This document shows positions 1 to 64,000 of a DNA stretch of 64,000 nt, in pieces. The stretch is taken from contig NC_009901.1 in NCBI RefSeq assembly GCF_000018285.1, positions 4,215,001 through 4,279,000 of the forward strand, read 5' to 3'. The DNA is from Shewanella pealeana ATCC 700345. Its GTDB lineage: Bacteria > Pseudomonadota > Gammaproteobacteria > Enterobacterales > Shewanellaceae. The position numbers and the translations under genes were made by a program. The notes under the pieces were generated by a model. It saw only the letters and a list, made by a program, of their open reading frames with translations. It made no database searches and was not told the origin of the DNA. Every line of letters starts with the position of its first letter. Position 1 is the stretch's first letter.

Positions 1-1
1 C

Positions 2-232
2 GAAAATAAGATTGCCGAGCTTGGTGCTGCTGTTGCGTACGAAGCCAAGACCTTCACCCGCAATCCAAACCGCATCTACTTAGTGGGTGGCGGCGCCATG
101 CTGATTGAAACAGCTATTCGTGAAGCTTACCCGTCGCTGGGTGAAAAAATCGTCATGATAAAAGATCCACAAGAGGCGCTATCGCGTGAGATCTGTTGCT
201 ACCACGCAGCTGATAGCAGCGACGCGGCTTAA
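2..232 (+). CDS. ParM/StbA-like actin-family protein, C-terminal fragment
   Basis: Only the last 76 residues are inside the window; the 5' end lies upstream. The visible part contains a glycine-rich loop (YLVGGGAMLIE) followed by AIREAYP, typical of the second nucleotide-binding half of ParM/StbA plasmid-segregation actins. Such proteins polymerise with ATP to push DNA molecules apart. The stop codon is 9 bp before the next gene, which has an AGAGG ribosome-binding site in the gap, so the two form an operon. The assignment rests on this short tail and general family knowledge. A chromosomal, plasmid-derived or cytoskeletal role cannot be decided here. Confidence 0.6.
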   Translation, partial: ENKIAELGAAVAYEAKTFTRNPNRIYLVGGGAMLIETAIREAYPSLGEKIVMIKDPQEALSREICCYHAADSSDAA

Positions 233-241
233 GAGGTAATT

Positions 242-982
242 ATGCGCATTCGATTCAATGTGGGCCTAGAGCCTGAGCTCTTCGACTCCCACAGCTACGC
301 CATTAAGTGCTTAAGGCTTTGGCAGCAAGAGGAAAAAGCGCGCAATGATGAGACCGATACAGTGCTACAGCGCCGGATCCAGTTTCATCGTGACCTGTAT
401 CTGTCGGGCTTATTTCTGCATGAATTGGCGCCGCAGTTGCCGTCCATGCTCACCCAAACCTTGCTGCAGGATAAGGTGAACTGCCAAACCTTGGCATGCC
501 AAATAAAATCGGCAGGCCTGAGCTTGGAGCCTGCTGCTGAGAGTGGCCTTTCAGAACCGCAGTGGCAAAAACTAAGCGCTATGCTAGAAGCCGCCAGTTC
601 GGCTAAGCAGCAAAGCGAGCCGTCTAACTTAACTGCCATTGAGCAGCAATTAGCCCAGCTACAACAGCTAATGCTTGACGGGCAAGAACAGCTAAGCTCA
701 GTGCTCACTCACGCCGAGGCAAGTCACGCTGCATCAAGTAACACAGAGTCAAATCAACCAGAGTTAGGCGCTGAAAATGGCCAGCAACAGGTAGATTTTA
801 CCAGCCAGTTTAATCAACTTAAGCAGGGCCAAGAAAAGTTAATGGCGCAGATGAAAAGCTTATCTAGCCAATTAGCTCAAGTATCTGGCACTGCTCTTGC
901 TAATAAGCCAGCTAATGACACTCCCAGTTTAGAGACTCAACTGGAACGCGCTAGACGGGTAAAATCCAAAGGACTCTGGTAG
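242..982 (+). CDS. Coiled-coil protein, putative partner of the ParM-like actin
   Basis: 246 residues, not recognised as a named family. The N-terminal 95 residues look globular and begin MRIRFNVGLEPE. From about residue 100 the protein is rich in Gln, Ala, Glu and Ser with heptad-like spacing (IEQQLAQLQQLMLDGQEQL), suggesting a long coiled coil, and it ends in a basic RARRVKSKGLW tail. It starts 9 bp after the ParM-like gene with an AGAGG site at suitable spacing, and a strong terminator follows. In ParM/StbA systems the second gene usually encodes the DNA-binding adaptor, so by position this may be the adaptor. No ribbon-helix-helix motif is obvious, so the role is inference. Confidence 0.65.
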   Translation: MRIRFNVGLEPELFDSHSYAIKCLRLWQQEEKARNDETDTVLQRRIQFHRDLYLSGLFLHELAPQLPSMLTQTLLQDKVNCQTLACQIKSAGLSLEPAAESGLSEPQWQKLSAMLEAASSAKQQSEPSNLTAIEQQLAQLQQLMLDGQEQLSSVLTHAEASHAASSNTESNQPELGAENGQQQVDFTSQFNQLKQGQEKLMAQMKSLSSQLAQVSGTALANKPANDTPSLETQLERARRVKSKGLW

Positions 983-1016
983 CCATTCTTTGGCTTTATA
1001 CCAAGCTTAAAAATAG

Positions 1017-1046
1017 AAAATCCACCTCGTTAGGGTGGATTTTTTT
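1017..1046 (+). terminator. Rho-independent terminator of the parM-like operon
   Basis: The stem AAAATCCACC / GGTGGATTTT with a 7-nt loop is followed by a T run, 35 bp after the stop codon of the coiled-coil gene. Confidence 0.8.
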
Positions 1047-1091
1047 GGCTTGAACTTTGCGTTCTTTAGCGAGCAAAAAGCAGAGCCAATA

Positions 1092-1143
1092 AAAAAGCAG
1101 AGCCGAGGCCGAATATCATCAGCCCTGCAAGCTCTGCTCTTTT
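1092..1143 (-). terminator. Probable terminator downstream of dsdA
   Basis: The inverted repeat AAAAAGCAGAGC / GCTCTGCTCTTTT encloses a 27-nt loop and gives a T-rich tail on the minus strand. It lies about 60 bp past the dsdA stop. The large loop lowers confidence. Confidence 0.5.
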
Positions 1144-1205
1144 GACGTTAGTAATCTAGCTCTACTAACTCTACTAACTCTACTAACTCGAACTTATATG
1201 AAAAA

Positions 1206-2531
1206 TTAGCTAGCCGATTGCCCTAGGTATTTCGCCATCTCTGCTGCTGGTACCATGCCGCCGCCTGTCGCCCACACTACGTGAGTCGCATTGCTCATCA
1301 TCTCAGGTGTTAGCCCCATACGCGCCTGATACTCGCTATCGCCGCTCACCCTAAGTGCGCCCGGCATACCCGCAAGGGCCGATGGTTCAAGTTCAATACC
1401 TTCACTCTTAGCCAATAGGCCAAGTAGGTCATACATATGCTGATCGCTTAAGGTGTAGTAACCATCTAGCATACGCTCCATGGCGCGGCCAACGAAACCT
1501 GAGGCGCGGCCTACCGCTAAACCGTCGGCAGCTGTCACGTTGTCGATGCCTAAGTCCTGCACGGCGATTTCGTCATGCAGACCCGTGTGCACCCCTAGTA
1601 ACATACAAGGTGAATGTGTCGGCTCGGCGAAGAAGCAATGAACGTTATCACCGAAGGCTAACTTAAGACCAAACGCCACACCACCAGGGCCACCGCCCAC
1701 ACCACAAGGCAGGTAAACAAACAGTGGGTGCTCGCTATCAACCTTAATGTCAGCTGCGTCAAACTGTGCCTTCAAACGCTCACCGGCAACCGAGTAGCCT
1801 AAAAATAGCGTGCGCGAGTTTTCATCGTCGATAAAGAAGCAATTAGCATCAGATTCAGCCGCCTTACGACCTTGCTCAACCGCTACGCCGTAATCTTGCT
1901 CATATTCAAATACATTCACGCCGTGGCTACGTAACTTGTCTTTCTTCCACTGGCGAGCATCTGCCGACATATGCACGCTCACGTTGAAACCAAGCTTGGC
2001 ACTCATGATACCAATAGACATGCCTAAGTTACCGGTCGAACCTACCGCAATGCTGTAACCGTTAAAGAAGCTCTTCATCTCTTCAGTGAACAGCATTTGA
2101 TAGTCGTCAGACTCTTTAAGCTTACCCGCAGCAATCGCTAGTTTTTCAGCATGGGTCAGTACTTCATAAATGCCGCCACGCGCCTTGATAGAACCAGATA
2201 TTGGCAGATGGCTGTCTTTTTTCAACATCAGCTGGCCTGCGATCTTCTGGCCGTATTTAGCTTCTAGCGCTTGCTTCATCTGTGGAATGGCCACCACTTC
2301 AGACTCGATAATGCCATTCGATGCCGCCGTCTCAGGGAAGGCTAGCGCTAGGTAAGGTGCAAAGCGCTGTAAACGTGCGCTGGCATCGGCCACATCTGTG
2401 CTATCTAAGCCAACATAAGGTAATGCTTCGGCTAAGTTGGTCGCCTTGGTTTCAAACCAGCTAACTTCTTCAAGCTTGATAAGCTGAGTCAGCAAAGGGA
2501 AGTCGTTTATCAGTTGTTCGGTGTTCATCAT
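1206..2531 (-). CDS. dsdA: D-serine ammonia-lyase (D-serine dehydratase)
   Basis: 441 residues, the usual length for DsdA. This cytoplasmic pyridoxal-phosphate enzyme converts D-serine to pyruvate and ammonia. Visible family motifs are [12 protein letters not shown] with the PLP-binding lysine near residue 115, the cofactor-phosphate loop [10 protein letters not shown], and the glycine-rich [10 protein letters not shown] segment. It lies 18 bp downstream of a GntP-type permease and opposite a DsdC-type LysR regulator, the complete D-serine utilisation set. The translated start MMNTEQL is preceded by GGGGAAC. The function detoxifies D-serine and yields carbon and nitrogen. Identification is secure from motifs and context. 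Confidence 0.95.
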
Positions 2532-2549
2532 TTCAGTTCCCCTTTAGGA

Positions 2550-3887
2550 TTAAATAACATAAGACAGTGCAAAAGTCGCAGCCAGTGCCACAAGTGAGGC
2601 AATAAAGGTCGCGCTGGTGTAATACATAAATGTTTGTTTCATTGTGGCGCCGGTGTACTGCTTAACCAACCAGAACAAAGAGTCGGTGACGATAGTGCAA
2701 CCTATAGCGCCAGAGCCGATAGCTAAGGTCACGATAACTGGGTTCAAATCTGGGTATAGCACTAATAACGGCGACACAATCGCGGTAGCGCCCATCATAG
2801 CAACCGTTGCCGAACCCACCGCCGCGTGCAAGATAATGGCCACTAACCAAGCCAGTAGCACTGGATGCATATCAAGGTTTGCCAAGATTTGCGCTAGGCT
2901 GTCGCCCATGCCGCTGCCACTTAATACGCCGTTAAACGCGCCGCCTGCACCGATAATCAGCAAGATGTTAGCGATAGAGGCGAAACAGTCTTCGGTTTTA
3001 GTCAGCAAGGTGCCCATGGTCATCTTGTTGCGAAGACCAAGCAGGTAATAAGCCACAAAGGCTGCGATAAACATCGCGGTGATTGGGTTACCAATAAATT
3101 CAAGGGTGGTATAAAGCGCAGTGCCCGGCTCCATGTACAGCTCGGCCACGGTTTTAACCAACATTAAAATGATTGGCAAAAGGATGGTGAACAGTGTTGT
3201 GCCAAGTGATGGCAACTCACTCTCTTTACGGGTTGAAACTTCACTAAACTCGGCAGGTACGCTTAAGTGTGGCAGCTTGTCGCCAAACAGCTTAAGGAAT
3301 AGTGGACCACCTATTAACGAGGCCAATAGACCGATTAGCAGACCCCAGATAATTACCGAACCCACATCGGCGCCTAGTGCATTAGTCACAAACAACGCTG
3401 CAGGGTGTGGCGGCACAATACAGTGCACAGCCATCAAGGCGGTACATAGCGGAATGGCAAGTTTTAGCAAGGATGTATTGGTTTTACGAGCGATAGAGAA
3501 AGCGAGTGGAATAAGCAATACCACGCCCACTTCTACGAACAAGGTGATACCGCAAATAAGGCCCACCAGCACCATGATCACATCAGGGCTTAGGTAACGA
3601 GATTTTAGCAGGGTGATACCAATTCGCTCAGCGGCGCCTGAGATCTCCATCATCTTACCCAAGATGGTGCCCAGACCGATTACGATAGCCAAGAAGCCTA
3701 AGGTGCCACCAATGCCTGACTCCATCGCCTTGATCATTTCAAGTGGCGCCATACCCATCATGCCGCCCACAAAGAAGCTGGCTAACAAGAGTGCCAAGAA
3801 CGGGTGCAACTTGAACTTAACGATGCTGATAACAATCAGCAAGATACTGCTAAGCAGAGTACCGATAATCCACAGTTGTGATTCCAT
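2550..3887 (-). CDS. dsdX: D-serine permease, GntP family
   Basis: 445 residues, almost entirely hydrophobic with about 12-14 predicted membrane segments. The N-terminus MESQLWIIGTLLSSI and the signature around GTLGFLAIVIGLGTILGKMM match the GntP/DsdX permease family, which symports D-serine or gluconate with protons across the inner membrane. It is transcribed first in the operon, 18 bp ahead of dsdA. The family alone does not settle gluconate versus D-serine, but the neighbours dsdA and dsdC make D-serine much more likely. Confidence 0.92.
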   Translation of the reverse strand: MESQLWIIGTLLSSILLIVISIVKFKLHPFLALLLASFFVGGMMGMAPLEMIKAMESGIGGTLGFLAIVIGLGTILGKMMEISGAAERIGITLLKSRYLSPDVIMVLVGLICGITLFVEVGVVLLIPLAFSIARKTNTSLLKLAIPLCTALMAVHCIVPPHPAALFVTNALGADVGSVIIWGLLIGLLASLIGGPLFLKLFGDKLPHLSVPAEFSEVSTRKESELPSLGTTLFTILLPIILMLVKTVAELYMEPGTALYTTLEFIGNPITAMFIAAFVAYYLLGLRNKMTMGTLLTKTEDCFASIANILLIIGAGGAFNGVLSGSGMGDSLAQILANLDMHPVLLAWLVAIILHAAVGSATVAMMGATAIVSPLLVLYPDLNPVIVTLAIGSGAIGCTIVTDSLFWLVKQYTGATMKQTFMYYTSATFIASLVALAATFALSYVI

Positions 3888-4127
3888 TGTATTTCTCTAT
3901 TAGTTAAAGGAGTGAAAAGGAATTAGAAAGTGGCGCTATTAAAGCCAATCAATGAAATGCTGACAAAAGATATAAATTGCGTTTCGCTTGAGCTAGATTG
4001 CGGCAAGCTGTATTCAATGGTCACAAAAATGGCTTTAACATGATCTAAGCTTCAACTGTGTTGATCTAATCAGCGTTAAAACGCGCCTTAGAGTAAAATG
4101 CTCACATCACAATTTGAGAAGTCAGTC
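3888..4127. promoter_or_regulatory. Divergent dsdX-dsdC control region
   Basis: This 240-bp AT-rich spacer separates the divergent dsdXA operon and dsdC. It contains two identical direct repeats TGATCTAA at 4041-4048 and 4062-4069, exactly 21 bp apart (two helical turns), a plausible binding pair for the LysR-type regulator. LysR regulators normally bind between such divergent genes. The link to DsdC is inference. Confidence 0.5.
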
Positions 4128-5069
4128 ATGTATTCCCAGCAAGATGTGTTCAGCAGAAGCCGCTTACTTAGCAGTTATCAACTGGCAAAACTGCATACCT
4201 TCGAAGTGGTGGCTCGTCACCAATCCTTTTCTCTCGCCGCCGAAGAGCTATGTGTCAGCCCCTCGGCCGTTAGCCATAGAATTAGCGCACTGGAGAGTGA
4301 GCTAGGCTTTAAACTATTTAGCCGCTTTCATCGAAGAATCGAGCTAACTGAAGACGGTAAACGGCTGTATTCAAAACTGAAAGACAGTTTAAAAAGCCTG
4401 AATCAGGAGGTGTTTGAGATTAAAAACCAAGAGGTGTCGGGTAAGCTGACTGTCTACTCTCGCCCCTCCATTGCCCAGTGTTGGCTAGTGCCTAAGATTG
4501 CCGATTTCAGCCGCCAGTATCCGGCGATCTCGATTAATATTTTGACGGGCAACGAGAATGTTAACTTCAACAGTTTTCATATCGACTTGGCGATCTACTA
4601 CGACAATCGCCCCCGCAGCAAACTGTTTTGCCAGCACTTGATGGATGAGACCATCATGCCAGTCTGTAGCCCTGAGTACGCCGCCGAGCATGATCTTATC
4701 GGCAAGCCTGAGCACTTGAGCCGTTGCACCTTGCTACACGACAACCAAGCCTGGGAGTACGATTCAGATTGTGATGAATGGAAGTATTGGGCCGAGACCC
4801 AGAGCCTCAGTATTGAAGATAACCGCTCAATCGGTTTTGACCGCTCAGACTTAGCCGTCATCGCCGCCATGAACCATGCCGGTATCGCCATGGGACGTGG
4901 TCAACTGGTGAGTAAGCGCATAGTCAGAGGTGAACTCATCGCCCCCTTTGCTGGCCAACAGGTAAACTGTGAGCAGACCTATTATGTGGCTTCCCATGAC
5001 AAAGAGCTCAACCCTAAGGCTAAGCTGTTTGTTGAGTGGCTAAAGCAACAAGCAAACCAAACTTTATAG
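4128..5069 (+). CDS. dsdC: LysR-family activator of D-serine catabolism
   Basis: 313 residues from the chosen ATG; an in-frame ATG at 4098 is also possible. The later start follows GAGAAG and gives the same N-terminal length as E. coli DsdC before the shared LAKLHTFEVVARHQSF segment. The N-terminal winged HTH includes SLAAEELCVSPSAVSHRI, and the effector-binding half carries SRPSIAQCWLVP and IGFDRSDLAVIAAMNHAGIAMGR, both characteristic of DsdC rather than LysR proteins in general. It is divergent from dsdXA and is expected to activate it in the presence of D-serine. Confidence 0.93.
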   Translation: MYSQQDVFSRSRLLSSYQLAKLHTFEVVARHQSFSLAAEELCVSPSAVSHRISALESELGFKLFSRFHRRIELTEDGKRLYSKLKDSLKSLNQEVFEIKNQEVSGKLTVYSRPSIAQCWLVPKIADFSRQYPAISINILTGNENVNFNSFHIDLAIYYDNRPRSKLFCQHLMDETIMPVCSPEYAAEHDLIGKPEHLSRCTLLHDNQAWEYDSDCDEWKYWAETQSLSIEDNRSIGFDRSDLAVIAAMNHAGIAMGRGQLVSKRIVRGELIAPFAGQQVNCEQTYYVASHDKELNPKAKLFVEWLKQQANQTL

Positions 5070-5112
5070 TACGCCTCTGTCATGAGGCCACTCATTATTT
5101 AGTTAGTAGCAA

Positions 5113-5447
5113 TCAAACTTCGTTTGATAAAAATCATTAAGTTAGACCTCATCTTACAATTAACGTCGTGGCGTTTCGACCACATGCAAGATTAAAAGCA
5201 TCAGGCTTCACCTGACCAAGGTCGTGAGCTTCCAGCTCACACTCGGGAAAAAGGGGATCAACAGCAATCCCCTCTTTCATCTCCCCTGCCGCCCCGACGA
5301 AGTTACATGCATTAGATACAAGCCTCATACTTATGGATAAATAGCTAACGCTTCCGATGGGGCATCCTGCCCCGCGAAAGCTACGCCGACATCCCTGTCG
5401 GCATTACGCGATTTATTCCAACGTAATTCGGCAACTTCGATGGGGAA
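5113..5447 (+). repeat. Hairpin-chain intergenic repeat, copy 1
   Basis: A 335-bp element made of consecutive short inverted repeats: TCAAActtcgTTTGA, GTGGC/CCAC, TCAGG/CCTGA, GTGAGCTtccAGCTCAC, AGGGGAT/ATCCCCT, GGGGCAtccTGCCCC and GCCGACAtcccTGTCGGC. It ends in CGGCAACTTCGATGGGGAA. Related copies lie at 22825 (split), 28970 and 29962. It begins 44 bp after the dsdC stop and fills most of the gap before zapE. No open frame worth calling runs through it. Nature unknown: RNA structure or a mobile hairpin element. Confidence 0.85.
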
Positions 5448-5680
5448 TTAATGTTCTCTGTGAGTCCAATATAACCAACTAGCTTTTTAGCTTATGGCTA
5501 AAACAAGTCATATTAGGAGTGCCCTATTAACCCTTTAATTAATCTTTACTCAACCCCTAGCATTTATACGACTTTCAAATTGGAGCATAAATTATTAAAT
5601 TTACTCACATTGACTGTTCCCCAATAGATGAGCGCGAGCTGATATAATCCTTAGCATCTCCAAGCCAGTAATGGAATGCT

Positions 5681-6202
5681 ATGACCCGCCAAGCTGCTAA
5701 CCTGTTGAGCCAACAGCAACAATTAATTGTCAGAGATGCTGAGACCAGTGTTGATGCCTGTACTGGTGTTGATCTTAATATTGCACGCCGCGGGCCCCTC
5801 GCGCGCTATCAAGACCTGGTCGAGCAGCAACAGATTATCGACGACGGCGCGCAGCACCAAGCCATAGCAGCACTGGAACGATTGCATCGGCAGCTCATTC
5901 AAGTGCCTCACACTCAGCAGCCTAGCCATGTTCATCCAGAGTGTCAGGGGATCTACATGTGGGGGGATGTCGGCCGCGGCAAAACCTACTTGATGGATCT
6001 GTTCTATCAAAGCCTTGAATGTGAAAGTGAAAGCGAATCTAAAACTGAAGTCCCCAAGCTCAGGCTGCACTTTCATCGTTTTATGGCGCGCATTCACAAA
6101 GAGCTGATTAGTGAGGCGGCGTCTCTAATCACATCTATCAAATCTCAATTAATGTTACACGTGTTGCCAGTAAAGGGTTTTACTGGTGTAACAAAAATAT
6201 GA
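5681..6202 (+). pseudogene. zapE: zapE 5' fragment (cell-division ATPase, AFG1 family), disrupted
   Basis: The N-terminal part of a ZapE/YhcM-type AAA-like ATPase, which associates with the Z-ring. It contains the family's ARGPLARYQDL-like entry (GPLARYQDLVEQQ), the Walker A segment MWGDVGRGKTYLMDLF and LRLHFHRFMARIHKEL. Homology stops at about base 6122-6124 (EAAS). The next 26 codons come from the inserted island and end at TGA 6200-6202. The rest of the gene resumes in frame at 21840 (SNRDPLKRIAKRV), so the two pieces form one gene separated by about 15.7 kb. The truncated product lacks Walker B and cannot be active as an ATPase. Confidence 0.93.
6154..6192. repeat. Inverted repeat at island left end
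   Basis: GTTACAC (6154-6160) and CCAGTAAA (6167-6174) are mirrored by TTTACTGG (6179-6186) and GTGTAAC (6186-6192), an imperfect palindrome about 30 bp inside the left border. The right border has the related string AGTAAAGAAGGTGTAAC at 21822-21838. These are candidate binding sites for the Gin recombinases. The assignment is inference. Confidence 0.5.
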
Positions 6203-6495
6203 CTTAAACTCATTGTCTCTCCATTCATATAACACCAATAAGTTAACTTTGTTACTAACTGTCGACTAACAATACAGTTTGATCAGATATGTACCTCTTT
6301 TAAGTTTCCCATAACGATATAAGCTTTAAAGTTTAATAATGTTGAGGCTCATTGATACTAACAAGGCTGCAACAAATGAATAAAGATTGATCAATCTCAG
6401 AAACGTGTTTGGACAGAAATTAGTTCGTGATAAAGCAGTCAAGATTATGAGTCTCATTAGGGAAAGTGGATATACGGTAACGCCTTGTTATGCGT
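6203..6495. other. Island left-end non-coding stretch
   Basis: AT-rich with no convincing gene. The segment 6454-6485 (ATTAGGGAAAGT ... CGGTAACGCC) resembles 13518-13553 at the end of the second cassette segment. The string GTTATGCG next to the stop of the last cassette gene looks like a remnant attC R'' box, so a decayed attC is possible at about 6470-6497. Confidence 0.4.
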
Positions 6496-7029
6496 TCACT
6501 CCCCAAGCACCCAATTTACTACGTTGTTTTGGTAATCCTTACTTGACTGTTGAAGCAAAGGCTCCTTGTTGAGCAGTGACAAAATTACAGAAATAGTGTA
6601 ATCACCAGCAGCAACCTCTTGAATAAGTTGGATCACCTGAGATTTAAAGTTGCTCTCATCAATTTTTGTATCCAAGCACCCAGTTAAACCAATAGTTAAA
6701 CTATGAGCTATTTCATTTCTCGCTTCTCTCGCAGCATGGAGGATATCTTTTACGGCATCAGCTATCGGAAGTGATTCAATATTTTTATATAGAACTCGGA
6801 ATTTACCTATCAATTCTGTCGCATAAGCCTCGAATTCCTGTCTATCAACGACCATTACAAACGAGTTTTTTAGTTCAAGATATTTCGATGTATGATCGCA
6901 CAAGTAATCAAAACGAGTTGCAACTATCAAACAACGTCCAAGTATTGCCTGTAGTTCTTCCGTATTTTCTGTAATTTCAAAATCATCTAAAAAGATATCT
7001 GGACTCACAATTTGCCCCTGACGCCGCAT
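6496..7029 (-). CDS. Cassette protein with HEPN-like RX4H motif, unknown function
   Basis: 177 residues from ATG 7029. The open frame continues upstream to 7065 but only through the attC site, so that extension is not credible. An initiation at the nearby TTG/GTG after GGGGCAAA is also possible. The protein is alpha-helical in appearance and carries AAREARNEIAHSL near residue 120, matching the R-X4-H signature of HEPN domains, many of which are RNases in toxin or defence systems. It is the last gene of an integron cassette array read on the minus strand. Whether it is a true HEPN fold is unproven; there is no partner nucleotidyltransferase gene next to it. Confidence 0.6.
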   Translation of the reverse strand: MRRQGQIVSPDIFLDDFEITENTEELQAILGRCLIVATRFDYLCDHTSKYLELKNSFVMVVDRQEFEAYATELIGKFRVLYKNIESLPIADAVKDILHAAREARNEIAHSLTIGLTGCLDTKIDESNFKSQVIQLIQEVAAGDYTISVILSLLNKEPLLQQSSKDYQNNVVNWVLGE

Positions 7030-7143
7030 TAAGGTGTGAGCAACGCAACCACTGAACTTAACCATACCACTTTAAACACGAAACCCAACGATGGAATTAA
7101 AAATGCCAAGCTTTGGGAGTCACTCTTAAATGCTTGTTAGCTG
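7017..7143 (-). repeat. attC site of the metallopeptidase cassette (VCR-like)
   Basis: An imperfect palindrome of about 125 bp, outer arms GCATTAAGGTGTGA and TCACTCTTAAATGC, with GTTAGC and TGACGCC boxes at the ends. On the minus strand it runs GCTAACAAGCATTTAAGAG ... CACCTTAATGCGGCGTCAG, close to the Vibrio cholerae VCR type. It is strongly similar to the sites at 8036 and 8957. The terminal R' box is degenerate. Confidence 0.8.
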
Positions 7144-7147
7144 AATT

Positions 7148-8005
7148 TTAACGCTTATTTACATTTATTTGATACAAAGCTTCTCCTAACATATCTGAGA
7201 AGTTCAGGTCGCTCATAGGAGCTATGTCTATTTTAGTCATAGATTGTAACGTCACGATACTCATTGCTTGACTGATTTCATCACCTATTTCAGAGTGTTG
7301 TGATAAGTTATCAAAAATACGATTACTCGCATCAGGATGAGTACCTTTAAAGCAAGATTTAGAATCTAGCTCTAAGCTCTGAATTGCTAACAATGCGATA
7401 GTTATACCAACAATACGTTTTTTTGATTCTGCTGCTATAGTAGAAGAACTTAGTATCCAATTGGTACTATATAAGTCAGCATCTTTTTCTTCTTGTATTG
7501 ACAAGGTATTAATTTCTAGAGAACTATGACCTAACTCAATATGTGCAATTTCATGCCAAATAATCCATCCTAAAGCACAAAGGAATATTTCCGTTGCTAC
7601 CTCCTGATCAATTTCCTCAACACTTATTAAAGCGCTAAAGTTTTTATTTGGGTCATAACTTTCCGCATATAGACTTTCTTTCAAATATTCAGTTAACTGA
7701 CTTGTTCCAGCATAACCATTAATAGTTTCCAAGTCTAAGTTTTGTTCACCATTCAATTGTGCCTGAGCGTATGCTTGATAAAGTAACCAAGCTTTCAAAC
7801 TAAACGTCCATAAATACTCCAAGCCGCCATAAGGGATCTTTATAACCTTTGTTTTTGTGTTAACACGAAAAGTAAAGCCTGACTCTTTCAAAAAAAGTAG
7901 CGAAAAGTCATGCTTGTTAGATAACTCCACTAGCTTACTTTCATTCTCAGGTGCAACTCGCGATGCAACTGCTGACATTAATTCAAAATGCTCTCTTGTA
8001 AACAA
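7148..8005 (-). CDS. Cassette-encoded zinc metallopeptidase, Lit/U49-like
   Basis: 285 residues. The central segment IIWHEIAHIELGH gives the HExxH zinc motif near residue 150, followed after about 20 residues by QEEKDADLYS, a suitable third-ligand Glu helix (ExxxD). This HExxH...ExxxD order and length are like peptidase family U49, whose known member Lit cleaves EF-Tu during phage T4 infection and stops phage growth. There is no signal peptide or membrane segment, so a cytoplasmic enzyme is expected. The gene is one integron cassette: its stop is 5 bp from its attC and its start 30 bp from the preceding attC. The metallopeptidase call is firm; the Lit relation is a family-level guess. Confidence 0.7.
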   Translation of the reverse strand: MFTREHFELMSAVASRVAPENESKLVELSNKHDFSLLFLKESGFTFRVNTKTKVIKIPYGGLEYLWTFSLKAWLLYQAYAQAQLNGEQNLDLETINGYAGTSQLTEYLKESLYAESYDPNKNFSALISVEEIDQEVATEIFLCALGWIIWHEIAHIELGHSSLEINTLSIQEEKDADLYSTNWILSSSTIAAESKKRIVGITIALLAIQSLELDSKSCFKGTHPDASNRIFDNLSQHSEIGDEISQAMSIVTLQSMTKIDIAPMSDLNFSDMLGEALYQINVNKR

Positions 8006-8035
8006 TGTATTGCTTCCTCTGAACTATGCTAATTC

Positions 8036-8161
8036 TGCTAACGCCGCGTTAAGGTGTGAGCAAGCCACCACTTAACCTAACTATGCCACCTTAAATACGA
8101 AACCCAACGTGGAATGAAAAATACCATGCGTTGGGAATCTGTCTTAAACGCTTTGTTAAGT
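8036..8161 (-). repeat. attC site of the nuclease-like cassette (VCR-like)
   Basis: On the minus strand it begins ACTTAACAAAGCGTTTAAGA (R'' box ACTTAAC) and ends CACCTTAACGCGGCGTTAG. The arms TTAAGGTG and the opposite TCTTAAACGC pair, with GTTGGG/CCCAAC inner stems. The stop codon of the upstream cassette gene lies inside the R'' box (TAA at 8156-8158), as is usual for cassettes. It is nearly identical in plan to the sites at 7017 and 8957. Confidence 0.85.
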
Positions 8162-8938
8162 GCGATTACGAAGCTTGTCGAAAAGCTCTTTATCACGTTC
8201 TGTAAATTCTTTTCTTATTGAAACTGCGATCTTTTCAGCATCATTAGCGAAAGTATCAAGCTCTGTTTTAGTCATGACGGTTACTGAGGTCGAAACTCTT
8301 TCAGGATGATAAGAACTAAAATTGAAACAACTACGCTGTACTTCCTGAAGTTCCAACTCACCTGAGTCATTGAGAGAACATTCAAACAATGGAGAATCCA
8401 CAACAATAACTGGAAAACAGTAGCACAACCTATCAGGCAAATCGTGAGTACGGTCTTGGATATAACCCAAACATGCTTTTATCACTCCAACAGCTGCACT
8501 ATAGGCAGGATCATGATCACCTCCCATCGCTTGCCGAAAATCGTAGCCAGCATATTTTGACGTCTCTGTATAATCACGGATATGTTCCAACCCATGATCC
8601 ATCAATTTGTCCACAAAAGCTTCTCTTCCTTTATCTGAAGCAATACAAAATGAATTTAGTCTGTGGTAACTATCTGACAATACTTCACCTTTGAGTACAA
8701 CCCACGGTTTTTTAGAAGCTTTACATTCCATGACAAAAGAAACATCGGTTATGCCTGTGCTATTTTGGTCAATATGTATTGCCAATACATCGATTTCTCT
8801 GCCTTTGTCGCTATCATAATCTTTGTAACAATGAGATTGATACACATCAAAACTATGCTTTCTGAAACTAAGAGCTGTTTTCATTTCTAGCGGAAAGCCT
8901 GTCTTATTCATCCAGTCTAGAACTTTATTCGACAACAT
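8156..8938 (-). CDS. Cassette protein with PD-(D/E)XK nuclease-like motif
   Basis: 260 residues, no membrane segments. Near residues 45-75 it has KGREIDVLAIH followed by SFVMECKASKKPWVV, the D...ExK arrangement of PD-(D/E)XK nucleases (Asp of EID, then ECK) as found in Mrr-like and many defence nucleases. The rest is not recognised. It is a cassette gene in a minus-strand array, with its stop codon inside its own attC and the preceding attC 19 bp upstream of the start. Cleavage activity and target are unknown. It could instead be a catalytically similar but non-restriction enzyme. Confidence 0.65.
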   Translation of the reverse strand: MLSNKVLDWMNKTGFPLEMKTALSFRKHSFDVYQSHCYKDYDSDKGREIDVLAIHIDQNSTGITDVSFVMECKASKKPWVVLKGEVLSDSYHRLNSFCIASDKGREAFVDKLMDHGLEHIRDYTETSKYAGYDFRQAMGGDHDPAYSAAVGVIKACLGYIQDRTHDLPDRLCYCFPVIVVDSPLFECSLNDSGELELQEVQRSCFNFSSYHPERVSTSVTVMTKTELDTFANDAEKIAVSIRKEFTERDKELFDKLRNRT

Positions 8939-8956
8939 TTAATTATTTCCTCTTAG

Positions 8957-9083
8957 CAACTAACGCCCTCTTTGGGTATGAGTAACGCAATACCGCTACT
9001 TCCGCATACAACCTTAAACACTAAACACAACGCATAGTAAAAATTCCACGTATTGCGAATCCCTCTTGAACGGTTTGTTATGA
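8957..9083 (-). repeat. attC site of the trypco2-like cassette (VCR-like)
   Basis: On the minus strand it starts TCATAACAAACCGTTCAAGA and continues GGGATTCGCAATACGTGG, then ends CCCAAAGAGGGCGTTAGTT. This is the closest of the set to the classical VCR (AACAAACGCCTCAAGAGGG ... GGGCGTTA, from memory). The R'' box TCATAAC and R' box GTTAGTT fit RYYYAAC and GTTRRRY with one mismatch each. Confidence 0.88.
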
Positions 9084-9104
9084 ACGTATTCAACTCATGC
9101 GATA

Positions 9105-9467
9105 TTACTCATCGAGCTTTGTTGGCAAATCGACCGGTATTTCAAATTGAACACGATGAGCTGTATGAGATTCATCATGGCTTTTAGCCCCGCCCCCGAT
9201 TGAAAGGACAGCTAGCTTCGCCTTAGCGCTAGTATCCACACCTGAGCTTTCTTTAACCTGTAGTGCGATATCGAATTTGATTGTTTGTTTATCAGGCCTT
9301 ATCTTAAATTTTTGTGAGCTAATATGACTGCCATTACATGCTTGATATTCAGTATCAACACTCGCTGGATTAACTATACCGCCAAGAGTTTCTACTTCCT
9401 CGGAAGCATCTTTAACACCTTTGGCAATCTGCACTAAGGTTTCTTTTATGTATTCATCTAACTGCAT
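9105..9467 (-). CDS. Small cassette protein, possibly trypco2-type
   Basis: 120 residues from ATG 9467, which has CGGAG at good spacing; a longer open frame to 9530 runs through a cassette boundary sequence and is not used. The N-terminus LDEYIKETLVQIAKGVKDA is an amphipathic helix, followed by beta-rich KFDIALQVKES and LSIGGGAKS segments. This helix plus strand pattern resembles the trypsin-co-occurring 'trypco2' domain found in defence-associated proteins. The resemblance is from memory and weak. It is the first gene of the longer cassette segment, followed by a well-formed attC. Confidence 0.5.
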   Translation of the reverse strand: MQLDEYIKETLVQIAKGVKDASEEVETLGGIVNPASVDTEYQACNGSHISSQKFKIRPDKQTIKFDIALQVKESSGVDTSAKAKLAVLSIGGGAKSHDESHTAHRVQFEIPVDLPTKLDE

Positions 9468-9478
9468 TTTCACTCCGA

Positions 9479-9552
9479 GTTCATAACAACTTATTAGTGC
9501 GCATGCGCGTATGTTTGGCAAAACACGCATGCATATTTAACAACCTATCATT
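9479..9552 (-). repeat. Cassette boundary sequence upstream of the long array
   Basis: Minus-strand GCGCATGCGCACTAATAAG followed by GTTATGA directly precedes the first cassette gene. The hairpin TGCGTGTTTtgccAAACATACGCGCA is centred here. A related string (GCGCATGCGCACTATACAAA then TGTTAAC) lies before the second array at 14502-14526. It could be a short or truncated attC or an attI-like site; the R'' half is not visible. Confidence 0.4.
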
Positions 9553-10000
9553 TAAGACCTGCCAAATTAAAGACTTTGATTTATAAGAACTATATCAGAG
9601 TGATGCTGGATAAACGAGCATAAGAATTTGCAGGGTGAGTATTGATATTAAGGTTGAATCGAAAGCTATAAATGACTGCTATTTATTGATGAGCATAAGT
9701 AGGTAAATAAGCTCGTCACTACTCTGAACAGCTTATTGCCTGTAACTAATAAAGAGGCAATAGAAGTTAGATATCAAACCTCTATTGCCTAAAGTCGTAC
9801 AACAATTTTCGGTGTAGATATGGCAGCGGGCTTCGATGAAAAGGATGTCATCTCAGCGTTTCAAGGCTGTATCTGCATATACTCCAGCTACTGCGATTTC
9901 TAGCATCAATAAACCTGTCTGATTCATCAAGTTCATTATACCTGTAAAGAGTTACAGTTATTTAGGTTTTTATAGGAAGATTCTTTTCGGCCTTATCAGC
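9553..10000. other. Non-coding stretch between cassette array and XRE gene
   Basis: No gene seen. It contains a clear hairpin, AGGCAATAGA (9755-9764) with TCTATTGCCT (9781-9790), but without a strong T run. GGTGTAGATATGGC near 9819 resembles an intergenic repeat seen again near 14773 (GTGTAGATACGGC). The region may be decayed cassette or insertion-sequence DNA. Confidence 0.35.
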
Positions 10001-10207
10001 TTATGGAAGTAACTCTCTGACGTCACATTCTAATACCTCAGCGAGCTGATAAGCTTTTTCTAACGTGATATTGACTTCTCCGCGCTCGATTCTCCCCCCA
10101 TAACTGCGATCTATTTCAGCTAAAAGCGCCAATTTATCTTGAGACATTCCCAACTCTTTGCGTTTTTTTCGTAAATTGAAGCCAAATTGGATTGCTAAGT
10201 CTTTCAT
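10001..10207 (-). CDS. XRE-family transcriptional regulator
   Basis: 68 residues, consisting of a single Cro/CI-type helix-turn-helix: FGFNLRKKRKELGMSQDKLA then AEIDRSYGGRIERGEVNITL and a closing VLECDVRELLP. The size and sequence are like controller proteins of restriction-modification systems. It is divergent from the 179-aa gene and helicase, and the 128-bp spacer contains two tight palindromes that suit such a regulator. It probably represses or times expression of that module and itself. The HTH call is firm; the role is inferred from position. Confidence 0.88.
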   Translation of the reverse strand: MKDLAIQFGFNLRKKRKELGMSQDKLALLAEIDRSYGGRIERGEVNITLEKAYQLAEVLECDVRELLP

Positions 10208-10245
10208 TTTTCATCTCGTTAAAGATAAAGACTATCCAAAGTTGC

Positions 10246-10273
10246 GGCTTATAAAGCCACGGATTATAATCCG
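10246..10273. promoter_or_regulatory. Twin palindromic operator between XRE and helicase module
   Basis: GGCTTATAAAGCC (10246-10258) and the perfect palindrome CGGATTATAATCCG (10260-10273) are adjacent, with centres about 14.5 bp apart, in the spacer between divergent genes. The arrangement is like controller-protein operators. Binding by the XRE protein is inferred. Confidence 0.6.
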
Positions 10274-10335
10274 CATTTAGTTTGTAATGTTTTTCTACTC
10301 CCTAGAGCTAGTGATTAACACCTTGTGAGAAAGTC

Positions 10336-10875
10336 ATGCCAAAAGTTTCAATCAAAATATGCGCTACGTTGCATACTATTCTCCAGGATGAGAGCTTCAA
10401 TAATTTCCAGGTCGTGCAGTTACGCGATAGATTTTTGTCTGCATTAAGTAGCAACCAAAGTGTTAGTGAAGCCTATAAATTTATTTATAGGCAGGTCTGT
10501 CGACTCGTTAAGAAGAAAGCCTTACGAAAAGTTAATAAGGAGAGCTCGAAAACGGTCACTTATCAAAAGACAGAGTTATTTGATCAAATCAACTTCGTCA
10601 TAAATGACTCCATTGAGACTAGTAAGCCCTCGCAAAAATTACTAGATAAGACTGAACTCGCAGTTATTCAACAACTTCAAGAGCGCCTTAAACAAACAGA
10701 AGTCGATCTACTTACTAGCATTGGAGAGTCTGAAGAATATATGCGGCTATACAAATCTTTCCCAGAGATGAAGGAACACCTTGAGTCGCAGTACATGCTA
10801 GCTAGAGAAAGTAGCTCGAAGTTACTTGGTCAAATTAAAGCGATTAAATCGGTACTCTCGCACCAACAGAAGTAA
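10336..10875 (+). CDS. Unknown protein, partner of the SF2 helicase
   Basis: 179 residues, not recognised. It is rich in Lys, Gln, Ser and Glu and predicted mostly helical, with a coiled-coil-like region around IQQLQERLKQTEVDLLTSI and a C-terminal basic helix. It has no membrane segment or obvious catalytic motif. The stop codon is 5 bp before the helicase start, with no separate strong ribosome-binding site there, so translation is probably coupled and the products may act together. It lies opposite the XRE regulator and shares its operator region. Confidence 0.65.
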   Translation: MPKVSIKICATLHTILQDESFNNFQVVQLRDRFLSALSSNQSVSEAYKFIYRQVCRLVKKKALRKVNKESSKTVTYQKTELFDQINFVINDSIETSKPSQKLLDKTELAVIQQLQERLKQTEVDLLTSIGESEEYMRLYKSFPEMKEHLESQYMLARESSSKLLGQIKAIKSVLSHQQK

Positions 10876-10880
10876 CTCAA

Positions 10881-12299
10881 ATGCAATTAAGACAATGGCA
10901 ATTAGAGTGCGTCAATCGCGCTCTAGAGCATTTTAATGCCAACCAAAGACACTTTCTCTGCTTAGCAACTCCAGGGGCTGGAAAGACGATTATGGCAGCA
11001 GAGGTTGCAGCTGAGTTATTCGAACAAGATCTTATTGATTTTGTATTATGCTTTTCGCCTTCTGTAAATATCTCGAAAGGCATTCAGAAAACATTCTCAC
11101 ATCGATTAGAGTGTCGCTTTGATGGAGTAATAGGTGCAGTAGGTTGTTCTTACACATATCAAGGAATGCTATCTTTTAAAGAAGACTTTTGGCAGCTACT
11201 AAAAAGGAATCGGGTATTGGTGATCTTTGATGAGATCCATCATTGTTCTGGCAGTACTCTTGAGGATGCGAATGCTTGGGGAGAGGAGATCTTACTAAAT
11301 ATACAAGATCAAGCACAATACACCTTGGCATTGACTGGGACGCCTTGGCGCTCTGATCAAGCCCCCATTGTTTTATCTCGATATCTAGACCCTGATAACG
11401 AAATTCAGTGTGATTATGTTTACGGCTTAAAAGAAGCTGTGAGAGATGGTGTTTGTCGGAATCCTAAAATAGTATTAATTGATAACGAAGAGCTTTCAGT
11501 TAAAAATCAGTATAATGAAATCCAAACTTTCAGCAGTTTTAATGAGCTTTTTAAAGGTTCATCAATTCCGTATCAATTAGTCATCAAAAATGATTTAGCT
11601 ATTCATCATGTTTTGAGCTTAGCAATTGATAAGCTAGGTAGCATTAGGCAATTGAACCCCGATGCAGCTGGTTTAGTGGTCGCATCTTCAATCGAACATG
11701 CGTGCTTTATCTTAGAAATCCTCAAAAATACATTCAAACAAACAGCAACAATCGTAACTTATCAAGAAATTGCCCCGTCGGATACAATTAACAAGTTTCG
11801 GCATGATGATACACAATGGATTGTTAGTGTAGGAATGATTAGCGAAGGTACTGATATTCCGAGGTTACAGGTTTGCTGCCATTTAAGTAGAGTAAAAACC
11901 GAATTATATTTTCGGCAAATACTAGGTCGTATTTTACGAACAACTAAAGCACATGATCAACAAGCTTGGCTCTTCACTTTTGCAGAGCCCAAACTAACCG
12001 ATTTTGCATATCGAATAGCGATTGAACTACCAGAAGGCTCAACTGTAATTAGAGAGAAGAAACCTAGAGGAAGTATGAAGTTAACAATATCGAATAATTG
12101 TAAAATAACTAATGAACCTCCGAGCCTGCCAAGTTGTTTTACACTTAGTATGGGTGATGCTATAGGTAGGAAACAGATTAATTCATTACCAAGTCAGGCA
12201 ATTAATGATGCTCACTTAATCAGTTCAATGAACCCATCAATGCTGCTACTAGGCAGGTTTAGGGAGAAGGTCATTTCGACTTTTGATTCTCCATTTTAA
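10881..12299 (+). CDS. SF2 DEAD/DEAH-type helicase
   Basis: 472 residues. Helicase motifs in order: Q-like MQLRQWQLECVNRAL at the N-terminus, Walker A CLATPGAGKTIMA near residue 35, DEIH in LVIFDEIHHCSG near 115, motif III LTGTPWR near 150, and motif VI FRQILGRILRTT near 350. This fits the Res-type/type III restriction helicase branch of superfamily 2, but the protein is shorter than Res subunits and lacks a nuclease domain. It is the second gene of a two-gene operon with the 179-aa protein. Such compact helicase-partner pairs on islands are often phage-defence modules; that role is inference. Confidence 0.85.
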   Translation: MQLRQWQLECVNRALEHFNANQRHFLCLATPGAGKTIMAAEVAAELFEQDLIDFVLCFSPSVNISKGIQKTFSHRLECRFDGVIGAVGCSYTYQGMLSFKEDFWQLLKRNRVLVIFDEIHHCSGSTLEDANAWGEEILLNIQDQAQYTLALTGTPWRSDQAPIVLSRYLDPDNEIQCDYVYGLKEAVRDGVCRNPKIVLIDNEELSVKNQYNEIQTFSSFNELFKGSSIPYQLVIKNDLAIHHVLSLAIDKLGSIRQLNPDAAGLVVASSIEHACFILEILKNTFKQTATIVTYQEIAPSDTINKFRHDDTQWIVSVGMISEGTDIPRLQVCCHLSRVKTELYFRQILGRILRTTKAHDQQAWLFTFAEPKLTDFAYRIAIELPEGSTVIREKKPRGSMKLTISNNCKITNEPPSLPSCFTLSMGDAIGRKQINSLPSQAINDAHLISSMNPSMLLLGRFREKVISTFDSPF

Positions 12300-12453
12300 T
12301 ACTTATTTATGGTGCATATACAAATAAGAATCAGTGTAATGGCCAGCTAAAACTGGCCACGGCTATATAGCATTTCTGAGTTAGGAATTATACTGATTTA
12401 GCAGTATCGCGGATGACCAAATGTATAGTACATTTAGCCCCTAAGCTTTCGGG

Positions 12454-13266
12454 TTAATCTTCTTTACAAAGCCGTTTATATTTCCGCTTTGCATTTCTTA
12501 CTTGTAGATCATCGACTAGCTTATCAAATGGAATATCAAAAGCGACATTCGCAAAAGCAGCAATGGCTTGGTTCGATAATTCAAAATCATCAGGTATTTT
12601 AAAGTTGCAATAGTCTCCATCATTTTCTTTAGAAAACTGCACAGTTCTTAATATTGCCCTGATTTGATCTGCACTAGATGAGCGCTCAGTTCTTGTGAGA
12701 ATCAGATCTAGTTCTGAACTAGTCTCAATTGAAGAATTTTGAGCATCAATCCCAAGTTGAGTAACTATTTGACTAATGGATGGGTAATACCTTAAGCCAT
12801 ACGGGCCAACAGTATTTCTCAACGGTTCTTTTAAATAACTCTCAAACATGTAATTTGATTGTCCAGCATCTTCTATAAGTTTGAATAGAGCATAGTGAGT
12901 ATTGCTTGTAAATGAAGTACTTTCATGTAGTTGAGTTCTCTTATCCAGTTGTTCAGCTAGTTCAAATGCAAGCTTGTAAATTTTGTCATTAATCGCTTTC
13001 AACTCTTTGGGGACTGCTCTTACTTCCCCTACTTCACTCTCATTTCCGAATGCCACGGCGTCGATTACAAGGCCAATGAAACGATTCATTTGAGGAATTG
13101 TTAGGGCTTTGGACATCAGCTTTACATGTAGCTCAAGCTCTGAATACCGTTCTATAAGCCTCTTAATTACCGCATAGTCAGAACGGTGCCTTTTTCCCTC
13201 AGCGGCCTCCTTTAACTGCCCCTCCAAATACTCAAATGCATTAAGGTCTATAAATTCACCCATCAT
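12454..13266 (-). CDS. Unknown island protein
   Basis: 270 residues from ATG 13266, chosen because CCGGAG lies 7 bases upstream; an open frame extends to 13323 without a better site. It is acidic and helical-looking throughout, with no signal peptide, membrane segment or recognised catalytic motif. It ends in a basic stretch RNAKRKYKRLCKED. It is convergent with the helicase gene, 155 bp away. There is no evidence it belongs to the same operon, but it lies in the same non-cassette block between the two cassette segments. Confidence 0.65.
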   Translation of the reverse strand: MMGEFIDLNAFEYLEGQLKEAAEGKRHRSDYAVIKRLIERYSELELHVKLMSKALTIPQMNRFIGLVIDAVAFGNESEVGEVRAVPKELKAINDKIYKLAFELAEQLDKRTQLHESTSFTSNTHYALFKLIEDAGQSNYMFESYLKEPLRNTVGPYGLRYYPSISQIVTQLGIDAQNSSIETSSELDLILTRTERSSSADQIRAILRTVQFSKENDGDYCNFKIPDDFELSNQAIAAFANVAFDIPFDKLVDDLQVRNAKRKYKRLCKED

Positions 13267-13605
13267 ACTATTCTCCGGTCTTGTTAACTGGTGCTGTGCA
13301 AAGCTAATAGATCCCGAACCCAAAGTACCAATCTGAGTTAAATATTTTTTTGACGAACTGAGATTGGAAACCTCAATCTGAATCGCTACAATTGCTCTGG
13401 GACTGTAAAAGCTTGCTCAGGTGGTTTTATCAAAGTTTGGGGCATAAGTGAGTCAGCGCTGACTCGAAAATGGACAAAAGTTTGTTAGAGTTAAAGTTCT
13501 GGAAGTAATAATTGGTATTAGGGAAAGTATGGCAATCAAGTATGCGGTAATGCCGCACACAACCGTGGAGTAGTTGTCGGTTTGCTTGGTCTTGTTATGT
13601 TCCTG
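13267..13605. other. Non-coding stretch with a degenerate attC-like end
   Basis: No gene seen. At 13543-13600 the minus strand reads ACATAACAAGACCAAGC then an imperfect stem around AACC/GGTT and GCGGCATTACCGC, placed just past the stop of the next cassette gene, so it is probably a degenerate or truncated attC. The outer sequence ATTAGGGAAAGT (13518-13529) recurs at 6454-6465 beside the end of the other array. Confidence 0.45.
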
Positions 13606-14031
13606 CTACTTACTGAATTTAAACGGTTTTACTTCCTGCAACGCATACACGGAACTTAGAGCACCTGCAGGATTAGGTGAAAAGCTATAGGTCTTACGGT
13701 AAAATTCACCGTATAGTCTCACTGTTTTGTGATTCCACTTAACATGAAAATCTTGTTGTATGTCCTCAGAAAAACTCACCGTTAATTCTATCGCCTCAGA
13801 CACAATGAAATGCTCTGCTGAATAATTATTAGGGAAGAGGTACACTCTATAACCAGGCTGAGGATACCCTGCATCGGTAACCACTATTACTCCTGTTAAG
13901 CTCACCAAATTTGAATCAAACTCCTCGGGAAAGGTTATGAGCTGATACATCGAAATAGATATCCCTCTATCGGTGGCAGCAAATGCTGTCGTTTGCGATA
14001 AGATGAGGAGAAAAAATATAAAAAGTTTCAC
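13606..14031 (-). CDS. Secreted or periplasmic cassette protein, unknown
   Basis: 141 residues with a clear signal peptide MKLFIFFLLILSQTTAFA and likely cleavage after AFA. The mature part (LVSLTGVIVVTDAG, KTVRLYGEFYRKT) is beta-rich and suggests a small OB-like or beta-barrel fold, but no family is recognised. It is an integron cassette gene: a palindromic attC lies just upstream and a degenerate attC just after its stop. Expected location is the periplasm or outside. Confidence 0.7.
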   Translation of the reverse strand: MKLFIFFLLILSQTTAFAATDRGISISMYQLITFPEEFDSNLVSLTGVIVVTDAGYPQPGYRVYLFPNNYSAEHFIVSEAIELTVSFSEDIQQDFHVKWNHKTVRLYGEFYRKTYSFSPNPAGALSSVYALQEVKPFKFSK

Positions 14032-14044
14032 TGAACTCCCTTTG

Positions 14045-14143
14045 AAACATAACTCTGCGTTATGCGGTGAGTAATTGTTGGCTAAAATGTGAAGCGAAAC
14101 CGAGCCAACTGTTATTAATCCGACTTTAAGGCCTTGTTAGCAC
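14045..14143 (-). repeat. attC site of the membrane-protein cassette
   Basis: A palindrome of about 97 bp, pairing CGGTGAGTAATTGTTGGCT with AGCCAACTGTTATTAATCCG around a short loop. The outer boxes are GCTAACAAGGCC and GCATAACGCAGAGTTA on the minus strand. Shorter than the VCR-like sites of the first array but with the same plan. It overlaps the 3' end of the membrane-protein gene, whose C-terminus NKALKSD is encoded by the attC arm. Confidence 0.8.
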
Positions 14144-14483
14144 TCAATTGCTTGTACCAATTCATAGCCCAATTACCCATTACAATTAGAAAGCCAACAC
14201 TTAAATAACCTAAAAACAGTACAAAAGTGGTAGGAGTTATTTTTAAATCAAATCCAGATGCTATAAGCAATAATATGTTTGCAAGAATACTAGAAACAAA
14301 AATCATTATGCTTACAGAATTTACATTTTTAAGACGCTCAGCGGAAGCTTGGAGTGACATTAAGGCTACAACAAACCAGTGATGATTTGTATAAACTTCT
14401 TCCTTTGCAATAAGAATATAAATCATAGTAAAAATAAAACCGAGCATAGGTAACAAGGCAACCGAATTTAAAAATTTACTCAT
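14115..14483 (-). CDS. Small membrane protein in an integron cassette
   Basis: 122 residues with four hydrophobic segments (residues about 8-25, 37-45, 56-76 and 85-105), so an inner-membrane protein with no other recognised feature. The start follows GAGGGAG with good spacing. The final residues NKALKSD and the stop codon lie within the attC arm, a common sign that the frame has been extended by the cassette end. It is the first gene of the shorter cassette segment. Function unknown. Confidence 0.7.
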   Translation of the reverse strand: MSKFLNSVALLPMLGFIFTMIYILIAKEEVYTNHHWFVVALMSLQASAERLKNVNSVSIMIFVSSILANILLLIASGFDLKITPTTFVLFLGYLSVGFLIVMGNWAMNWYKQLSANKALKSD

Positions 14484-15223
14484 AACTCCCTCTTGAGTGT
14501 TAACATTTGTATAGTGCGCATGCGCTTATTAAACCTGTTATTTAAATCAAAACAGCATAAGACATTGATATTATAGCACAAACCTTCCTCCCTCAAGTAT
14601 AGATGAGTATAATTCACACAACATTTCCCTAGAAAAACGAGCAAAGCAGATAATACTGTGTAAAGAAACTGTTTAAGAGTAACTTCCCATGACAGCTAAA
14701 AAAGCCCTTTTTTGGCTCAAGTTAGACATCAAGCAACACCAACCTAAATGAGTGCACCAATTACCCTGTGTAGATACGGCCGTGACCGTCCATGACAAGG
14801 TGAGAGATAACGAAGTTATCAAGCTTTCGAACTAGAGGCAGGATGTCGAACTAGCTTTTTAGCTGGGATGCTATTCGTCATGACCGAGCTTCCAAGGACC
14901 TTTCCGTTATTGAGAAGTACTGCGTGTCGCGAAAGTGTCTGCACATGCGTCCGCTGCAGGTGATTGATAGCTATGAAACTACAAGTTCAAACACTCAAGT
15001 TGGTATCACTCATCCAAAAAAAATGTAATCACCCTTCATTCAAAGGCTAACTCACTTTGGGGCATAAATGTTTTAGCTTGTCTGTCCCATACCTTCTGAC
15101 ACTGCTCAAAAGCAATCAAACTTTATTGGGTTCGTTCAGACTATATTGTTAGCCAACACTAACAGAGATGTTGGCAGTGATACTTGTAAAACATCGTGCT
15201 TTATTTCTTAAATTAGCAGTTAA
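14484..15223. other. Non-coding stretch between cassettes and gin operon
   Basis: No credible gene. At 14502-14526 the minus-strand string GCGCATGCGCACTATACAAA then TGTTAAC matches the boundary sequence of the other array. Around 14773-14830 (GTGTAGATACGGC, then GATAACgaaGTTATC) there is a short hairpin-bearing sequence that looks like a fragment of an intergenic repeat. The 3' region of the gin operon ends near 15180 without an obvious terminator. Confidence 0.4.
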
Positions 15224-15607
15224 TTAGCTTTCCAATTCAAGAATACGTTGAGCAAAAGCGTTACGCTCCTCCAATAAAGAGTCATACATAGAGTAAAGCT
15301 CATGTATGTGTGCCATTAGCATGGCTATAGTTTCCTTATCGTCCTTCCCCTTTGCTTCAGCAAGCTTGCGCTCAAGGTTTTCGTTTCGTTTAAGTAGCTT
15401 CTTTGTTTGGTCTTTTTGCTGATCAACTAACGCTTGTTCTTTTTGTTTTTTCTTGAGGTTGTTGATCATCTCCTTGATGTCAGGGTGACGGTTGTAAATG
15501 AGCGAATGCGATAAACCACATTTGTGAGCAACTTTGCTTATGGTGATCGATTCACTGTTTTGTTCAAACTCTCTTACACAAGATAATAATTGCTCTCTGG
15601 TGTCCAT
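15224..15607 (-). CDS. ginD: GinD-like small HTH/coiled-coil recombination protein
   Basis: 127 residues. The N-terminal 45 residues form a helix-turn-helix (ITISKVAHKCGLSHSLIYNRH); the rest is a long charged coiled coil (KKLLKRNENLERKLAEAKGK) and a final helix. This matches the TnpC type of small proteins that accompany the Tn554 recombinases and GinD of GInt islands. The gene starts 1 bp after the 680-aa recombinase gene stops, so it is the fourth member of the operon. In GInts all four genes are needed for recombination, from memory of the published work. Its exact molecular job is not known. Confidence 0.75.
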   Translation of the reverse strand: MDTREQLLSCVREFEQNSESITISKVAHKCGLSHSLIYNRHPDIKEMINNLKKKQKEQALVDQQKDQTKKLLKRNENLERKLAEAKGKDDKETIAMLMAHIHELYSMYDSLLEERNAFAQRILELES

Positions 15608-15608
15608 A

Positions 15609-17651
15609 TTAGCTCTCTACGGTTGTTTGCTCGTTAATTGGTGTGGTGGAAGTAAGGTTATTTATGATTTCATTAGCAGCGTTAAGGTTGTCTTCTAAGC
15701 CTGTTAAGAAGGACTGGTAGCGCGAAGTGTCAGGTAAGGTATTAATACGCGCTATCTTTTGCTCACAGCTATACTTAATCGCTTTCCAATAGGGCAAGTG
15801 TTTGGGGGTGGCATAGTATGTATCACAATACAAACAATGTGAGGGATCAGACGCATTCTTTATTTTACACCCTGCGCCTTTAGTGCAATAGCCATGCGGC
15901 AAACCTCTCACACTATCACTGTGGCGAGTGGCAAAATCAATTAACTCCTGAGTGCTATTGAAATGTGGTTGTTGGGCCGTTGTATAAATGACCTGTGATT
16001 GATTAACGTTTAACTTAGCAAGGAACTTGGAAAGCCTATCACCACCTCCTCCTGCTACCTGTTTTTGTTTGGCAGACTCTACAATGTCTTCAATGGCCTG
16101 TTTGTTGGTTAGCTCCTCAAAGTATTCAATGCACGTTCTAAGCTCACTAAGGGATTCATAACCACGCTCAGAATAAACAAACGTCATTACAGAGTTAAGG
16201 TGCTTAAACTGGTATTTAATGTCATCTAAATCACCTAATCGGTTGGCGATAATAAACCAAGCAAAAGTATGTCTAAATTGATGCGATGTTAAGTTAAATA
16301 AATCACCAACTTTATATTTTAAGCCTCGTTTGCCACTCAGCTGGCTAACTGATTGGTAGTTGCAGTTCATTTTTTCAAGCTGCTCGATGTCAATAGCTGT
16401 CACCTGAAATGAATGTTTGCTCATAGAGATACCACTGTTAGCGTCCGACGCTCTGGAAGCCTGCACAAATCTGGCGGTATTTTTAGTGTGTTGTATGCCA
16501 AACAACCGGTTGTCTTTAAGTCCTTTTTCATATCGGTCTAAATGACCTTTAGGCATCTTGTGCATATGGTGCTCAAGCATCAATCTAGCGCGCTCCCTGT
16601 AAATCTCGTTAACCTTACTCAGTAAGTCTACCGCTTCAAACACGATTTCATTTGCAACCCAATCCAGCTCAATCGTTCCCTCGGTAGTTTTTGATAGTTG
16701 ACTTTTGATGGTGAATACGGTTTCGCCAGTTTCTACTCGTTGCGAGTGGCTGTTGTTTTTTAGCGCATAGACTTCGTTATCACGCATACCAGTAAACGCT
16801 AATACCAATGTGTAGACATGGAGGTTTAGGTCTCGTACTAAGTTGTAGCCTAAACCTAGTTCATTATCAAAATTACGGCAGGACGCCGCAATGATACTGC
16901 CAGGATTGCTGCAATTATTTCCTTCAATTCTTTTGTTGGCTTTTGTATGTGGTTCTATGAATAAGCCAATGTTGGACTTAACGTTGTTTATGTAGTCGGT
17001 TGATGACTCAATCACTGACTTCATCACCCCTGTTGGAATGATGGAATGCTTTAAACGGTGTTGTTCTTCATGTTTCGTGATTTTAGAAATGGTGAGTTCA
17101 TCGACCAATGGAGCCAGTAGTGAGCTATTTACCAAACCATATGTATACAGAAAGGTTAATCCCTCACGGACGGTCTTAGCAGCTGAGGTGTGCTTCCCCT
17201 GCTCCATACCACCTTTTGATTTAGGAGCGTTCAAAAAGTCCGTGATTAAATTCCGAAGTTTCAACTCTGGTGACTTGTTTAACTCTCTAAAAGACTTGTA
17301 ACCTTTTGTCTGCAAGAAAGAGCAAAAAGATTTTAATGTGCGAACCCGACTGACAACTGTCTTCCATTTATACGGTGTGCCGCCTTTTACTGTTCCAAGG
17401 TGTAATGCTGCAATCATCATTGTCTTAAGTTCGTAGTCGAACATTAGTGAGCTTGTATCAATTACAAGTCCTTTCTCCTTGGTTGACTGTCTAAAGTAGT
17501 TTCCACCAAATGTCATCGGCTTTTCGTCTGGTGTTTTGTCCCACAATACAAGCCGAGATAGTTCGTTAATATCACTGGTAGATAATTCCTTTACCACGAT
17601 ATCGTTGCTGACATTTATGATGGTTGAGATTATTTTATTGAGATCGGACAT
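15609..17651 (-). CDS. ginC: GinC-like tyrosine recombinase
   Basis: 680 residues. The catalytic set is complete: Arg in FTGMRDNEVYAL near residue 290, HQFRH (HxxR) near 457, His in QFKHLNSV and Tyr in TFVYSERG near 490. After the catalytic domain a Cys/His cluster (CTKGAGC, CLYCDTYY) suggests a zinc-binding tail. It overlaps the 896-aa gene by one base and is followed directly by ginD. It resembles TnpB of Tn554 and the third GInt recombinase. It should cut and rejoin the island ends together with its two siblings. Confidence 0.8.
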   Translation of the reverse strand: MSDLNKIISTIINVSNDIVVKELSTSDINELSRLVLWDKTPDEKPMTFGGNYFRQSTKEKGLVIDTSSLMFDYELKTMMIAALHLGTVKGGTPYKWKTVVSRVRTLKSFCSFLQTKGYKSFRELNKSPELKLRNLITDFLNAPKSKGGMEQGKHTSAAKTVREGLTFLYTYGLVNSSLLAPLVDELTISKITKHEEQHRLKHSIIPTGVMKSVIESSTDYINNVKSNIGLFIEPHTKANKRIEGNNCSNPGSIIAASCRNFDNELGLGYNLVRDLNLHVYTLVLAFTGMRDNEVYALKNNSHSQRVETGETVFTIKSQLSKTTEGTIELDWVANEIVFEAVDLLSKVNEIYRERARLMLEHHMHKMPKGHLDRYEKGLKDNRLFGIQHTKNTARFVQASRASDANSGISMSKHSFQVTAIDIEQLEKMNCNYQSVSQLSGKRGLKYKVGDLFNLTSHQFRHTFAWFIIANRLGDLDDIKYQFKHLNSVMTFVYSERGYESLSELRTCIEYFEELTNKQAIEDIVESAKQKQVAGGGGDRLSKFLAKLNVNQSQVIYTTAQQPHFNSTQELIDFATRHSDSVRGLPHGYCTKGAGCKIKNASDPSHCLYCDTYYATPKHLPYWKAIKYSCEQKIARINTLPDTSRYQSFLTGLEDNLNAANEIINNLTSTTPINEQTTVES

Positions 17652-20341
17652 TAAGACTCTCCATTAACAATCGAAAAGGATGGGGTGGCGAATTCCCAGT
17701 CTGGATGAATGCCATGTTGCTTAAAGAGCGCAAAACCATCCTCTACTGCTTTACAGTTTCTCTCTCGTAGGTTCTCAATAATGTCATCTACGCGTTGTTT
17801 TAGAATATTGATATTGGTGATCTGATTGTCGGTATTGTCAAAGTCAATAACTGACATTTCCATATCTTGTAATATGTAGTTCTTATAACTGAGTAGCTTC
17901 CATACATGCTCGGCATCCACGACAACACGGAAATACTTACACCAAACGCAGCTAAGAAAATCTGCACACATTTTCTGATTACTGTCTTCATTAATTTGAT
18001 GTAGTTTTCGATGCTCTCTAGCGTAGCGTTCTGCTTCTTCGTTTTGACCTTTCGCTGCACAAGTACCGGTAGGAACTATTTGATGCTGATTAGCGCTCAT
18101 GTCTGTAATGATGTGAATGTCAGATGATACTTCCTTGCCAGCAAAGTAGTCAGACATTATTTTAGTTGCTTGGTTGAGAGAGTAGCGAGATTGTTCAGGG
18201 TTGATCCGCAAATAGTTAGACTCAAACACATCAAAAGAATGTTTGACCGTATCGGTGTACTTCTTGATGCTTTTATTAACTTTTCGATAGATATGATTCA
18301 CACCACCTTTGCGGATTTTTTTAGCCACAAATGGAACACTGCATCCTGCTTTCTTTAGTATGCTGCTCAGGTGTTTTACTGTTGAGTATTCAAGTTTTAA
18401 CACTTCATCATTGCGCGGGTAGATAAACAGGTAATTACTGAACTTTGTTTGTGCCCTAAGCTCAGTGGTGAGTTCATCGCGAATAATTAACAAATCTGAT
18501 ATTGCACTTTTCAGGGTATCTGATTTTAACTCTGATTTGTCAAAGGTATATGTGTCGCTTCTATAGCCAGCTCTGGCTTTTTGAAGAACAACGGCATATT
18601 CGGTTTTATTGGTGATTGGAGATACAACCTCAGCAATGTCGTCACATTCTAACTTAAGTAACGGACTAATGTTCCATCCAGTTTTCAGTATTACCTTACC
18701 AAAGGTAAGTAAGATCCTGTGATATAGGCTTGTACTGCCATCGCGTAATAGTTTTTCAATATAAAAGGCCAACTCTCGACACTGTAGCTCTGTGTAGAAG
18801 TCATCAGTATTAAGGCGCTGTTTATGTTTGACGGTTTTAGTATTCTTGATTGGGTAAATATTGTTAAACGGAATGTCAAACTCCCGCAAGAACCATGACA
18901 AGCTGCTTCTATATATTCTGGCAGTTGTCCTATTGAATGAAGCGTTGTTCACGCTTGATTGTAGTTCAGCTAAGAGGTGATTTTGAGTAAGTCCTCCATC
19001 TATACCAAACCCATTAATACCATGTTGTCTAAGGATACCTAGGTGTTGGTGGTTCAGTGTTCCGCTGTACTTATTCAGGAGCGATTTTAGTTGTTGGTAG
19101 TTGTGATAAACTGTGACCATAGAGTAATCCCTCAGGTCGATATCTACCTTGCATAACTCAAGAAAATTGGCTAAGTCTGTGTAAAGAGTATCAGAAATGG
19201 CTTTAATGGTTGAAAAGTCAGACAGTAGTTCACGATTGTTATCTATGTTAGGAAATGAAAACAAGTTATCTCGAAACGAATTTAGCTCAGGAGTGTTATC
19301 AGGGTAAATACAGGTGCAGATTTCATGTATTAAGAGAAACATCCAACTTGGTAAATTGGGGGAGTCATGAAGGCGCTTAAGTGTTTCATCGCTATTTAAT
19401 AACGCCTTCAATCCTTCAGCTAGCATTGCCGAGTTTAAACTATCAGAGAGCTCTGCCTGTATAATCGGTAACGCTCTTTTGAATCCAAAAAGCTTGTCAC
19501 GGACACTTGCTGGTTTAAGGTGTGAACTTATGGAGTGACCAATAATTTTTGAATACTGTTCAATATCGTTAAACAGAGATTGAGAGGTGCGGTATAACTC
19601 AGTAAAACTAACCTCATACTTGTCTTTCGCGACTACCGACTTTTGTATAAATGTTTCACAGTCGTAGTGCGACAACATAAGCTGAAAGTGAATGGAATTG
19701 TAACTATCCACTTTAGCTGCATCAGCCAGAATGTCAGTGTTGTTCACAAATGCGCCTAAGCCATATTTTGCTAACAGTTCTCGATAGCTGTCCTTTTTCA
19801 TCAGTTGGGTAAGGGTGGCGTGAGTACTAGCCTTGATGTCCCTTAGCTGTTTTTGCGGTCTGTCGGTATCCAATACGTGAAACATAAAGTCGCGGTATTG
19901 GTTAAAAAGAAGATCGGAAGCACCATAAAGTTTCGCTAAATCGGTCACGTATCCCTTTAGGTCTATTCTACTTGGCGGCTTCAAGTCAATATCGTCATTG
20001 AACAGCCTAACCAGTGTTATAAATGCGTTCTTAATCCCTTTGCCTGTTCTTAGGGCTGCATACTCAAGGAGATCCCACACGGTATTGCTTTTAAGAGCCG
20101 ATAATCCTTGTTCTAGCAATGCCTTTAATGATTCAGGGTTAAGTATGTCTATTAGTTTTTCAAATTTAGAGCAGATGTAGCGAATCTGTAATGCAATAGT
20201 CACCTCTGTCTTGTTCCATTTGGCTTTGTTAGCCATATAACGCTTGTGACAAAACTCAATATCATTAGCTAGTTGTTCGCTGTGGACTAATATCCTATCG
20301 AGTCGGATGTTGAGGTTTGGATTACTAAATGCAAGATACAT
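17651..20341 (-). CDS. ginB: GinB-like tyrosine recombinase-family protein with altered active site
   Basis: 896 residues, the largest of the trio. The C-terminal half has the tyrosine recombinase plan, but the first catalytic Arg segment reads ILKTGWNISPLLKLE near residue 555, with Asn where family members have Arg. The HxxR region reads KKIRKGG near 675. A possible HxxY pair is VKHSFDVFESNYLRI near 705. A Cys cluster (CADFLSCVWCKYF) follows, like that in GinC. It begins 1 bp after ginA ends and overlaps ginC by one base. It may be a structural subunit rather than an active recombinase. Alternatively, my motif alignment could be shifted. Confidence 0.75.
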   Translation of the reverse strand: MYLAFSNPNLNIRLDRILVHSEQLANDIEFCHKRYMANKAKWNKTEVTIALQIRYICSKFEKLIDILNPESLKALLEQGLSALKSNTVWDLLEYAALRTGKGIKNAFITLVRLFNDDIDLKPPSRIDLKGYVTDLAKLYGASDLLFNQYRDFMFHVLDTDRPQKQLRDIKASTHATLTQLMKKDSYRELLAKYGLGAFVNNTDILADAAKVDSYNSIHFQLMLSHYDCETFIQKSVVAKDKYEVSFTELYRTSQSLFNDIEQYSKIIGHSISSHLKPASVRDKLFGFKRALPIIQAELSDSLNSAMLAEGLKALLNSDETLKRLHDSPNLPSWMFLLIHEICTCIYPDNTPELNSFRDNLFSFPNIDNNRELLSDFSTIKAISDTLYTDLANFLELCKVDIDLRDYSMVTVYHNYQQLKSLLNKYSGTLNHQHLGILRQHGINGFGIDGGLTQNHLLAELQSSVNNASFNRTTARIYRSSLSWFLREFDIPFNNIYPIKNTKTVKHKQRLNTDDFYTELQCRELAFYIEKLLRDGSTSLYHRILLTFGKVILKTGWNISPLLKLECDDIAEVVSPITNKTEYAVVLQKARAGYRSDTYTFDKSELKSDTLKSAISDLLIIRDELTTELRAQTKFSNYLFIYPRNDEVLKLEYSTVKHLSSILKKAGCSVPFVAKKIRKGGVNHIYRKVNKSIKKYTDTVKHSFDVFESNYLRINPEQSRYSLNQATKIMSDYFAGKEVSSDIHIITDMSANQHQIVPTGTCAAKGQNEEAERYAREHRKLHQINEDSNQKMCADFLSCVWCKYFRVVVDAEHVWKLLSYKNYILQDMEMSVIDFDNTDNQITNINILKQRVDDIIENLRERNCKAVEDGFALFKQHGIHPDWEFATPSFSIVNGES

Positions 20342-21721
20342 CTATCGAACTCCTATCTCTAGCTCAGTTACTTCAACGCTTAACTCTTGCTCTAAACCTC
20401 CAAACACATCCTCAACCCAAGATTTCATGCGCTTGTCATAAGTAATGGTTCGTGCCAGATCGATGTATTTCTCAGTAGTCGAAAACTTAGAGTGACCCAA
20501 TAAAGTCATAAGCCTGTATTGGATGAATCCAAGGGGTAAATCTTTCTCCAACAAAAAACGCGCTAATGAGGTAGCAAAAGTTGAGCGCAGATCATGAAAC
20601 GACCTATAAAACTCAATTTTACTGGTGAGTAATTCTTTCGCAGCGTTGGACGTAATATTAGTGATCGACCCTTCATTTAGGATATTGCCAGAACGGTTAA
20701 TGAAAAGAGGTTTGTCTATTTCTGCATTCTGGTTTGCCCCCCATTTGGCAGAGCGCTTTAGTCTTTCTGGTGAGTTCCTGTAGTTCCAGAGTCTCGACAT
20801 CAAAGAACGTGGTACAAGTATCTGTCTATGCTTATTAAACTTGCCAAGTACATCAACGCTGTAAACTTTGGTATCGTCCAAGGCTGTATCAACAATTTCA
20901 GACTCCTTTAAAAGTACCACTTCAAAAGCTCGTAACCCACACAACAACGCTAAATCTGCCCATAGTCTGCGGGACTCTGATTGCATGTGGTTTGTAGAGT
21001 AGAAATCCTTTAACTCTTTTTGGCTATACGGGGAAAGTCCATCGTTCAACACCATTTTCTTTTGTCGATGCTTTTTAGGAATAGTTAAGTCATTAGTTTG
21101 AACTACCATCCCTCTGTCATAACTAAAGGATGCGAATATCAAATCAAACTCTGAGTTAGAGCGTTTTTTCCTAATCACCTTGTCGGTATATTTAAATGGC
21201 AGTTTTTCAATTCGACGTGTTCGCCAAGCCCATTCATACAATTGTCTAACATGAGATATGTACAAATTTGCGGTATCGAGCGATAGCTCATTATTCTTGA
21301 TTCGGTCAATCAAGTGGGTGCGAAAGCGATAAGGCAGTAACCACTCTTTTGCTTTCTCTGATGCTGAGACAGCATATAGGTCTTTCCACTCTAATCCTGC
21401 GGCCTCTAGCCACACCAGAAAAACTTTAAGCGAGTTGGCAATGCTTTTAATTGTTTTTACCGTTACACCTCCTAAGAGGTTCTTATGACCTCCTCTAGAG
21501 GGGCGAAGAAACTTGCCTTTGTAACGATACTCAAGGAACAGGTTTATTTCTAAACAATCTTTTAATCGTGTATCACTGAATAGTAATGGGAATTTATCGA
21601 CCTCATGGTGGCGTTGGTGGTTAATATTTCGGATCTGATACTCGCCTGCAATATCCAGTAACTCCCCATCAAACGATGGCAGTGAGCCTAAGTTAAGCTT
21701 TGTTTGAATAATAGAGATCAT
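20342..21721 (-). CDS. ginA: GinA-like tyrosine recombinase, first gene of the gin operon
   Basis: 459 residues from ATG 21721, chosen because AGGA lies 9 bases upstream; the open frame extends to a GTG at 21751. All catalytic residues are visible: Arg in LLCGLRAFEV near residue 264, HDLRS near 374, His in LLGHSKFST and Tyr in TEKYIDLA near 419. The N-terminus suits a SAM-like core-binding domain. It is the border-proximal gene: its start is only about 120 bp from the island right end, and the operon reads inward as in GInts. It resembles TnpA of Tn554. Confidence 0.82.
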   Translation of the reverse strand: MISIIQTKLNLGSLPSFDGELLDIAGEYQIRNINHQRHHEVDKFPLLFSDTRLKDCLEINLFLEYRYKGKFLRPSRGGHKNLLGGVTVKTIKSIANSLKVFLVWLEAAGLEWKDLYAVSASEKAKEWLLPYRFRTHLIDRIKNNELSLDTANLYISHVRQLYEWAWRTRRIEKLPFKYTDKVIRKKRSNSEFDLIFASFSYDRGMVVQTNDLTIPKKHRQKKMVLNDGLSPYSQKELKDFYSTNHMQSESRRLWADLALLCGLRAFEVVLLKESEIVDTALDDTKVYSVDVLGKFNKHRQILVPRSLMSRLWNYRNSPERLKRSAKWGANQNAEIDKPLFINRSGNILNEGSITNITSNAAKELLTSKIEFYRSFHDLRSTFATSLARFLLEKDLPLGFIQYRLMTLLGHSKFSTTEKYIDLARTITYDKRMKSWVEDVFGGLEQELSVEVTELEIGVR

Positions 21722-21751
21722 AGATAGTGTCCTGCCATATATAAACCACAC

Positions 21752-21839
21752 GAGATTTAGTCTTCATTTTTAATCATGAAGTAACATAATTGCACATAAA
21801 TATAGATGGGGTTAGTAACTAAGTAAAGAAGGTGTAACT
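21752..21839. promoter_or_regulatory. Island right end and gin operon promoter region
   Basis: An 88-bp AT-rich stretch between ginA and zapE sequence. It contains a hairpin CTTCATttttaatCATGAAG near 21761-21781 and, at the border, AGTAAAGAAGGTGTAAC, which matches parts of the left-end repeat. It probably combines the gin promoter and the recombination site. Confidence 0.5.
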
Positions 21840-22751
21840 AGCAATCGCGATCCACTTAAGCGCATTGCTAAACGGGTAGCGCAAGAGTGCCGAGTGCTGT
21901 GTTTCGATGAGTTTTTTGTCAGCGATATCGGCGATGCGATGATCCTCGCCAAGCTATTTGAAGCCCTGTTAGAGCAAGGTATTACCTTAGTCGCCACCTC
22001 CAATATTCCTATCGATGAGCTTTATAAAAATGGCCTGCAGCGACAGCGTTTTCTGCCGACTATCGAGCTACTTAAGCGCTTTACTCAAGAGATCCATTTA
22101 AGCGGATTGCAAGACCACCGCTTACATCAATCAGCGCACTTAAGCACGGAGCTAGCCACAGGCCAGCGTTACTTTGTAGACGCGTTTGATAGCGACTCGA
22201 TTGAGTGGCCAGCAAGATTTGAGCAGGTTTTTAATGCGGGCCCTCCAAGCGAGACTGCGGCATGGATAGACGCACCGTTATTAGTCCATGGCCGTATAAT
22301 CGATACCGTAAAATACAACCAGCGTGTAGCCTGGTTTGAGTTCGACGCCCTATGTGATGGCCCACGTTCCCAGCTCGATTATATCGAAATAGCCAGCCGC
22401 TTTAGCACGGTTATACTCACTAAAGTCCCCGTATTAGGCGGAGAGCCTCGCAGTTGGATTAGAGCGCGCGGCACAGAAGATGGTGCGCAGCCTTTTGAGA
22501 CAGTAGCAATAGAAACTGCTGCTTTTGAAACAGCTGCTTTTAATACCGGCAACAGGCAACTGTCTTATGCGGTGAGTGATGACCCCGCGCGGCGGTTTAT
22601 CAGCCTCATCGATGAGTTATACGATCAAGGTGTTGAGCTGTATATTCAAGCCTATGTGCCTATGGGTGAACTCTACAGCGGCGGCGCGTTAAGCTTTGAG
22701 TTCAGGCGCACATTGAGTCGCCTGACTCAGATGCAGAGTTTAGAATATTGA
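21840..22751 (+). pseudogene. zapE: zapE 3' fragment, disrupted
   Basis: This is the continuation of the gene cut at 6122. From 21840 the frame reads SNRDPLKRIAKRVAQECR, then Walker B VLCFDEFFVSDIGDAM, sensor LVATSNIPIDELYKNGLQR and the C-terminal RRFISLIDELYDQGVEL and SRLTQMQSLEY, all standard for ZapE. It could be initiated at GTG 21894, but the product would lack Walker A. Around residue 210 of the fragment there is a short repeat (AIETAAFETAAFNTG). Together with the 5' part this is an otherwise intact ZapE, so insertion appears recent or reversible. Confidence 0.92.
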
Positions 22752-22990
22752 TTTCCCCAATAACGGGGGAATTGGCTTTGGCCTCTAGAATTAACGTTAG
22801 ACTTCGGCTAACAACCTAGATAAATCAAGCTCCGCTTGATAAAGGTCGTGAGCTTCCAGCTCACACACGGGAAAAGGGGAACAACAGTAATCCTCTCTTT
22901 CATCTCCCCTGCCGCCCCGACGAAATTGTTGATCCTCGCTCATTTTCGAAAATCGCTATCGCCTCATATTCGCCATATATGGACCCATCC

Positions 22991-23252
22991 GGTTTGCAAG
23001 ATATTTAATATCGACTTTGAGAAGAGTTCATTGCACCCATATATTCGGCCTGTTATTGAGGTACTCCTCTGGCCCTGATGGATATTTGCTTCTACTTTCC
23101 TTATCATCCTTACGGCTTCTTTAGAGCCTGTGGCGAAGCAAGGTTTTAAGCAGAACAGTCTGACTGTCTCATCATCAAATCAATTATCTTGGCAACTTGG
23201 TGGTTAGCAAAACTTATGATTATCTCGTTAAGTTGACGCGTTAATGATTAAT
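22991..23252 (-). ncRNA. Candidate bridge RNA region of the IS110-family element
   Basis: The 262 bases between the transposase stop and the inner edge of the left repeat hold no gene. IS110-family elements encode a bridge RNA in a non-coding end, and for the IS1111 subgroup it lies 3' of the recombinase gene, as here. I have not folded the region, so exact RNA limits are not given. Confidence 0.4.
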
Positions 23253-24269
23253 TTATACTGTGATACGGTATTCATCTTCTCTTGCTGCTATAACCCACGC
23301 TATTCGTGCAAGCTTATTAGCTACGGCAACACAAGCTCTGTTAAAGCCACGCCTTTCTGCAAGTGCGCTAGCCCAGCAACTAAATCTGTCAGTTTTATTA
23401 GAACTATGCTGTAAGACAGTTCTTGCCCCGTGGATAAATAGCGTTCTCAAATAAGCGTTTCCTCGCTTACTAATACCAAGCAAATTATTTTTCCCGCCAC
23501 TACTATGCTGTTTGGGTACTAGACCGCACCATGCTGAAAAATGTCTCCCATTGGTAAAATCTTTACCTTGCCCAACAGCTGCATAAAATGCTGTGGCAGT
23601 CACAGGGCCAATGCCTGGTACGCTTTCTAAGCGCTGGCATACTTGGTTACTTTTCACCTCTTGTTGAACTTGGGCATCACAGTTTTTAAGTCGCTTCTCA
23701 ATGTCATTAAACTCTTCATATAGTTGATAAAAAACACTTCGGCCTTTGACTGTTAATTCGTTATCGGCATTTTCTAGAATATCTGGTAGCTTTGTCCTAA
23801 AAGACGCTTTTCCTTTTGTGATGACAATGCCGTACTCAGCGAGCATACCTCTCACTTGATTTATCAGTGCAGTAGATTGTTTGTTTAGTCTTTCTCTCAT
23901 TCGATGCAGCATCTGAATATCTTGCTGCTCTACTGGCTTAGGCTCTACAAAGCGCATGTTGGGGCGTTGTGCTGCTTCAGCTATCGCAAGTGCATCGTTA
24001 TAGTCATTCTTATTTCCTTGTCTGTAGGGAACGACATACTGGGGTGCTATTAACTTAACTTGATGGCCAACTTTCTCGAACTCCCTAGCCCAATAGTTTG
24101 CACCGCCACAGGCTTCCATCACAACAAGGCAAGGTTCTATTTGAGCAAGAAAAAGCACTAACTCTTTGCGCTTAATTATCTTCTTTTTGACAAGCTTTCC
24201 GGCTTTATTAACGCCAACAAAATGAAAAACGGACTTTGCGATATCAAGACCAATTGTAGTAATGTTCAT
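23253..24269 (-). CDS. IS110-family (DEDD) transposase
   Basis: 338 residues, complete. The N-terminal RuvC-like domain shows GLDIAKSVFHF (first Asp near residue 9), VVMEACGG (Glu near 52) and NDYNDALAIAEA (Asp pair near 93). The C-terminal transposase_20 domain has the helix-hairpin-helix ESVPGIGPVTATAF and the SSGGKNNLLGISKRGN segment that carries the catalytic Ser. Length and motifs are those of functional family members, so the element may be active. The start has AGAGGA upstream. A second TGGACCCGTCC, close to the terminal repeat, lies just before the start codon at 24272-24282. Confidence 0.93.
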   Translation of the reverse strand: MNITTIGLDIAKSVFHFVGVNKAGKLVKKKIIKRKELVLFLAQIEPCLVVMEACGGANYWAREFEKVGHQVKLIAPQYVVPYRQGNKNDYNDALAIAEAAQRPNMRFVEPKPVEQQDIQMLHRMRERLNKQSTALINQVRGMLAEYGIVITKGKASFRTKLPDILENADNELTVKGRSVFYQLYEEFNDIEKRLKNCDAQVQQEVKSNQVCQRLESVPGIGPVTATAFYAAVGQGKDFTNGRHFSAWCGLVPKQHSSGGKNNLLGISKRGNAYLRTLFIHGARTVLQHSSNKTDRFSCWASALAERRGFNRACVAVANKLARIAWVIAAREDEYRITV

Positions 24270-24547
24270 AGTGGACCCGTCCTCTTTCTGATGAGTTTAA
24301 GCAACTACATCGTGGCCCATTGCGAGGCCGATTAAAAGTGGATGGGTCCATTCCATTATCCATGACTCGCTCACGCGATTGTTCTTCAATGACCTCGGCA
24401 ACTTCGATGGGGAAATAGGCGTTTCCTGCGAGTTTTGTAACTCACTTCTCTCCCTATTTACTTTATTCCTATTAAGGTTCGATTAAATCTATTGCTTGCA
24501 TTGAGCTTGCGGCATAATGGCGCCAATTACATTACAGAGTCGTAAAA

Positions 24548-24817
24548 ATGGACAATCAGCAAGACAGTTACATGACTGAAGAAACCTTAATTGAAACAGT
24601 CGAAAATCAGATCGCCGACGGTGAGCCTAAAAAGGTCAAAGAGACCTTGATGCGTTTGGTGATGACAGGTACGCCTCGCGAAGAAGCGATTCAATGGATG
24701 GCTTGTGCGCTCGCTATCGAAGTCAGCGATGTGATGCTAAATGGCGCCTCGTTTAACGAAAAGCGTTACAACCAGCATTTAGATGCCATGCCAAATTTGG
24801 ATTGGATGGAAGACTGA
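24548..24817 (+). CDS. Small conserved acidic protein, unknown
   Basis: 89 residues, acidic and helical (MTEETLIETVENQIADG ... NLDWMED), no signal or membrane segment. It starts at the ATG following GAGTCGTAAAA, and a promoter-like TTGCTTGCA / GGCATAAT lies about 40 bp upstream. I do not recognise a named domain, but the sequence looks like a conserved short gammaproteobacterial protein. Its 3' end overlaps the next frame by 16 bp, suggesting coupled translation. Confidence 0.7.
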   Translation: MDNQQDSYMTEETLIETVENQIADGEPKKVKETLMRLVMTGTPREEAIQWMACALAIEVSDVMLNGASFNEKRYNQHLDAMPNLDWMED

Positions 24818-25752
24818 TTTTTAAAATCAATCGCTTTAGCAGCAACTTATCTCACAGGTTAAGTGCTGCTCTAGTTACCATGCTGCTTGGGCTTTCTATG
24901 ACAGAAAGCTCAGCGCATCAAGCCGAGTTAACACTAAGTCCTACGACTAAAGCTACAACTACAACAACTACAACTACAACAAAAAGAGAATTAACAGTGA
25001 GCCAGCCACATACCCTTACATTAGATGACGTCTCATTTGATAAAAAACAAGGCAGGATTGATGTTTACAAGGGCAAGCATAAACATATCATCATCCCTGA
25101 TAATTTTGACGGTATCCCCGTCACCAAGATCTGGGATTATGCTTTTTCAGAGGTTGAGGAGTTAAGCGAAGAATTCGAAGAGGTCCCAGAGAACCTAATA
25201 GCCAGCGTGGTTATCCCTAATACAGTCACCGAAATTGGTGAAGGCGCATTTCAGCGTAACGCCCTTACCGAGGTAGTGATCCCAAGTTCTGTGACTCGTA
25301 TTGGTTACAAGGCCTTTGCTGAAAACGCACTTACCAGCGTGGACATCCCAGATTCAGTGACTGAAATTGCAGAAAGAGCATTTGCCAAAAATGCATTAAC
25401 TCAGCTGAGCCTGCCAAATGCATTGACTAAAATTAATGATCGAGTGTTTCAATTTAATGCGTTAACCAGCATCACTATTCCTGATTCCGTGACTGAAATC
25501 GGTTTAGGCGCATTTAGGGGGAATGAACTTCAAAGCATCACAATTCCTGACTCTGTAACTGACATAGGTTCAGAAGCGTTTGCAGATAATGTCATAACCA
25601 ATGTATTCATTCCGACTTCGGTCACTTACATGGGTAATGACGCTTTTACCGGTAACCCATTAAGGGGCAGGATTATCAAAGGCTTTGGCAACAAAAAGCC
25701 GCCCAAAGAACTCACTGACGAAGAGTGGCTCGAAGCCTATGGTGACTTATAA
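24802..25752 (+). CDS. BspA-type leucine-rich repeat (LRR_5) exported protein
   Basis: 316 residues. The N-terminus has a basic start and hydrophobic segment LSAALVTMLLGLSM with likely cleavage at SSA-HQ. Next comes a run of threonines (residues about 48-60) encoded by a trinucleotide repeat. From about residue 140 there are at least six 23-residue repeats of the form 'NALTSxxIPDSVTEIGxxAFxx', the LRR_5/BspA consensus. The C-terminus KELTDEEWLEAYGDL is acidic. Such proteins are usually secreted or surface-exposed and act in adhesion or binding. The start is uncertain because the frame opens inside the previous gene. Confidence 0.85.
   Translation: MDGRLIFKINRFSSNLSHRLSAALVTMLLGLSMTESSAHQAELTLSPTTKATTTTTTTTTKRELTVSQPHTLTLDDVSFDKKQGRIDVYKGKHKHIIIPDNFDGIPVTKIWDYAFSEVEELSEEFEEVPENLIASVVIPNTVTEIGEGAFQRNALTEVVIPSSVTRIGYKAFAENALTSVDIPDSVTEIAERAFAKNALTQLSLPNALTKINDRVFQFNALTSITIPDSVTEIGLGAFRGNELQSITIPDSVTDIGSEAFADNVITNVFIPTSVTYMGNDAFTGNPLRGRIIKGFGNKKPPKELTDEEWLEAYGDL
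24953..24981 (+). repeat. ACA/ACT trinucleotide run coding poly-threonine
   Basis: CTACAACTACAACAACTACA and onward is a short imperfect microsatellite in frame within the leucine-rich repeat gene. Length changes by whole triplets would alter the linker without breaking the frame. Confidence 0.7.
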
Positions 25753-25875
25753 GCTAAAGCATTGCTGCGCGCACATCTAACATCTGATAGCGCGTAACCT
25801 TGTGAGCTTACTGCTCACAAGGTTTACAGCAGAGAAGTAACTGTCCCCTGTTATACCATCTACAACAACTTCAAG

Positions 25876-26586
25876 TTAATCGTACTCAGCTACTAGCATG
25901 ACTTTCTTTAACTCTGGCTGGTAAAACACCATAAACTCACCGGCAAAGCCCAAGTACTCACTATCTCTGACCAAGTAAGCTTCATCTTTAAAGCTGCCTA
26001 TGAAGGTATATTCTTTATTGTCTTTCTGATCCAGATAAACGATATCGCGAGTGCTCATATGTTCAAATTCAGGATGATTAAGGCTGCAGGTCACTTCATA
26101 GTAATGATCCAGCTCTGGGTTCTTTGCCAGTTCATTATATAAACATGAAGCCCAATTCTGGCCAAATCTAGGTTGGCCGCCCAAAGTGATTAATGGCAGC
26201 TTTTTGTCACGACGCATCAAACACTTATTGGCAGCAAATTCGTCCTGCGCTTGCTGATAGTTGTCTAAGTACTCGTCTTGCTCCTCAAGCGTATCATCAT
26301 TGGCGTACTCGTCATCTAAGCACCAGCCTTGTTGCTCATCAATATACGAATAGGTGATTGGGCCATAATCACCATCGGGAATGCCTTGCAGATTAGGGAG
26401 TGCAATGAGTATTTTGTCGTCAATGCTTGCATCAAACATATTGAATGACAACAACCCAATTGGAATTAATTTCTCACGGTCAAAAACCACAGACTCAGCA
26501 GTTGGAAATGCAGCATAACCAGCTTCATCATGGAAGATATCGGTTTTAGCTACATTCAATTTGGTATCTTTAATTATAAACGCCAT
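25876..26586 (-). CDS. Cytoplasmic protein, possibly DUF1963 (YwqG-like)
   Basis: 236 residues from ATG 26586; a GTG at 26598 is an alternative. Very acidic in the middle (DDEYANDDTLEEQDEYLDN). The segment LPLITLGGQPRFGQNWASC near residue 140 resembles the 'GG.P...Q' signature of DUF1963/YwqG-like proteins, and the C-terminal half is beta-rich. No signal or membrane segment. It is a single minus-strand gene with no operon partner. The family call is tentative. Confidence 0.6.
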   Translation of the reverse strand: MAFIIKDTKLNVAKTDIFHDEAGYAAFPTAESVVFDREKLIPIGLLSFNMFDASIDDKILIALPNLQGIPDGDYGPITYSYIDEQQGWCLDDEYANDDTLEEQDEYLDNYQQAQDEFAANKCLMRRDKKLPLITLGGQPRFGQNWASCLYNELAKNPELDHYYEVTCSLNHPEFEHMSTRDIVYLDQKDNKEYTFIGSFKDEAYLVRDSEYLGFAGEFMVFYQPELKKVMLVAEYD

Positions 26587-26871
26587 ATTTAACAACACAT
26601 TCCTTTTATTAATAGTTTAACCTGCTAATTCGCTAGCATTTTCCACAAGCGATTCATAGATTATTGATGCCAGTATACGCTCTTGTTAGGGGAAATTGGC
26701 GTATTCAAATACGCCGAAAATCACACTTTGAGAAGTCAAATTGAGTCTGATAAGAGTCATATCAATAACGCTACATTTTACATGCATAAATGCGCGAAAG
26801 CCTCCATGTACTATTAAGGAAGCCTCGTCATCCATGCCTCACACATCGGCGAACGGTTAGAATAAAATCAG
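26587..26871. other. Intergenic, nothing recognised
   Basis: 285 bp without a gene or clear repeat. It contains AT-rich promoter-like DNA for the downstream minus-strand gene. Confidence 0.4.
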
Positions 26872-27384
26872 TTACACATTACGAACGATAAAGCTGTCAC
26901 GGCTTGAGGTCATCTGCAGATACATCAGATAACAGACGGGTATTAATATCAGGGAGAACACCACCAAAGCGATAATCATAAACAGATGCATTGTTGGCTT
27001 GATAACCGCTGTATCTGGGTTGCTGGGGTTGTAATGCACTTGGATCTTCTTACCACTAGGAAACTCAGCCACCAAGGCTTCGGCCTCCTCCCAAGAGTAA
27101 CCCGGAATAGCACCAGTGATGTCGGTCTTATTACTCTTGTGGTAAATTTTACCGTCAACAGCATAAAAATACTCGATAGCCACCTCGTAATGAGATTCTG
27201 CGCTGCTTCTTTCATGATAGCGCTCAATACTCCAACAATTCACCACGACTCCTTTAGCCGTAGGCCAATTAAAAGAGGCATGAAACTGATGCACTGCGTA
27301 GGTTGCCACTCCAACAGCAGTGGAGAACATGATAAACATAAACCAGATTAATATTGAAACCTGCGACAGCTTAAAGCGCTTCAC
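26872..27384 (-). CDS. DUF3592 membrane protein
   Basis: 170 residues with two membrane helices (about 10-32 and 132-155) flanking an extracytoplasmic domain. The domain has the DUF3592 pattern: WPTAKGVVVNCWSIER at the start, then YEVAIEYFYAVDGKIYH, and the closing YNPSNPDTAVIKP. Function of the family is unknown. The start overlaps the upstream 155-aa membrane protein by 14 bp, so the two are co-translated. Confidence 0.85.
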   Translation of the reverse strand: MKRFKLSQVSILIWFMFIMFSTAVGVATYAVHQFHASFNWPTAKGVVVNCWSIERYHERSSAESHYEVAIEYFYAVDGKIYHKSNKTDITGAIPGYSWEEAEALVAEFPSGKKIQVHYNPSNPDTAVIKPTMHLFMIIALVVFSLILIPVCYLMYLQMTSSRDSFIVRNV

Positions 27385-27838
27385 TATTATTCACCTCATT
27401 ACCCTCACGACTATCCTCACAACTGCCCTTATAAATAACCATCAAAACTCGATAGCCTTTCACTAATCTAATCAATGGCCAAAGAGTGCCAATAATCAGC
27501 AATACCGCCCCAAGAAAACCAAAGCCAAGCAGGTAGCCAAACTCTTCAGCTCCAGTCGTTGAAAACAGCCCACCATAATTAAATCTACTGGCCACCATAA
27601 ACGAGGCTAAGGCCGCTAAATGCAGCCCAAGGTAAATCCCTATCGACTGCAATAGATTCAAATAGCCTTGTTTAAAAACGGGGGAAGTAACGCGGTGCCA
27701 GCAACCCCCAGCCCAACTAAGCAAGACTAGCCACAGGGTCGCGGCAGGCCACCAAATCCAGCTAAGCAGATAAATTACCGCCGCGGCTAGGTAACTGTAA
27801 CGCACCAGTGCTAGCAAAGAGCACTTTGAAAAGTCCAT
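27371..27838 (-). CDS. Small multi-pass membrane protein
   Basis: 155 residues, four hydrophobic segments (about 10-25, 30-45, 65-83 and 103-125), Trp-rich (LLSWIWWPAATLWLVLLSWAGG). No known family recognised with confidence. A short charged C-terminus follows. It is first in a two-gene operon with the DUF3592 protein. It could be a small accessory membrane protein of the DUF4870 kind, but this is a guess. Confidence 0.65.
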   Translation of the reverse strand: MDFSKCSLLALVRYSYLAAAVIYLLSWIWWPAATLWLVLLSWAGGCWHRVTSPVFKQGYLNLLQSIGIYLGLHLAALASFMVASRFNYGGLFSTTGAEEFGYLLGFGFLGAVLLIIGTLWPLIRLVKGYRVLMVIYKGSCEDSREGNEVNNSEAL

Positions 27839-27865
27839 TATAAATCCTTATTTACAGCGACTTTA

Positions 27866-27910
27866 GATAACACGGCATTAGATAACACGGCATTAGATAA
27901 CACGGCATTA
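27866..27910. repeat. Three perfect 15-bp tandem repeats
   Basis: GATAACACGGCATTA occurs three times in a row immediately upstream of the 155-aa membrane protein gene (start at 27838). It could affect promoter spacing if copy number varies. Confidence 0.9.
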
Positions 27911-27991
27911 GACTAAAGCGACTCTAGTTAGTCTTGCTGTAATACATCTTGGTTTTAATCTCGAGTATTAGGCCTTGATATCCAAGGGAGA

Positions 27992-28025
27992 GCCAAAAAC
28001 ATGCCATTAACAATGGGGGGCAATA
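27992..28025 (+). repeat. 34-bp direct repeat, left copy
   Basis: Begins GCCAAAAACATGCCATTAAC and matches 28925-28958 at 32 of 34 positions. The two copies flank the gene at 28039-28737 in the same orientation. Confidence 0.85.
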
Positions 28026-28038
28026 TTAGCATCCATTG

Positions 28039-28737
28039 CTAAATGTCAGAGGCTTTTGATTCGTAGGTTAAGGGGGGAAACTCACTGTGTTGTAATAGAT
28101 AGACGACTTCCCACGGAGTTTTATCGGTTTGCCTGAATGTTTCAGCATAGTACATATGACTTTCAGCCAGCGCCTTGGGGGCCGGTGGTGTGTCTATCCA
28201 TTTTGACCCGGTGATGTTATTGAATTGATAATTGAAAGGCAGGTGCAACGGGCTACGCAATGAAAATTTGGCAGTGTAGCCGGCATCGCGGTGTTTTTCT
28301 GTTATCCAGACGCTCACGTAAAAGGCCGGCGCGGTATCCCAGGTTCCCTGAATACGGTATTCCCAATCCCGGTCTTGTGTTATCTCCACTGACGCGATTT
28401 GTGGATGGTCCTGCAATACATCATTAAGACTGGTGTGTGGGTCAATACCGAATGCAGTCAGTTCCTCTATAATCATTTGATAGTGTGCCTGCCCACCGCC
28501 CTCTTCTATTTGTTGGCTTGAGAGTTGATGACTGTTGTAGATCATGTCCGCCATACTCATGTTCATTACGAATCTGGCCGGTGAGTTAATGTAATAGAGG
28601 GCAGCATAAGCCAGTGCAGCCAGAAGCGTGATTGAGCAGAACCGTTTCCAGTTTATCCTGACCAGAGTGCGTTTGAGTTTGCTTTTAAACAGGTTGTGGG
28701 TTTTGCGCTTAGAGAAAGGGGTGGGTTTTCGCAACAT
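28039..28737 (-). CDS. Membrane-anchored unknown protein
   Basis: 232 residues. A basic N-terminus (about 30 residues rich in Lys and Arg) precedes one hydrophobic segment FCSITLLAALAYAALYYI near residues 33-50, so it is a type II inner-membrane protein with a periplasmic C-terminal domain. The domain has no recognised family. The gene stands alone between two 34-bp direct repeats, which suggests it arrived as a unit or that recombination could remove it. No clear operon partner. Confidence 0.65.
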   Translation of the reverse strand: MLRKPTPFSKRKTHNLFKSKLKRTLVRINWKRFCSITLLAALAYAALYYINSPARFVMNMSMADMIYNSHQLSSQQIEEGGGQAHYQMIIEELTAFGIDPHTSLNDVLQDHPQIASVEITQDRDWEYRIQGTWDTAPAFYVSVWITEKHRDAGYTAKFSLRSPLHLPFNYQFNNITGSKWIDTPPAPKALAESHMYYAETFRQTDKTPWEVVYLLQHSEFPPLTYESKASDI

Positions 28738-28924
28738 TCAGGATACCAACATTAGGCGTTTTGGCTTATTCAGCCGAATGGCGCACAGCGTAAAGATATA
28801 TTGGAGCTGGAGCAAGTCAAATGTTTGATCAGGATACACTTTTACTTATATGGACTCCCCCTGCGCATGGTTAAAAATAAGCTAAAACATAAGCCCTCAA
28901 TGCTAAATCAACAATAAGTGGCGG

Positions 28925-28958
28925 GCCAAAAACATGCTATTAACAATGGGGGTCAATA
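28925..28958 (+). repeat. 34-bp direct repeat, right copy
   Basis: Begins GCCAAAAACATGCTATTAAC. Two mismatches to 27992-28025. It lies 12 bp before the hairpin-chain repeat copy 3. Confidence 0.85.
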
Positions 28959-28969
28959 CTGGATTTCTA

Positions 28970-29269
28970 TCAAGCTTCGCTTGATAAAGGTCGTGGCTTT
29001 GCCACATATCAGGCTACGCCTGACTAAGGTCGTGAGCTTCCAGCTCACACTCGGCCAAGAGGGGATCAACAGCAATCCCCTCTTGGCCATTTCTTTCATA
29101 AAGAGTCCTGCCGCCCCGACGAAGTTACATGCATTTTATACGGGCCTCATACTTATTCGAAATAGCCTAACGCTTCCGATGGGACATCCTGTCCCGCGAA
29201 AGCTACGCCCACATCCGTGTGGGCATCACGACTATTTCTTCAACGTACTTCGGCAACTTCGATGGGGAA
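28970..29269 (+). repeat. Hairpin-chain intergenic repeat, copy 3
   Basis: Hairpins in order: TCAAGcttcgCTTGA, GTGGCtttgCCAC, TCAGGctacgCCTGA, GTGAGCTtccAGCTCAC, the extended AAGAGGGGAT/ATCCCCTCTT, GGGACAtccTGTCCC, and GCCCACAtccgTGTGGGC. It ends CGGCAACTTCGATGGGGAA. Compared with copies 1 and 4, substitutions in at least two stems occur on both arms and restore pairing. Confidence 0.88.
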
Positions 29270-29681
29270 AGTGTGTTTCCTGTAGACCTACAAGGATTAT
29301 CTAGCTTGTTAGTTATGGCTTAAGATAGAGGACTGCTACTTTAAGAACTAAACATCAACTCAGAAAGTTTACGCTGACCCCACTTATCTGCGGTAACTTA
29401 AGTAGAGAGTCGCTGTTATCTGCATGCTCAATATGAGCAACTCGCTATTGGTTTATGGCTACAGGCTACAGATAGAGCAACTGCTTATTGAGAACGAAGC
29501 ATCGATTCAGAATAGTTCCCCCAGCCCCACACATCCTTGTTTTTATGACAATTTGTATCCACCAAACACTAGCTGTATACATGTCATTAACGGAATACGT
29601 ACAATACGCTTCTCTTAATACCGCTTGTTTATCTTATTGGATTTAGATTCGACTCCGCTTTCGAGGCGCTAAAGGCTAACT
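29270..29681. other. Intergenic, no supported gene
   Basis: A 64-codon open frame at 29424-29618 has no ribosome-binding site or family signal and is not called. No repeat or RNA gene recognised here. Confidence 0.4.
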
Positions 29682-29936
29682 ATGCAAAAAAATAACTTTG
29701 ATTACGATAAAGCCATAAAAAACATAACTTATTTTGAGATTCTTGTCGGAATATCACTAGCAATAGATATTGTATTTAAATTTTACGGAGCATCAAAAGG
29801 CATACTTAGCTGTGGTGCAGAACCATCACTGACTTGGCTCACCTTTGCAGCTCTCGGTAGGCTAATAGGACATAGCGCTAAGAGCATTCTTCAAGCATTA
29901 AAATCGAATAGTGAAAATAATAGGGAGCAAAACTGA
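29682..29936 (+). CDS. Small membrane protein, unknown
   Basis: 84 residues with one or two hydrophobic segments (YFEILVGISLAIDIVFKF near 17-34 and LTWLTFAALGRLI near 50-62) and a polar C-terminus. No family recognised. The upstream GGCTAAC and GAGGCGCTAAAGG offer a modest ribosome-binding site. It is an isolated gene between repeat copies 3 and 4 and could be a horizontally acquired fragment. Confidence 0.5.
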   Translation: MQKNNFDYDKAIKNITYFEILVGISLAIDIVFKFYGASKGILSCGAEPSLTWLTFAALGRLIGHSAKSILQALKSNSENNREQN

Positions 29937-29961
29937 GTCAAAAACTAACAGAAAACACCTG

Positions 29962-30224
29962 TTCCCCATCGGAGTTGCCGAAGTACGTTGGAATAAATCG
30001 CGTGATGCCGACAGGGATGTCGGCGTAGCTTTCGCGGGGCAGGATGCCCCATCGGAAGCGTTAGCGATTTATCCATAAGTACGAGGGAGACAACTTCGTC
30101 GGGGCGGCTCGGGAGATGCAAGAGGGGGTAGCTGTTGACCCCTTCTTGCCCGTGTGTGAGCTGGAAGCTCACGACTTTGGTCAGGCGCAGCCTGATAAGA
30201 AAACAGTTTTTAGACGAAGTCTAA
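29962..30224 (-). repeat. Hairpin-chain intergenic repeat, copy 4 (minus strand)
   Basis: Read on the minus strand: TTAGACttcGTCTAA, TCAGGctgcgCCTGA, GTGAGCTtccAGCTCAC, a GGGGT/ACCCC stem with the CAACAGC loop, CGCCCCGACGAAG, GGGGCAtccTGCCCC, GCCGACAtcccTGTCGGC, and the closing CTCCGATGGGGAA. The first hairpin overlaps the stop codon of the minus-strand gene at 30221, so the copy sits exactly at that gene's 3' end and in its direction. Confidence 0.88.
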
Positions 30225-30763
30225 ATAAACATCGCAATCATGCCACCCACCGTGGCAGCTGCCTTAACATATTGGCCTGCAGAATATGAAGGGTCACCGT
30301 TCTCATCGATCTCCTCGGGATGATCGAGTCCTAAAGCCCCAAACACAAAAGATTCAAAATCGCCATCTTCCTCAGCTTCAGCCTTCGGTACAGAGCCATC
30401 AGCTTTAGATAAAGAGCCTTCAGCTTTAGGTAAGGAGCCTTCAGCTTTAGGTAAAGAGCCGTCAGCTTTAGGTAAAGAGCCGCCGGCTTTAGCAGCCGTC
30501 TGCTCATCGGCAAGCTTTTGCTGAGCATCAGCCGAGATAGCCACATTGGTGCTGGCACCCACATTGGGTAAAGGCGCTGCTTGATTCGCTGTAGAGCTCG
30601 CAGTAAGAGTCGCAGAAGTCGCCGCTTCATTGGCAACCGTCACGGGTGCATTGGCAGATGTATTAACCTGCGAATTACCCACGGCATTACCAAGGGGGGC
30701 GCTCACATTAGCACTTACATTAGCATTCACACCTGCACTAACACCCGCACTCACAGAAGTCAT
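30221..30763 (-). CDS. Ala/Ser-rich protein with GSLPKAE repeats
   Basis: 180 residues from ATG 30763, which has GAGGA 8 bases upstream. The N-terminal half is low-complexity Ala/Ser/Val/Asn (SVSAGVSAGVNANVSAN). Residues about 95-130 contain five tandem heptads of the type GSLPKAE, encoded by 21-bp DNA repeats. An acidic part (EAEEDGDFESFVFG) and a hydrophobic C-terminal helix AAATVGGMIAMFI follow. No signal peptide. Not recognised; the tail could insert in a membrane or be a secretion signal. It may be a surface or secreted peptide precursor, but there is no partner gene to support this. Confidence 0.65.
   Translation of the reverse strand: MTSVSAGVSAGVNANVSANVSAPLGNAVGNSQVNTSANAPVTVANEAATSATLTASSTANQAAPLPNVGASTNVAISADAQQKLADEQTAAKAGGSLPKADGSLPKAEGSLPKAEGSLSKADGSVPKAEAEEDGDFESFVFGALGLDHPEEIDENGDPSYSAGQYVKAAATVGGMIAMFI
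30393..30497 (-). repeat. Five 21-bp in-frame tandem repeats
   Basis: GAGCC(T)TCAGCTTTAGGTAAA units at 30393, 30414, 30435, 30456 and 30477 encode the GSLPKAE/D heptads. Units differ by one to a few bases. Unit number could vary without frame change. Confidence 0.9.
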
Positions 30764-31046
30764 CAAACATTCCTCTAATTAATCCCTTTTACAACAGTGG
30801 GATATACAAGAGCAGATAGTAAGCAGGAAAGCATTAACCTCAAAGCAAATTTTGTCGAAAATTTGATACAAAACGTATCAAAGGGAACCTAGTCCAAATT
30901 GTTGTCAGCCCTTAATTAGGCTATACTTAATTAGGCTTTACTTGACTGGATTCTGTATTAGGCGCTTTATTAAGTTCTTTATGAAAAGAGGTAATCTTCA
31001 ATGCAACAACTGGATGGAGCATTGAGGTAAAAATAAAAGATCAAAC

Positions 31047-31772
31047 TTAAAAATCATATTGCTCTCGCTGTACCCATAGCGGATCGTAGTGCTGGCCCTG
31101 CATATAAATAACATCCACATTCATCTGCGTCAGCTCTTCAAATAAACCTATAAATTGGCCTCCACCATGGCTTGCAGTCAAGTTAGTGGTATATAGCGAA
31201 AGCGGGCTTCCGTTAGCAAACTGGCGGGAAAAAGTCGCTAAACTATGTTGATGTTCAAGTAAGTAATGTTTATCAATCCAGCGCCCGCCTAGGTAGATTG
31301 CTGAGCTTGAGGCCTTAGCGACAATACTCACATTCGAGTAAGGCGGCTCTTGGTATAGCGCCTGATTTATCTGCTCAAATGGCTCCATATTGTCTTCTAG
31401 AATAAGCAGATGCACCTCCCCACTAAAGCCTGACAATAACGCCTCGAGCTGCTCTAGCGAACTATCGACGATGATCAGGCTGACGCTTTGCTCGGCTTTC
31501 ACCAATGAGCTCTTTATCTTAGTCAGCGTAATTGACTCAGCCTCAAACGCTGACTCAAACTCTGGCTCAAAGTTTGGCTCTGCTATGGCATCATTGATAA
31601 ACAGCAGTAGGCAGAGTAATACTATCCAGTAGACGGGAAAGTCATGGCTGAGACGGCGCTTCGTTTTCTTGTTGGCGATAAGCCCCCTTATCGAGAGATC
31701 GTTAAAGATCGTCATGCCGGTTAAGCTATCGTTGAAGTTAGTGTAGCGGCTTGTCTGTTTGAGATAATTCAT
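31047..31772 (-). CDS. DUF4347-like protein with N-terminal membrane segment
   Basis: 241 residues from ATG 31772; the frame is open to 31868 with no better start, so the N-terminus is uncertain. A hydrophobic segment YWIVLLCLLLFINDAIA near residues 50-65 acts as signal or anchor. The following domain reads SLIIVDSSLEQLEALLSGF, HLLILEDNMEPFEQINQAL and SSAIYLGGRWI, the pattern of DUF4347 domains ('IDSS...L..L', 'D...qI', 'LG..wl') found at the N-terminus of large adhesins. Here the domain is stand-alone and not followed by repeats. Location is probably periplasmic or surface; function unknown. Confidence 0.6.
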   Translation of the reverse strand: MNYLKQTSRYTNFNDSLTGMTIFNDLSIRGLIANKKTKRRLSHDFPVYWIVLLCLLLFINDAIAEPNFEPEFESAFEAESITLTKIKSSLVKAEQSVSLIIVDSSLEQLEALLSGFSGEVHLLILEDNMEPFEQINQALYQEPPYSNVSIVAKASSSAIYLGGRWIDKHYLLEHQHSLATFSRQFANGSPLSLYTTNLTASHGGGQFIGLFEELTQMNVDVIYMQGQHYDPLWVQREQYDF

Positions 31773-31990
31773 AATGAGCTCGAGCCGATAAACAATAAAC
31801 TTACTGATGCATAGAACAAACCACATCGGTATAGCAAAAATGAAATTGGCTTTCACATTTGGATTCAATTAGTTAATAACGTCTCATTTCGCTTGTGGTT
31901 ACCTTTTTAAATCCCGTCCAGCTCTGCAAATGAATTTGCAACGCATTTTGCTTGCGGCTTTACAGTGAAATATCCGTTCAATTAAACAAA

Positions 31991-32020
31991 AAGCCTCTTA
32001 GATTTAAATCTAAGAGGCTT
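31991..32020. terminator. Bidirectional terminator downstream of glnE
   Basis: The perfect 30-bp palindrome AAGCCTCTTAGATTT and its complement, flanked by A and T runs, 34 bp past the glnE stop. Confidence 0.85.
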
Positions 32021-32053
32021 TAAAACGGTCACGTTTATAATGGGATGAGAGGC

Positions 32054-34912
32054 TTATGAGCCACCTAAGATCGCTTGATAGATCTCTATGACTCGTTGAG
32101 TATGGAGCTTAACCGCTTCTACCGGCAACACGGTTCTCTTCTCTTGCAGTACTAATCGATGGTTTTCATCACGTAGGTGGCAGTAGGCTTGAGTCAGTGC
32201 CTGAGCGCTATCAAGCGGTAGCAGTTCAAGCTCAGCAAGCTCAGCGAAGATCCTCACATTATCAGACCAAAAAGACAGGGCCTTGTGCTCACTGGCGTTG
32301 GCTAAGACCAAGTACTGGGCAATAAACTCTATATCGGCAATGCCTCCACTGCTCTGCTTAAGATCGAACATATTTTCTTCGACTCTTAATAGATGATCGC
32401 GCATCTTAACCCGCATCTCTCTGACATCTTTGGCCAAAGCCTCTGTATCACGCGGGCTTTCAAGCACCTCGGCCCTAAGCTCATTGAATCGACTGGAGAG
32501 TGACATGTCACCAAACATAAAGCGCGCCCTAACTAAGGCTTGATGCTCCCATGTCCAGGCTTCATCTCGTTGATACTCGCCGAAGCGTTCAATCTCGCTC
32601 ACCAATAACCCCGACGCACCCGATGGCCGCAGGCGCATATCGACTTCATACAATTCACCTGAGTTAGTGCGGGTCGAGAAAAAGTGCAATATACGCTGGG
32701 CAAGCTTTAGGTAAAAGTGTCCGATATCTATGGCTCTATCGCCATTGGTCTGCCCGGCCTGACTGCCGTTATGCAAAAACACTAAGTCGAGATCTGAGCC
32801 GTAACCTAGCTCGATGCCGCCTGCCTTGCCGTAGCCGACAACCGCAAAACCCATCTCATTATCTTTAAGGTTTTCAGGTACGCCATGGCGAGCACTCACC
32901 TGCGCCCACGCCTGATGAACCACCTGTTCGATAATCGCTTCGGCTAAGTAGGTTAAGTGATCGCTCACCTCCATCACTGGCAGTACTCCAGTGACATCGG
33001 CAGCGGCTATCTTTAGCTGCTGCGACAATTTAAATTGGCGTAGCGCTTCCATCTGCTGTTCTAAATCATCTTCTGGTACGCGTAGCAGGTACTGACGAAG
33101 CTCGCTGCCGTAGTCATCTAATGATGTGGTGTCATACAGCTGGGCTGGGTCTATCAGCTCATCGAGCAGCATGGGGAATTTTGCCAGCTGCAGGGCAATC
33201 CATGGGCTAGCAAGACACAGGCTAACCAGCTGCTGCCTCGCGCCAGGGTTTTCACACAAGAGCTCAAGGTAAGTGGTGCGAGTCAGAATTTGATCGAGCA
33301 CTTTAGAGACTTGCTCAAACGCTTTAGAGGGATGGGGAAGATTGGTAAATTCGCACAGCAGCTTAGGCATGAGTTTATCTAAGGTTTCGCGCCCTCTTGG
33401 ACCAATGGTGCGACGCACCACAGTTTCGTGCCAGCGGTTAAGCAGCGGCCACAGCTTTTCATCCTCAATCCCCTGCTCTTCTAGAATTGAGAGCGCATGC
33501 TCATCTTCATAAGCGTTCCATAAATGCTGAGTCCAGGTCTCGTTCTGATCATCAACAATATTGCCGCCAACGGTTTCCAGAAAATGGCTGTGGATCTGTC
33601 TCATCGCCGTCTCTATCTGTTGACGTAGATCCATCTCAGAATCAGCACTGAGGGCGTGGCAGAGGCGTTGCCAGTTGAGCTCATCACTTGGTAAGGTTTG
33701 CGTCTGTTCATCGTTAATGGCCTGCAGTAGGTTCTCTACGCGGCGCAGCAAGACATAGCTTTTCTTTAGCTCATCCACAGCCAAGTATTCCAGCTGACCT
33801 AACTGATACAAGGTATCTATTGCGGCAAAAAGACTCTGCTGACGCAATGCGGGCTCACGGCCACCACGAATTAACTGAAAACTTTGCACCACAAACTCGA
33901 CCTCGCGAATACCGCCGGCGCCGAGTTTAATATTGTCGGTAAGCTTTCTGCGACGCACCTCTTGGGTGATCAGTCCCTTCATCTTTCGCAGTGACTCGAT
34001 GGCCGAAAAATCTAAGTAGCGCCGGTAAACAAAGGGTCTGAGCAGATCGTGTAACTCATCTGAATCCGATGTCCAAGGGCCGAGTGCTCGCGCCTTTACC
34101 ATGGCGTAACGCTCCCAGTCACGCCCCTGCTCTTGGTAATAATCCTCAAGACCACTGAAACTCACCACCAAGGGCCCGCTTTCACCGTATGGGCGAAGGC
34201 GCATATCGACCCGATACACAAATCCATCGACCGTGACCTGATTTAATAGATTCACTAGACGCTGCCCCATGCGAATAAAGAACTGCTGGTTCTCTATCGA
34301 ACGGCGTCCACCAACGGTTTCTCCGTGTTCTGGGAAGGTAAAGATAAGATCGATATCGGAAGAGAAGTTAAGCTCACGCCCGCCAAGCTTGCCCATACCT
34401 AAGATCAGCAACTTTTGTGGCTTTCCTTGGCTATCGGTTGGCGTGCCTTGCTGCGCGCACATCTCGTGATATAACCAGTCTCGTCCAGCAATGACTAGTG
34501 CCTCTGCTAGGGCCGACAGGTCTAATAAGGATTCTTCTAATACGCTGTAATTAAAGAAGTCACGCCAAGCTATGCGCACCATCTGTCGGTTACGATATTG
34601 ACGTAATACTCGTTTTGCCTGTTCTTCATCGCTGATCGATTCAAGTTGCTCTGCAAGCTCATGCTCAAACTCTAGACGTTCGATATTCTCGAGCTCTGAA
34701 GCGAAGAGTGCGGGGATCCATTGAGCATGTCGACACAACTGAGTGGCAATAAAATCACTTAATGCAAATGCCTGTTTTAATTCCTGTTGCTGCTCTTCGG
34801 TGAGTGAGCTGACCACCTCGGCCGCAGTGTCATTGAGCCGCTGCCAATATCGTTCTGCAGCCGCAGCCATTTGCGTGCTGACAGGCTGATTATCCAGTGA
34901 AGCCGTGCGCAT
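32054..34912 (-). CDS. glnE: Bifunctional glutamine synthetase adenylyltransferase/deadenylylase
   Basis: 952 residues from ATG 34912, chosen because GGGA lies 6 bases upstream; the frame opens at a TTG 15 bp earlier. Two nucleotidyltransferase domains are visible: [20 protein letters not shown] near residue 175 (deadenylylase half) and [20 protein letters not shown] near 690 (adenylylating half), each with the G-x-DxD metal motif and linked by helical regions. Length is standard. The enzyme adds or removes AMP on glutamine synthetase in answer to PII and glutamine, controlling nitrogen assimilation. The gene is monocistronic here. A GACATATTATGTC palindrome lies 26 bp upstream of the start. 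Confidence 0.96.
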
Positions 34913-34937
34913 AATAATCCCTAACAATTTAGTGCAT

Positions 34938-34952
34938 CGACATATTATGTCG
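34938..34952. promoter_or_regulatory. Palindrome CGACATATTATGTCG between glnE and the lipoprotein gene
   Basis: A 15-bp near-perfect palindrome, the same core as two sites before yjfI at 39001 and 39035. It lies directly upstream of glnE and about 300 bp from the divergent lipoprotein gene. A common repressor or activator is inferred; which gene it serves here is unclear. Confidence 0.55.
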
Positions 34953-35253
34953 TTAATGATATAGATAGAGCGTAACCAATTGTGAGCAGCTTTGGTCGAG
35001 GATGTTGGCTAGTTGAGTCATTTGTCTCTAACTGAGCCATGAAAACAGGATCCTTGCTATTTTTATGCTCTAATAGGCAATACTATACTAAATGCGCTAA
35101 AACCAAATAATTTCTCTTGAGAATTCAATGTTTCAGCAAGTGAAAACTGGTTTAATGAGCTAAGATAGCAACAGCATTTTAGGCCAAGATATCCTGGTGT
35201 TGTGTAATATAGGTTTGGCCACTTTGAGTAAAATAACCGAATTTGGAGAAACT

Positions 35254-36213
35254 ATGGCAGGAATGCTAATCCGCGTTCTCACCGTCTTAATGGTATTCGC
35301 CCTCGCAGGATGTGGCGATGATAGACCAGAGCAAATTGCTAAGTATCAGCAGCTCACTCAGCAACGCTTAGATACTCTTAGCACTATGCTTAATGACGGT
35401 CAGGTACGTAACGCTAATTTGCTCAAACAATACGTACAAGTATTGGAGAAGCAAAAGCCCGACTTAAGCCCTTTGCTTAATGAGTTGGCTATGGACGCAA
35501 CTAATCGCGGACCTATGTTTACCTCGCTCACGCGGCGCTTAACCGATACCCAGAATCCGGCTAACTATATCGATCTCGATCAGCAATTGGCCGAAGTCGA
35601 AAACCTGTATCAAGCCGCAGACCCAAGTTTATACAACGATATGTTGTCTGATCCACTTAACGTGGTTGCCGACATGTCTGACGGGGCTCTGGCGCGAGTT
35701 AACTCCATTAGCCGTGAAGCCGCTGCTCTAGCCAATGGCGCGGAAGACTTTGGTGCGGGCAGTCAGCTTGTTGGTAATCCCTCTTACGGTAGCTGGCAGA
35801 CAGGCTCTAATGGCATGTCATTTTGGGCTTGGTATGGCATGTACTCCATGTTCTCAAATCTGACCCGTGGCCCAATTGGCTATGACAGATGGTCGAGCCG
35901 TCGTAACTACAGTTACTACAACGATGTGGGACGCTACCGCTATACCTCGCCTAAGCAAGCTCGCGCGCAAACACAAACCTATGAGCGCACTAAGAAGCAG
36001 TTTAGTTCTCAAGGACGTAAGTTTGATAGCCCGTATGCTAAGTCGCGCACAGGCTCAACCAGTCTTTCGAGACAGAGTAGTAGTACCCCAAAAGCCAGTT
36101 CAACAGGACGCACTGCGAGCAGTAAAAGCAAGTTCCGCTCTAACTACTCCAAGGACAGCAGCTTCCGTAATTCCAGCAGTCGTACCACTCGCGGTGTTCG
36201 CCGAGGCAAATAA
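35254..36213 (+). CDS. Predicted lipoprotein of the envelope-stress cluster
   Basis: 319 residues from ATG 35254, which has GGAGA upstream; an in-frame start at 35197 gives no signal peptide at the N-terminus. The leader MLIRVLTVLMVFALAGC is a type II signal with lipobox LAGC. The middle is helical; residues 190-230 are Trp/Tyr/Gly-rich (SFWAWYGMYSMFSNL). The last 90 residues are Ser/Arg/Lys-rich and disordered. It stands 13 bp before the DUF350 gene, so they are co-transcribed. Lipoproteins of this kind accompany DUF350 genes in PspA/YjfJ clusters. Precise function is unknown. Confidence 0.82.
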   Translation: MAGMLIRVLTVLMVFALAGCGDDRPEQIAKYQQLTQQRLDTLSTMLNDGQVRNANLLKQYVQVLEKQKPDLSPLLNELAMDATNRGPMFTSLTRRLTDTQNPANYIDLDQQLAEVENLYQAADPSLYNDMLSDPLNVVADMSDGALARVNSISREAAALANGAEDFGAGSQLVGNPSYGSWQTGSNGMSFWAWYGMYSMFSNLTRGPIGYDRWSSRRNYSYYNDVGRYRYTSPKQARAQTQTYERTKKQFSSQGRKFDSPYAKSRTGSTSLSRQSSSTPKASSTGRTASSKSKFRSNYSKDSSFRNSSSRTTRGVRRGK

Positions 36214-36226
36214 TTAAGGAACCCTT

Positions 36227-37126
36227 ATGACATTTTTAGAAAACTACGGCCTCACTCCAGATTTGATGATTATTCTATTCATCGATATCACTATTGCCGT
36301 GCTGCTACTGACATTAATGCGCTACCTGCAAGGGTGGACGGTAAAGGTCGATAGCCGCCATGAACTGGCTGAAAACGATAACTTTGCCTTCGGTATTAGC
36401 ACCGCGGGTGCCGTGATGGCGTTGGGTATCGTGTTAACTGGCGCGATTACCGGTGAAGCCGCTGAGTCGTACTTAGTCGAGGCTATAGGCATGACAGCCT
36501 ACGGCTTATTTGGTCTAATATTGATTAAACTCGGTCGTTTCCTACACGATAAAATTGCACTTAATAATATCGATAAAAACGCGCTAATTATTAAGGGCAA
36601 CCTCTCGGTCGCCATCGTCGATGCCACAGCCGCGATCGCCACCGCAATCATCATCCGCTCGGTATTAATGTGGGCTGAAGACCTTACCGTCTACACCTTT
36701 ATCGCCATCTTTAGTGCCTTTGCGATTTCACAGCTAATGTTAGTGTTACTGACGCGTGGCCGTGAGAACCGCTACGCCAAGCGTAACCAAGGTGCATCGA
36801 TGCAAAAAGCGATTGCTGAAGGCCATGTTGCGCTAGCGATCCGCCATAGCGGCTATATGCTTGCCATGGCCTTTAGCTTCAATGCCGCGAGTCACTTCAT
36901 CATCTTTGATCCACAAGCCTACGTGGCTAACTTGATCGGCTGGCTGATCTTCTCAGTGGTAATGCTACTTTCTCTATCGCTACTTATCACCTTGGTCAAG
37001 AAACTGGTACTGGCCAAGATTAACCTGTGTGAAGAAGTCGAGAAACAACACAACATAGGTTTAGCCTTCGTCGAGGTCGCAATTAGCGTCTCTATCGCGA
37101 TAATCTTGGCAGCCTTGATGGCCTAA
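36227..37126 (+). CDS. DUF350 integral membrane protein (YjfL-like)
   Basis: 299 residues, about eight membrane segments arranged as two similar halves, each like a DUF350 unit (FGISTAGAVMALGIVLTGAI; VALAIRHSGYMLAMAFSF). DUF350 proteins such as YjfL sit in the inner membrane beside PspA-like and DUF2170/DUF2491 genes. The gene follows the lipoprotein by 13 bp with AAGGAA before ATG and ends at a strong terminator. Role in membrane stress is inferred from the cluster. Confidence 0.88.
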   Translation: MTFLENYGLTPDLMIILFIDITIAVLLLTLMRYLQGWTVKVDSRHELAENDNFAFGISTAGAVMALGIVLTGAITGEAAESYLVEAIGMTAYGLFGLILIKLGRFLHDKIALNNIDKNALIIKGNLSVAIVDATAAIATAIIIRSVLMWAEDLTVYTFIAIFSAFAISQLMLVLLTRGRENRYAKRNQGASMQKAIAEGHVALAIRHSGYMLAMAFSFNAASHFIIFDPQAYVANLIGWLIFSVVMLLSLSLLITLVKKLVLAKINLCEEVEKQHNIGLAFVEVAISVSIAIILAALMA

Positions 37127-37136
37127 GCAGAATAAT

Positions 37137-37164
37137 AAAGGGAGCGCTTAATACGCTCCCTTTT
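37137..37164 (+). terminator. Terminator after the DUF350 gene
   Basis: GGGAGCG (37140-37146) pairs with CGCTCCC (37154-37160), with flanking A and T runs. It separates the lipoprotein-DUF350 pair from the aminopropyltransferase gene. Confidence 0.8.
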
Positions 37165-37241
37165 CTATTACTTATTTCGTCATCATCCATTAAAACGATC
37201 TCTCACAAAACCATCTCTAATAAATAAGCAACTGACACCCA

Positions 37242-38969
37242 ATGCAAACCGACTCAAATAACTCCACCACCGAATCTAGCAACCCAACCATAGAATCAGG
37301 CAAATTAGGCTGGTTCGATGATGTGCTTCTGCTTGGCATCATGGCCGTGCTCGCTGGATGCGGCCTTATCTATGAGTATCTACTCTCTCATTATGCCGGA
37401 CGCATTCTAGGCGCCCTCGAAGCTGCTATTTACACCATGATAGGTCTGATGATCGTATCCATGGGGCTCGGCGCCTTTGCCGCCCGCAAAATTCGCTGCG
37501 CCTTTACTGGCTTTGCCGTGTTGGAACTTTGCGTCGCGCTTTGTGGATCGCTAGCAATCTTAATTACTGCAGCCGTTATCGGCTTTGGCCAGCAGCTTCC
37601 CCTTGTTATCGCCAATACTCTTGGCCTACCTGCGGATCAACTGCCTGATGGTGGTTTTATTGGCACCTTGCAAAAGCTCAGTGAATATTTGCCTTATGTG
37701 TGGGGCGTGCTACTAGGCCTGATGATAGGCATGGAGATCCCACTGATCGCACGCGTGCGCCAAGCACTATCAGAGGCGCACTTAATGCACAACGCTGGCA
37801 CCATCTATGGCGCTGATTATGTCGGTGCGGGTATCGGCGCTGCCATTTGGGTTGGTTTTATGTTGGCAATTGATATTCAGCTAGCGGCGGCGCTGACTGC
37901 CAGTTTTAATTTGTTAGCCGGCTTTATCTTTATTTGGCGCTTCTGGCATCAAATTCGCCATGTAAAACTGCTCCTCGTTGGCCACTTTATCGCAACGGGG
38001 ATCTTAGTGTTATTGGCGCTACACGGGCCATCATGGGAACAGAGCTTTAATAACCTGCTCTATAAAGACAAGGTGGTTTATGCCAAGGCGACTCGCTTTC
38101 AACAGCTGACCTTTACTGAGCGTCTTAGAGGCAACGGTCTTGGCCCTGTGCATTCGCTGTATATCAACGGACGATTGCAGTTCTCCAGTAGCGATGAGCA
38201 TATCTATCACTCTTTCTTGGTACACCCGACCATGGCGGCTAGCGCACGTCACGACAAGGTGTTAATCATTGGCGGCGGCGATGGCTTAGGACTTACCCAA
38301 GTGTTGCAATGGCAACCAGAGCAGGTGACGCTAATGGATCTTGATAAGGAACTGGTTGAGCTGTTTAAGCAACCCGCTAGCGATATGCCCGATCATTTAA
38401 GCCGAGCACTACTCGCACTCAACCAAGATGCGCTAAACGACCCTCGAGTAAGAATTATGTATGAGGATGCCTTTAACGGAGTTGATAAGTTATTAGCTAA
38501 GGAAGAGAAGTTCGATGTCATTATTGTCGATCTGCCCGACCCGAGTCATCCAGATCTTAACAAGCTGTATTCCGATGCCTTCTATTTAAAGCTCAAGGAA
38601 CTAATGAGTAATGACGCTGCCTTAACCATACAGTCGACGTCACCTTATCACGCCCCTAACGCCTTTATTTCGGTAGGTAAGACCTTGGAGCTTGCTGGCT
38701 TTAGAGTCGATCAGTACCACCATAACGTACCCAGTTTTGGTGAATGGGGCTGGAGCATTGCTACCTTAGGTGGAAAAAGTGCCCGCACTAGGCTACAAAG
38801 TCTGCAGCAGCTGCCTGTCGATGACCCTTGGTTAACTCCAGGTCTAATCCATGCAGCCTTTGAGTTTCCGGGGAATTTTTACCAGAACAAAGCAGAAATT
38901 AAGCCCAATGTTTTAGGTTCAAGCCAGCTGTATCAATATCATCAGCAGGCTTGGTTAGAAAATCAGTAG
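37242..38969 (+). CDS. Membrane-bound polyamine aminopropyltransferase (spermidine synthase-like)
   Basis: 575 residues. The N-terminal 250 residues contain about seven membrane helices. The C-terminal domain is a spermidine-synthase Rossmann domain: LYINGRLQFSSSDEHIYHS, then LIIGGGDGLGLTQVL near residue 345 (SAM-binding loop) and VIIVDLPDPSHPDLNKLYS near 425. The enzyme would transfer aminopropyl groups from decarboxylated S-adenosylmethionine. Substrate is unknown. This fusion class is a regular neighbour of YjfJ/PspA and DUF350 genes. No ribosome-binding site of good quality is visible at the chosen start, and the first 25 residues are polar, so a start further in is possible. Confidence 0.88.
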   Translation: MQTDSNNSTTESSNPTIESGKLGWFDDVLLLGIMAVLAGCGLIYEYLLSHYAGRILGALEAAIYTMIGLMIVSMGLGAFAARKIRCAFTGFAVLELCVALCGSLAILITAAVIGFGQQLPLVIANTLGLPADQLPDGGFIGTLQKLSEYLPYVWGVLLGLMIGMEIPLIARVRQALSEAHLMHNAGTIYGADYVGAGIGAAIWVGFMLAIDIQLAAALTASFNLLAGFIFIWRFWHQIRHVKLLLVGHFIATGILVLLALHGPSWEQSFNNLLYKDKVVYAKATRFQQLTFTERLRGNGLGPVHSLYINGRLQFSSSDEHIYHSFLVHPTMAASARHDKVLIIGGGDGLGLTQVLQWQPEQVTLMDLDKELVELFKQPASDMPDHLSRALLALNQDALNDPRVRIMYEDAFNGVDKLLAKEEKFDVIIVDLPDPSHPDLNKLYSDAFYLKLKELMSNDAALTIQSTSPYHAPNAFISVGKTLELAGFRVDQYHHNVPSFGEWGWSIATLGGKSARTRLQSLQQLPVDDPWLTPGLIHAAFEFPGNFYQNKAEIKPNVLGSSQLYQYHQQAWLENQ

Positions 38970-39000
38970 AGTTTATTTTTGAATCGTAAAGATAGCCCTT

Positions 39001-39047
39001 GACATATTATGTCGTAGTGTTATCTTTAATCACAGACATAATATGTC
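39001..39047. promoter_or_regulatory. Two GACATAWTATGTC palindromes upstream of yjfI
   Basis: GACATATTATGTC (39001-39013) and GACATAATATGTC (39035-39047) lie 34 bp apart, near three helical turns, ahead of the yjfI start at 39061. The spacing and repetition suit a dimeric regulator. The same core occurs at 34938. Confidence 0.65.
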
Positions 39048-39060
39048 AATAAGGACAAAT

Positions 39061-39474
39061 ATGAATATCCACACAATTGCCAACCACCTAAATGAACTTG
39101 GCGACAACAGCCATACTGGCTTTCAATTTGATTGTTATCCAATTAATGGTGACGTGGAAGTCTTACAAGTTAACGTAGTTGGTCGTGAAGAGATCCCGGT
39201 ATTTGTATCGGTCACGGACAACCAGATCCTTTGCATCAGTTATCTCTGGGGCGAGGATGAAGTAAATCAAGAACGTCGTAGCGAAATGTTTGAGACCATG
39301 TTGGAGCTCAACATTCCAATGCCACTGTCATCGTTTGCAAAAATTGACGATAAGTACGTGGTTTACGGCGCACTATCAGTGCACTCAAGCATGCAAGAGA
39401 TTGAGCAAGAGTTATCTGTTCTTTCTGACAACTGTCTCGAAGTTATCGACGAACTCGTCGACTACCTTAATTAA
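39061..39474 (+). CDS. yjfI: DUF2170 family protein (YjfI)
   Basis: 137 residues from ATG 39061, which follows AAGGA; the ATG at 39043 lies inside an operator palindrome and is rejected. The sequence (IANHLNELGDNSHTGFQFDC ... VPISSFAK-like MPLSSFAKIDDKYVVYGALS) matches DUF2170. Cytoplasmic, no membrane segment. It is the first gene of a three-gene operon yjfIJK, with intergenic gaps of 12 and 11 bp. It probably supports the PspA-like protein that follows. Function of the family is not established. Confidence 0.88.
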   Translation: MNIHTIANHLNELGDNSHTGFQFDCYPINGDVEVLQVNVVGREEIPVFVSVTDNQILCISYLWGEDEVNQERRSEMFETMLELNIPMPLSSFAKIDDKYVVYGALSVHSSMQEIEQELSVLSDNCLEVIDELVDYLN

Positions 39475-39486
39475 AGGAGCCACATT

Positions 39487-40176
39487 ATGGGCATTCTAAA
39501 CAAAATTCTTACGGCCTTCCGTGGCGGTGCTACTGAAGTTGGCCAAGGCATCGTTGATGCTAACTCTACACGTATTTTTGAACAAGAGATCCGTGATGCA
39601 GAGAAACACCTCACTAAGGCTAAGCGTGACTTAACTGAAGTGATGGCCAAAGAGATGCAAGCGAGCCGTGAAGTCGATCGCCTAAAGCGTTCAATTGCCG
39701 AGCACGAAGGCTACGTAACTCAAGCACTTGAGAAAGGTGACGAGCCGCTAGCACTTGAAGTGGCTGAAAAAATTGCTGAACTTGACCAAGAGCTTAACGA
39801 TCAACAGTCGGCAAATGATAGCTTCAGCGCACACGCTACACGCCTAAAAGAGCTAGTACGTAAAACTGAGCGTCAAGTGACTGATTACCAGCGTCAATTA
39901 ACTATGGTTAAAACCACTGAGAGCGTGCAGAAAGCGACGGCGACTATTACCGACTCATTTGCAGGCAGTAACTCTAAGTTACTTAATGCTAAAGATTCGC
40001 TAGAGCGTATCAAGGCTCGCCAGCAGTCATTTGATGACCGCCTAAAAGCCTCTGAAACGTTAGCTGAAGAGAACAGTGACAAGGCGCTGCACGACAAGCT
40101 AGCAGCAGCTGGTATTGGTGAGCAAAAGTCTAACGCTAACGCCGTACTTGACCGCATTAAAGCGCGTAAGGGCTAA
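39487..40176 (+). CDS. yjfJ: PspA/IM30-family protein (YjfJ)
   Basis: 229 residues, predicted almost wholly coiled coil, as in PspA and ESCRT-III-like IM30 proteins. The amphipathic N-terminus MGILNKILTAFRGGATEVG and the DANSTRIFEQEIRDAEKHL segment are characteristic. Members assemble on the inner membrane and maintain its integrity under stress. AAAGGAG precedes the start. Second gene of the operon with yjfI and yjfK. Confidence 0.93.
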   Translation: MGILNKILTAFRGGATEVGQGIVDANSTRIFEQEIRDAEKHLTKAKRDLTEVMAKEMQASREVDRLKRSIAEHEGYVTQALEKGDEPLALEVAEKIAELDQELNDQQSANDSFSAHATRLKELVRKTERQVTDYQRQLTMVKTTESVQKATATITDSFAGSNSKLLNAKDSLERIKARQQSFDDRLKASETLAEENSDKALHDKLAAAGIGEQKSNANAVLDRIKARKG

Positions 40177-40187
40177 AGGAGACTGAC

Positions 40188-40838
40188 GTGGGATTTCTAA
40201 GCAGCCTATTTGGCAAAAAAGAGGAACCTAAACGTCAACTCGACCACCCAACAAAACTCAACAAGGGAGATATGATCTCCCTTGATGACAGTTTTGCGCT
40301 GCCGCCACAACTTCGTGGTCAGCAGCTGCGAGTTGAAGCGGTGAACACCTATGAGTACCAGCGTAAACAACAGACTGAGTGGGTACTAAAGGGTCACAGT
40401 GGCGATGCCATTTTCCTCAGCCTTGATGAAGATGACGAAACCTATCTGGCTCTCTCGATTAAGATCAGCCGCGGTCAGGTCGAACAGTTCTTCGATCTCG
40501 ATCAGTTTAGCGATATCTTTGAAGAAGCTGGGAAAGCCGAGTTAGATACGCAAACTCTGTCACCAGACTTAAATGATTATGAACAGTGGTTATCGCCTCA
40601 TTATCATCAAGTGACGACTGGAAGTTTTGGTTATTTCCATCGTCAAGATTATCGTGGCTTAAGACCTCCCCAAGACGCCGAAGGTGCAACGGGTGAGCCG
40701 TTTGAGTCCTATCAACTGCTTGACGATGACGAAGACAAGGCTGTCGATGTTGAGGTCTATGAAAGCGGTGACACAGATGTAATGCTGACGCTCTATCGTC
40801 CCTTGTCCGATATCAGAGAATATTGGCCAGGCGCATAA
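40188..40838 (+). CDS. yjfK: DUF2491 family protein (YjfK)
   Basis: 216 residues from GTG 40188, preceded by AAAGGAG. The N-terminus MGFLSSLFGKKEEPKR is amphipathic, as in other YjfK proteins; the rest is acidic and beta-rich (DEDDETYLALSI, DDDEDKAVDVEVYESG). It carries the DUF2491 pattern near the C-terminus (VEVYESGDTDVMLTLYRPLS). Third gene of yjfIJK; a strong terminator follows. Function unknown, membrane-associated stress role inferred from context. Confidence 0.88.
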   Translation: MGFLSSLFGKKEEPKRQLDHPTKLNKGDMISLDDSFALPPQLRGQQLRVEAVNTYEYQRKQQTEWVLKGHSGDAIFLSLDEDDETYLALSIKISRGQVEQFFDLDQFSDIFEEAGKAELDTQTLSPDLNDYEQWLSPHYHQVTTGSFGYFHRQDYRGLRPPQDAEGATGEPFESYQLLDDDEDKAVDVEVYESGDTDVMLTLYRPLSDIREYWPGA

Positions 40839-40841
40839 ATT

Positions 40842-40875
40842 AATGGTTCTAGATGTAAATCTAGAACCATTTTTG
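40842..40875 (+). terminator. Terminator of yjfIJK
   Basis: AATGGTTCTAGAT and ATCTAGAACCATT form a 13-bp stem around a short loop, followed by a T run, immediately after yjfK. Confidence 0.88.
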
Positions 40876-40954
40876 TTTCAACTCCGATGAGTGGTAGCAT
40901 AGGAGAGATCCCGTAGCTTGTTAATACGGATTGGTAAATTTAGGTATCGCACGC

Positions 40955-41284
40955 ATGACCAAACAAACAAAGACCTTACCTGCACAGTGGCAACAGAACC
41001 AAAAAGCAGCCAAGGCGACACAAATTGCCTTCGATCTGGATGAAAAATTCCAATATGCTATTCGTAAAGCCGCGCTCGATGCAGGTGTAAGCCCATCGGA
41101 TCAGATCAGGGAAATACTTGGCTTAACTGTGACTAAACGCCCTAAGCGTCCTCGCCTTACTGTATCGCTCAGCCCGACTGATTATGAAATGTTGGCCGAG
41201 AAATATAACCTCTCTGCCGATCAGCAACTTGAAATTAAAAAGTATGTGTTAGATGATTTAATACAATTTAGTGCTGATAAATAG
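40955..41284 (+). CDS. Small conserved protein, possible DNA-binding, unknown
   Basis: 109 residues from ATG 40955; a TTG at 40931 is in frame. The sequence is basic and contains two short helical units. KFQYAIRKAALDAGVSPSDQIREILGL and LTVSLSPTDYEMLAEKYNL resemble ribbon-helix-helix-like segments, but no family is certain. It is a separate gene between the yjfK terminator and the K+ channel gene, 58 bp upstream of the latter, and may share a transcript with it. Confidence 0.65.
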   Translation: MTKQTKTLPAQWQQNQKAAKATQIAFDLDEKFQYAIRKAALDAGVSPSDQIREILGLTVTKRPKRPRLTVSLSPTDYEMLAEKYNLSADQQLEIKKYVLDDLIQFSADK

Positions 41285-41342
41285 GCACAAAACACGGTGC
41301 CAGATGGATATTAACTGGCGCCTCTAAAGATGGACCTAATCG

Positions 41343-42140
41343 ATGGCAAATAAAAAGCGCTGGCTACTTCAGCCTGAAACGCCCCCTACCCCGATTCAAC
41401 TTGCGATGATGTTACTGTCATTACTGTCGGTGATAGTGGTGCTAGTACTGACATTCGGTCGCGTCGATGGCGAAACCAAGCGCCTTTTGTTTATGATAGA
41501 TTTCAGTATCTGTCTTATCTTCATGTCTAACTTCTTTTTTGAACTGTTCAAAGCCAACGAAAAAGCCAGCTATTTAAAGCACCACTGGATAGATTTCGTC
41601 GCCAGTATTCCCGCCATTGAAGCCCTTAGAATGGCGCGTCTGTTCCAGATCCTACGAGTTATCCGTCTCATTCGCATGAGCCGCTCATTGATTGTTCCTA
41701 TGCTGAAACAGCGTAGGCAAGCGACGATAGCGAGCTTATTAGTTGCTCTCATCACCATTTTAACCTTTGCTTCAGTGCTAGTGCTGATTGTTGAGAGCGG
41801 CGTAGAAGGTGCCAATATCGATACCGCCGAGAGTGCAATTTGGTGGGCCTTAGTGACAATATCGACTGTAGGTTATGGTGATTATTACCCTGTGACGACA
41901 GCAGGCCATATCATAGGTGGTGTGGTGATTGTTTGTGGCGTCAGTTTCTTCGGTGTGATTTCAGGTTATATGGCATCGGTTTTTGTCGCGCCCGATGAAG
42001 CAGAGAAGCTCGATAGCCATACAGAAGAAATTCGCTCAGAGCTTAATACCAGCCTTGCGCGCATGGAGGCGAATCAAGAGAAGTTGATCGCCGAGCTCAA
42101 TGAGCTAAAACAAGCCATCGAAGATAAGAAGCCTGAATAA
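41343..42140 (+). CDS. Voltage-gated-type potassium channel
   Basis: 265 residues, six membrane segments. The S4-like helix RMARLFQILRVIRLIRMSRSL (near residue 100) carries a regular Arg spacing, and the pore loop reads TISTVGYGDYYPVT near residue 175, which is the K+-selectivity filter TVGYG. A C-terminal coiled coil (residues 225-262) follows. It conducts K+ across the inner membrane and would set membrane potential. Its closeness to the PspA-like stress cluster may reflect a shared role in envelope stress, but it could be independent. Confidence 0.92.
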   Translation: MANKKRWLLQPETPPTPIQLAMMLLSLLSVIVVLVLTFGRVDGETKRLLFMIDFSICLIFMSNFFFELFKANEKASYLKHHWIDFVASIPAIEALRMARLFQILRVIRLIRMSRSLIVPMLKQRRQATIASLLVALITILTFASVLVLIVESGVEGANIDTAESAIWWALVTISTVGYGDYYPVTTAGHIIGGVVIVCGVSFFGVISGYMASVFVAPDEAEKLDSHTEEIRSELNTSLARMEANQEKLIAELNELKQAIEDKKPE

Positions 42141-42187
42141 TTTAGGAAATCAGAAGCTGCTCCTGAATTTGTGTCTTTCTGAGTCTA

Positions 42188-42229
42188 AGTCGTAAAAAAG
42201 CCCACATCAATGTGGGCTTTTTTACGACT
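42188..42229. terminator. Bidirectional terminator between K+ channel and ygiF
   Basis: AGTCGTAAAAAAGCCCACA and its exact complement around TCAA form a 19-bp stem that ends both convergent genes. Confidence 0.92.
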
Positions 42230-42244
42230 GCAGTTACCCGCACA

Positions 42245-43732
42245 TTAACGCCAATATGGCTCATTGAGCATGGCGCTACGACGAGAGAACTCCATCGCCT
42301 GAACTAAACTTTGCTCTTTGTTCTCTAGCCAGCCACTAATATCTAAGTAAGCAGTCTCGCTAATCATCTTTAGCTGACGATAAGCAGCTAAGGTGCGGAT
42401 CCCTAAGGCTAAGTCCTGCCAAGGCGCTCTAAACTGATCTCGTGATTTTTCGCTGTAGAGCCCACCGTAGGCGACACCAACAAAAATACTGTCATCCAGT
42501 GCCTTAGCAACCGATAAATAGTCGGAGCTACTCAACTCATTATCTCGCGGCATTACATCTAGAATTCTTTGCCATGAGTTTTCCTGTATCTTATCGGCGA
42601 AACTTCTCAAATCGAGCGCTTTATCTATAATGACCTTACCATCATTAAGCTGCATCAATAGGTCAACCAAGTGCACCTGTAGGCGGCCGTAGCAAATATC
42701 TCCAAGCAAAGCTTCAGCTTGCTCGATAATATTCAGCTGTTGCAATTTAACTAGAGCCACATCGACCAAAGCCTGATGCATAGGTAATTTAGCCACTAAT
42801 GCCGCATCATTCTCGATGATGCTATAAAGACTTAAGCCTTCTTCAATAAAGTTAAGCCGCTGTTCAATACAGTCAAAGTCAGTTTGGAATGAGTCTTCAA
42901 GCAATCCGAACTGTTTCAGAGTATTTTTCAACAAACGGATACAGGCGCGTAGACGATAGCTCAGCATCGGCAAAGCCATGATGTTCTGTGTAGGCGCTAA
43001 AATCAGTGCTTCTATGGTCTGCCAGCGATCTAACCCTACGGCCAATAAGTTAATCGCGACATGCTTAAGACTTTGCTGAGGATCAATTTCAATAAACTTA
43101 AGTGCCTCAATAGACTCGATGCTAGATTGCCCCGCAAGTTGATAGCCTCGCTGTGCCTTGCTCGCTTTACCCAAACGCACAGGAATTGCTCGACTGACGA
43201 TGCCCGCAAGGGTCAATAACGCGCTGGTATCACCTGCAATTAGCTCAAATTCTAACTCGCAAATGGGGTCTACGGCCTCACCGACGCGGATCTCCCCCAT
43301 GTCTAAAGCGACTTCAACTAGGCTGTCATCGACAAAGACATGCCAACGCTGACGGGCAAAATCAGTATTAAACAGGCAGTAGAGTTCTGACTGGGTCTGT
43401 TCAACATTCGCACCTTCAGGCCAAATTTTATTCGGAAATAAATTTAATTGAGGAAAGTTTTGATCTATATCAATATTGTACTCAGGACGAGAATGGATCC
43501 CCCCTACAACCTGACCTTTTGTCTTAATTGTCTGCTCTAAATGTTGATTAATGCCTCTAATTCGTAGACCCATGTCCCATTTTCTTAAAGTTAGGTCTGG
43601 GGTATCAAAGTAACCATTTGTCAGTACTTCTCTACCTTTAGCATCGCAACTAGGTAAGCTATCTAACAGGTTTATAAGGCTTTTCTTTTCATTCTCATTA
43701 AAAAAGAGTTTCAGCTCAATCTCAGCGTCCAT
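42245..43732 (-). CDS. ygiF: Inorganic triphosphatase, CYTH-CHAD protein
   Basis: 495 residues from ATG 43732, chosen so that the protein starts MDAEIELKLF like E. coli YgiF; a GTG 15 bp earlier has AAGG too close. The CYTH domain (residues 1-200) shows the EIELK signature and YFDTPDLTLRKWDMGLRIR with paired basic residues lining the tunnel. The CHAD domain (about 220-490) is helical with conserved basic residues (LSYRLRACIRLLKNTLKQF) and probably binds polyphosphate. The enzyme hydrolyses tripolyphosphate. It is next to phosphate-transport genes on the other strand. Confidence 0.92.
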   Translation of the reverse strand: MDAEIELKLFFNENEKKSLINLLDSLPSCDAKGREVLTNGYFDTPDLTLRKWDMGLRIRGINQHLEQTIKTKGQVVGGIHSRPEYNIDIDQNFPQLNLFPNKIWPEGANVEQTQSELYCLFNTDFARQRWHVFVDDSLVEVALDMGEIRVGEAVDPICELEFELIAGDTSALLTLAGIVSRAIPVRLGKASKAQRGYQLAGQSSIESIEALKFIEIDPQQSLKHVAINLLAVGLDRWQTIEALILAPTQNIMALPMLSYRLRACIRLLKNTLKQFGLLEDSFQTDFDCIEQRLNFIEEGLSLYSIIENDAALVAKLPMHQALVDVALVKLQQLNIIEQAEALLGDICYGRLQVHLVDLLMQLNDGKVIIDKALDLRSFADKIQENSWQRILDVMPRDNELSSSDYLSVAKALDDSIFVGVAYGGLYSEKSRDQFRAPWQDLALGIRTLAAYRQLKMISETAYLDISGWLENKEQSLVQAMEFSRRSAMLNEPYWR

Positions 43733-43964
43733 CGATGTATCTGCCACCTTGTCATCAAAAATTAATCAATCTGTCATTAAAGTTACACACTGTAATATTT
43801 CTGCAATAATATCGCCGTAGGATCCGCTTTGCAGTTAGGATATAACTAGCTAGAATAAAAAACTGTCAATTTAAATCGTAAAACACAGTTTTCTTACGCG
43901 GCCGCTTGGGTTAACATGCGCCCGCTTTTTCCAATAGTGGAATAACCAAAATAGGTACACGGCA

Positions 43965-44645
43965 ATGCCAGTAAACTCTATTTTAGGCGTGTTTGCAAAA
44001 TCGCCAATTAAGCCTCTTCAAGAGCATATCGACAAAGTATACGACTGTGCGTCATTACTTGTCCCATTTTTTGAAGCTACTGTCGCAGGAGACTGGGACA
44101 AAGCCGTTCAATTGCGTAAGCAAATTAGCTTTGCAGAGCAAGAAGCTGACTCACTAAAACGTGAGATCCGCCTAACTCTGCCTGGCGGTCTGTTTATGCC
44201 TGTTGAGCGCACTGACTTACTGGAGCTACTTACCCAGCAAGATAAGATTGCTAACAAAGCAAAAGACATTTCCGGCCGCGTCATTGGCCGACAGTTAGAG
44301 TTACCTCTAGTCATTCAAGAACCATTTATTGCTTATTTACAGCGCTGCCTTGATGCAGTTTCTCTGTCAAAAGAAGCAATTAACGAACTCGATGATCTGT
44401 TAGAAACAGGTTTTAGAGGTCGTGAAGTGGATCTTGTCGCTAAAATGATCGCAGAGTTAGATTCTATCGAAGAAGATACTGATGATTTACAGATTAAGAT
44501 CCGTAGACAGCTTTTCTCCATCGAGTCTGAATTAAGCCCTGTAGATGTAATGTTCCTCTACAAGATAATTGAGTGGGTTGGTGACTTGGCAGATCTTGCT
44601 GAACGAGTCGGTTCTCGCTTAGAGCTAATGTTAGCTCGCGTCTAA
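43965..44645 (+). CDS. DUF47 / TIGR00153 family PhoU-like protein
   Basis: 226 residues, all helical. It matches the family of PhoU-like proteins encoded just ahead of Pit transporters (SPIKPLQEHIDKVYDCASLL; FRGREVDLVAKMIAELDSIEEDTDDL). Cytoplasmic. It lies 24 bp upstream of the Pit gene and is thought to regulate that transporter. Its start follows CAATGCCAG, and the upstream 230 bp contain the promoter. Phosphate specificity is inferred from the neighbour. Confidence 0.92.
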   Translation: MPVNSILGVFAKSPIKPLQEHIDKVYDCASLLVPFFEATVAGDWDKAVQLRKQISFAEQEADSLKREIRLTLPGGLFMPVERTDLLELLTQQDKIANKAKDISGRVIGRQLELPLVIQEPFIAYLQRCLDAVSLSKEAINELDDLLETGFRGREVDLVAKMIAELDSIEEDTDDLQIKIRRQLFSIESELSPVDVMFLYKIIEWVGDLADLAERVGSRLELMLARV

Positions 44646-44669
44646 TCAAAAGATTATCAAGGTAACAAC

Positions 44670-45938
44670 ATGGTTGATGTATTAGTCACCAATGGCCCGT
44701 GGCTTATTGGTATTGCGGCTCTATTTGGTTTTTTAATGGCATGGGGTATTGGCGCCAATGACGTAGCCAATGCAATGGGAACCTCTGTAGGTTCGAATGC
44801 GATTACAATTAAACAAGCGATCATTATCGCTATGATCTTCGAGTTTGCAGGTGCGTATCTTGCTGGTGGTGAAGTCACCAGTACAATCCGTAACGGCATT
44901 ATTGACTCTGCTTATTTTGTCGATTCACCAGAACTTCTGGTTTACGGTATGATTTCAGCATTGCTTGCTGCAGGTATCTGGCTCGTTTTTGCCTCTGCAC
45001 TGGGCTGGCCAGTATCGACCACTCACTCTATCGTTGGCGCCATCGTTGGTTTCGCCGCAGTTGGTGTGGGTGCAGATGCTGTAGCATGGGGCAAAGTAGG
45101 TGGAATCGTTGGTTCTTGGGTCGTCACACCGGCAATATCTGGCTTTATCGCCTTTATGATATTCCAGAGTGTACAAAAGCTCATTTTCAATACCGACAAT
45201 CCTCTAGAGAACGCTAAGCGTTACGTTCCATTCTATATGGCTCTTGCTGGCTTTGTTATGTCACTAGTGACTGTTAAGAAAGGCCTTAAGCATGTCGGCC
45301 TAGATTTCAGTAATGGTGAAGCGTATGCGTTATCACTGGCACTGGCAGTATTAGTCGGTATCGGTGGTATGATTGCGATTAAGCGACTTAAGATGGACAG
45401 CAAGGCTGACCGTCAAACACAATTTGGTAACGTTGAGAAAGTCTTCGCTATCCTAATGGTTGTGACCGCTTGTTGTATGGCATTCGCTCACGGTTCTAAC
45501 GACGTTGCTAACGCAATTGGCCCATTAGCAGCAGTAGTCTCTGTTGTTGAAAGTGGCGGTGTGATCAGCAATAAAGCAGACCTTGTTTGGTGGATCCTTC
45601 CTCTAGGTGCTGTTGGTATCGTTTTAGGTCTTGCTATCTTTGGTCAACGCGTAATGCAAACCATAGGTAAGAACATTACTCACCTAACGCCAAGCCGTGG
45701 TTTCGCAGCTGAACTTGCTGCGGCATCAACCGTGGTTATTGCATCGGGCACAGGTCTACCAATCTCTACTACACAAACATTAGTGGGTGCAGTACTAGGT
45801 GTGGGTATGGCTCGTGGTATTGCGGCAATTAACATGGGTGTTGTTCGTAACATCGTGGTTTCTTGGGTTGTAACCCTTCCAGCGGGTGCTGGCCTTTCAA
45901 TCATATTCTTCTTCATGATTAAAGGCATTTTTAACTAA
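44670..45938 (+). CDS. pit: PiT-family low-affinity inorganic phosphate transporter
   Basis: 422 residues with about ten membrane helices. The duplicated PiT signature is present: MAWGIGANDVANAMGTSVG near residue 28 and CCMAFAHGSNDVANAIGPL near 270, each with the GANDVANA-type motif. The transporter takes up phosphate or metal-phosphate with a proton or sodium. It is translated after the DUF47 gene with AAGGT upstream and ends at a hairpin terminator. Confidence 0.95.
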   Translation: MVDVLVTNGPWLIGIAALFGFLMAWGIGANDVANAMGTSVGSNAITIKQAIIIAMIFEFAGAYLAGGEVTSTIRNGIIDSAYFVDSPELLVYGMISALLAAGIWLVFASALGWPVSTTHSIVGAIVGFAAVGVGADAVAWGKVGGIVGSWVVTPAISGFIAFMIFQSVQKLIFNTDNPLENAKRYVPFYMALAGFVMSLVTVKKGLKHVGLDFSNGEAYALSLALAVLVGIGGMIAIKRLKMDSKADRQTQFGNVEKVFAILMVVTACCMAFAHGSNDVANAIGPLAAVVSVVESGGVISNKADLVWWILPLGAVGIVLGLAIFGQRVMQTIGKNITHLTPSRGFAAELAAASTVVIASGTGLPISTTQTLVGAVLGVGMARGIAAINMGVVRNIVVSWVVTLPAGAGLSIIFFFMIKGIFN

Positions 45939-45979
45939 ATCCAAGCAACATCAGTATTACAAATACTGAGTAAAAATGA

Positions 45980-46016
45980 GGGAAGTTTGATAATTTTAGT
46001 ATCAAACTTCCCTTTT
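45980..46016 (+). terminator. Terminator after pit
   Basis: GGGAAGTTTGATA (45980-45992) and TATCAAACTTCCC (46000-46012) form a 13-bp stem followed by TTTT. This rules out an open-frame start at 45987 for the next gene. Confidence 0.9.
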
Positions 46017-46100
46017 GCATTTTATCCCTCTTTTGCCACTTGCATTACCCCCTTTAAATCCCTAGCATGTGGGCTAAATTTCGTAGATGAGAATAGATTA

Positions 46101-46676
46101 GTGTTAAGAATTCTAATTATTGTGGGAACGATGTTACTTTCCCCTTCTTTGCTTGCAGCAAACCAAACGCGCTACATCTCAGATGATGTTTACATCTACC
46201 TCCATGGTGGCCCAGGAACTCAGTTCCGTATCTTGGGCAGCATCGAAGCTGGCCAAGAGGTAACGTCACTTAAGGAAACCCAAGGCGACTACAGTAAAAT
46301 AGTCGACCACAAAGGTCGTGAAGGCTGGGTTCAGAGCAAGATGCTAAGCGCTAAAATGAGCCTTCGTGTTCAGCTTCCTGCGATACAAGCAGAGCTTAAG
46401 CAAACCAAAGCTGAACTAGAGACAGCATTAAGCAGCGGCGATAACAATGCCCAGGAGCTGAGACAAGTTAAATCTCAACTTGCTGCGGCTCAAAAAGCCT
46501 TGGACAGCGCTAGCAACGAGCGCGATAGCGCCAAGGCTAAACTTGCGAGTATGCAGAGAAACGAACGTTTCGAGATGTGGAAGCAAGGTGGTTTTATCGC
46601 AGCGGGTGGTTTACTACTGGGTATCATCTTAGTCTATCTACCAAGGCCACAGCGTAAGCCTAAGAGCCGCTGGTAA
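46101..46676 (+). CDS. ygiM: TIGR04211 family SH3 and coiled-coil protein (YgiM)
   Basis: 191 residues from GTG 46101, which gives a proper signal peptide (LRILIIVGTMLLSPSLLAANQ). The upstream frame runs through the terminator and is excluded. After the signal come an SH3_3 domain (YISDDVYIYLHGGPGTQFR to GWVQSKML) and a coiled coil (residues about 95-150). A C-terminal membrane helix GFIAAGGLLLGIILVYL and a basic tail RPQRKPKSRW follow. It is inner-membrane anchored with the SH3 domain in the periplasm. The 3' end of this gene is repeated in tandem downstream. Confidence 0.9.
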   Translation: MLRILIIVGTMLLSPSLLAANQTRYISDDVYIYLHGGPGTQFRILGSIEAGQEVTSLKETQGDYSKIVDHKGREGWVQSKMLSAKMSLRVQLPAIQAELKQTKAELETALSSGDNNAQELRQVKSQLAAAQKALDSASNERDSAKAKLASMQRNERFEMWKQGGFIAAGGLLLGIILVYLPRPQRKPKSRW

Positions 46677-46865
46677 CTAATGATATTGCCGCTGCAGTCT
46701 ACTGCTTAGCAACATTATTAGTTTAGCTATCTAAACAACAGTCACAGCGTAAGCCTAAGAGTCGCTGGTAACTAATGATATTGCCGCTGCAGTCTAACTG
46801 CTTAGCAACATTATTAGCTTAGCTATCTACCAAGGTCACAGCGTAAGCCTAAGAGCCGCTGGTAG
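46648..46865 (+). repeat. Tandem duplication of the ygiM 3' end
   Basis: CACAGCGTAAGCCTAAGAGC starts at 46648 (inside ygiM), 46743 and 46837, a period of 94-95 bp with about 2.3 copies. Each unit repeats the last codons AKPKSRW-like plus the stop and the following non-coding bases. The copies differ by few bases, so the duplication is fairly recent. Untranslated as far as can be seen. Confidence 0.9.
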
Positions 46866-46900
46866 TCGCTATCAGTCTAACTTAGCAAACTCCCCAATGA

Positions 46901-46930
46901 AGCCTGTGCTATCTATGCACAGGCTTTTTT
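46901..46930 (+). terminator. Terminator after the ygiM repeats
   Basis: AGCCTGTG (46901-46908) with CACAGGCT (46918-46925) followed by TTTTTTA. It closes the ygiM transcript after the duplicated segment. Confidence 0.8.
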
Positions 46931-47008
46931 ATTGCCCGTGTACGGCTGAAATTACGCCGCCAAGAGTTCGACTAATCACTGCAAGGAAAATGAAAAGGGT
47001 TATCGATT

Positions 47009-47065
47009 CTAGGTATCATCTTGGTTTGCTTCATAAAATATAAAACGGCTAAAATTCGTCGGTAA
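47009..47065 (+). pseudogene. Relic of a ygiM-type C-terminus
   Basis: An in-frame stretch of 18 codons plus stop reads LGIILVCFIKYKTAKIRR, aligned with the ygiM ending LGIILVYLPRPQRKPKSRW. No upstream coding part remains. It probably derives from an older copy or paralogue of ygiM. Confidence 0.6.
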
Positions 47066-47345
47066 TAATTCAGTGAAACCGCATATAAAGCCGCTACGAT
47101 TAAAACACTGTGTTATTTTTAATCTTTCGCTAGCCCGTACACCATAAGGGCTAGCGCACCTTACTCGCAGTCAAAATCAAACGCAGATCACACTAAATAT
47201 GTCATTATTGCCACTCATCACATTTTATGGTTATAATCGGCCCCGCGAACGCCTTGGATTGTATACAAAAGAATAACAACAGAGGTTTTGTCGCAACACC
47301 TTACCCAAGCAATCGGCCCCTACGGCCTAGATGGAAGCGATTATT

Positions 47346-50300
47346 ATGTTCAAAGCGAGTGAAGTTCTAGCTGGTCATTATGATACAGCCGATCTCAACG
47401 AACTGTTCCAAGCGATCAGCGATAATTACATTGTCGATGAAGAACAATATTTATCTGATTTGATAAAGCTAGTTCCTTCAAGTGATGAAGAGATCAACCG
47501 TGTGACCACCCGAGCACACGAGCTAGTTAATAAAGTCCGTCAATACGACAAGAAAGGCCTTATGGTCGGTGTTGACGCTTTCCTTCAGCAATATAGCTTA
47601 GAGACTCAGGAAGGCATTATTTTAATGTGTCTTGCCGAGGCGCTACTGCGTATTCCTGATGCCGCCACCGCCGACGCACTAATCGAAGACAAGCTATCGG
47701 GTGCTAAGTGGGATGAACATTTAAGCAAGAGTGATTCAATCCTAGTAAATGCATCCACCTGGGGGTTAATGTTAACGGGTAAAATCGTTAAGCTGGATCA
47801 TAGTATTGACGGTAAACCCAGTAGCCTACTCAACCGCCTAGTCAATAAAGTTGGCGAACCAGTCATTAGACAATCCATGCTTGCAGCAATGAAGATCATG
47901 GGTAAGCAGTTTGTACTAGGTCGTACCGTTAAAGAAGCCCTCAAGAACAGCAACGACAAACGTAAACTTGGCTACACCCATAGCTACGACATGTTAGGTG
48001 AAGCGGCGCTAACGAAAAAAGACGCGCTAAAATACTTCGAAGATTACTCAAGCGCTATTGCTTCTCTAGGTGCTCAAGAATATGACACTAGCGATGCGCC
48101 TCGCCCAACTATCTCTATCAAGCTTTCTGCACTGCATCCTCGCTATGAAGTCGCCAATGAAGACAGAATACTCACCGAGCTGTATGACACGCTAATTCTG
48201 CTTATCAAGCAAGCTCGCAGCCTTAATGTGGGGATTTCAATTGACGCAGAAGAGATGGATAGACTTGAACTTTCTCTCAAGCTATTCCAGCAATTATATA
48301 ACTCAGATGCAGCAAAAGGCTGGGGACTGTTAGGTATCGTTGTTCAGGCCTATTCAAAGCGCGCCTTACCTGTACTTTGCTGGTTAACCCGCCTGTCAAA
48401 AGATCAAGGCGATGAGATCCCACTGCGCTTAGTGAAAGGAGCCTATTGGGACAGTGAACTTAAATGGGCACAAGAGAACGGCGAAGGTGGTTACCCACTT
48501 TATACTCGCAAAGCCGGTACCGATGTTTCATATCTTGCCTGTGCGCGATACTTGTTATCTGATGCTACTCGCGGCGCGATTTACCCGCAGTTTGCTAGCC
48601 ATAACGCACAAACCATTGCCAGTATAACGGACATGGCTGGCGATCGAGAGTATGAATTCCAACGTCTACATGGCATGGGTGAAGAACTCTATGACACGCT
48701 CTTAGCCGAAAGTGGCGTGAAAAACGTACGTATTTACGCGCCTGTTGGCGCACACAAAGAGCTTTTGCCTTACCTTGTTCGCCGCCTACTTGAAAATGGT
48801 GCCAACACCTCATTTGTACACAAGCTCGTTGATCCTAAGACCCCTATTGAGTCATTAGTGGGACACCCTTTGACAACACTTATGGGTTACAGAAGCCTGG
48901 CTAATAATAAAATCGTTATGCCTGAAGATATATTTGGAGCGGAACGTAAAAACTCCAAGGGACTGAACATGAACATCATCTCTGAATCTGCACCATTTTT
49001 TGCCGCACTCGATAAATTTAAAGACACCACTTGGTCAGCGGGTCCGTTAATTAACGGTGAAACCTTAACTGGAGAAACCAAGGAAGTTGTAAGCCCATTC
49101 GATACTAATTTGGTTGTTGGTAAGATAGCCTTCGCCAACAATCAAGCAATAGAGCAAGCACTATCGAGTGCCGAAGCCGCTTTTCCAAGTTGGTGTAATA
49201 CACCTGTTGAAGTACGTGCCAATGCCCTACAAAAACTGGCCGACCTGCTTGAAGAAAACCGTGAAGAGCTTATCGTGCTTTGTACGCGAGAAGCCGGTAA
49301 GAGCATACAAGATGGCATCGATGAAGTTCGTGAAGCTGTAGACTTCTGTCGCTACTATGCTGTGCAAGCGAAGAAGATGATGGCTAAGCCTGAGTTGCTT
49401 CCTGGCCCAACAGGAGAGCTCAACGAGTTATACTTAGAAGGTCGCGGCATATTTGTTTGTATTAGCCCATGGAACTTCCCATTAGCTATCTTCTTAGGTC
49501 AAGTGACTGCTGCTCTAGCGGTAGGTAATACCGTAATCGCAAAACCAGCAGAGCAGACATCGATTGTTGGTTACAGAGCGACTCAGCTTGCACATGAAGC
49601 AGGTATTCCTAAGGACGTGCTGCAATTCCTACCAGGTACTGGTGCTACAGTCGGAGCGGCGATTACTTCAGACGAACGTATTGCTGGCGTATGTTTTACT
49701 GGTTCTACTGCCACAGCGAAGCTAATTAACCGTACACTTGCCATGCGTGAAGGTGCGATTATTCCACTGATTGCGGAAACTGGCGGCCAAAATGCCATGG
49801 TGGTCGATTCAACATCTCAACCAGAGCAAGTGGTTAATGATGTCGTATCTTCTTCTTTCACCAGTGCTGGGCAGCGTTGCTCTGCGTTACGAGTGCTGTT
49901 TTTACAAGATGACATCGCCGATCGCGTGATCGACGTGATGAAAGGCGCGATGGAAGAACTGACTATTGGTAATCCAAACTCAGTGAAAACCGATGTTGGC
50001 CCAGTAATCGATGCCGCAGCGGCTGCTAACTTAAATGCGCATATTGACCATATTAAGCAAGTGGGCAAGCTACTCAAGCAAGTCGAACTGCCTGAAAACA
50101 CTAAAAATGGTTACTATGTAGCGCCAACAGCAGTAGAGATTGACTCGATTAAAATGCTGGAAAAAGAGCACTTCGGTCCAATTTTGCATGTTATCCGTTA
50201 CAAGTCTTCAGAGCTTGATAAGGTAATCGCCGAGATCAACTCAACCAACTTTGGTCTGACTTTAGGCATTCACAGCCGTAACGAAGGCCACGCCCTCAAA

Positions 50301-50525
50301 CTCGCTGATAAGGTGAGAGCGGGTAACGTTTATATCAATCGTAATCAGATTGGTGCAGTAGTTGGGGTTCAACCTTTCGGTGGCCAAGGCCTATCTGGCA
50401 CAGGCCCTAAAGCCGGTGGTCCACACTACCTAACGCGCTTTATTACTGAAAAAACTCACACCAACAATATTACCGCTATTGGTGGTAATGCGACCCTGTT
50501 GTCATTAGGTGATAGCGAAGATTAG
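47346..50525 (+). CDS. putA: Bifunctional proline dehydrogenase / delta-1-pyrroline-5-carboxylate dehydrogenase
   Basis: 1059 residues from ATG 47346; an in-frame ATG at 47331 is also open. The N-terminal half is the FAD-binding proline dehydrogenase barrel (ISIKLSALHPRYE near residue 255, RLVKGAYWDSELKWA near 360, YAPVGAHKELLPYLVRRLLENG near 460). The C-terminal half is the NAD-dependent aldehyde dehydrogenase: ISPWNFPLAIFLGQ near 705, FTGSTATAK near 785, ETGGQNAMVV near 810 and SAGQRCSALR near 845 with the catalytic Cys. It lacks the ribbon-helix-helix repressor domain of E. coli PutA. It oxidises proline to glutamate at the membrane. A terminator follows. Confidence 0.96.
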   Translation: MFKASEVLAGHYDTADLNELFQAISDNYIVDEEQYLSDLIKLVPSSDEEINRVTTRAHELVNKVRQYDKKGLMVGVDAFLQQYSLETQEGIILMCLAEALLRIPDAATADALIEDKLSGAKWDEHLSKSDSILVNASTWGLMLTGKIVKLDHSIDGKPSSLLNRLVNKVGEPVIRQSMLAAMKIMGKQFVLGRTVKEALKNSNDKRKLGYTHSYDMLGEAALTKKDALKYFEDYSSAIASLGAQEYDTSDAPRPTISIKLSALHPRYEVANEDRILTELYDTLILLIKQARSLNVGISIDAEEMDRLELSLKLFQQLYNSDAAKGWGLLGIVVQAYSKRALPVLCWLTRLSKDQGDEIPLRLVKGAYWDSELKWAQENGEGGYPLYTRKAGTDVSYLACARYLLSDATRGAIYPQFASHNAQTIASITDMAGDREYEFQRLHGMGEELYDTLLAESGVKNVRIYAPVGAHKELLPYLVRRLLENGANTSFVHKLVDPKTPIESLVGHPLTTLMGYRSLANNKIVMPEDIFGAERKNSKGLNMNIISESAPFFAALDKFKDTTWSAGPLINGETLTGETKEVVSPFDTNLVVGKIAFANNQAIEQALSSAEAAFPSWCNTPVEVRANALQKLADLLEENREELIVLCTREAGKSIQDGIDEVREAVDFCRYYAVQAKKMMAKPELLPGPTGELNELYLEGRGIFVCISPWNFPLAIFLGQVTAALAVGNTVIAKPAEQTSIVGYRATQLAHEAGIPKDVLQFLPGTGATVGAAITSDERIAGVCFTGSTATAKLINRTLAMREGAIIPLIAETGGQNAMVVDSTSQPEQVVNDVVSSSFTSAGQRCSALRVLFLQDDIADRVIDVMKGAMEELTIGNPNSVKTDVGPVIDAAAAANLNAHIDHIKQVGKLLKQVELPENTKNGYYVAPTAVEIDSIKMLEKEHFGPILHVIRYKSSELDKVIAEINSTNFGLTLGIHSRNEGHALKLADKVRAGNVYINRNQIGAVVGVQPFGGQGLSGTGPKAGGPHYLTRFITEKTHTNNITAIGGNATLLSLGDSED

Positions 50526-50572
50526 TGACCACTTAAGTCGCTAAACAGATAAAGGCGTTACGCCACTGTAAT

Positions 50573-50605
50573 AAAGGCCGCTTACGATTGTAAGCGGCCT
50601 TTTTA
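50573..50605 (+). terminator. Terminator of putA
   Basis: AAAGGCCGCTTAC and GTAAGCGGCCTTTTT form a 13-bp stem with a 4-nt loop about 50 bp after the putA stop. Confidence 0.9.
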
Positions 50606-50878
50606 ATCGCCACCTTTCACGCACTATTGACACTGTAATAGACTCATATAAAACACAGGGCTCACCAATCTACACAGCTGCACACCACTCTAATTAACAA
50701 AGAGTTGGATTATTGTATATTATTTGAGACAATCCTCTCAGTTATTACATTATTGATATACTGAGTTTAAATAACTGCTCTATAATCCAGCTGATTTTTA
50801 ATCTCTTTTTTGCTCTAATCTTCCATTACTCTTTAGCTTAAGCAACTTATTAAACTGATTTTATTAGCGGTAAATAAA
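50606..50878. promoter_or_regulatory. AT-rich upstream region of the first chemoreceptor
   Basis: 273 bp, AT-rich, with several TTATTG and TATAAT-like stretches. No specific promoter is certain, and no repeat or gene is seen. Confidence 0.3.
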
Positions 50879-52759
50879 ATGAATCTCACAATAAAGCACA
50901 AAATTCAACTAGCCGTATTAATGACCATACTTGCCATCAGTGCCACGCTGGCCACTTTGTCTACTCGTCAGCTAACTCATGATACTGAAATGGCTATTTC
51001 AACTCGGTTTAAGCTACAAGCAGAGTCAGTGACTAACAATATTTTCAGCTGGTTAGAGGATAAGAAACGCATTGTTAAAGCTAACGAATCACGAATTAAA
51101 CGCGGCCTAGACAGTGATAGAGAGTTATGGTTATCGATTAACAGCGGTGGCTTTATCGACGTATACGCAGGTTTTGATACTGGCGATATTATCTCTGGTG
51201 ATAAGGCACAACCTTGGCCTGAAGATTATGACCCGCTCACTCGGCCTTGGTATAAGCTGGCTTATAACAGCTCAGAAATGATTATTACACCGCCCTACGT
51301 CGATATTACGGGCGCCGCCGTAGTGACATTAGCTCAACGTTTTAATGGCGCAATGAATGGTGTGTTAGCCGCAGACTTGAGTATTGGGTATATTACCGAG
51401 CAAATTAATAACCTGCAGATCGATAATGCGGGGTTTGCTTTCTTGCTAGATGAACACAACAAGGTCCTCGCCTATCACGACACTAATTACGCTCAAAAGG
51501 ATGCCAATCGTCTAGCTCAGTCATTAACCGCCCCCAATATTGAGTCATTACGAGATCAAGGCGAAATCACCACGATTAAATGGCAAGACGGCAGTGAAAA
51601 GTTACTGCGATTAACCAAACTGAAGGGCACCAACTGGACCTTAGGCCTAGTTGAGGACAGAGATTTAGCTTATCAAGCCATCGAAGAGCAAGTCATCAAC
51701 AAGCTAATTGTTGTTGTCATACTTGCATTTATCATCTTGATTATCGCTTCTGTCATCGTTAACCACATGTTTAAACCTTTGCAGCAGCTATCTAATGCGA
51801 TTGAAGCTCTATCTAAAGGCGATGGCGATCTAACTCAACGTTTTGCAGCAAGAAAGCAAGACGAAATAGGTCAACTAGAGAGCCACATGAACCGCTTCCT
51901 AGAGAGTCTACAGCTAATGGTTAGAGCAATTTCTAGCGATACTGAGCTGCTAATCAAGCAGATCAACGAATCCTCAGACATTGCAGCAAAAGCCAGTGAA
52001 GGCGTTAACGGCCAACATCAAGACGTAGATCAAATCGCAACGGCAATCCACGAAATGTCAGCCACAGCAAGCGAGGTCGCTAATCATGCAGAGATGACAG
52101 CCAGCGCCGCTCAAGTATCAACTCAAGCCTGCGTAGAAGGTAACGAGGTGATAGTGAAAAGCAGCGACTCGATTGAGCAGCTTTCACAGCAACTTGGTGA
52201 TGCATCGAAAGTGGTTTCGGCACTTGAAGAAAATGCCACAGAGATCAATCAAATCCTCTCAACCATTCAAGCGATTGCCGAGCAAACCAACTTGCTTGCT
52301 CTTAACGCCGCCATTGAAGCTGCACGCGCCGGTGAACAAGGTCGCGGTTTTGCTGTTGTTGCCGACGAGGTACGTGTACTGAGCCATCGTACTCAAGACT
52401 CTACCGAAGAGATTCGCTCCATGATCGCCACCCTGCAGCAAAACAGCCAGCATGCTGTGTCGTCGATGGCATCGAGTACGAATATTGCCAAGTCTAGCGT
52501 CGAATTTGCCAATCAAGCAAAGCACAGCCTAGAGCGGATCACCGACTCAATCACCGAGATCTCTGACATGGCAACCCAAATTGCAAGTGCAGCCGAAGAA
52601 CAACGTGCAGTATCAGAAGATATTAGCCGCAACACCCAGGCGATCAGTGATACTTCCAATGAACTATCGCACCAAACGCAAGAGGTCAGTGACAACGCGC
52701 AGCTGATGCTGCAAACCTCAGGTGAGTTAAGCGAACGGGTCTCACGCTTTAAGATCTAA
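50879..52759 (+). CDS. Methyl-accepting chemotaxis protein with dCache sensor (copy 1)
   Basis: 626 residues. The N-terminal membrane helix (about 10-28) is followed by a periplasmic dCache domain ([38 protein letters not shown]). A second helix (about 277-297) leads to HAMP and the cytoplasmic hairpin with the conserved tip [28 protein letters not shown]. It senses small molecules and controls the CheA kinase. It is the first of two adjacent paralogues (the other at 53076) of identical length. The ligand is not predictable here, although this receptor class often binds amino acids. A terminator follows. Confidence 0.94.
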
Positions 52760-52784
52760 ATCTACAGACCCTTGCCTCCTAATT

Positions 52785-52809
52785 AAGCCCTGTCATTCAC
52801 AGGGCTTTT
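52785..52809 (+). terminator. Terminator after the first chemoreceptor
   Basis: AAGCCCTGT and ACAGGGCTTTT around a short loop, 25 bp past the stop codon. Confidence 0.85.
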
Positions 52810-53075
52810 GTTTACCTCGCCCCGGTGTCAGCCCTCAGTGAACCAATATCTAGTCGACAAAAGGAATCTATTCCCCTGATGCTTGTTAAAACATCATCAA
52901 TTATTTTATTGTGAGTTATTAATAGTTTGAGACTGAACTCTCACTGATGAGATGATTCAAATGCTCAATTAATTATCATCGATTATAATCCGCCCACTCT
53001 CAACAAGACCTAGCAGGTACTGACAAGCTTTAGCCGCTCTTGATTAAATGACTCGTCGGTCAATATTATAAACAT
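52810..53075. promoter_or_regulatory. Upstream region of the second chemoreceptor
   Basis: 266 bp. It contains GATTATAATCCGCCC near 52981, a TATAAT-like -10. No gene or clear repeat. It allows separate transcription of the second receptor. Confidence 0.35.
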
Positions 53076-54956
53076 ATGAACCTTACAATTAAGCAAAAGA
53101 TACAGCTCGCTGTCTTGCTGGTTATCGTGACGATAACAGCAGTTCTAGCCCTAATCTCAACTAAGCAACTAAACCAACATACCGAACACGCTATCGCGAC
53201 TCGCTTTGCACTTCAAGGTGAAGCAGTCAGTAACAATATTTTTAGCTGGTTAGCAGACAAAAAGCGCATTATCAGCGCCAATGAAGCTCCACTTCAAAAT
53301 GGCTTAGATAATGCCAAGGAACTCGAACTCAGCATCCGGGCTGGCGGCTTTATCAACCTGTATATGGGCTTAGATAATGGCAAAGTGATCTCTGGTGACA
53401 AGAGCGTTGAGATCCCTGCAGATTTTGACGGTAGAACCCGGCCTTGGTACCGAGATGCATTCAATAGTCATGAGATCATCACCACCTTGCCTTATGTGGA
53501 TATCTCTGGCGATACCGTAGTGACCTTAGCTAAGCGTTTTAACGGGCAGTTTTCTGGTGTATTAGCGGCAGATTTGAGCATTAGCTATATCACGCAGCAG
53601 ATCGACAACCTAAATATTGCCAACTCAGGTTTTGCTTTCCTACTCGATGAAAACAATAACATCCTAGCCTTTAGAGATAGAAGCTATGCTCAGCAAGACG
53701 CCAAGCGTTTATCACAACAACTGACTCAGTCAAATATTCAAACCCTGCGTAATAGCGGCGAAATTAGCACCATAGAGTGGCAAGATGGTCAGGATAAGCT
53801 AATCAGTTTAACGCAGCTTAAGGGGACAAACTGGACCTTAGGCTTAGTCGAAGACAAGAATCTTGCCTATCAGGCGATAGAACAGCAGATCCAACAGTCT
53901 CTATTTGCAGTAACAATATTGGCCATCATCATATTGCTGATTGCTTCTGTCGCCGTAAACTATCTGTTTAAGCCACTGCAACAACTTAGCCTTGCTATTG
54001 AAGCCCTATCGAAAGGCGATGGTGACTTAACCCAACGCTTTGCGGCAAATAGAGAAGATGAAATTGGTCAGTTAGAACGCCATATGAACCGCTTCCTAGC
54101 GAGTCTACAGCAGATGATTAAGGCGATATCAAATGATACCGAGCAGTTGATCAAGCAGATCCATGAGTCTTCAGACATAGCAGCCAAAGCCAGTGACGGC
54201 GTGAATGGCCAGCACCAAGATGTGGATCAGATAGCCACTGCTATCCATGAGATGTCGGCAACCGCGAGCGAAGTGGCCAATCATGCCGAAATGACTGCCA
54301 ATGCTGCGCAAGTATCAACCCAAGCCTGTATCGAAGGCAATGACGTTATTATTAAGAGCAGCGACTCTATCGAGCTGTTGTCAGAGCAACTTGGTGATGC
54401 CTCGAAAGTGGTTTCTGCACTCGAAGAGAACGCCACCGAGATCAATAAGATCTTATCGACGATTCAAGCCATTGCCGAGCAGACAAACTTACTGGCACTT
54501 AACGCAGCTATTGAAGCTGCCCGAGCCGGTGAGCAGGGACGAGGCTTTGCCGTAGTGGCCGATGAAGTACGAGTGCTGAGTCATCGTACTCAAGACTCTA
54601 CCGAAGAGATCCGTGCGATGATCACCACCTTGCAGCAAAATAGCCAACAAGCGGTAGCATCTATGGCATCGAGTACTGATATTGCCCACAGCAGTGTCGA
54701 GTTCGCTAACCAAGCTAAGCAGAGCTTAGAGAGTATTACCGATTCAATCACCGAGATCTCCGATATGGCGACCCAAATCGCCAGTGCAGCAGAGGAGCAG
54801 CGCGCCGTTTCAGAGGACATTAGCCGTAATACTCAAGCGATTAGCGATACATCCCATCAACTGTCATCTCAAACCCAAGAGGTGACCGACAATGCGGTGC
54901 AGATGCTACAGACCTCGAGTAGCTTAAGTGAACGGGTTTCTCGTTTTAAGATCTAA
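53076..54956 (+). CDS. Methyl-accepting chemotaxis protein with dCache sensor (copy 2)
   Basis: 626 residues, same domain order as the preceding paralogue: membrane helix, dCache ([38 protein letters not shown]), second helix, HAMP and signalling tip [22 protein letters not shown]. By eye the C-terminal halves are nearly identical while the sensor halves differ, which points to duplication followed by sensor divergence. The ligand-contact region keeps the RPWY and YVDIS/TG motifs, so both may recognise related ligands, possibly amino acids. Confidence 0.94.
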
Positions 54957-54978
54957 ACGAACTGCTAGCATTAGTCAT

Positions 54979-55007
54979 AAAAAGCCCTGAACATTCAGGG
55001 CTTTTTA
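54979..55007. terminator. Bidirectional terminator between chemoreceptor and cydC
   Basis: AAAAGCCCTGA and TCAGGGCTTTTT around ACAT, ending the second chemoreceptor and the convergent cydDC operon. Confidence 0.88.
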
Positions 55008-55022
55008 CTCTCTATTGATTAA

Positions 55023-56762
55023 CTAGACTAAACGCTGGTACAGGCTCGCGTAATAGTCATCTGAATCGAGTAACTGTGCATGGTTACCGCTAGTACGGAT
55101 CCCACCTTGGTCCATCAAGTGGATAGTGTCCATCTTGTTCATCGCGGTGAGTCGGTGGCTGATCATTAGCATGGTTTTTCCTTCAGCAAACTCGAACAAC
55201 AGCCGCAGAATTTCACGCTCGGTGCGCTTATCTAGGCCCTCCGTTGGCTCATCAAGAAGCAAAATTGGCGCATCTCGGAGCAATACTCTTGCCACGCCGA
55301 TCCGGCGTTGCTCACCACCAGAGAGCTGACGCCCCCCTTCTCCTATCCAAGTATCTAAGGGCTTTTCCCCCTGCAGTAAGCAGTCTAGTCCCACCTTTTG
55401 CAGCACTGCAATCAGCTTATCATCATCCTTACGGGTCGCTCCTTCAATGGCCAAGGCGAGGTTATCACGCAAACTTCCGCTGAAAAGGTAGACCCGCTGA
55501 CTCACCACGGATATAGCTTGGCGCAGTTGCTGCTCGGTATAGTCCGCCACATCATGACCGTCGATAGTGATTAATCCTTGGCTTGGCAACCACTCCCGAG
55601 TTAGAAGCGATAATAGGCTCGACTTACCACAGCCCGTTTGCCCAAGCAGTGCGACCTTTTTCCCCGCAGGGATCTCAAGATTGAGTCCCTTTAGCACACA
55701 TTGATTTTCCACATAGCCGAAGTCGACTTGGTTAAAGCCGATATTACCGCTAGTGATCTCTACGCTTGCTTGCTGAGCGAATGTAACGCTTGGGCTCTGC
55801 TCTACTACTTCATTGAGCCGTGTCGCCGCAGAGCTACAGGCCGACAGATGTTGGAAGGCGCCAGCGAGTGGCATCATCATCTCTATGGTTGCCATGGTTA
55901 AGAAGACAATCATGGCGAGCCTTGGCCCCGGAGGCACGGCACTGCCAACCCCCGTAGCAGCCAAATACAGCATCAGTAGCACAGCAAAGCCATGACACAG
56001 AATCAAGCAGGCTTGGCTTAGGGCGGTCACCCGGTTCATCGCATTTTGACTATTAATCATCGCGCTCTGCGCCTGATTGAGCCTGTCTCTATATGCCTTT
56101 TGCGCGCCAAACAGCGTGAGCTCGGCCTGACCTTGCAGGTATTCCAATAGCTGGACTCTTAACAGCCTCTTGGTCTCTAACTGAGCGATACCCGGCCAAC
56201 GACCCAGAAAATAGAAGCTCGTAGGCAGCAATAACCAAACAGCTAACAGCAGGCTACATAAAGTGCGAGCCAGTTCTGGGTCGAAATGCCCCACAAAAAA
56301 ATACAATGCCAACATCATCAATAATGATGCCGCTAACGGCGTGATTAAACGCAGATACAGATGATCTAAGGTATCGATATCGGCGACTAAACGATTAAGC
56401 AAGTCGCCTTGGCGCACACCTTGTAAATTCTTCGCGCTCAGCGGCAGCAATTTATTCCAGACCCAACAGCGTAGATCGGTCAGCAGGCTAAAGGTCGCCT
56501 CATGGGTTGCCAAACGCTCGCCGTAACGACTGGCGGTACGCACTATCGATAGGAAGCGAACGCCCCCCGCTGGTGAGAAATAGTTAAATGTTTGCGCCGT
56601 GGCCACAGTCAAACCAGCAACAGCGGCAGCCGACAGGAACCAGCCAGATAGAGATAATAGCCCTATACCAGCCATCAAGGTGGTTACGCTTAAAAACAAG
56701 CCGATAAACATCATAAACCATTGGCTTTTAAAGCGTTTAATATAAGGAAATAGTGCTCTCAT
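55023..56762 (-). CDS. cydC: Cytochrome bd assembly ABC exporter subunit CydC
   Basis: 579 residues. N-terminal six-helix exporter domain and C-terminal ATPase: Walker A LLGQTGCGKSSLLSLL near residue 370, signature QLSGGEQRRIGVARVLL near 480 and Walker B ILLLDEPTEGLD. CydC pairs with CydD to export thiols (glutathione, cysteine) to the periplasm, needed for cytochrome bd maturation. The start codon overlaps the cydD stop by one base. The segment YFSPAGGVRFLSIVRTASRYGERL in the membrane domain is a CydC hallmark. Confidence 0.95.
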   Translation of the reverse strand: MRALFPYIKRFKSQWFMMFIGLFLSVTTLMAGIGLLSLSGWFLSAAAVAGLTVATAQTFNYFSPAGGVRFLSIVRTASRYGERLATHEATFSLLTDLRCWVWNKLLPLSAKNLQGVRQGDLLNRLVADIDTLDHLYLRLITPLAASLLMMLALYFFVGHFDPELARTLCSLLLAVWLLLPTSFYFLGRWPGIAQLETKRLLRVQLLEYLQGQAELTLFGAQKAYRDRLNQAQSAMINSQNAMNRVTALSQACLILCHGFAVLLMLYLAATGVGSAVPPGPRLAMIVFLTMATIEMMMPLAGAFQHLSACSSAATRLNEVVEQSPSVTFAQQASVEITSGNIGFNQVDFGYVENQCVLKGLNLEIPAGKKVALLGQTGCGKSSLLSLLTREWLPSQGLITIDGHDVADYTEQQLRQAISVVSQRVYLFSGSLRDNLALAIEGATRKDDDKLIAVLQKVGLDCLLQGEKPLDTWIGEGGRQLSGGEQRRIGVARVLLRDAPILLLDEPTEGLDKRTEREILRLLFEFAEGKTMLMISHRLTAMNKMDTIHLMDQGGIRTSGNHAQLLDSDDYYASLYQRLV

Positions 56763-58582
56763 TACTTATCTCCCTCAGCTTGTGTTTGCTGCATATGCGC
56801 GTCTTGAGTGTCGACTTTAAGCTCGAACTCACTCACACTTGCTGCTTCTTCTAGCATCTGTTTAAAGGTACCGGGCTTTGAGGCAAGCTCTTCATATGTC
56901 CCTTGCTGCACTATAATGCCCTTCTCCATCACCAAGACTTTATCCATGGCGCTCAGATTCTCTAATCTATGGGTAACCATCACACATGCCTTACCTTGCA
57001 TGGCTGCCGTTAAGGCACTTTGTACCGCCTGCTCACTTAAGCTATCTAGACTCGCAGTAGGCTCATCGAGAATGAAGAGTTGCGACTGCTGAGCCAGTGC
57101 ACGCGCCAAGGCTATTCGCTGCGCCTGACCCACAGATAATCCTGCCGTTTGCTCCCCAATAGGATAATCCAGCCCCAGTGGCTGCTGCTCAACAAAATCT
57201 AAGATCTGTGCCTGCTCTAACAACTTACAGATCGCTTCATCCGATAGGGCTCGTCCCATGGCAATATTGTCTCGTAAAGTGCCGTGGAAAAGCTGCGGCT
57301 CTTGCCCAAGCCATGCCAACTGCTTACGCCAATCTTCGAGCGCTAATTCGCTTAGCTCAGTACCTGCAATCTTAAGTTGCCCCTTGTAAGGCAAAAAACC
57401 CAGTAGGGCGTTAAGCAAACTGGTTTTGCCAGCGCCACTTGGGCCAACTATCGCCACATGTTCATTGGTCTCAATCTGGAAACTGACAGGCCCCAGTAAT
57501 AGGCTGCCATCTAAGCTATAGACAGATACATCTTTGGCCTCAATCTCCACGGCGCCGTTCACTTGTTTATCACCCCCATATTGCTCGGTAGGGTGGTCCA
57601 GCAACGCCATTAGCTCTTGTGCCGCACCAATAGCTTGAGCTTTGGCGTGATAGTGAGTGCCCATGTCTCTAAGAGGCTGATAGAATTCAGGCGCTAAGAT
57701 CAACACAAACAAACCAGTAAACAAACTGATTGAAACGCCATAGTGACCAAAATTCAGATGGTGTAAGTAGCTAAAGCCAAAGTAAACAGCGAGTACCGCT
57801 ATCGATACCGCCGCAAAAAACTCCAGTACCGCAGAGCTTAGAAACGCCATTCGCAGCACCGCCATGGTGCGCTCGCGAAATTCTTCCGACGCCTTACGGA
57901 TAACTCTTGCTTCTTTCTCGCCTTGATTGAATAACTTGAGGGTAGACAGGCCTTTTAGCCTATCCATAAAGTGGCCGCTTAAGCGAGCCAATGCACTGAA
58001 ATTCTTGCGATTAGCATCGGCAGCGCCCATGCCAACTAAAATCATGAACATAGGAATAAGCGGTGCGGTCGCCAACAAAATAAGGCCCGCCGCCCAATTG
58101 ATCGGAAATACCGCGACCAAAATGATCAAGGGAATGAATCCCGCCAACACCACTTGTGGCAGATAACGGGCGTAGAAATCTTGTAGATCTTCCACTTGCT
58201 CCAGCACGATACTGGCCCAGCTGCCAGCGGGCTTGCCCTTAATAAAGGCTGGGCCGAGCAAGGCTAACTTATCGAGCACCGCGCCGCGCATCTGAACCCG
58301 AAGCCTTGCTCCAGCCTGAAAACTGGCACGCTCACGAGCAAAAGCGAGTACACCACGAACTACCGTTAGTGCTAGCAGCGCCCAGAAGTGATTAATGAAA
58401 TCGCTCTTAGGTAACTCATCAATAATAATCCCTTGCAGCACTGTTGCTATGAGCCAGGCTTGGCACATCAAGCTTAGTCCGGTTAACACACCGAAAAAAA
58501 CCGACAGATTCAGATAAAAACCACAGGCTTTTTTCTGCTGTTTAAGCCATTTAGTAAGCTTTTTTTCTACTGTTTTATCCAT
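56762..58582 (-). CDS. cydD: Cytochrome bd assembly ABC exporter subunit CydD
   Basis: 606 residues from ATG 58582, with GGAAT upstream; the open frame runs on to 58789 but that extension is not plausible for CydD. The membrane domain is followed by an ATPase with IVGPSGAGKTSLLNALLG, signature GLSVGQAQRIALARAL and LFILDEPTASLDSLSE. The C-terminus extends by a polar stretch. First gene of cydDC; its neighbours do not include cydAB, which must lie elsewhere. Confidence 0.95.
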   Translation of the reverse strand: MDKTVEKKLTKWLKQQKKACGFYLNLSVFFGVLTGLSLMCQAWLIATVLQGIIIDELPKSDFINHFWALLALTVVRGVLAFARERASFQAGARLRVQMRGAVLDKLALLGPAFIKGKPAGSWASIVLEQVEDLQDFYARYLPQVVLAGFIPLIILVAVFPINWAAGLILLATAPLIPMFMILVGMGAADANRKNFSALARLSGHFMDRLKGLSTLKLFNQGEKEARVIRKASEEFRERTMAVLRMAFLSSAVLEFFAAVSIAVLAVYFGFSYLHHLNFGHYGVSISLFTGLFVLILAPEFYQPLRDMGTHYHAKAQAIGAAQELMALLDHPTEQYGGDKQVNGAVEIEAKDVSVYSLDGSLLLGPVSFQIETNEHVAIVGPSGAGKTSLLNALLGFLPYKGQLKIAGTELSELALEDWRKQLAWLGQEPQLFHGTLRDNIAMGRALSDEAICKLLEQAQILDFVEQQPLGLDYPIGEQTAGLSVGQAQRIALARALAQQSQLFILDEPTASLDSLSEQAVQSALTAAMQGKACVMVTHRLENLSAMDKVLVMEKGIIVQQGTYEELASKPGTFKQMLEEAASVSEFELKVDTQDAHMQQTQAEGDK

Positions 58583-58857
58583 GTTATTCCAGACTAACGA
58601 CGATGGGAATGAGTTGATGCTTGGCATCTTTACTAATCGAGATGCGCACCTTGTTAAAGACTTTGATTCAGGGCTTAAGTTCAATAGCGATAAACGTAAT
58701 AAAACGAGAATGCATCTTAATATTGTCTGAGTATCGCAGGCATTAATCGCAGAATAAAATGGGGTTGATATATTTGCTATCGGACTCACAAAAATTGAGC
58801 TAGATCAATAAAAGTGAGCTTATCAACTACTGTAGAACCTGAATGACGGATATAAAA

Positions 58858-58888
58858 AAACCGCATCAAGCTAGGCTTAATGCGGTTT
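58858..58888 (-). terminator. Terminator of the DUF3622 gene
   Basis: AAACCGCAT and ATGCGGTTT around a 13-nt loop, with an adjacent A run that gives a T tail on the minus strand. Confidence 0.75.
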
Positions 58889-58936
58889 CTCAATTTATTT
58901 AGCTATCGCTAAAACAAATAGACTTGCTAAGCAAGA

Positions 58937-59278
58937 TTAACCTTCTGAGTCAGACTCATAATCTAGGTTATCTTCATCGAATCCAGACTCTTTGCTTGGA
59001 CGCGCATTGCGCCATGCATCAGCAGCTAACTCTTTAGCTTCAGCCGCTTCGTTACGCTCTCCACGAGCCTTAGCCTTGCGTTCGTTACGCTTAATCAAGT
59101 TCTCTAAGAATGACTTAAGCTCAGTCTCGCCCCAAGCTTGCGCTTCTGCTTCAGTGGCAAAACCTTTCTTGCTCTTAGATACAACGATCTTTCTTGCCGT
59201 TTGACGACGAGTGATCTGACCGGTCCAAGTTGCGCCATCAGCGACTACGCGAAAATCATACTTCTTAGTTTGTGTCAT
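58937..59278 (-). CDS. DUF3622 family protein
   Basis: 113 residues. The N-terminal half (KKYDFRVVADGATWTGQITR ... GFATEAEAQAWGETEL) matches DUF3622, small proteins of Vibrio, Shewanella and relatives. The rest is a charged helix (KRNERKAKARGERNEAAEAK) and an acidic tail. Soluble, function unknown. Single-gene transcript ending at the hairpin just downstream. Confidence 0.88.
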   Translation of the reverse strand: MTQTKKYDFRVVADGATWTGQITRRQTARKIVVSKSKKGFATEAEAQAWGETELKSFLENLIKRNERKAKARGERNEAAEAKELAADAWRNARPSKESGFDEDNLDYESDSEG

Positions 59279-59482
59279 GTTACTTTTATCCTAACAATAA
59301 TTCTAATACTTGAGCCAAACAGACTATACACCCTAGCAGGCCCCATAGGAGGGAAGCCAATCCGATATAGTTATAGCTAAGCTCAATCAATACGCAAGAC
59401 CAACACCCTAAGCATCACTCTCGCGTTCATAATTCTGTTTATCAACCACGTCGCTAATGATCACCTTTCATTGCCACGAGGC

Positions 59483-59683
59483 TTATTCCATTCCCGAGTC
59501 TAATTCACACAGCTTACAATTCAGCTTGTAACCAAGCATGGCATTTCTGCCTTCTCGATGAATTACCCAATCTCGTCGTTCCCAAGGAGGACGATGGCGT
59601 ACGTGCTGAGTATGACCGCAAGACAAATTGGCAACCCAATGATTTTCATCATCTTGATGATAGCTCACGATAGGCTGCAGCAT
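59483..59683 (-). CDS. DUF3565 family protein, probable metal-binding
   Basis: 66 residues. The sequence contains the DUF3565 pattern HWVANLSCGHTQHVRHRPPW followed by LNCKLCELD. The Cys and His residues (CGH, QH, CKLC) suggest a small zinc-binding fold. Function unknown. It lies alone between the DUF3622 gene and rhlE. Confidence 0.88.
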   Translation of the reverse strand: MLQPIVSYHQDDENHWVANLSCGHTQHVRHRPPWERRDWVIHREGRNAMLGYKLNCKLCELDSGME

Positions 59684-60089
59684 GACAAACCGCCGAATTA
59701 GGTATAATCCTTACCTAGATTTTGCTGGTAAAAATCGGTAGAGAAACTTTCAGGGGCGCGAGATTAACACATGCGGCGCTGATACAACATCTTTTAATTG
59801 CCCAAAAATCACACAATCGATATTTTTTTTCAAAATTAGTCGATTTCAGCGGCTAACAATTATCAATCCACTGCAATTCCACCAGGCCAAACGCCATTTA
59901 GTGCCATACTCATTTAACAACAAAAAACGATTGGCAGGCTGAGCTGATTATTTAGCGGCTGATTGTTTAATAATTAGCGCTTTTTAAGCAGATCCTGTAA
60001 GCTGCACGACCGCCAGCATCCGCAGGCCCCCTGAAACCGCTGCCAGTCGCACTTTAACGCCTATTTCGCAGCCGAAATGAGACCTATCT
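59684..60089 (+). promoter_or_regulatory. Long upstream region of rhlE
   Basis: About 400 bp with no gene. It includes AT-rich promoter-like sequence and, near the gene, a GC-rich stretch (CCGCCAGCATCCGCAGGCCC) that may form structured 5' leader RNA. Cold-shock RNA helicases often have such leaders; not verified by folding. Confidence 0.35.
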
Positions 60090-61625
60090 ATGAGTTTTGC
60101 CTCACTGGGCCTATCAGCCCAAATTTTGAAAGCCGTTGCCAATAAAGGTTATGACACTCCTTCACCAATTCAGGCGCAAGCAATTCCAGCCGTACTTGAA
60201 GGTAAAGACGTGATGGCCGCTGCGCAGACAGGTACAGGCAAAACAGCAGGCTTTACCCTGCCATTACTAGAGTTACTTTCAAAAGGCACTAAGGCTCCAG
60301 CTAAACAAGTGCGTGCATTAGTATTAACCCCAACACGTGAGCTTGCGGCTCAGGTTGGCGAAAGCGTTGAAACCTATGGTAAAAATTTACCGCTAAAATC
60401 AGCCGTAGTATTTGGTGGTGTCGGTATTGGCCCACAAATCACTAAGCTTAACCGCGGTGTCGATATTCTTGTAGCGACCCCAGGTCGTTTACTCGACTTA
60501 TATAATCAACGTGCCTTGAGCTTTAGTCAGCTTGAAGTACTGGTGCTTGATGAAGCCGATCGCATGTTAGACATGGGCTTTATTCACGACATTAAGAAGA
60601 TCCTTGCGATTCTGCCTGCTAAGCGCCAGAACTTAATGTTCTCAGCAACCTTCTCAGATGATATTCGTCAACTAGCCAAAGGCTTAGTTAACAATCCAGT
60701 TGAGATCTCAGTTACCCCACGTAACGCAACAGCCAACACAGTGCAGCAGTGGGTTTGCCCTGTCGATCAAAGTCAAAAAACTGCAGTTTTAGTCAAACTA
60801 ATTAAACAGAATGATTGGCAACAAGTATTGGTATTTAGCCGTACGAAGCACGGCGCTAACCGCCTAGCAAAAAACCTTGAGGCCAAAGACATTACCGCAG
60901 CGGCGATTCACGGGAACAAGAGTCAAGGTGCTAGAACCAAAGCCTTAGCAGACTTTAAGAGTGGTGCTGTTCGAGTGCTGGTAGCAACCGATATTGCAGC
61001 TCGTGGTCTTGATATTGACCAACTACCACAAGTAGTTAACTTTGACTTGCCAAACGTACCAGAAGATTACGTGCATCGTATTGGCCGTACAGGCCGTGCA
61101 GGCGCATCTGGCCATGCCGTATCGTTAGTGAGCAACGAAGAGACTAAACTACTACGTGACATTGAACTACTGATCAAGCAGAACTTAGAGCGTCGTGTAG
61201 TTGAAGGTTTAGAGCCGACTCACAACTTACCTGAAACTGATTTGACCGGTAAGTCTCATGGCCAGAATAGAGGTCCACGTAACAGTGGTAATCAAAGTCG
61301 CGGTAACGGACGTTCACGTAGCCCTAACTCTGGTGGAGCTGGTAACAAACCTCCTCAACGTCGCCAAAGCAATGGTCAGAATAATGCCCAAAACAGCAAC
61401 GACGGTGCTAAAACTGAACATAGAGACGGCCAACGTAGTGGTGAAATGGCTCGCGGCCACCAGCCTAGTCCTAATTCACAACCAAGTAAGCCTAGACGCC
61501 AACGCAGACCAAATACGGCTAATGGCAACTCAAATGGCGGCCCAGAGCGCAGTCAAAGCAAGCCATCTGGTCAACGTCGTTCTAACGCTAACAGAAGTGC
61601 AAATAAGCCAAGCCAGAATAGCTAA
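60090..61625 (+). CDS. rhlE: DEAD-box ATP-dependent RNA helicase RhlE
   Basis: 511 residues. Helicase motifs: Q motif region [27 protein letters not shown] near residue 45, [13 protein letters not shown] near 150, SATF near 190, and [10 protein letters not shown] near 335. Together with the N-terminal [20 protein letters not shown] they match RhlE. The last 130 residues are a low-complexity Asn/Gln/Arg/Ser tail ([17 protein letters not shown]), typical of Shewanella-type RhlE and thought to bind RNA. It unwinds RNA in ribosome assembly or degradation. Convergent with dbpA. Confidence 0.92.
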
Positions 61626-61657
61626 TCATTAGCTGTTAGCTCATTGTTCCAGGCACA

Positions 61658-61688
61658 AATACCAAGACTATCCATTGGTCTTGGTATT
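61658..61688 (+). terminator. First terminator between rhlE and dbpA
   Basis: AATACCAAGAC and GTCTTGGTATT around a 9-nt loop, just after rhlE. Confidence 0.65.
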
Positions 61689-61717
61689 AGCGCCCTTGGC
61701 ATAAGTGTTACAGACAC

Positions 61718-61749
61718 AAAAAAAGCAGCGTTTATACGCTGCTTTTTTT
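61718..61749. terminator. Bidirectional terminator between rhlE and dbpA
   Basis: AAAAAAAGCAGCG and CGCTGCTTTTTTT around TTTATA serve both convergent helicase genes. Confidence 0.85.
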
Positions 61750-61819
61750 ATGGCTTAACTTTGTCATTGTCAGAGTGAATCAAATGGGTAGACTCACTCC
61801 AATAATAAAGAAAATGCGC

Positions 61820-63229
61820 TTAACGCATTTCCCATGCACGATATGAACGGCCTTTTAGCTTGCCGTTAGTAATTTTTTGCAGTGCCTTTTTAGCCACTTT
61901 GCGGTTAACCGCCACATAAGCGCGCATATCGGTGATTTTAATCTTACCGACTTCGCTACCTTCAATACCGTTCTCGCCCGTTAGCGCACCTAAGATATCA
62001 CCAGGACGTAACTTCTGCTTTTTACCACCATCAATTTGCAAGGTGATCATCACAGGTTGTACCGGGAAGGTATCTAACAAGTGCTCTGAAGGTAGGGCTT
62101 CATTAACGATATCACGCTCTAAGTAATCTTCGAGTAGTGCAATCTTGTAGCCGTCTTCGTCATTGTAGAAAGTGTGCGCCGAACCTTTGCTACCCGCACG
62201 ACCAGTACGGCCAATACGGTGAATGTGAACTTCGGTGTCATAAGCTACGTGATAGTTAATTACCGCGTCTAATGCGTCGATATCAAGACCACGAGCAGCA
62301 ACGTCTGTCGCCACCATGATAGACACACTCTTATTGGCAAACTGAAGTAGTGTTTGATCGCGATCGCGCTGCTCAAGATCGCCATGTAGCGCTACAACGC
62401 TAAAACCGTCATTCTTCAGCTGCGCCGCAACGTCTTTGGTTTCACGCTTGGTATTACAAAATACCACTGCGCTCTCAGGGCGGTATTGCAGCAGCAATAA
62501 CTTAAGCGCACGCATGCGATCGTTATTATTACCCACTTCATAGAAGTGTTGTTCAATGGTACTTGTAGCATGAGTCGAAGCCACTTTAACCAGCACAGGC
62601 TTGAACATGATCTTATCGGCAATCGACTGGATCTGCTCAGGGAAAGTAGCACTAAATAGCAGCGTCTGGCGCTCTATTGGCATGCGATCCATGATACCTT
62701 CGAGTTCTACTTGAAAACCCATCTCTAGCATACGGTCGGCTTCATCAAGTACTAAGGTATGCACATTTTCTAGATCTAAACGACCGCGATCTAAGTGATC
62801 GATAATACGGCCCGGCGTACCAACTATGATATGTGCGCCATGCTCTAGTGAGCCAATTTGCGGCCCCATTGGCACACCGCCACAAAGGGTCAACACTTTA
62901 ATGTTGTGAATACCGCGCGCTAGTGTACGGATCTCTTTTGCCACTTGGTCGGCAAGTTCGCGTGTTGGGCATAAAACCAAACACTGAATACGAAAACGTT
63001 TAACGTCTAACTTGTGCAATAAGCCCAAACCGAACGCAGCAGTTTTACCTGAGCCAGTCTTACCTTGGCCAATAACATCTTCGCCATTAAGGATTGCAGG
63101 TAAGCTTTGCGCTTGAATCGGGGTCATAGAGTCATAACCCATTGTTTTCAGGTTATCTAGCAGCTCAGTCTTCAGCTTAAGGCTTGAGAATGGCGCTTGG
63201 CCTTCGGTATTCGGGACTGTTTGAGTCAA
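61820..63229 (-). CDS. dbpA: ATP-dependent RNA helicase DbpA
   Basis: 469 residues. DEAD-box core: GQGKTGSGKTAAFGLGLL near residue 55, [13 protein letters not shown] near 160, [13 protein letters not shown] near 345. The C-terminal domain (residues about 395-469) ends RGRSYRAWEMR-like (LKGRSYRAWEMR) and carries the DbpA RNA-binding fold, which recognises hairpin 92 of 23S rRNA. This C-terminal domain distinguishes it from RhlE. It acts in 50S subunit assembly. Confidence 0.93.
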   Translation of the reverse strand: MTQTVPNTEGQAPFSSLKLKTELLDNLKTMGYDSMTPIQAQSLPAILNGEDVIGQGKTGSGKTAAFGLGLLHKLDVKRFRIQCLVLCPTRELADQVAKEIRTLARGIHNIKVLTLCGGVPMGPQIGSLEHGAHIIVGTPGRIIDHLDRGRLDLENVHTLVLDEADRMLEMGFQVELEGIMDRMPIERQTLLFSATFPEQIQSIADKIMFKPVLVKVASTHATSTIEQHFYEVGNNNDRMRALKLLLLQYRPESAVVFCNTKRETKDVAAQLKNDGFSVVALHGDLEQRDRDQTLLQFANKSVSIMVATDVAARGLDIDALDAVINYHVAYDTEVHIHRIGRTGRAGSKGSAHTFYNDEDGYKIALLEDYLERDIVNEALPSEHLLDTFPVQPVMITLQIDGGKKQKLRPGDILGALTGENGIEGSEVGKIKITDMRAYVAVNRKVAKKALQKITNGKLKGRSYRAWEMR

Positions 63230-63516
63230 AGTATCTTTCCTAAGTATTCACTGCTCATTAGGGATCTTGAACTCGATACCTTACTAAGGCTCATCAAATC
63301 GCGCTTGGCAGTGATAAAATCATGGTGACAAGGCTCCAAATCATCAGGAGCAAAAGCTGTCGTTTTCTATCGCTATAAATTATAGCGCGCTATTGTAGCA
63401 GTTATTCTTTTAGTTGCAGCATATCGAATAGTGATTAGCGCTAAATATGCCTCATTTGGCCTGTTGCCTCAGTGATTTACTACTGCAGAGTTTCATTCCC
63501 AGAAAAAAGAGCATAA
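63230..63516. promoter_or_regulatory. dbpA upstream region
   Basis: 287 bp without a gene. AT-rich promoter-like DNA for dbpA on the minus strand; nothing else recognised. Confidence 0.3.
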
Positions 63517-63544
63517 AAAAGCTGGCACAATTGAGCCAGCTTTT
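63517..63544 (-). terminator. Terminator of the DUF3313-like gene
   Basis: AAAAGCTGGC and GCCAGCTTTT around ACAATTGA, 26 bp past the stop codon. Confidence 0.85.
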
Positions 63545-63570
63545 AATCTTGCTTGCTGTTTTCAGCTAAT

Positions 63571-64000
63571 CTAGAGTGCCTCTCCACGCAAAGTTGAGCC
63601 TAAACGCTCAACCCACCAATCGACGGCATCTTTTGCATCATCAGTAGAATCTATCATGGTGCTAAAGTCTTTACTGCCCGCTTTTCGGTCGATAACAGCA
63701 ACGATAGGTTGACCCGTTTTTGCATCGCTAATCATAAGTTCTATCGTTGCGCTGCCCACATTAGTATGCTCACCCGTCACAACCTTTGAGATACTCGAGA
63801 TCCCAAGTCCTACAGGCAGAAGGCTGCTGGTAACGGCTAAAATCGGATTAGGGGTTTCAATATTGGTTAGGGCAACACTGACTCTTAAGGTTTTAGCGCT
63901 ATCGCTGTTGAGCGTGTCTTGATCAATGACGTTAAAGCGCTTACTGGCTTTGTCTTTAATCTTACTCACCAAGTACCGCGACACTTCAATAATATCTTGC
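63571..64000 (-). CDS. DUF3313-like protein, partial at window edge
   Basis: The frame is open from the stop to the window edge (143 codons visible), continuing upstream beyond 64000 as QDIIEVSRYLVSK; a start at GTG 63984 is less likely. The visible region has the DUF3313 layout: LRVSVALTNIETPNPILAVTS, VTGEHTNVGSATIELMISDAKTG and AVDWWVERLGSTL. Members are usually lipoproteins, and the N-terminal lipobox would lie outside the window. Confidence 0.7.
   Translation of the reverse strand, partial: QDIIEVSRYLVSKIKDKASKRFNVIDQDTLNSDSAKTLRVSVALTNIETPNPILAVTSSLLPVGLGISSISKVVTGEHTNVGSATIELMISDAKTGQPIVAVIDRKAGSKDFSTMIDSTDDAKDAVDWWVERLGSTLRGEAL

Follow-up and report, generated by a model that had tools for sequence, protein, structure and literature searches.

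The genome of Shewanella pealeana ATCC 700345 carries integron cassettes, with no integron integrase, inside a mobile element of the SE type, and comparison of two copies indicates that this element recently copied itself, cassettes and all, elsewhere in the same genome. One copy lies in the 64,000-nucleotide stretch analysed here (the window), where it interrupts zapE; the other lies outside it, in an mscS-like gene. In our reading, an SE with cassettes aboard went from the zapE copy to the mscS-like daughter. Taken jointly with the proposed steps of cassette origin, entry, decay and defence, we assign this reading a probability of about 0.87.

The carrier element in zapE

The element, its insertion site and its recombination genes are listed in window coordinates.

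6126..21840, minus strand: SE element, 15,715 bp, inside zapE, bounded by motif C' at 6126 and, on the intA side, by motif C at 21840
5681..6119, plus strand: N-terminal part of the interrupted zapE; NCBIfam ZapE profile positions 1-98, Pfam AFG1_ATPase
6120..6125, plus strand: 6-bp footprint CGTCTC on the C' side, extra relative to the inferred empty zapE site
21841..21846, plus strand: GCAATC, the 6 bp of zapE adjoining motif C, which recur on the C' side of the second copy
21841..22751, plus strand: C-terminal part of zapE; ZapE profile positions 104-344, 262.4 bits
20342..21751, minus strand: intA, tyrosine recombinase, 469 aa; Pfam PF00589, E 1.5e-12, with gene order and motif
17651..20341, minus strand: tfp, 896 aa, protein of tyrosine-recombinase fold lacking the RHRY residues; motif alignment
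15609..17651, minus strand: intB, large tyrosine recombinase, 680 aa, bearing GMR..HQFRH..H..Y; motif alignment
15224..15607, minus strand: srap, auxiliary protein, 127 aa, DUF6262; 74% to its V. cholerae plasmid counterpart
10001..12299, strand not assigned: accessory module of an HTH gene, a 179-aa gene and a helicase, common to two other SE-type loci of the genus

We placed the element ends by comparing both host genes with unsplit relatives, and the zapE flanks, once joined, form a single open frame of 449 aa. The order intA-tfp-intB-srap at one end of the element is that of SEs, and an alignment of five elements places the RHRY residues in IntA and IntB and shows them absent from Tfp. The first-pass annotation had spoken of an island with its own three-recombinase system; this system is an SE core, in which two of the three proteins are catalytic tyrosine recombinases and the third is a non-catalytic relative.

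Gene order, catalytic motifs, the 6-bp footprint, the carry-over of the donor's 6 bp and the presence of two copies on a single replicon all match SEs as described in the available portions of PMC9345347 and PMC10214605, and the element's size is near the SE median of 15.7 kb given there. It differs from the SEs of those portions in a cargo that includes integron cassettes and attI-like sites, and in a shorter terminal repeat: 8 of the 11 outermost bases match (a level that 33 out of 20000 random pairs drawn from the element reached or exceeded), whereas published SEs have imperfect inverted end repeats of 13-19 bp. GInt was rejected as a name for the carrier. According to the part of PMC5385486 consulted, GInts likewise have four recombination genes at one end with cargo after them, but it is their third product, GinC, that departs from the catalytic motif; here the motif-deficient protein is encoded by the second gene, as in SEs, and a catalytic one by the third.

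The most closely related element that we found lies on the V. cholerae plasmid pW6G; of the four other elements compared, it is the only close one (60-74%). No relatives of tfp were confirmed in the genome_contigs set. The accessory module is 80% identical in DNA to the Shewanella locus L184 and 77% to L173. Because these two loci share the helicase module in a different arrangement, they provide no empty site, and a search for a cassette-free sister element found none.

The attC sites and the cassettes

Two cassette clusters, A and B, lie within the element, and the latter sits beside srap.

9484..9534, minus strand: attI-like site before cluster A, E 1.5e-5, motif GCGCATGCGCACTA
9105..9476, minus strand: gene of cassette 1, 123 aa, 84% to a Vibrio campbellii protein
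8958..9083, minus strand: attC of cassette 1, 87.0 bits, E 1.8e-20, 15 of 22 model pairs kept
8156..8938, minus strand: gene of cassette 2, 260 aa, 96% to a Vibrio parahaemolyticus protein
8036..8161, minus strand: attC of cassette 2, 94.2 bits, E 2.4e-22, 18 of 22 pairs kept
7148..8005, minus strand: gene of cassette 3, Lit-family phage exclusion protein, 285 aa, HEIAH, profile matches
7016..7142, minus strand: attC of cassette 3, 94.2 bits, E 2.3e-22, 18 of 22 pairs, core GTC instead of GTT
6496..7065, minus strand: gene of cassette 4, at most 189 aa with a probable start near 7005, DUF4145 match below threshold
6478..6490, minus strand: probable attC remnant TAACAAGGCGTTA after cassette 4, sole exact match in 64 kb
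14501..14526, minus strand: attI-like site ahead of cluster B, matching just the final third of the profile (E 1.2e-4), motif GCGCATGCGCACTA
14115..14483, minus strand: cassette gene of cluster B, 122 aa, without Pfam family, ending inside the following attC
14047..14142, minus strand: attC of cluster B, short and weak, 27.9 bits, E 5e-5, 12 of 22 model pairs (sequence alignment)
13606..14031, minus strand: gene after the cluster B attC, 141 aa, a possible second cassette; no complete attC found downstream

Three VCR-like attC sites had been described in cluster A, with a covariance search proposed as the check. We built a covariance model from 38 attC training sites, all outside the window, which had been gathered with a profile seeded by the window attCs. 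Covariation in the training set is strong (97.4% of cells paired, against 27-46% in slid controls), and each of the 38 sites keeps at least 19 of the 22 pairs. This model, holding no window sequence, recovered the three sites at 94, 94 and 87 bits (E 2e-22 to 2e-20), and the fifth and last match listed scored 10.6 bits (E 1.7). By sequence and canonical fold, the three sites are attCs of the VCR/Vibrio type. In plain DNA folding of the three minus-strand sites, 8036-8161 alone folded better than its shuffles (z -2.4; the others gave 0.6 and 0.8), and we used the consensus fold in place of single-site DNA folding. No match in the window reached the Rfam gathering scores. The 13 bases of TAACAAGGCGTTA also end, in identical form, two attCs in Vibrio plasmid arrays.

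The four minus-strand genes of cluster A end inside, or at most 22 nt from, an attC or the remnant, which bears out the earlier statement that each gene ends at or inside its attC. A promoter consensus scan of 6200-10400 found 3 promoter-like sites against 13.1 in shuffles, a result that carries no weight either way for the first-pass statement that the cassette genes lack promoters of their own. The attI profile was built from 10 sites at integrase loci. The attC remnant, cluster B, the two attI-like sites and the second island copy outside the window are features that the first-pass annotation did not contain.

The gene of cassette 3 is likely an anti-phage gene, as predicted from its matches to NF007238 (332.9 bits, cut-off 274) and to the PADLOC Lit profile (337.9 bits), and its HEIAH fits the HExxH motif; no Lit relatives were confirmed in the genome_contigs set. 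The cassette 2 protein has three invariant residues, D50, E71 and K73, which we take to be reminiscent of PD-(D/E)XK nucleases. A fold search returned no match at E 0.001 or better and a local likeness to 1y88 only, and among 394 genomes of the order cassette 2 was found at E 1e-30 in its own genome only. When the whole island was compared with plasmids by megablast, matches covered at most 2% of its length, and the best rows were mostly attCs by position.

In the island we found no trace of an integron integrase, in agreement with the first-pass annotation; intact IntI gave a best tblastn E of 0.2 there. Genome-wide, all integrase matches fell under the family cut-off. An intI fragment with an attC does occur elsewhere in the same genome. 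An attC cluster with no neighbouring integrase is, by definition, a CALIN, and the attCs of the window fit this description. The available part of PMC9229058 reports such integrase-less cassettes (CALIN, SALIN) in most Shewanella strains; the window cassettes resemble these in having attCs without an adjacent integrase, and differ in lying within a mobile element and being duplicated along with it. The earlier remark that no well-described case was known in Shewanella needs qualifying: integrase-less cassettes as such are already described there, and the portions of the SE literature consulted yielded no description of cassettes as direct SE cargo. A related case, in the accessible part of PMC11064530, is a P. 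aeruginosa SE-type island whose bounds also enclose integron cassettes; there a class 1 integron sits in nested Tn402-/TnAs3-related transposons, whereas in the window the cassettes are direct cargo without an integrase.

The second copy and its 6-bp signature

The second copy, at C1:2295770-2311484, is 100% identical across 15,715 bp, cassettes included, and interrupts an mscS-like gene unrelated to zapE. Both empty sites, inferred from relatives, are in frame, and both copies have a 6-bp footprint. The identity extends 2 bases further left (6124-6125), and we assigned those bases to the footprint. The GCAATC beside C of the window copy equals the C' side of the other copy, and the match stops after exactly 6 bases. 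The left edge was set with the SE 6-bp rule in mind, and 4 of the 6 signature bases are independent of that choice; the chance of such a transfer lies between 1 in 256 (the 4 unshared bases) and 1 in 4096. Under the published copy-out/copy-in rule of SEs, the donor's 6 bp next to C land next to C' in the new copy. The transfer of GCAATC matches this rule and identifies the zapE copy as donor and the mscS-like copy as its daughter, with the cassettes aboard. That the presumed donor is still in place fits SE circle formation, which leaves no empty donor site.

The suggestion that these cassettes could travel with a non-integron island thus gains support: with element and cassettes doubled at 100% in unrelated genes and marked by the SE signature, the cassettes moved with a non-integron element. 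Two rival readings were considered. A misassembly could also yield 100% identity over 15.7 kb, but we consider an assembly artefact or plain duplication highly unlikely, given a single closed contig, exact ends within unrelated genes, host genes that are both open in frame once the element and 6 bp are removed, and the 6-bp signature, which chance would rarely supply. The three sites might also belong to a dispersed repeat family rather than being integron recombination sites; similar sites are scattered in at least 62 of 129 genomes of the genus (with at most 6 candidates scored per genome), and 27 of 40 fetched loci hold a lone site. Against this, the same site family separates cassettes in long Vibrio plasmid arrays, has members near integrase genes (loci L057 and L078) and shows a canonical covarying fold, and we regard the repeat reading as extremely improbable.

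Entry of the cassettes and other SE-type elements

The cassettes would have come from a Vibrio-type integron pool, and would have entered the element either as a whole integron that later lost intI or through an integrase acting in trans at the attI-like sites. Loot et al. 2024 reportedly describe cassettes integrating at attG sites, outside integrons; the window cassettes likewise stand outside integrons, and their clusters begin at attI-like sites. Single insertion in trans, at attI-like or attG-like sites, is a serious possibility to which we give somewhat less than an even chance. Neither cluster has an integrase trace alongside, an attI-like match occurs in 13 of 40 other cassette loci of the genus (in 12 of the 13 it lies upstream, on the strand of the cassettes, and in 7 of those 12 no more than 1.3 kb away), and this genome has the intI fragment elsewhere; but the SE-type element of plasmid pXY8M34-1 contains an integron including its integrase, so whole-integron capture is equally available. 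We give very little credence to the SE recombinases themselves recognising attC and capturing cassettes. They are tyrosine recombinases, and single-stranded intermediates are discussed for both systems in the accessible part of PMC9345347, yet neither an empty site nor an element end shows attC-like sequence, and the SE-6945 attB sites presented there have no attC- or attI-like inverted repeats.

In the preferred reading, with cassettes carried by the SE, the attCs may now be decaying, in which case the SE and not an integrase would move these genes. Phage defence may be what makes the Lit cassette worth keeping, and possibly other cassettes as well.

Related arrangements occur elsewhere. Between its SE core and right end, pXY8M34-1 has an attI motif, an attC and an integron integrase that scores 398 bits (cut-off 265). 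In genome G262, the two halves of a YifB/ComM-type gene bound the SE-type element and enclose two attCs; attempts to pin down the element's precise ends and 6 bp did not succeed. Matches to this attC type at E 1e-5 or better turn up in 27 of the 30 SE-carrying genomes of the order, a background too high for any claim of attC enrichment in SEs, and in some other loci the proximity of attCs to SEs may be coincidental.

Scattered cassettes without an integrase are common in Shewanella (PMC9229058). We tentatively propose, at odds just short of even, that SEs are a regular integrase-independent vehicle that takes cassettes or whole integrons from the Vibrio pool, multiplies them by copy-out/copy-in and delivers them to chromosomes in other genera, where they would come to be seen as CALINs of unexplained origin. 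On this view, three stages of a single route would be represented by pXY8M34-1, by the G262 element of comM type and by the window. The present case offers one cassette vehicle that can be read from its sequence, with donor and daughter in one genome. It links two mobile systems, with a predicted defence cassette duplicated without an integrase, and the natural donor-daughter pair may be useful for SE experiments.

The carrier element and its second copy

The island that holds the cassettes (6126-21840, 15,715 bp, inserted in zapE) has its core genes on the minus strand, from 21751 to 15224. In order, they are intA for a tyrosine recombinase, tfp for a relative that lacks the catalytic residues, intB for a large recombinase carrying R..HxxR..H..Y, and srap for a small protein of the DUF6262 family. 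SEs show this arrangement in the consulted portions of PMC10214605. In GInts, according to the consulted part of PMC5385486, the motif-deficient protein is third rather than second, and GInt was therefore dropped as the carrier. The nearest complete relative found is an element on V. cholerae plasmid pW6G (identities of 74, 60, 67 and 74% for the four core proteins). A module of HTH, 179-aa and helicase genes (10001-12301) also occurs in the SE-type loci L184 and L173, with other recombinase cores and in another orientation; such sharing between elements with differing cores suggests exchange of cargo between SEs.

The first-pass annotation proposed that the cassettes could travel with a non-integron island, and this was borne out: element and cassettes are present twice, 100% identical, with the 6-bp SE signature. 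The second copy lies at 2295770-2311484 of the same contig (L013/L014). The window copy splits zapE into an N part (ZapE profile positions 1-98) and a C part (104-344), and the second copy splits a mscS-like gene, of which the C part is a MscS-type channel and the N part gave no family match. Unsplit genes of relatives pointed to the empty sites, from L114, L115, L117 and L118 for zapE and from L124 only for the channel. Upon removal of the element plus 6 bp, each host gene reads through as one frame (449 aa for zapE and 545 aa for the channel gene).

The 6-bp footprint reads CGTCTC at the window copy and GCAATC at the other. The latter hexamer also adjoins motif C, the intA-side end, of the window copy, where the match stops after exactly six bases. 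According to the consulted portions of the SE papers, the donor's 6 bp adjoining C are put beside C', the opposite end, of the new copy. The position of GCAATC in the second copy thus points to the window copy as its parent. The final TC of the hexamer is common to both left edges and was counted into the footprint to reach six, which puts chance agreement at 1 in 256 to 1 in 4096. At both targets, GYGATCCA immediately follows the hexamer beside C, and the outer 11 bases of the element ends match as inverted repeats at 8 positions, a value also reached by 33 of 20000 random pairs.

attC sites, attI-like sites and the integrase

The attC covariance model was trained on 38 attCs, none from the window: two cassette arrays on Vibrio plasmids (L111, L112) supplied 31, and integrase-bearing loci of the same genus (L057, L078, L097, L101) the other 7. 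These represent 38 of 81 gathered sites, and since the gathering profile began with the window attCs, the training set is biased towards sites that resemble them. Their consensus fold is the canonical attC hairpin and has 22 pairs with compensatory change in 10; paired cells amounted to 97.4% vs 27 to 46% with the partner slid 1-3 columns, and the covariation score exceeded that of all 500 shuffles. The three VCR-like attCs proposed earlier all matched (87.0-94.2 bits), followed by a weak additional site; the fifth and last listed match in the window scored 10.6 bits.

attC sites matched by the covariance model
7016-7142, minus strand, attC, 94.2 bits
8036-8161, minus strand, attC, 94.2 bits
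8958-9083, minus strand, attC, 87.0 bits
14047-14142, minus strand, additional weak attC, 27.9 bits, E 5e-5

After the fourth cassette gene stands TAACAAGGCGTTA (13 bases, sole exact match in the window). Two attCs of the Vibrio plasmid arrays end in the identical 13-mer, and we therefore read it as a putative attC remnant. Outside the island copies, other attC-like sites lie at contig positions 1999024-1999151, 3471630-3471726 and 4988968-4989092 (90.5, 77.7 and 29.9 bits, respectively).

The claimed absence of an integron integrase also held, as tblastn of an intact query against the island gave a best E of 0.2 and the whole genome had no match above the TIGR02249 cut-off, the threshold of this family. 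Among same-genus genomes, 77 of 129 contain an integrase above it. An integrase fragment in a 125-aa open frame is located at 3199314-3199622 of the contig, with a 209-aa gene about 350 bp away and then an attC (33.8 bits); this stretch (3197814-3201122, L002) likely represents the remains of a chromosomal integron.

The window has two occurrences of the motif GCGCATGCGCACTA, one directly ahead of each cassette cluster (attI-like sites at 9484-9534 and, for the cluster beside srap, 14501-14526); at up to 1 mismatch the genome as a whole has 7, the two island copies accounting for 4. Of the genus's integrase loci, 10 of 20 contain it, 288-295 bp from the integrase-match start in 9 and 188 bp in L100, and from this place near integrase starts we infer a candidate attI core. 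Its profile matched 13 of 40 other cassette loci at E <1e-3, where the 40 had been picked from the better attC matches of the same-genus genome search and one of the 13, L078, had been in the profile's training set. Twelve of the 13 matches are upstream of the cassettes and on their strand; the distance to the attC is at most 1.3 kb in 7 of them and 2.9 to 9.3 kb in L054, L061, L082 and L083. L078 alone has an intact integrase within the fetched stretch; in L061 and L083 the attI-like site is near a contig edge, and an integrase there could be cut off. Since these sites lie upstream of clusters mostly without an integrase, the clusters look like integron variable regions minus the integrase. 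A palindromic core variant, TGCATGCGCGTTTTGCCAAAT...GCGCATGCGCACTA, recurs ahead of genes at 9484-9534, in L044 and at contig position 904858 (L224), near which attC was absent among the matches listed.

Cassette products and other SE-type loci

The cassette 1 protein is 84% identical to a V. campbellii protein, and that of cassette 2 shares 96% identity with a V. parahaemolyticus protein and 81% with Vibrio and Photobacterium proteins. D50, E71 and K73 are invariant when the cassette 2 protein is aligned with 29 of its 138 detected relatives; the structure model is confident (pLDDT 92), and because the fold search gave no significant match, its assignment as a nuclease stays a guess. Cassette 3 encodes a Lit-family protein (score above the curated cut-off) with only 4 relatives at E 1e-10, the closest 94% identical; Lit cleaves EF-Tu upon T4 infection. 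The cassette 4 product matches DUF4145 below threshold. PADLOC defence-model matches were seen in other same-genus cassettes, namely a bSEFIR-like protein (L047:8901-9989) and a DUF4238 protein (L060:10176-11126).

The tfp alignment search matched 31 of 394 genomes of the order, own genome included. The 38 SE-type loci comprise 5 plasmid records and 33 fetched stretches, of which 32 cover 33 tfp matches outside the own genome and one came from a separate search. Five of the 38 hold attCs at E <1e-4 (L192, L165, L189, L184, L128), and only two of these are bounded.

Bounded SE-type elements with attCs
G262 contig 13 (L197/L165/L196), 23.6-38.7 kb, splits a YifB/ComM-type gene
S. xiamenensis plasmid pXY8M34-1 (L128), 10.5-24.3 kb, beside a umuD/S24 peptidase gene, integron cargo

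In genome G262, two attCs lie between the halves of the YifB-type gene, presumably comM (N part at profile positions 1-202, C part at 215-502), with intA at one edge and the Thoeris pair ThsA and ThsB in the cargo. The stretch of pXY8M34-1 from the SE core to a 172-bp right end contains an integron integrase of 319 aa (398 bits against a cut-off of 265), the attI motif and an attC scoring 35.0 bits. This right end is 80% alike in two SE-type elements of Vibrio plasmids, which likewise stop beside a umuD/S24 peptidase gene. Two group II introns are also cargo of the pXY8M34-1 element. In L189 (G414, 11425-12784), an IS110-family transposase gene lies about 230 bp from an attC whose match to the model is partial, as though the attC had been the target of the insertion sequence. 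As 27 of 30 SE-bearing genomes hold such attCs somewhere, we do not claim attC enrichment in SEs.

Precedents and probable attC decay

In the consulted text of PMC9229058, most Shewanella strains have integrase-less cassettes, including 115 single ones, and that of PMC11064530 describes a class 1 integron in nested transposons within an SE-type island. Cassettes as direct SE cargo were not found in the portions of SE literature searched, mainly open-access papers, preprints excluded. The individual parts are thus known, and bringing them together, here as a donor and a daughter copy, seems new as far as the literature could be searched.

Of the 22 pairs, the three window attCs retain 15, 18 and 18 and the weak fourth site 12, all below the minimum (19) and the median (22) of the training attCs, a comparison that favours the training sites since the structure was derived from them. 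One window attC carries GTC in place of the core GTT. Even so, the pair loss and the GTC core make it less likely that an integrase uses these sites today, and favour the SE as the means of transport for the cassettes.
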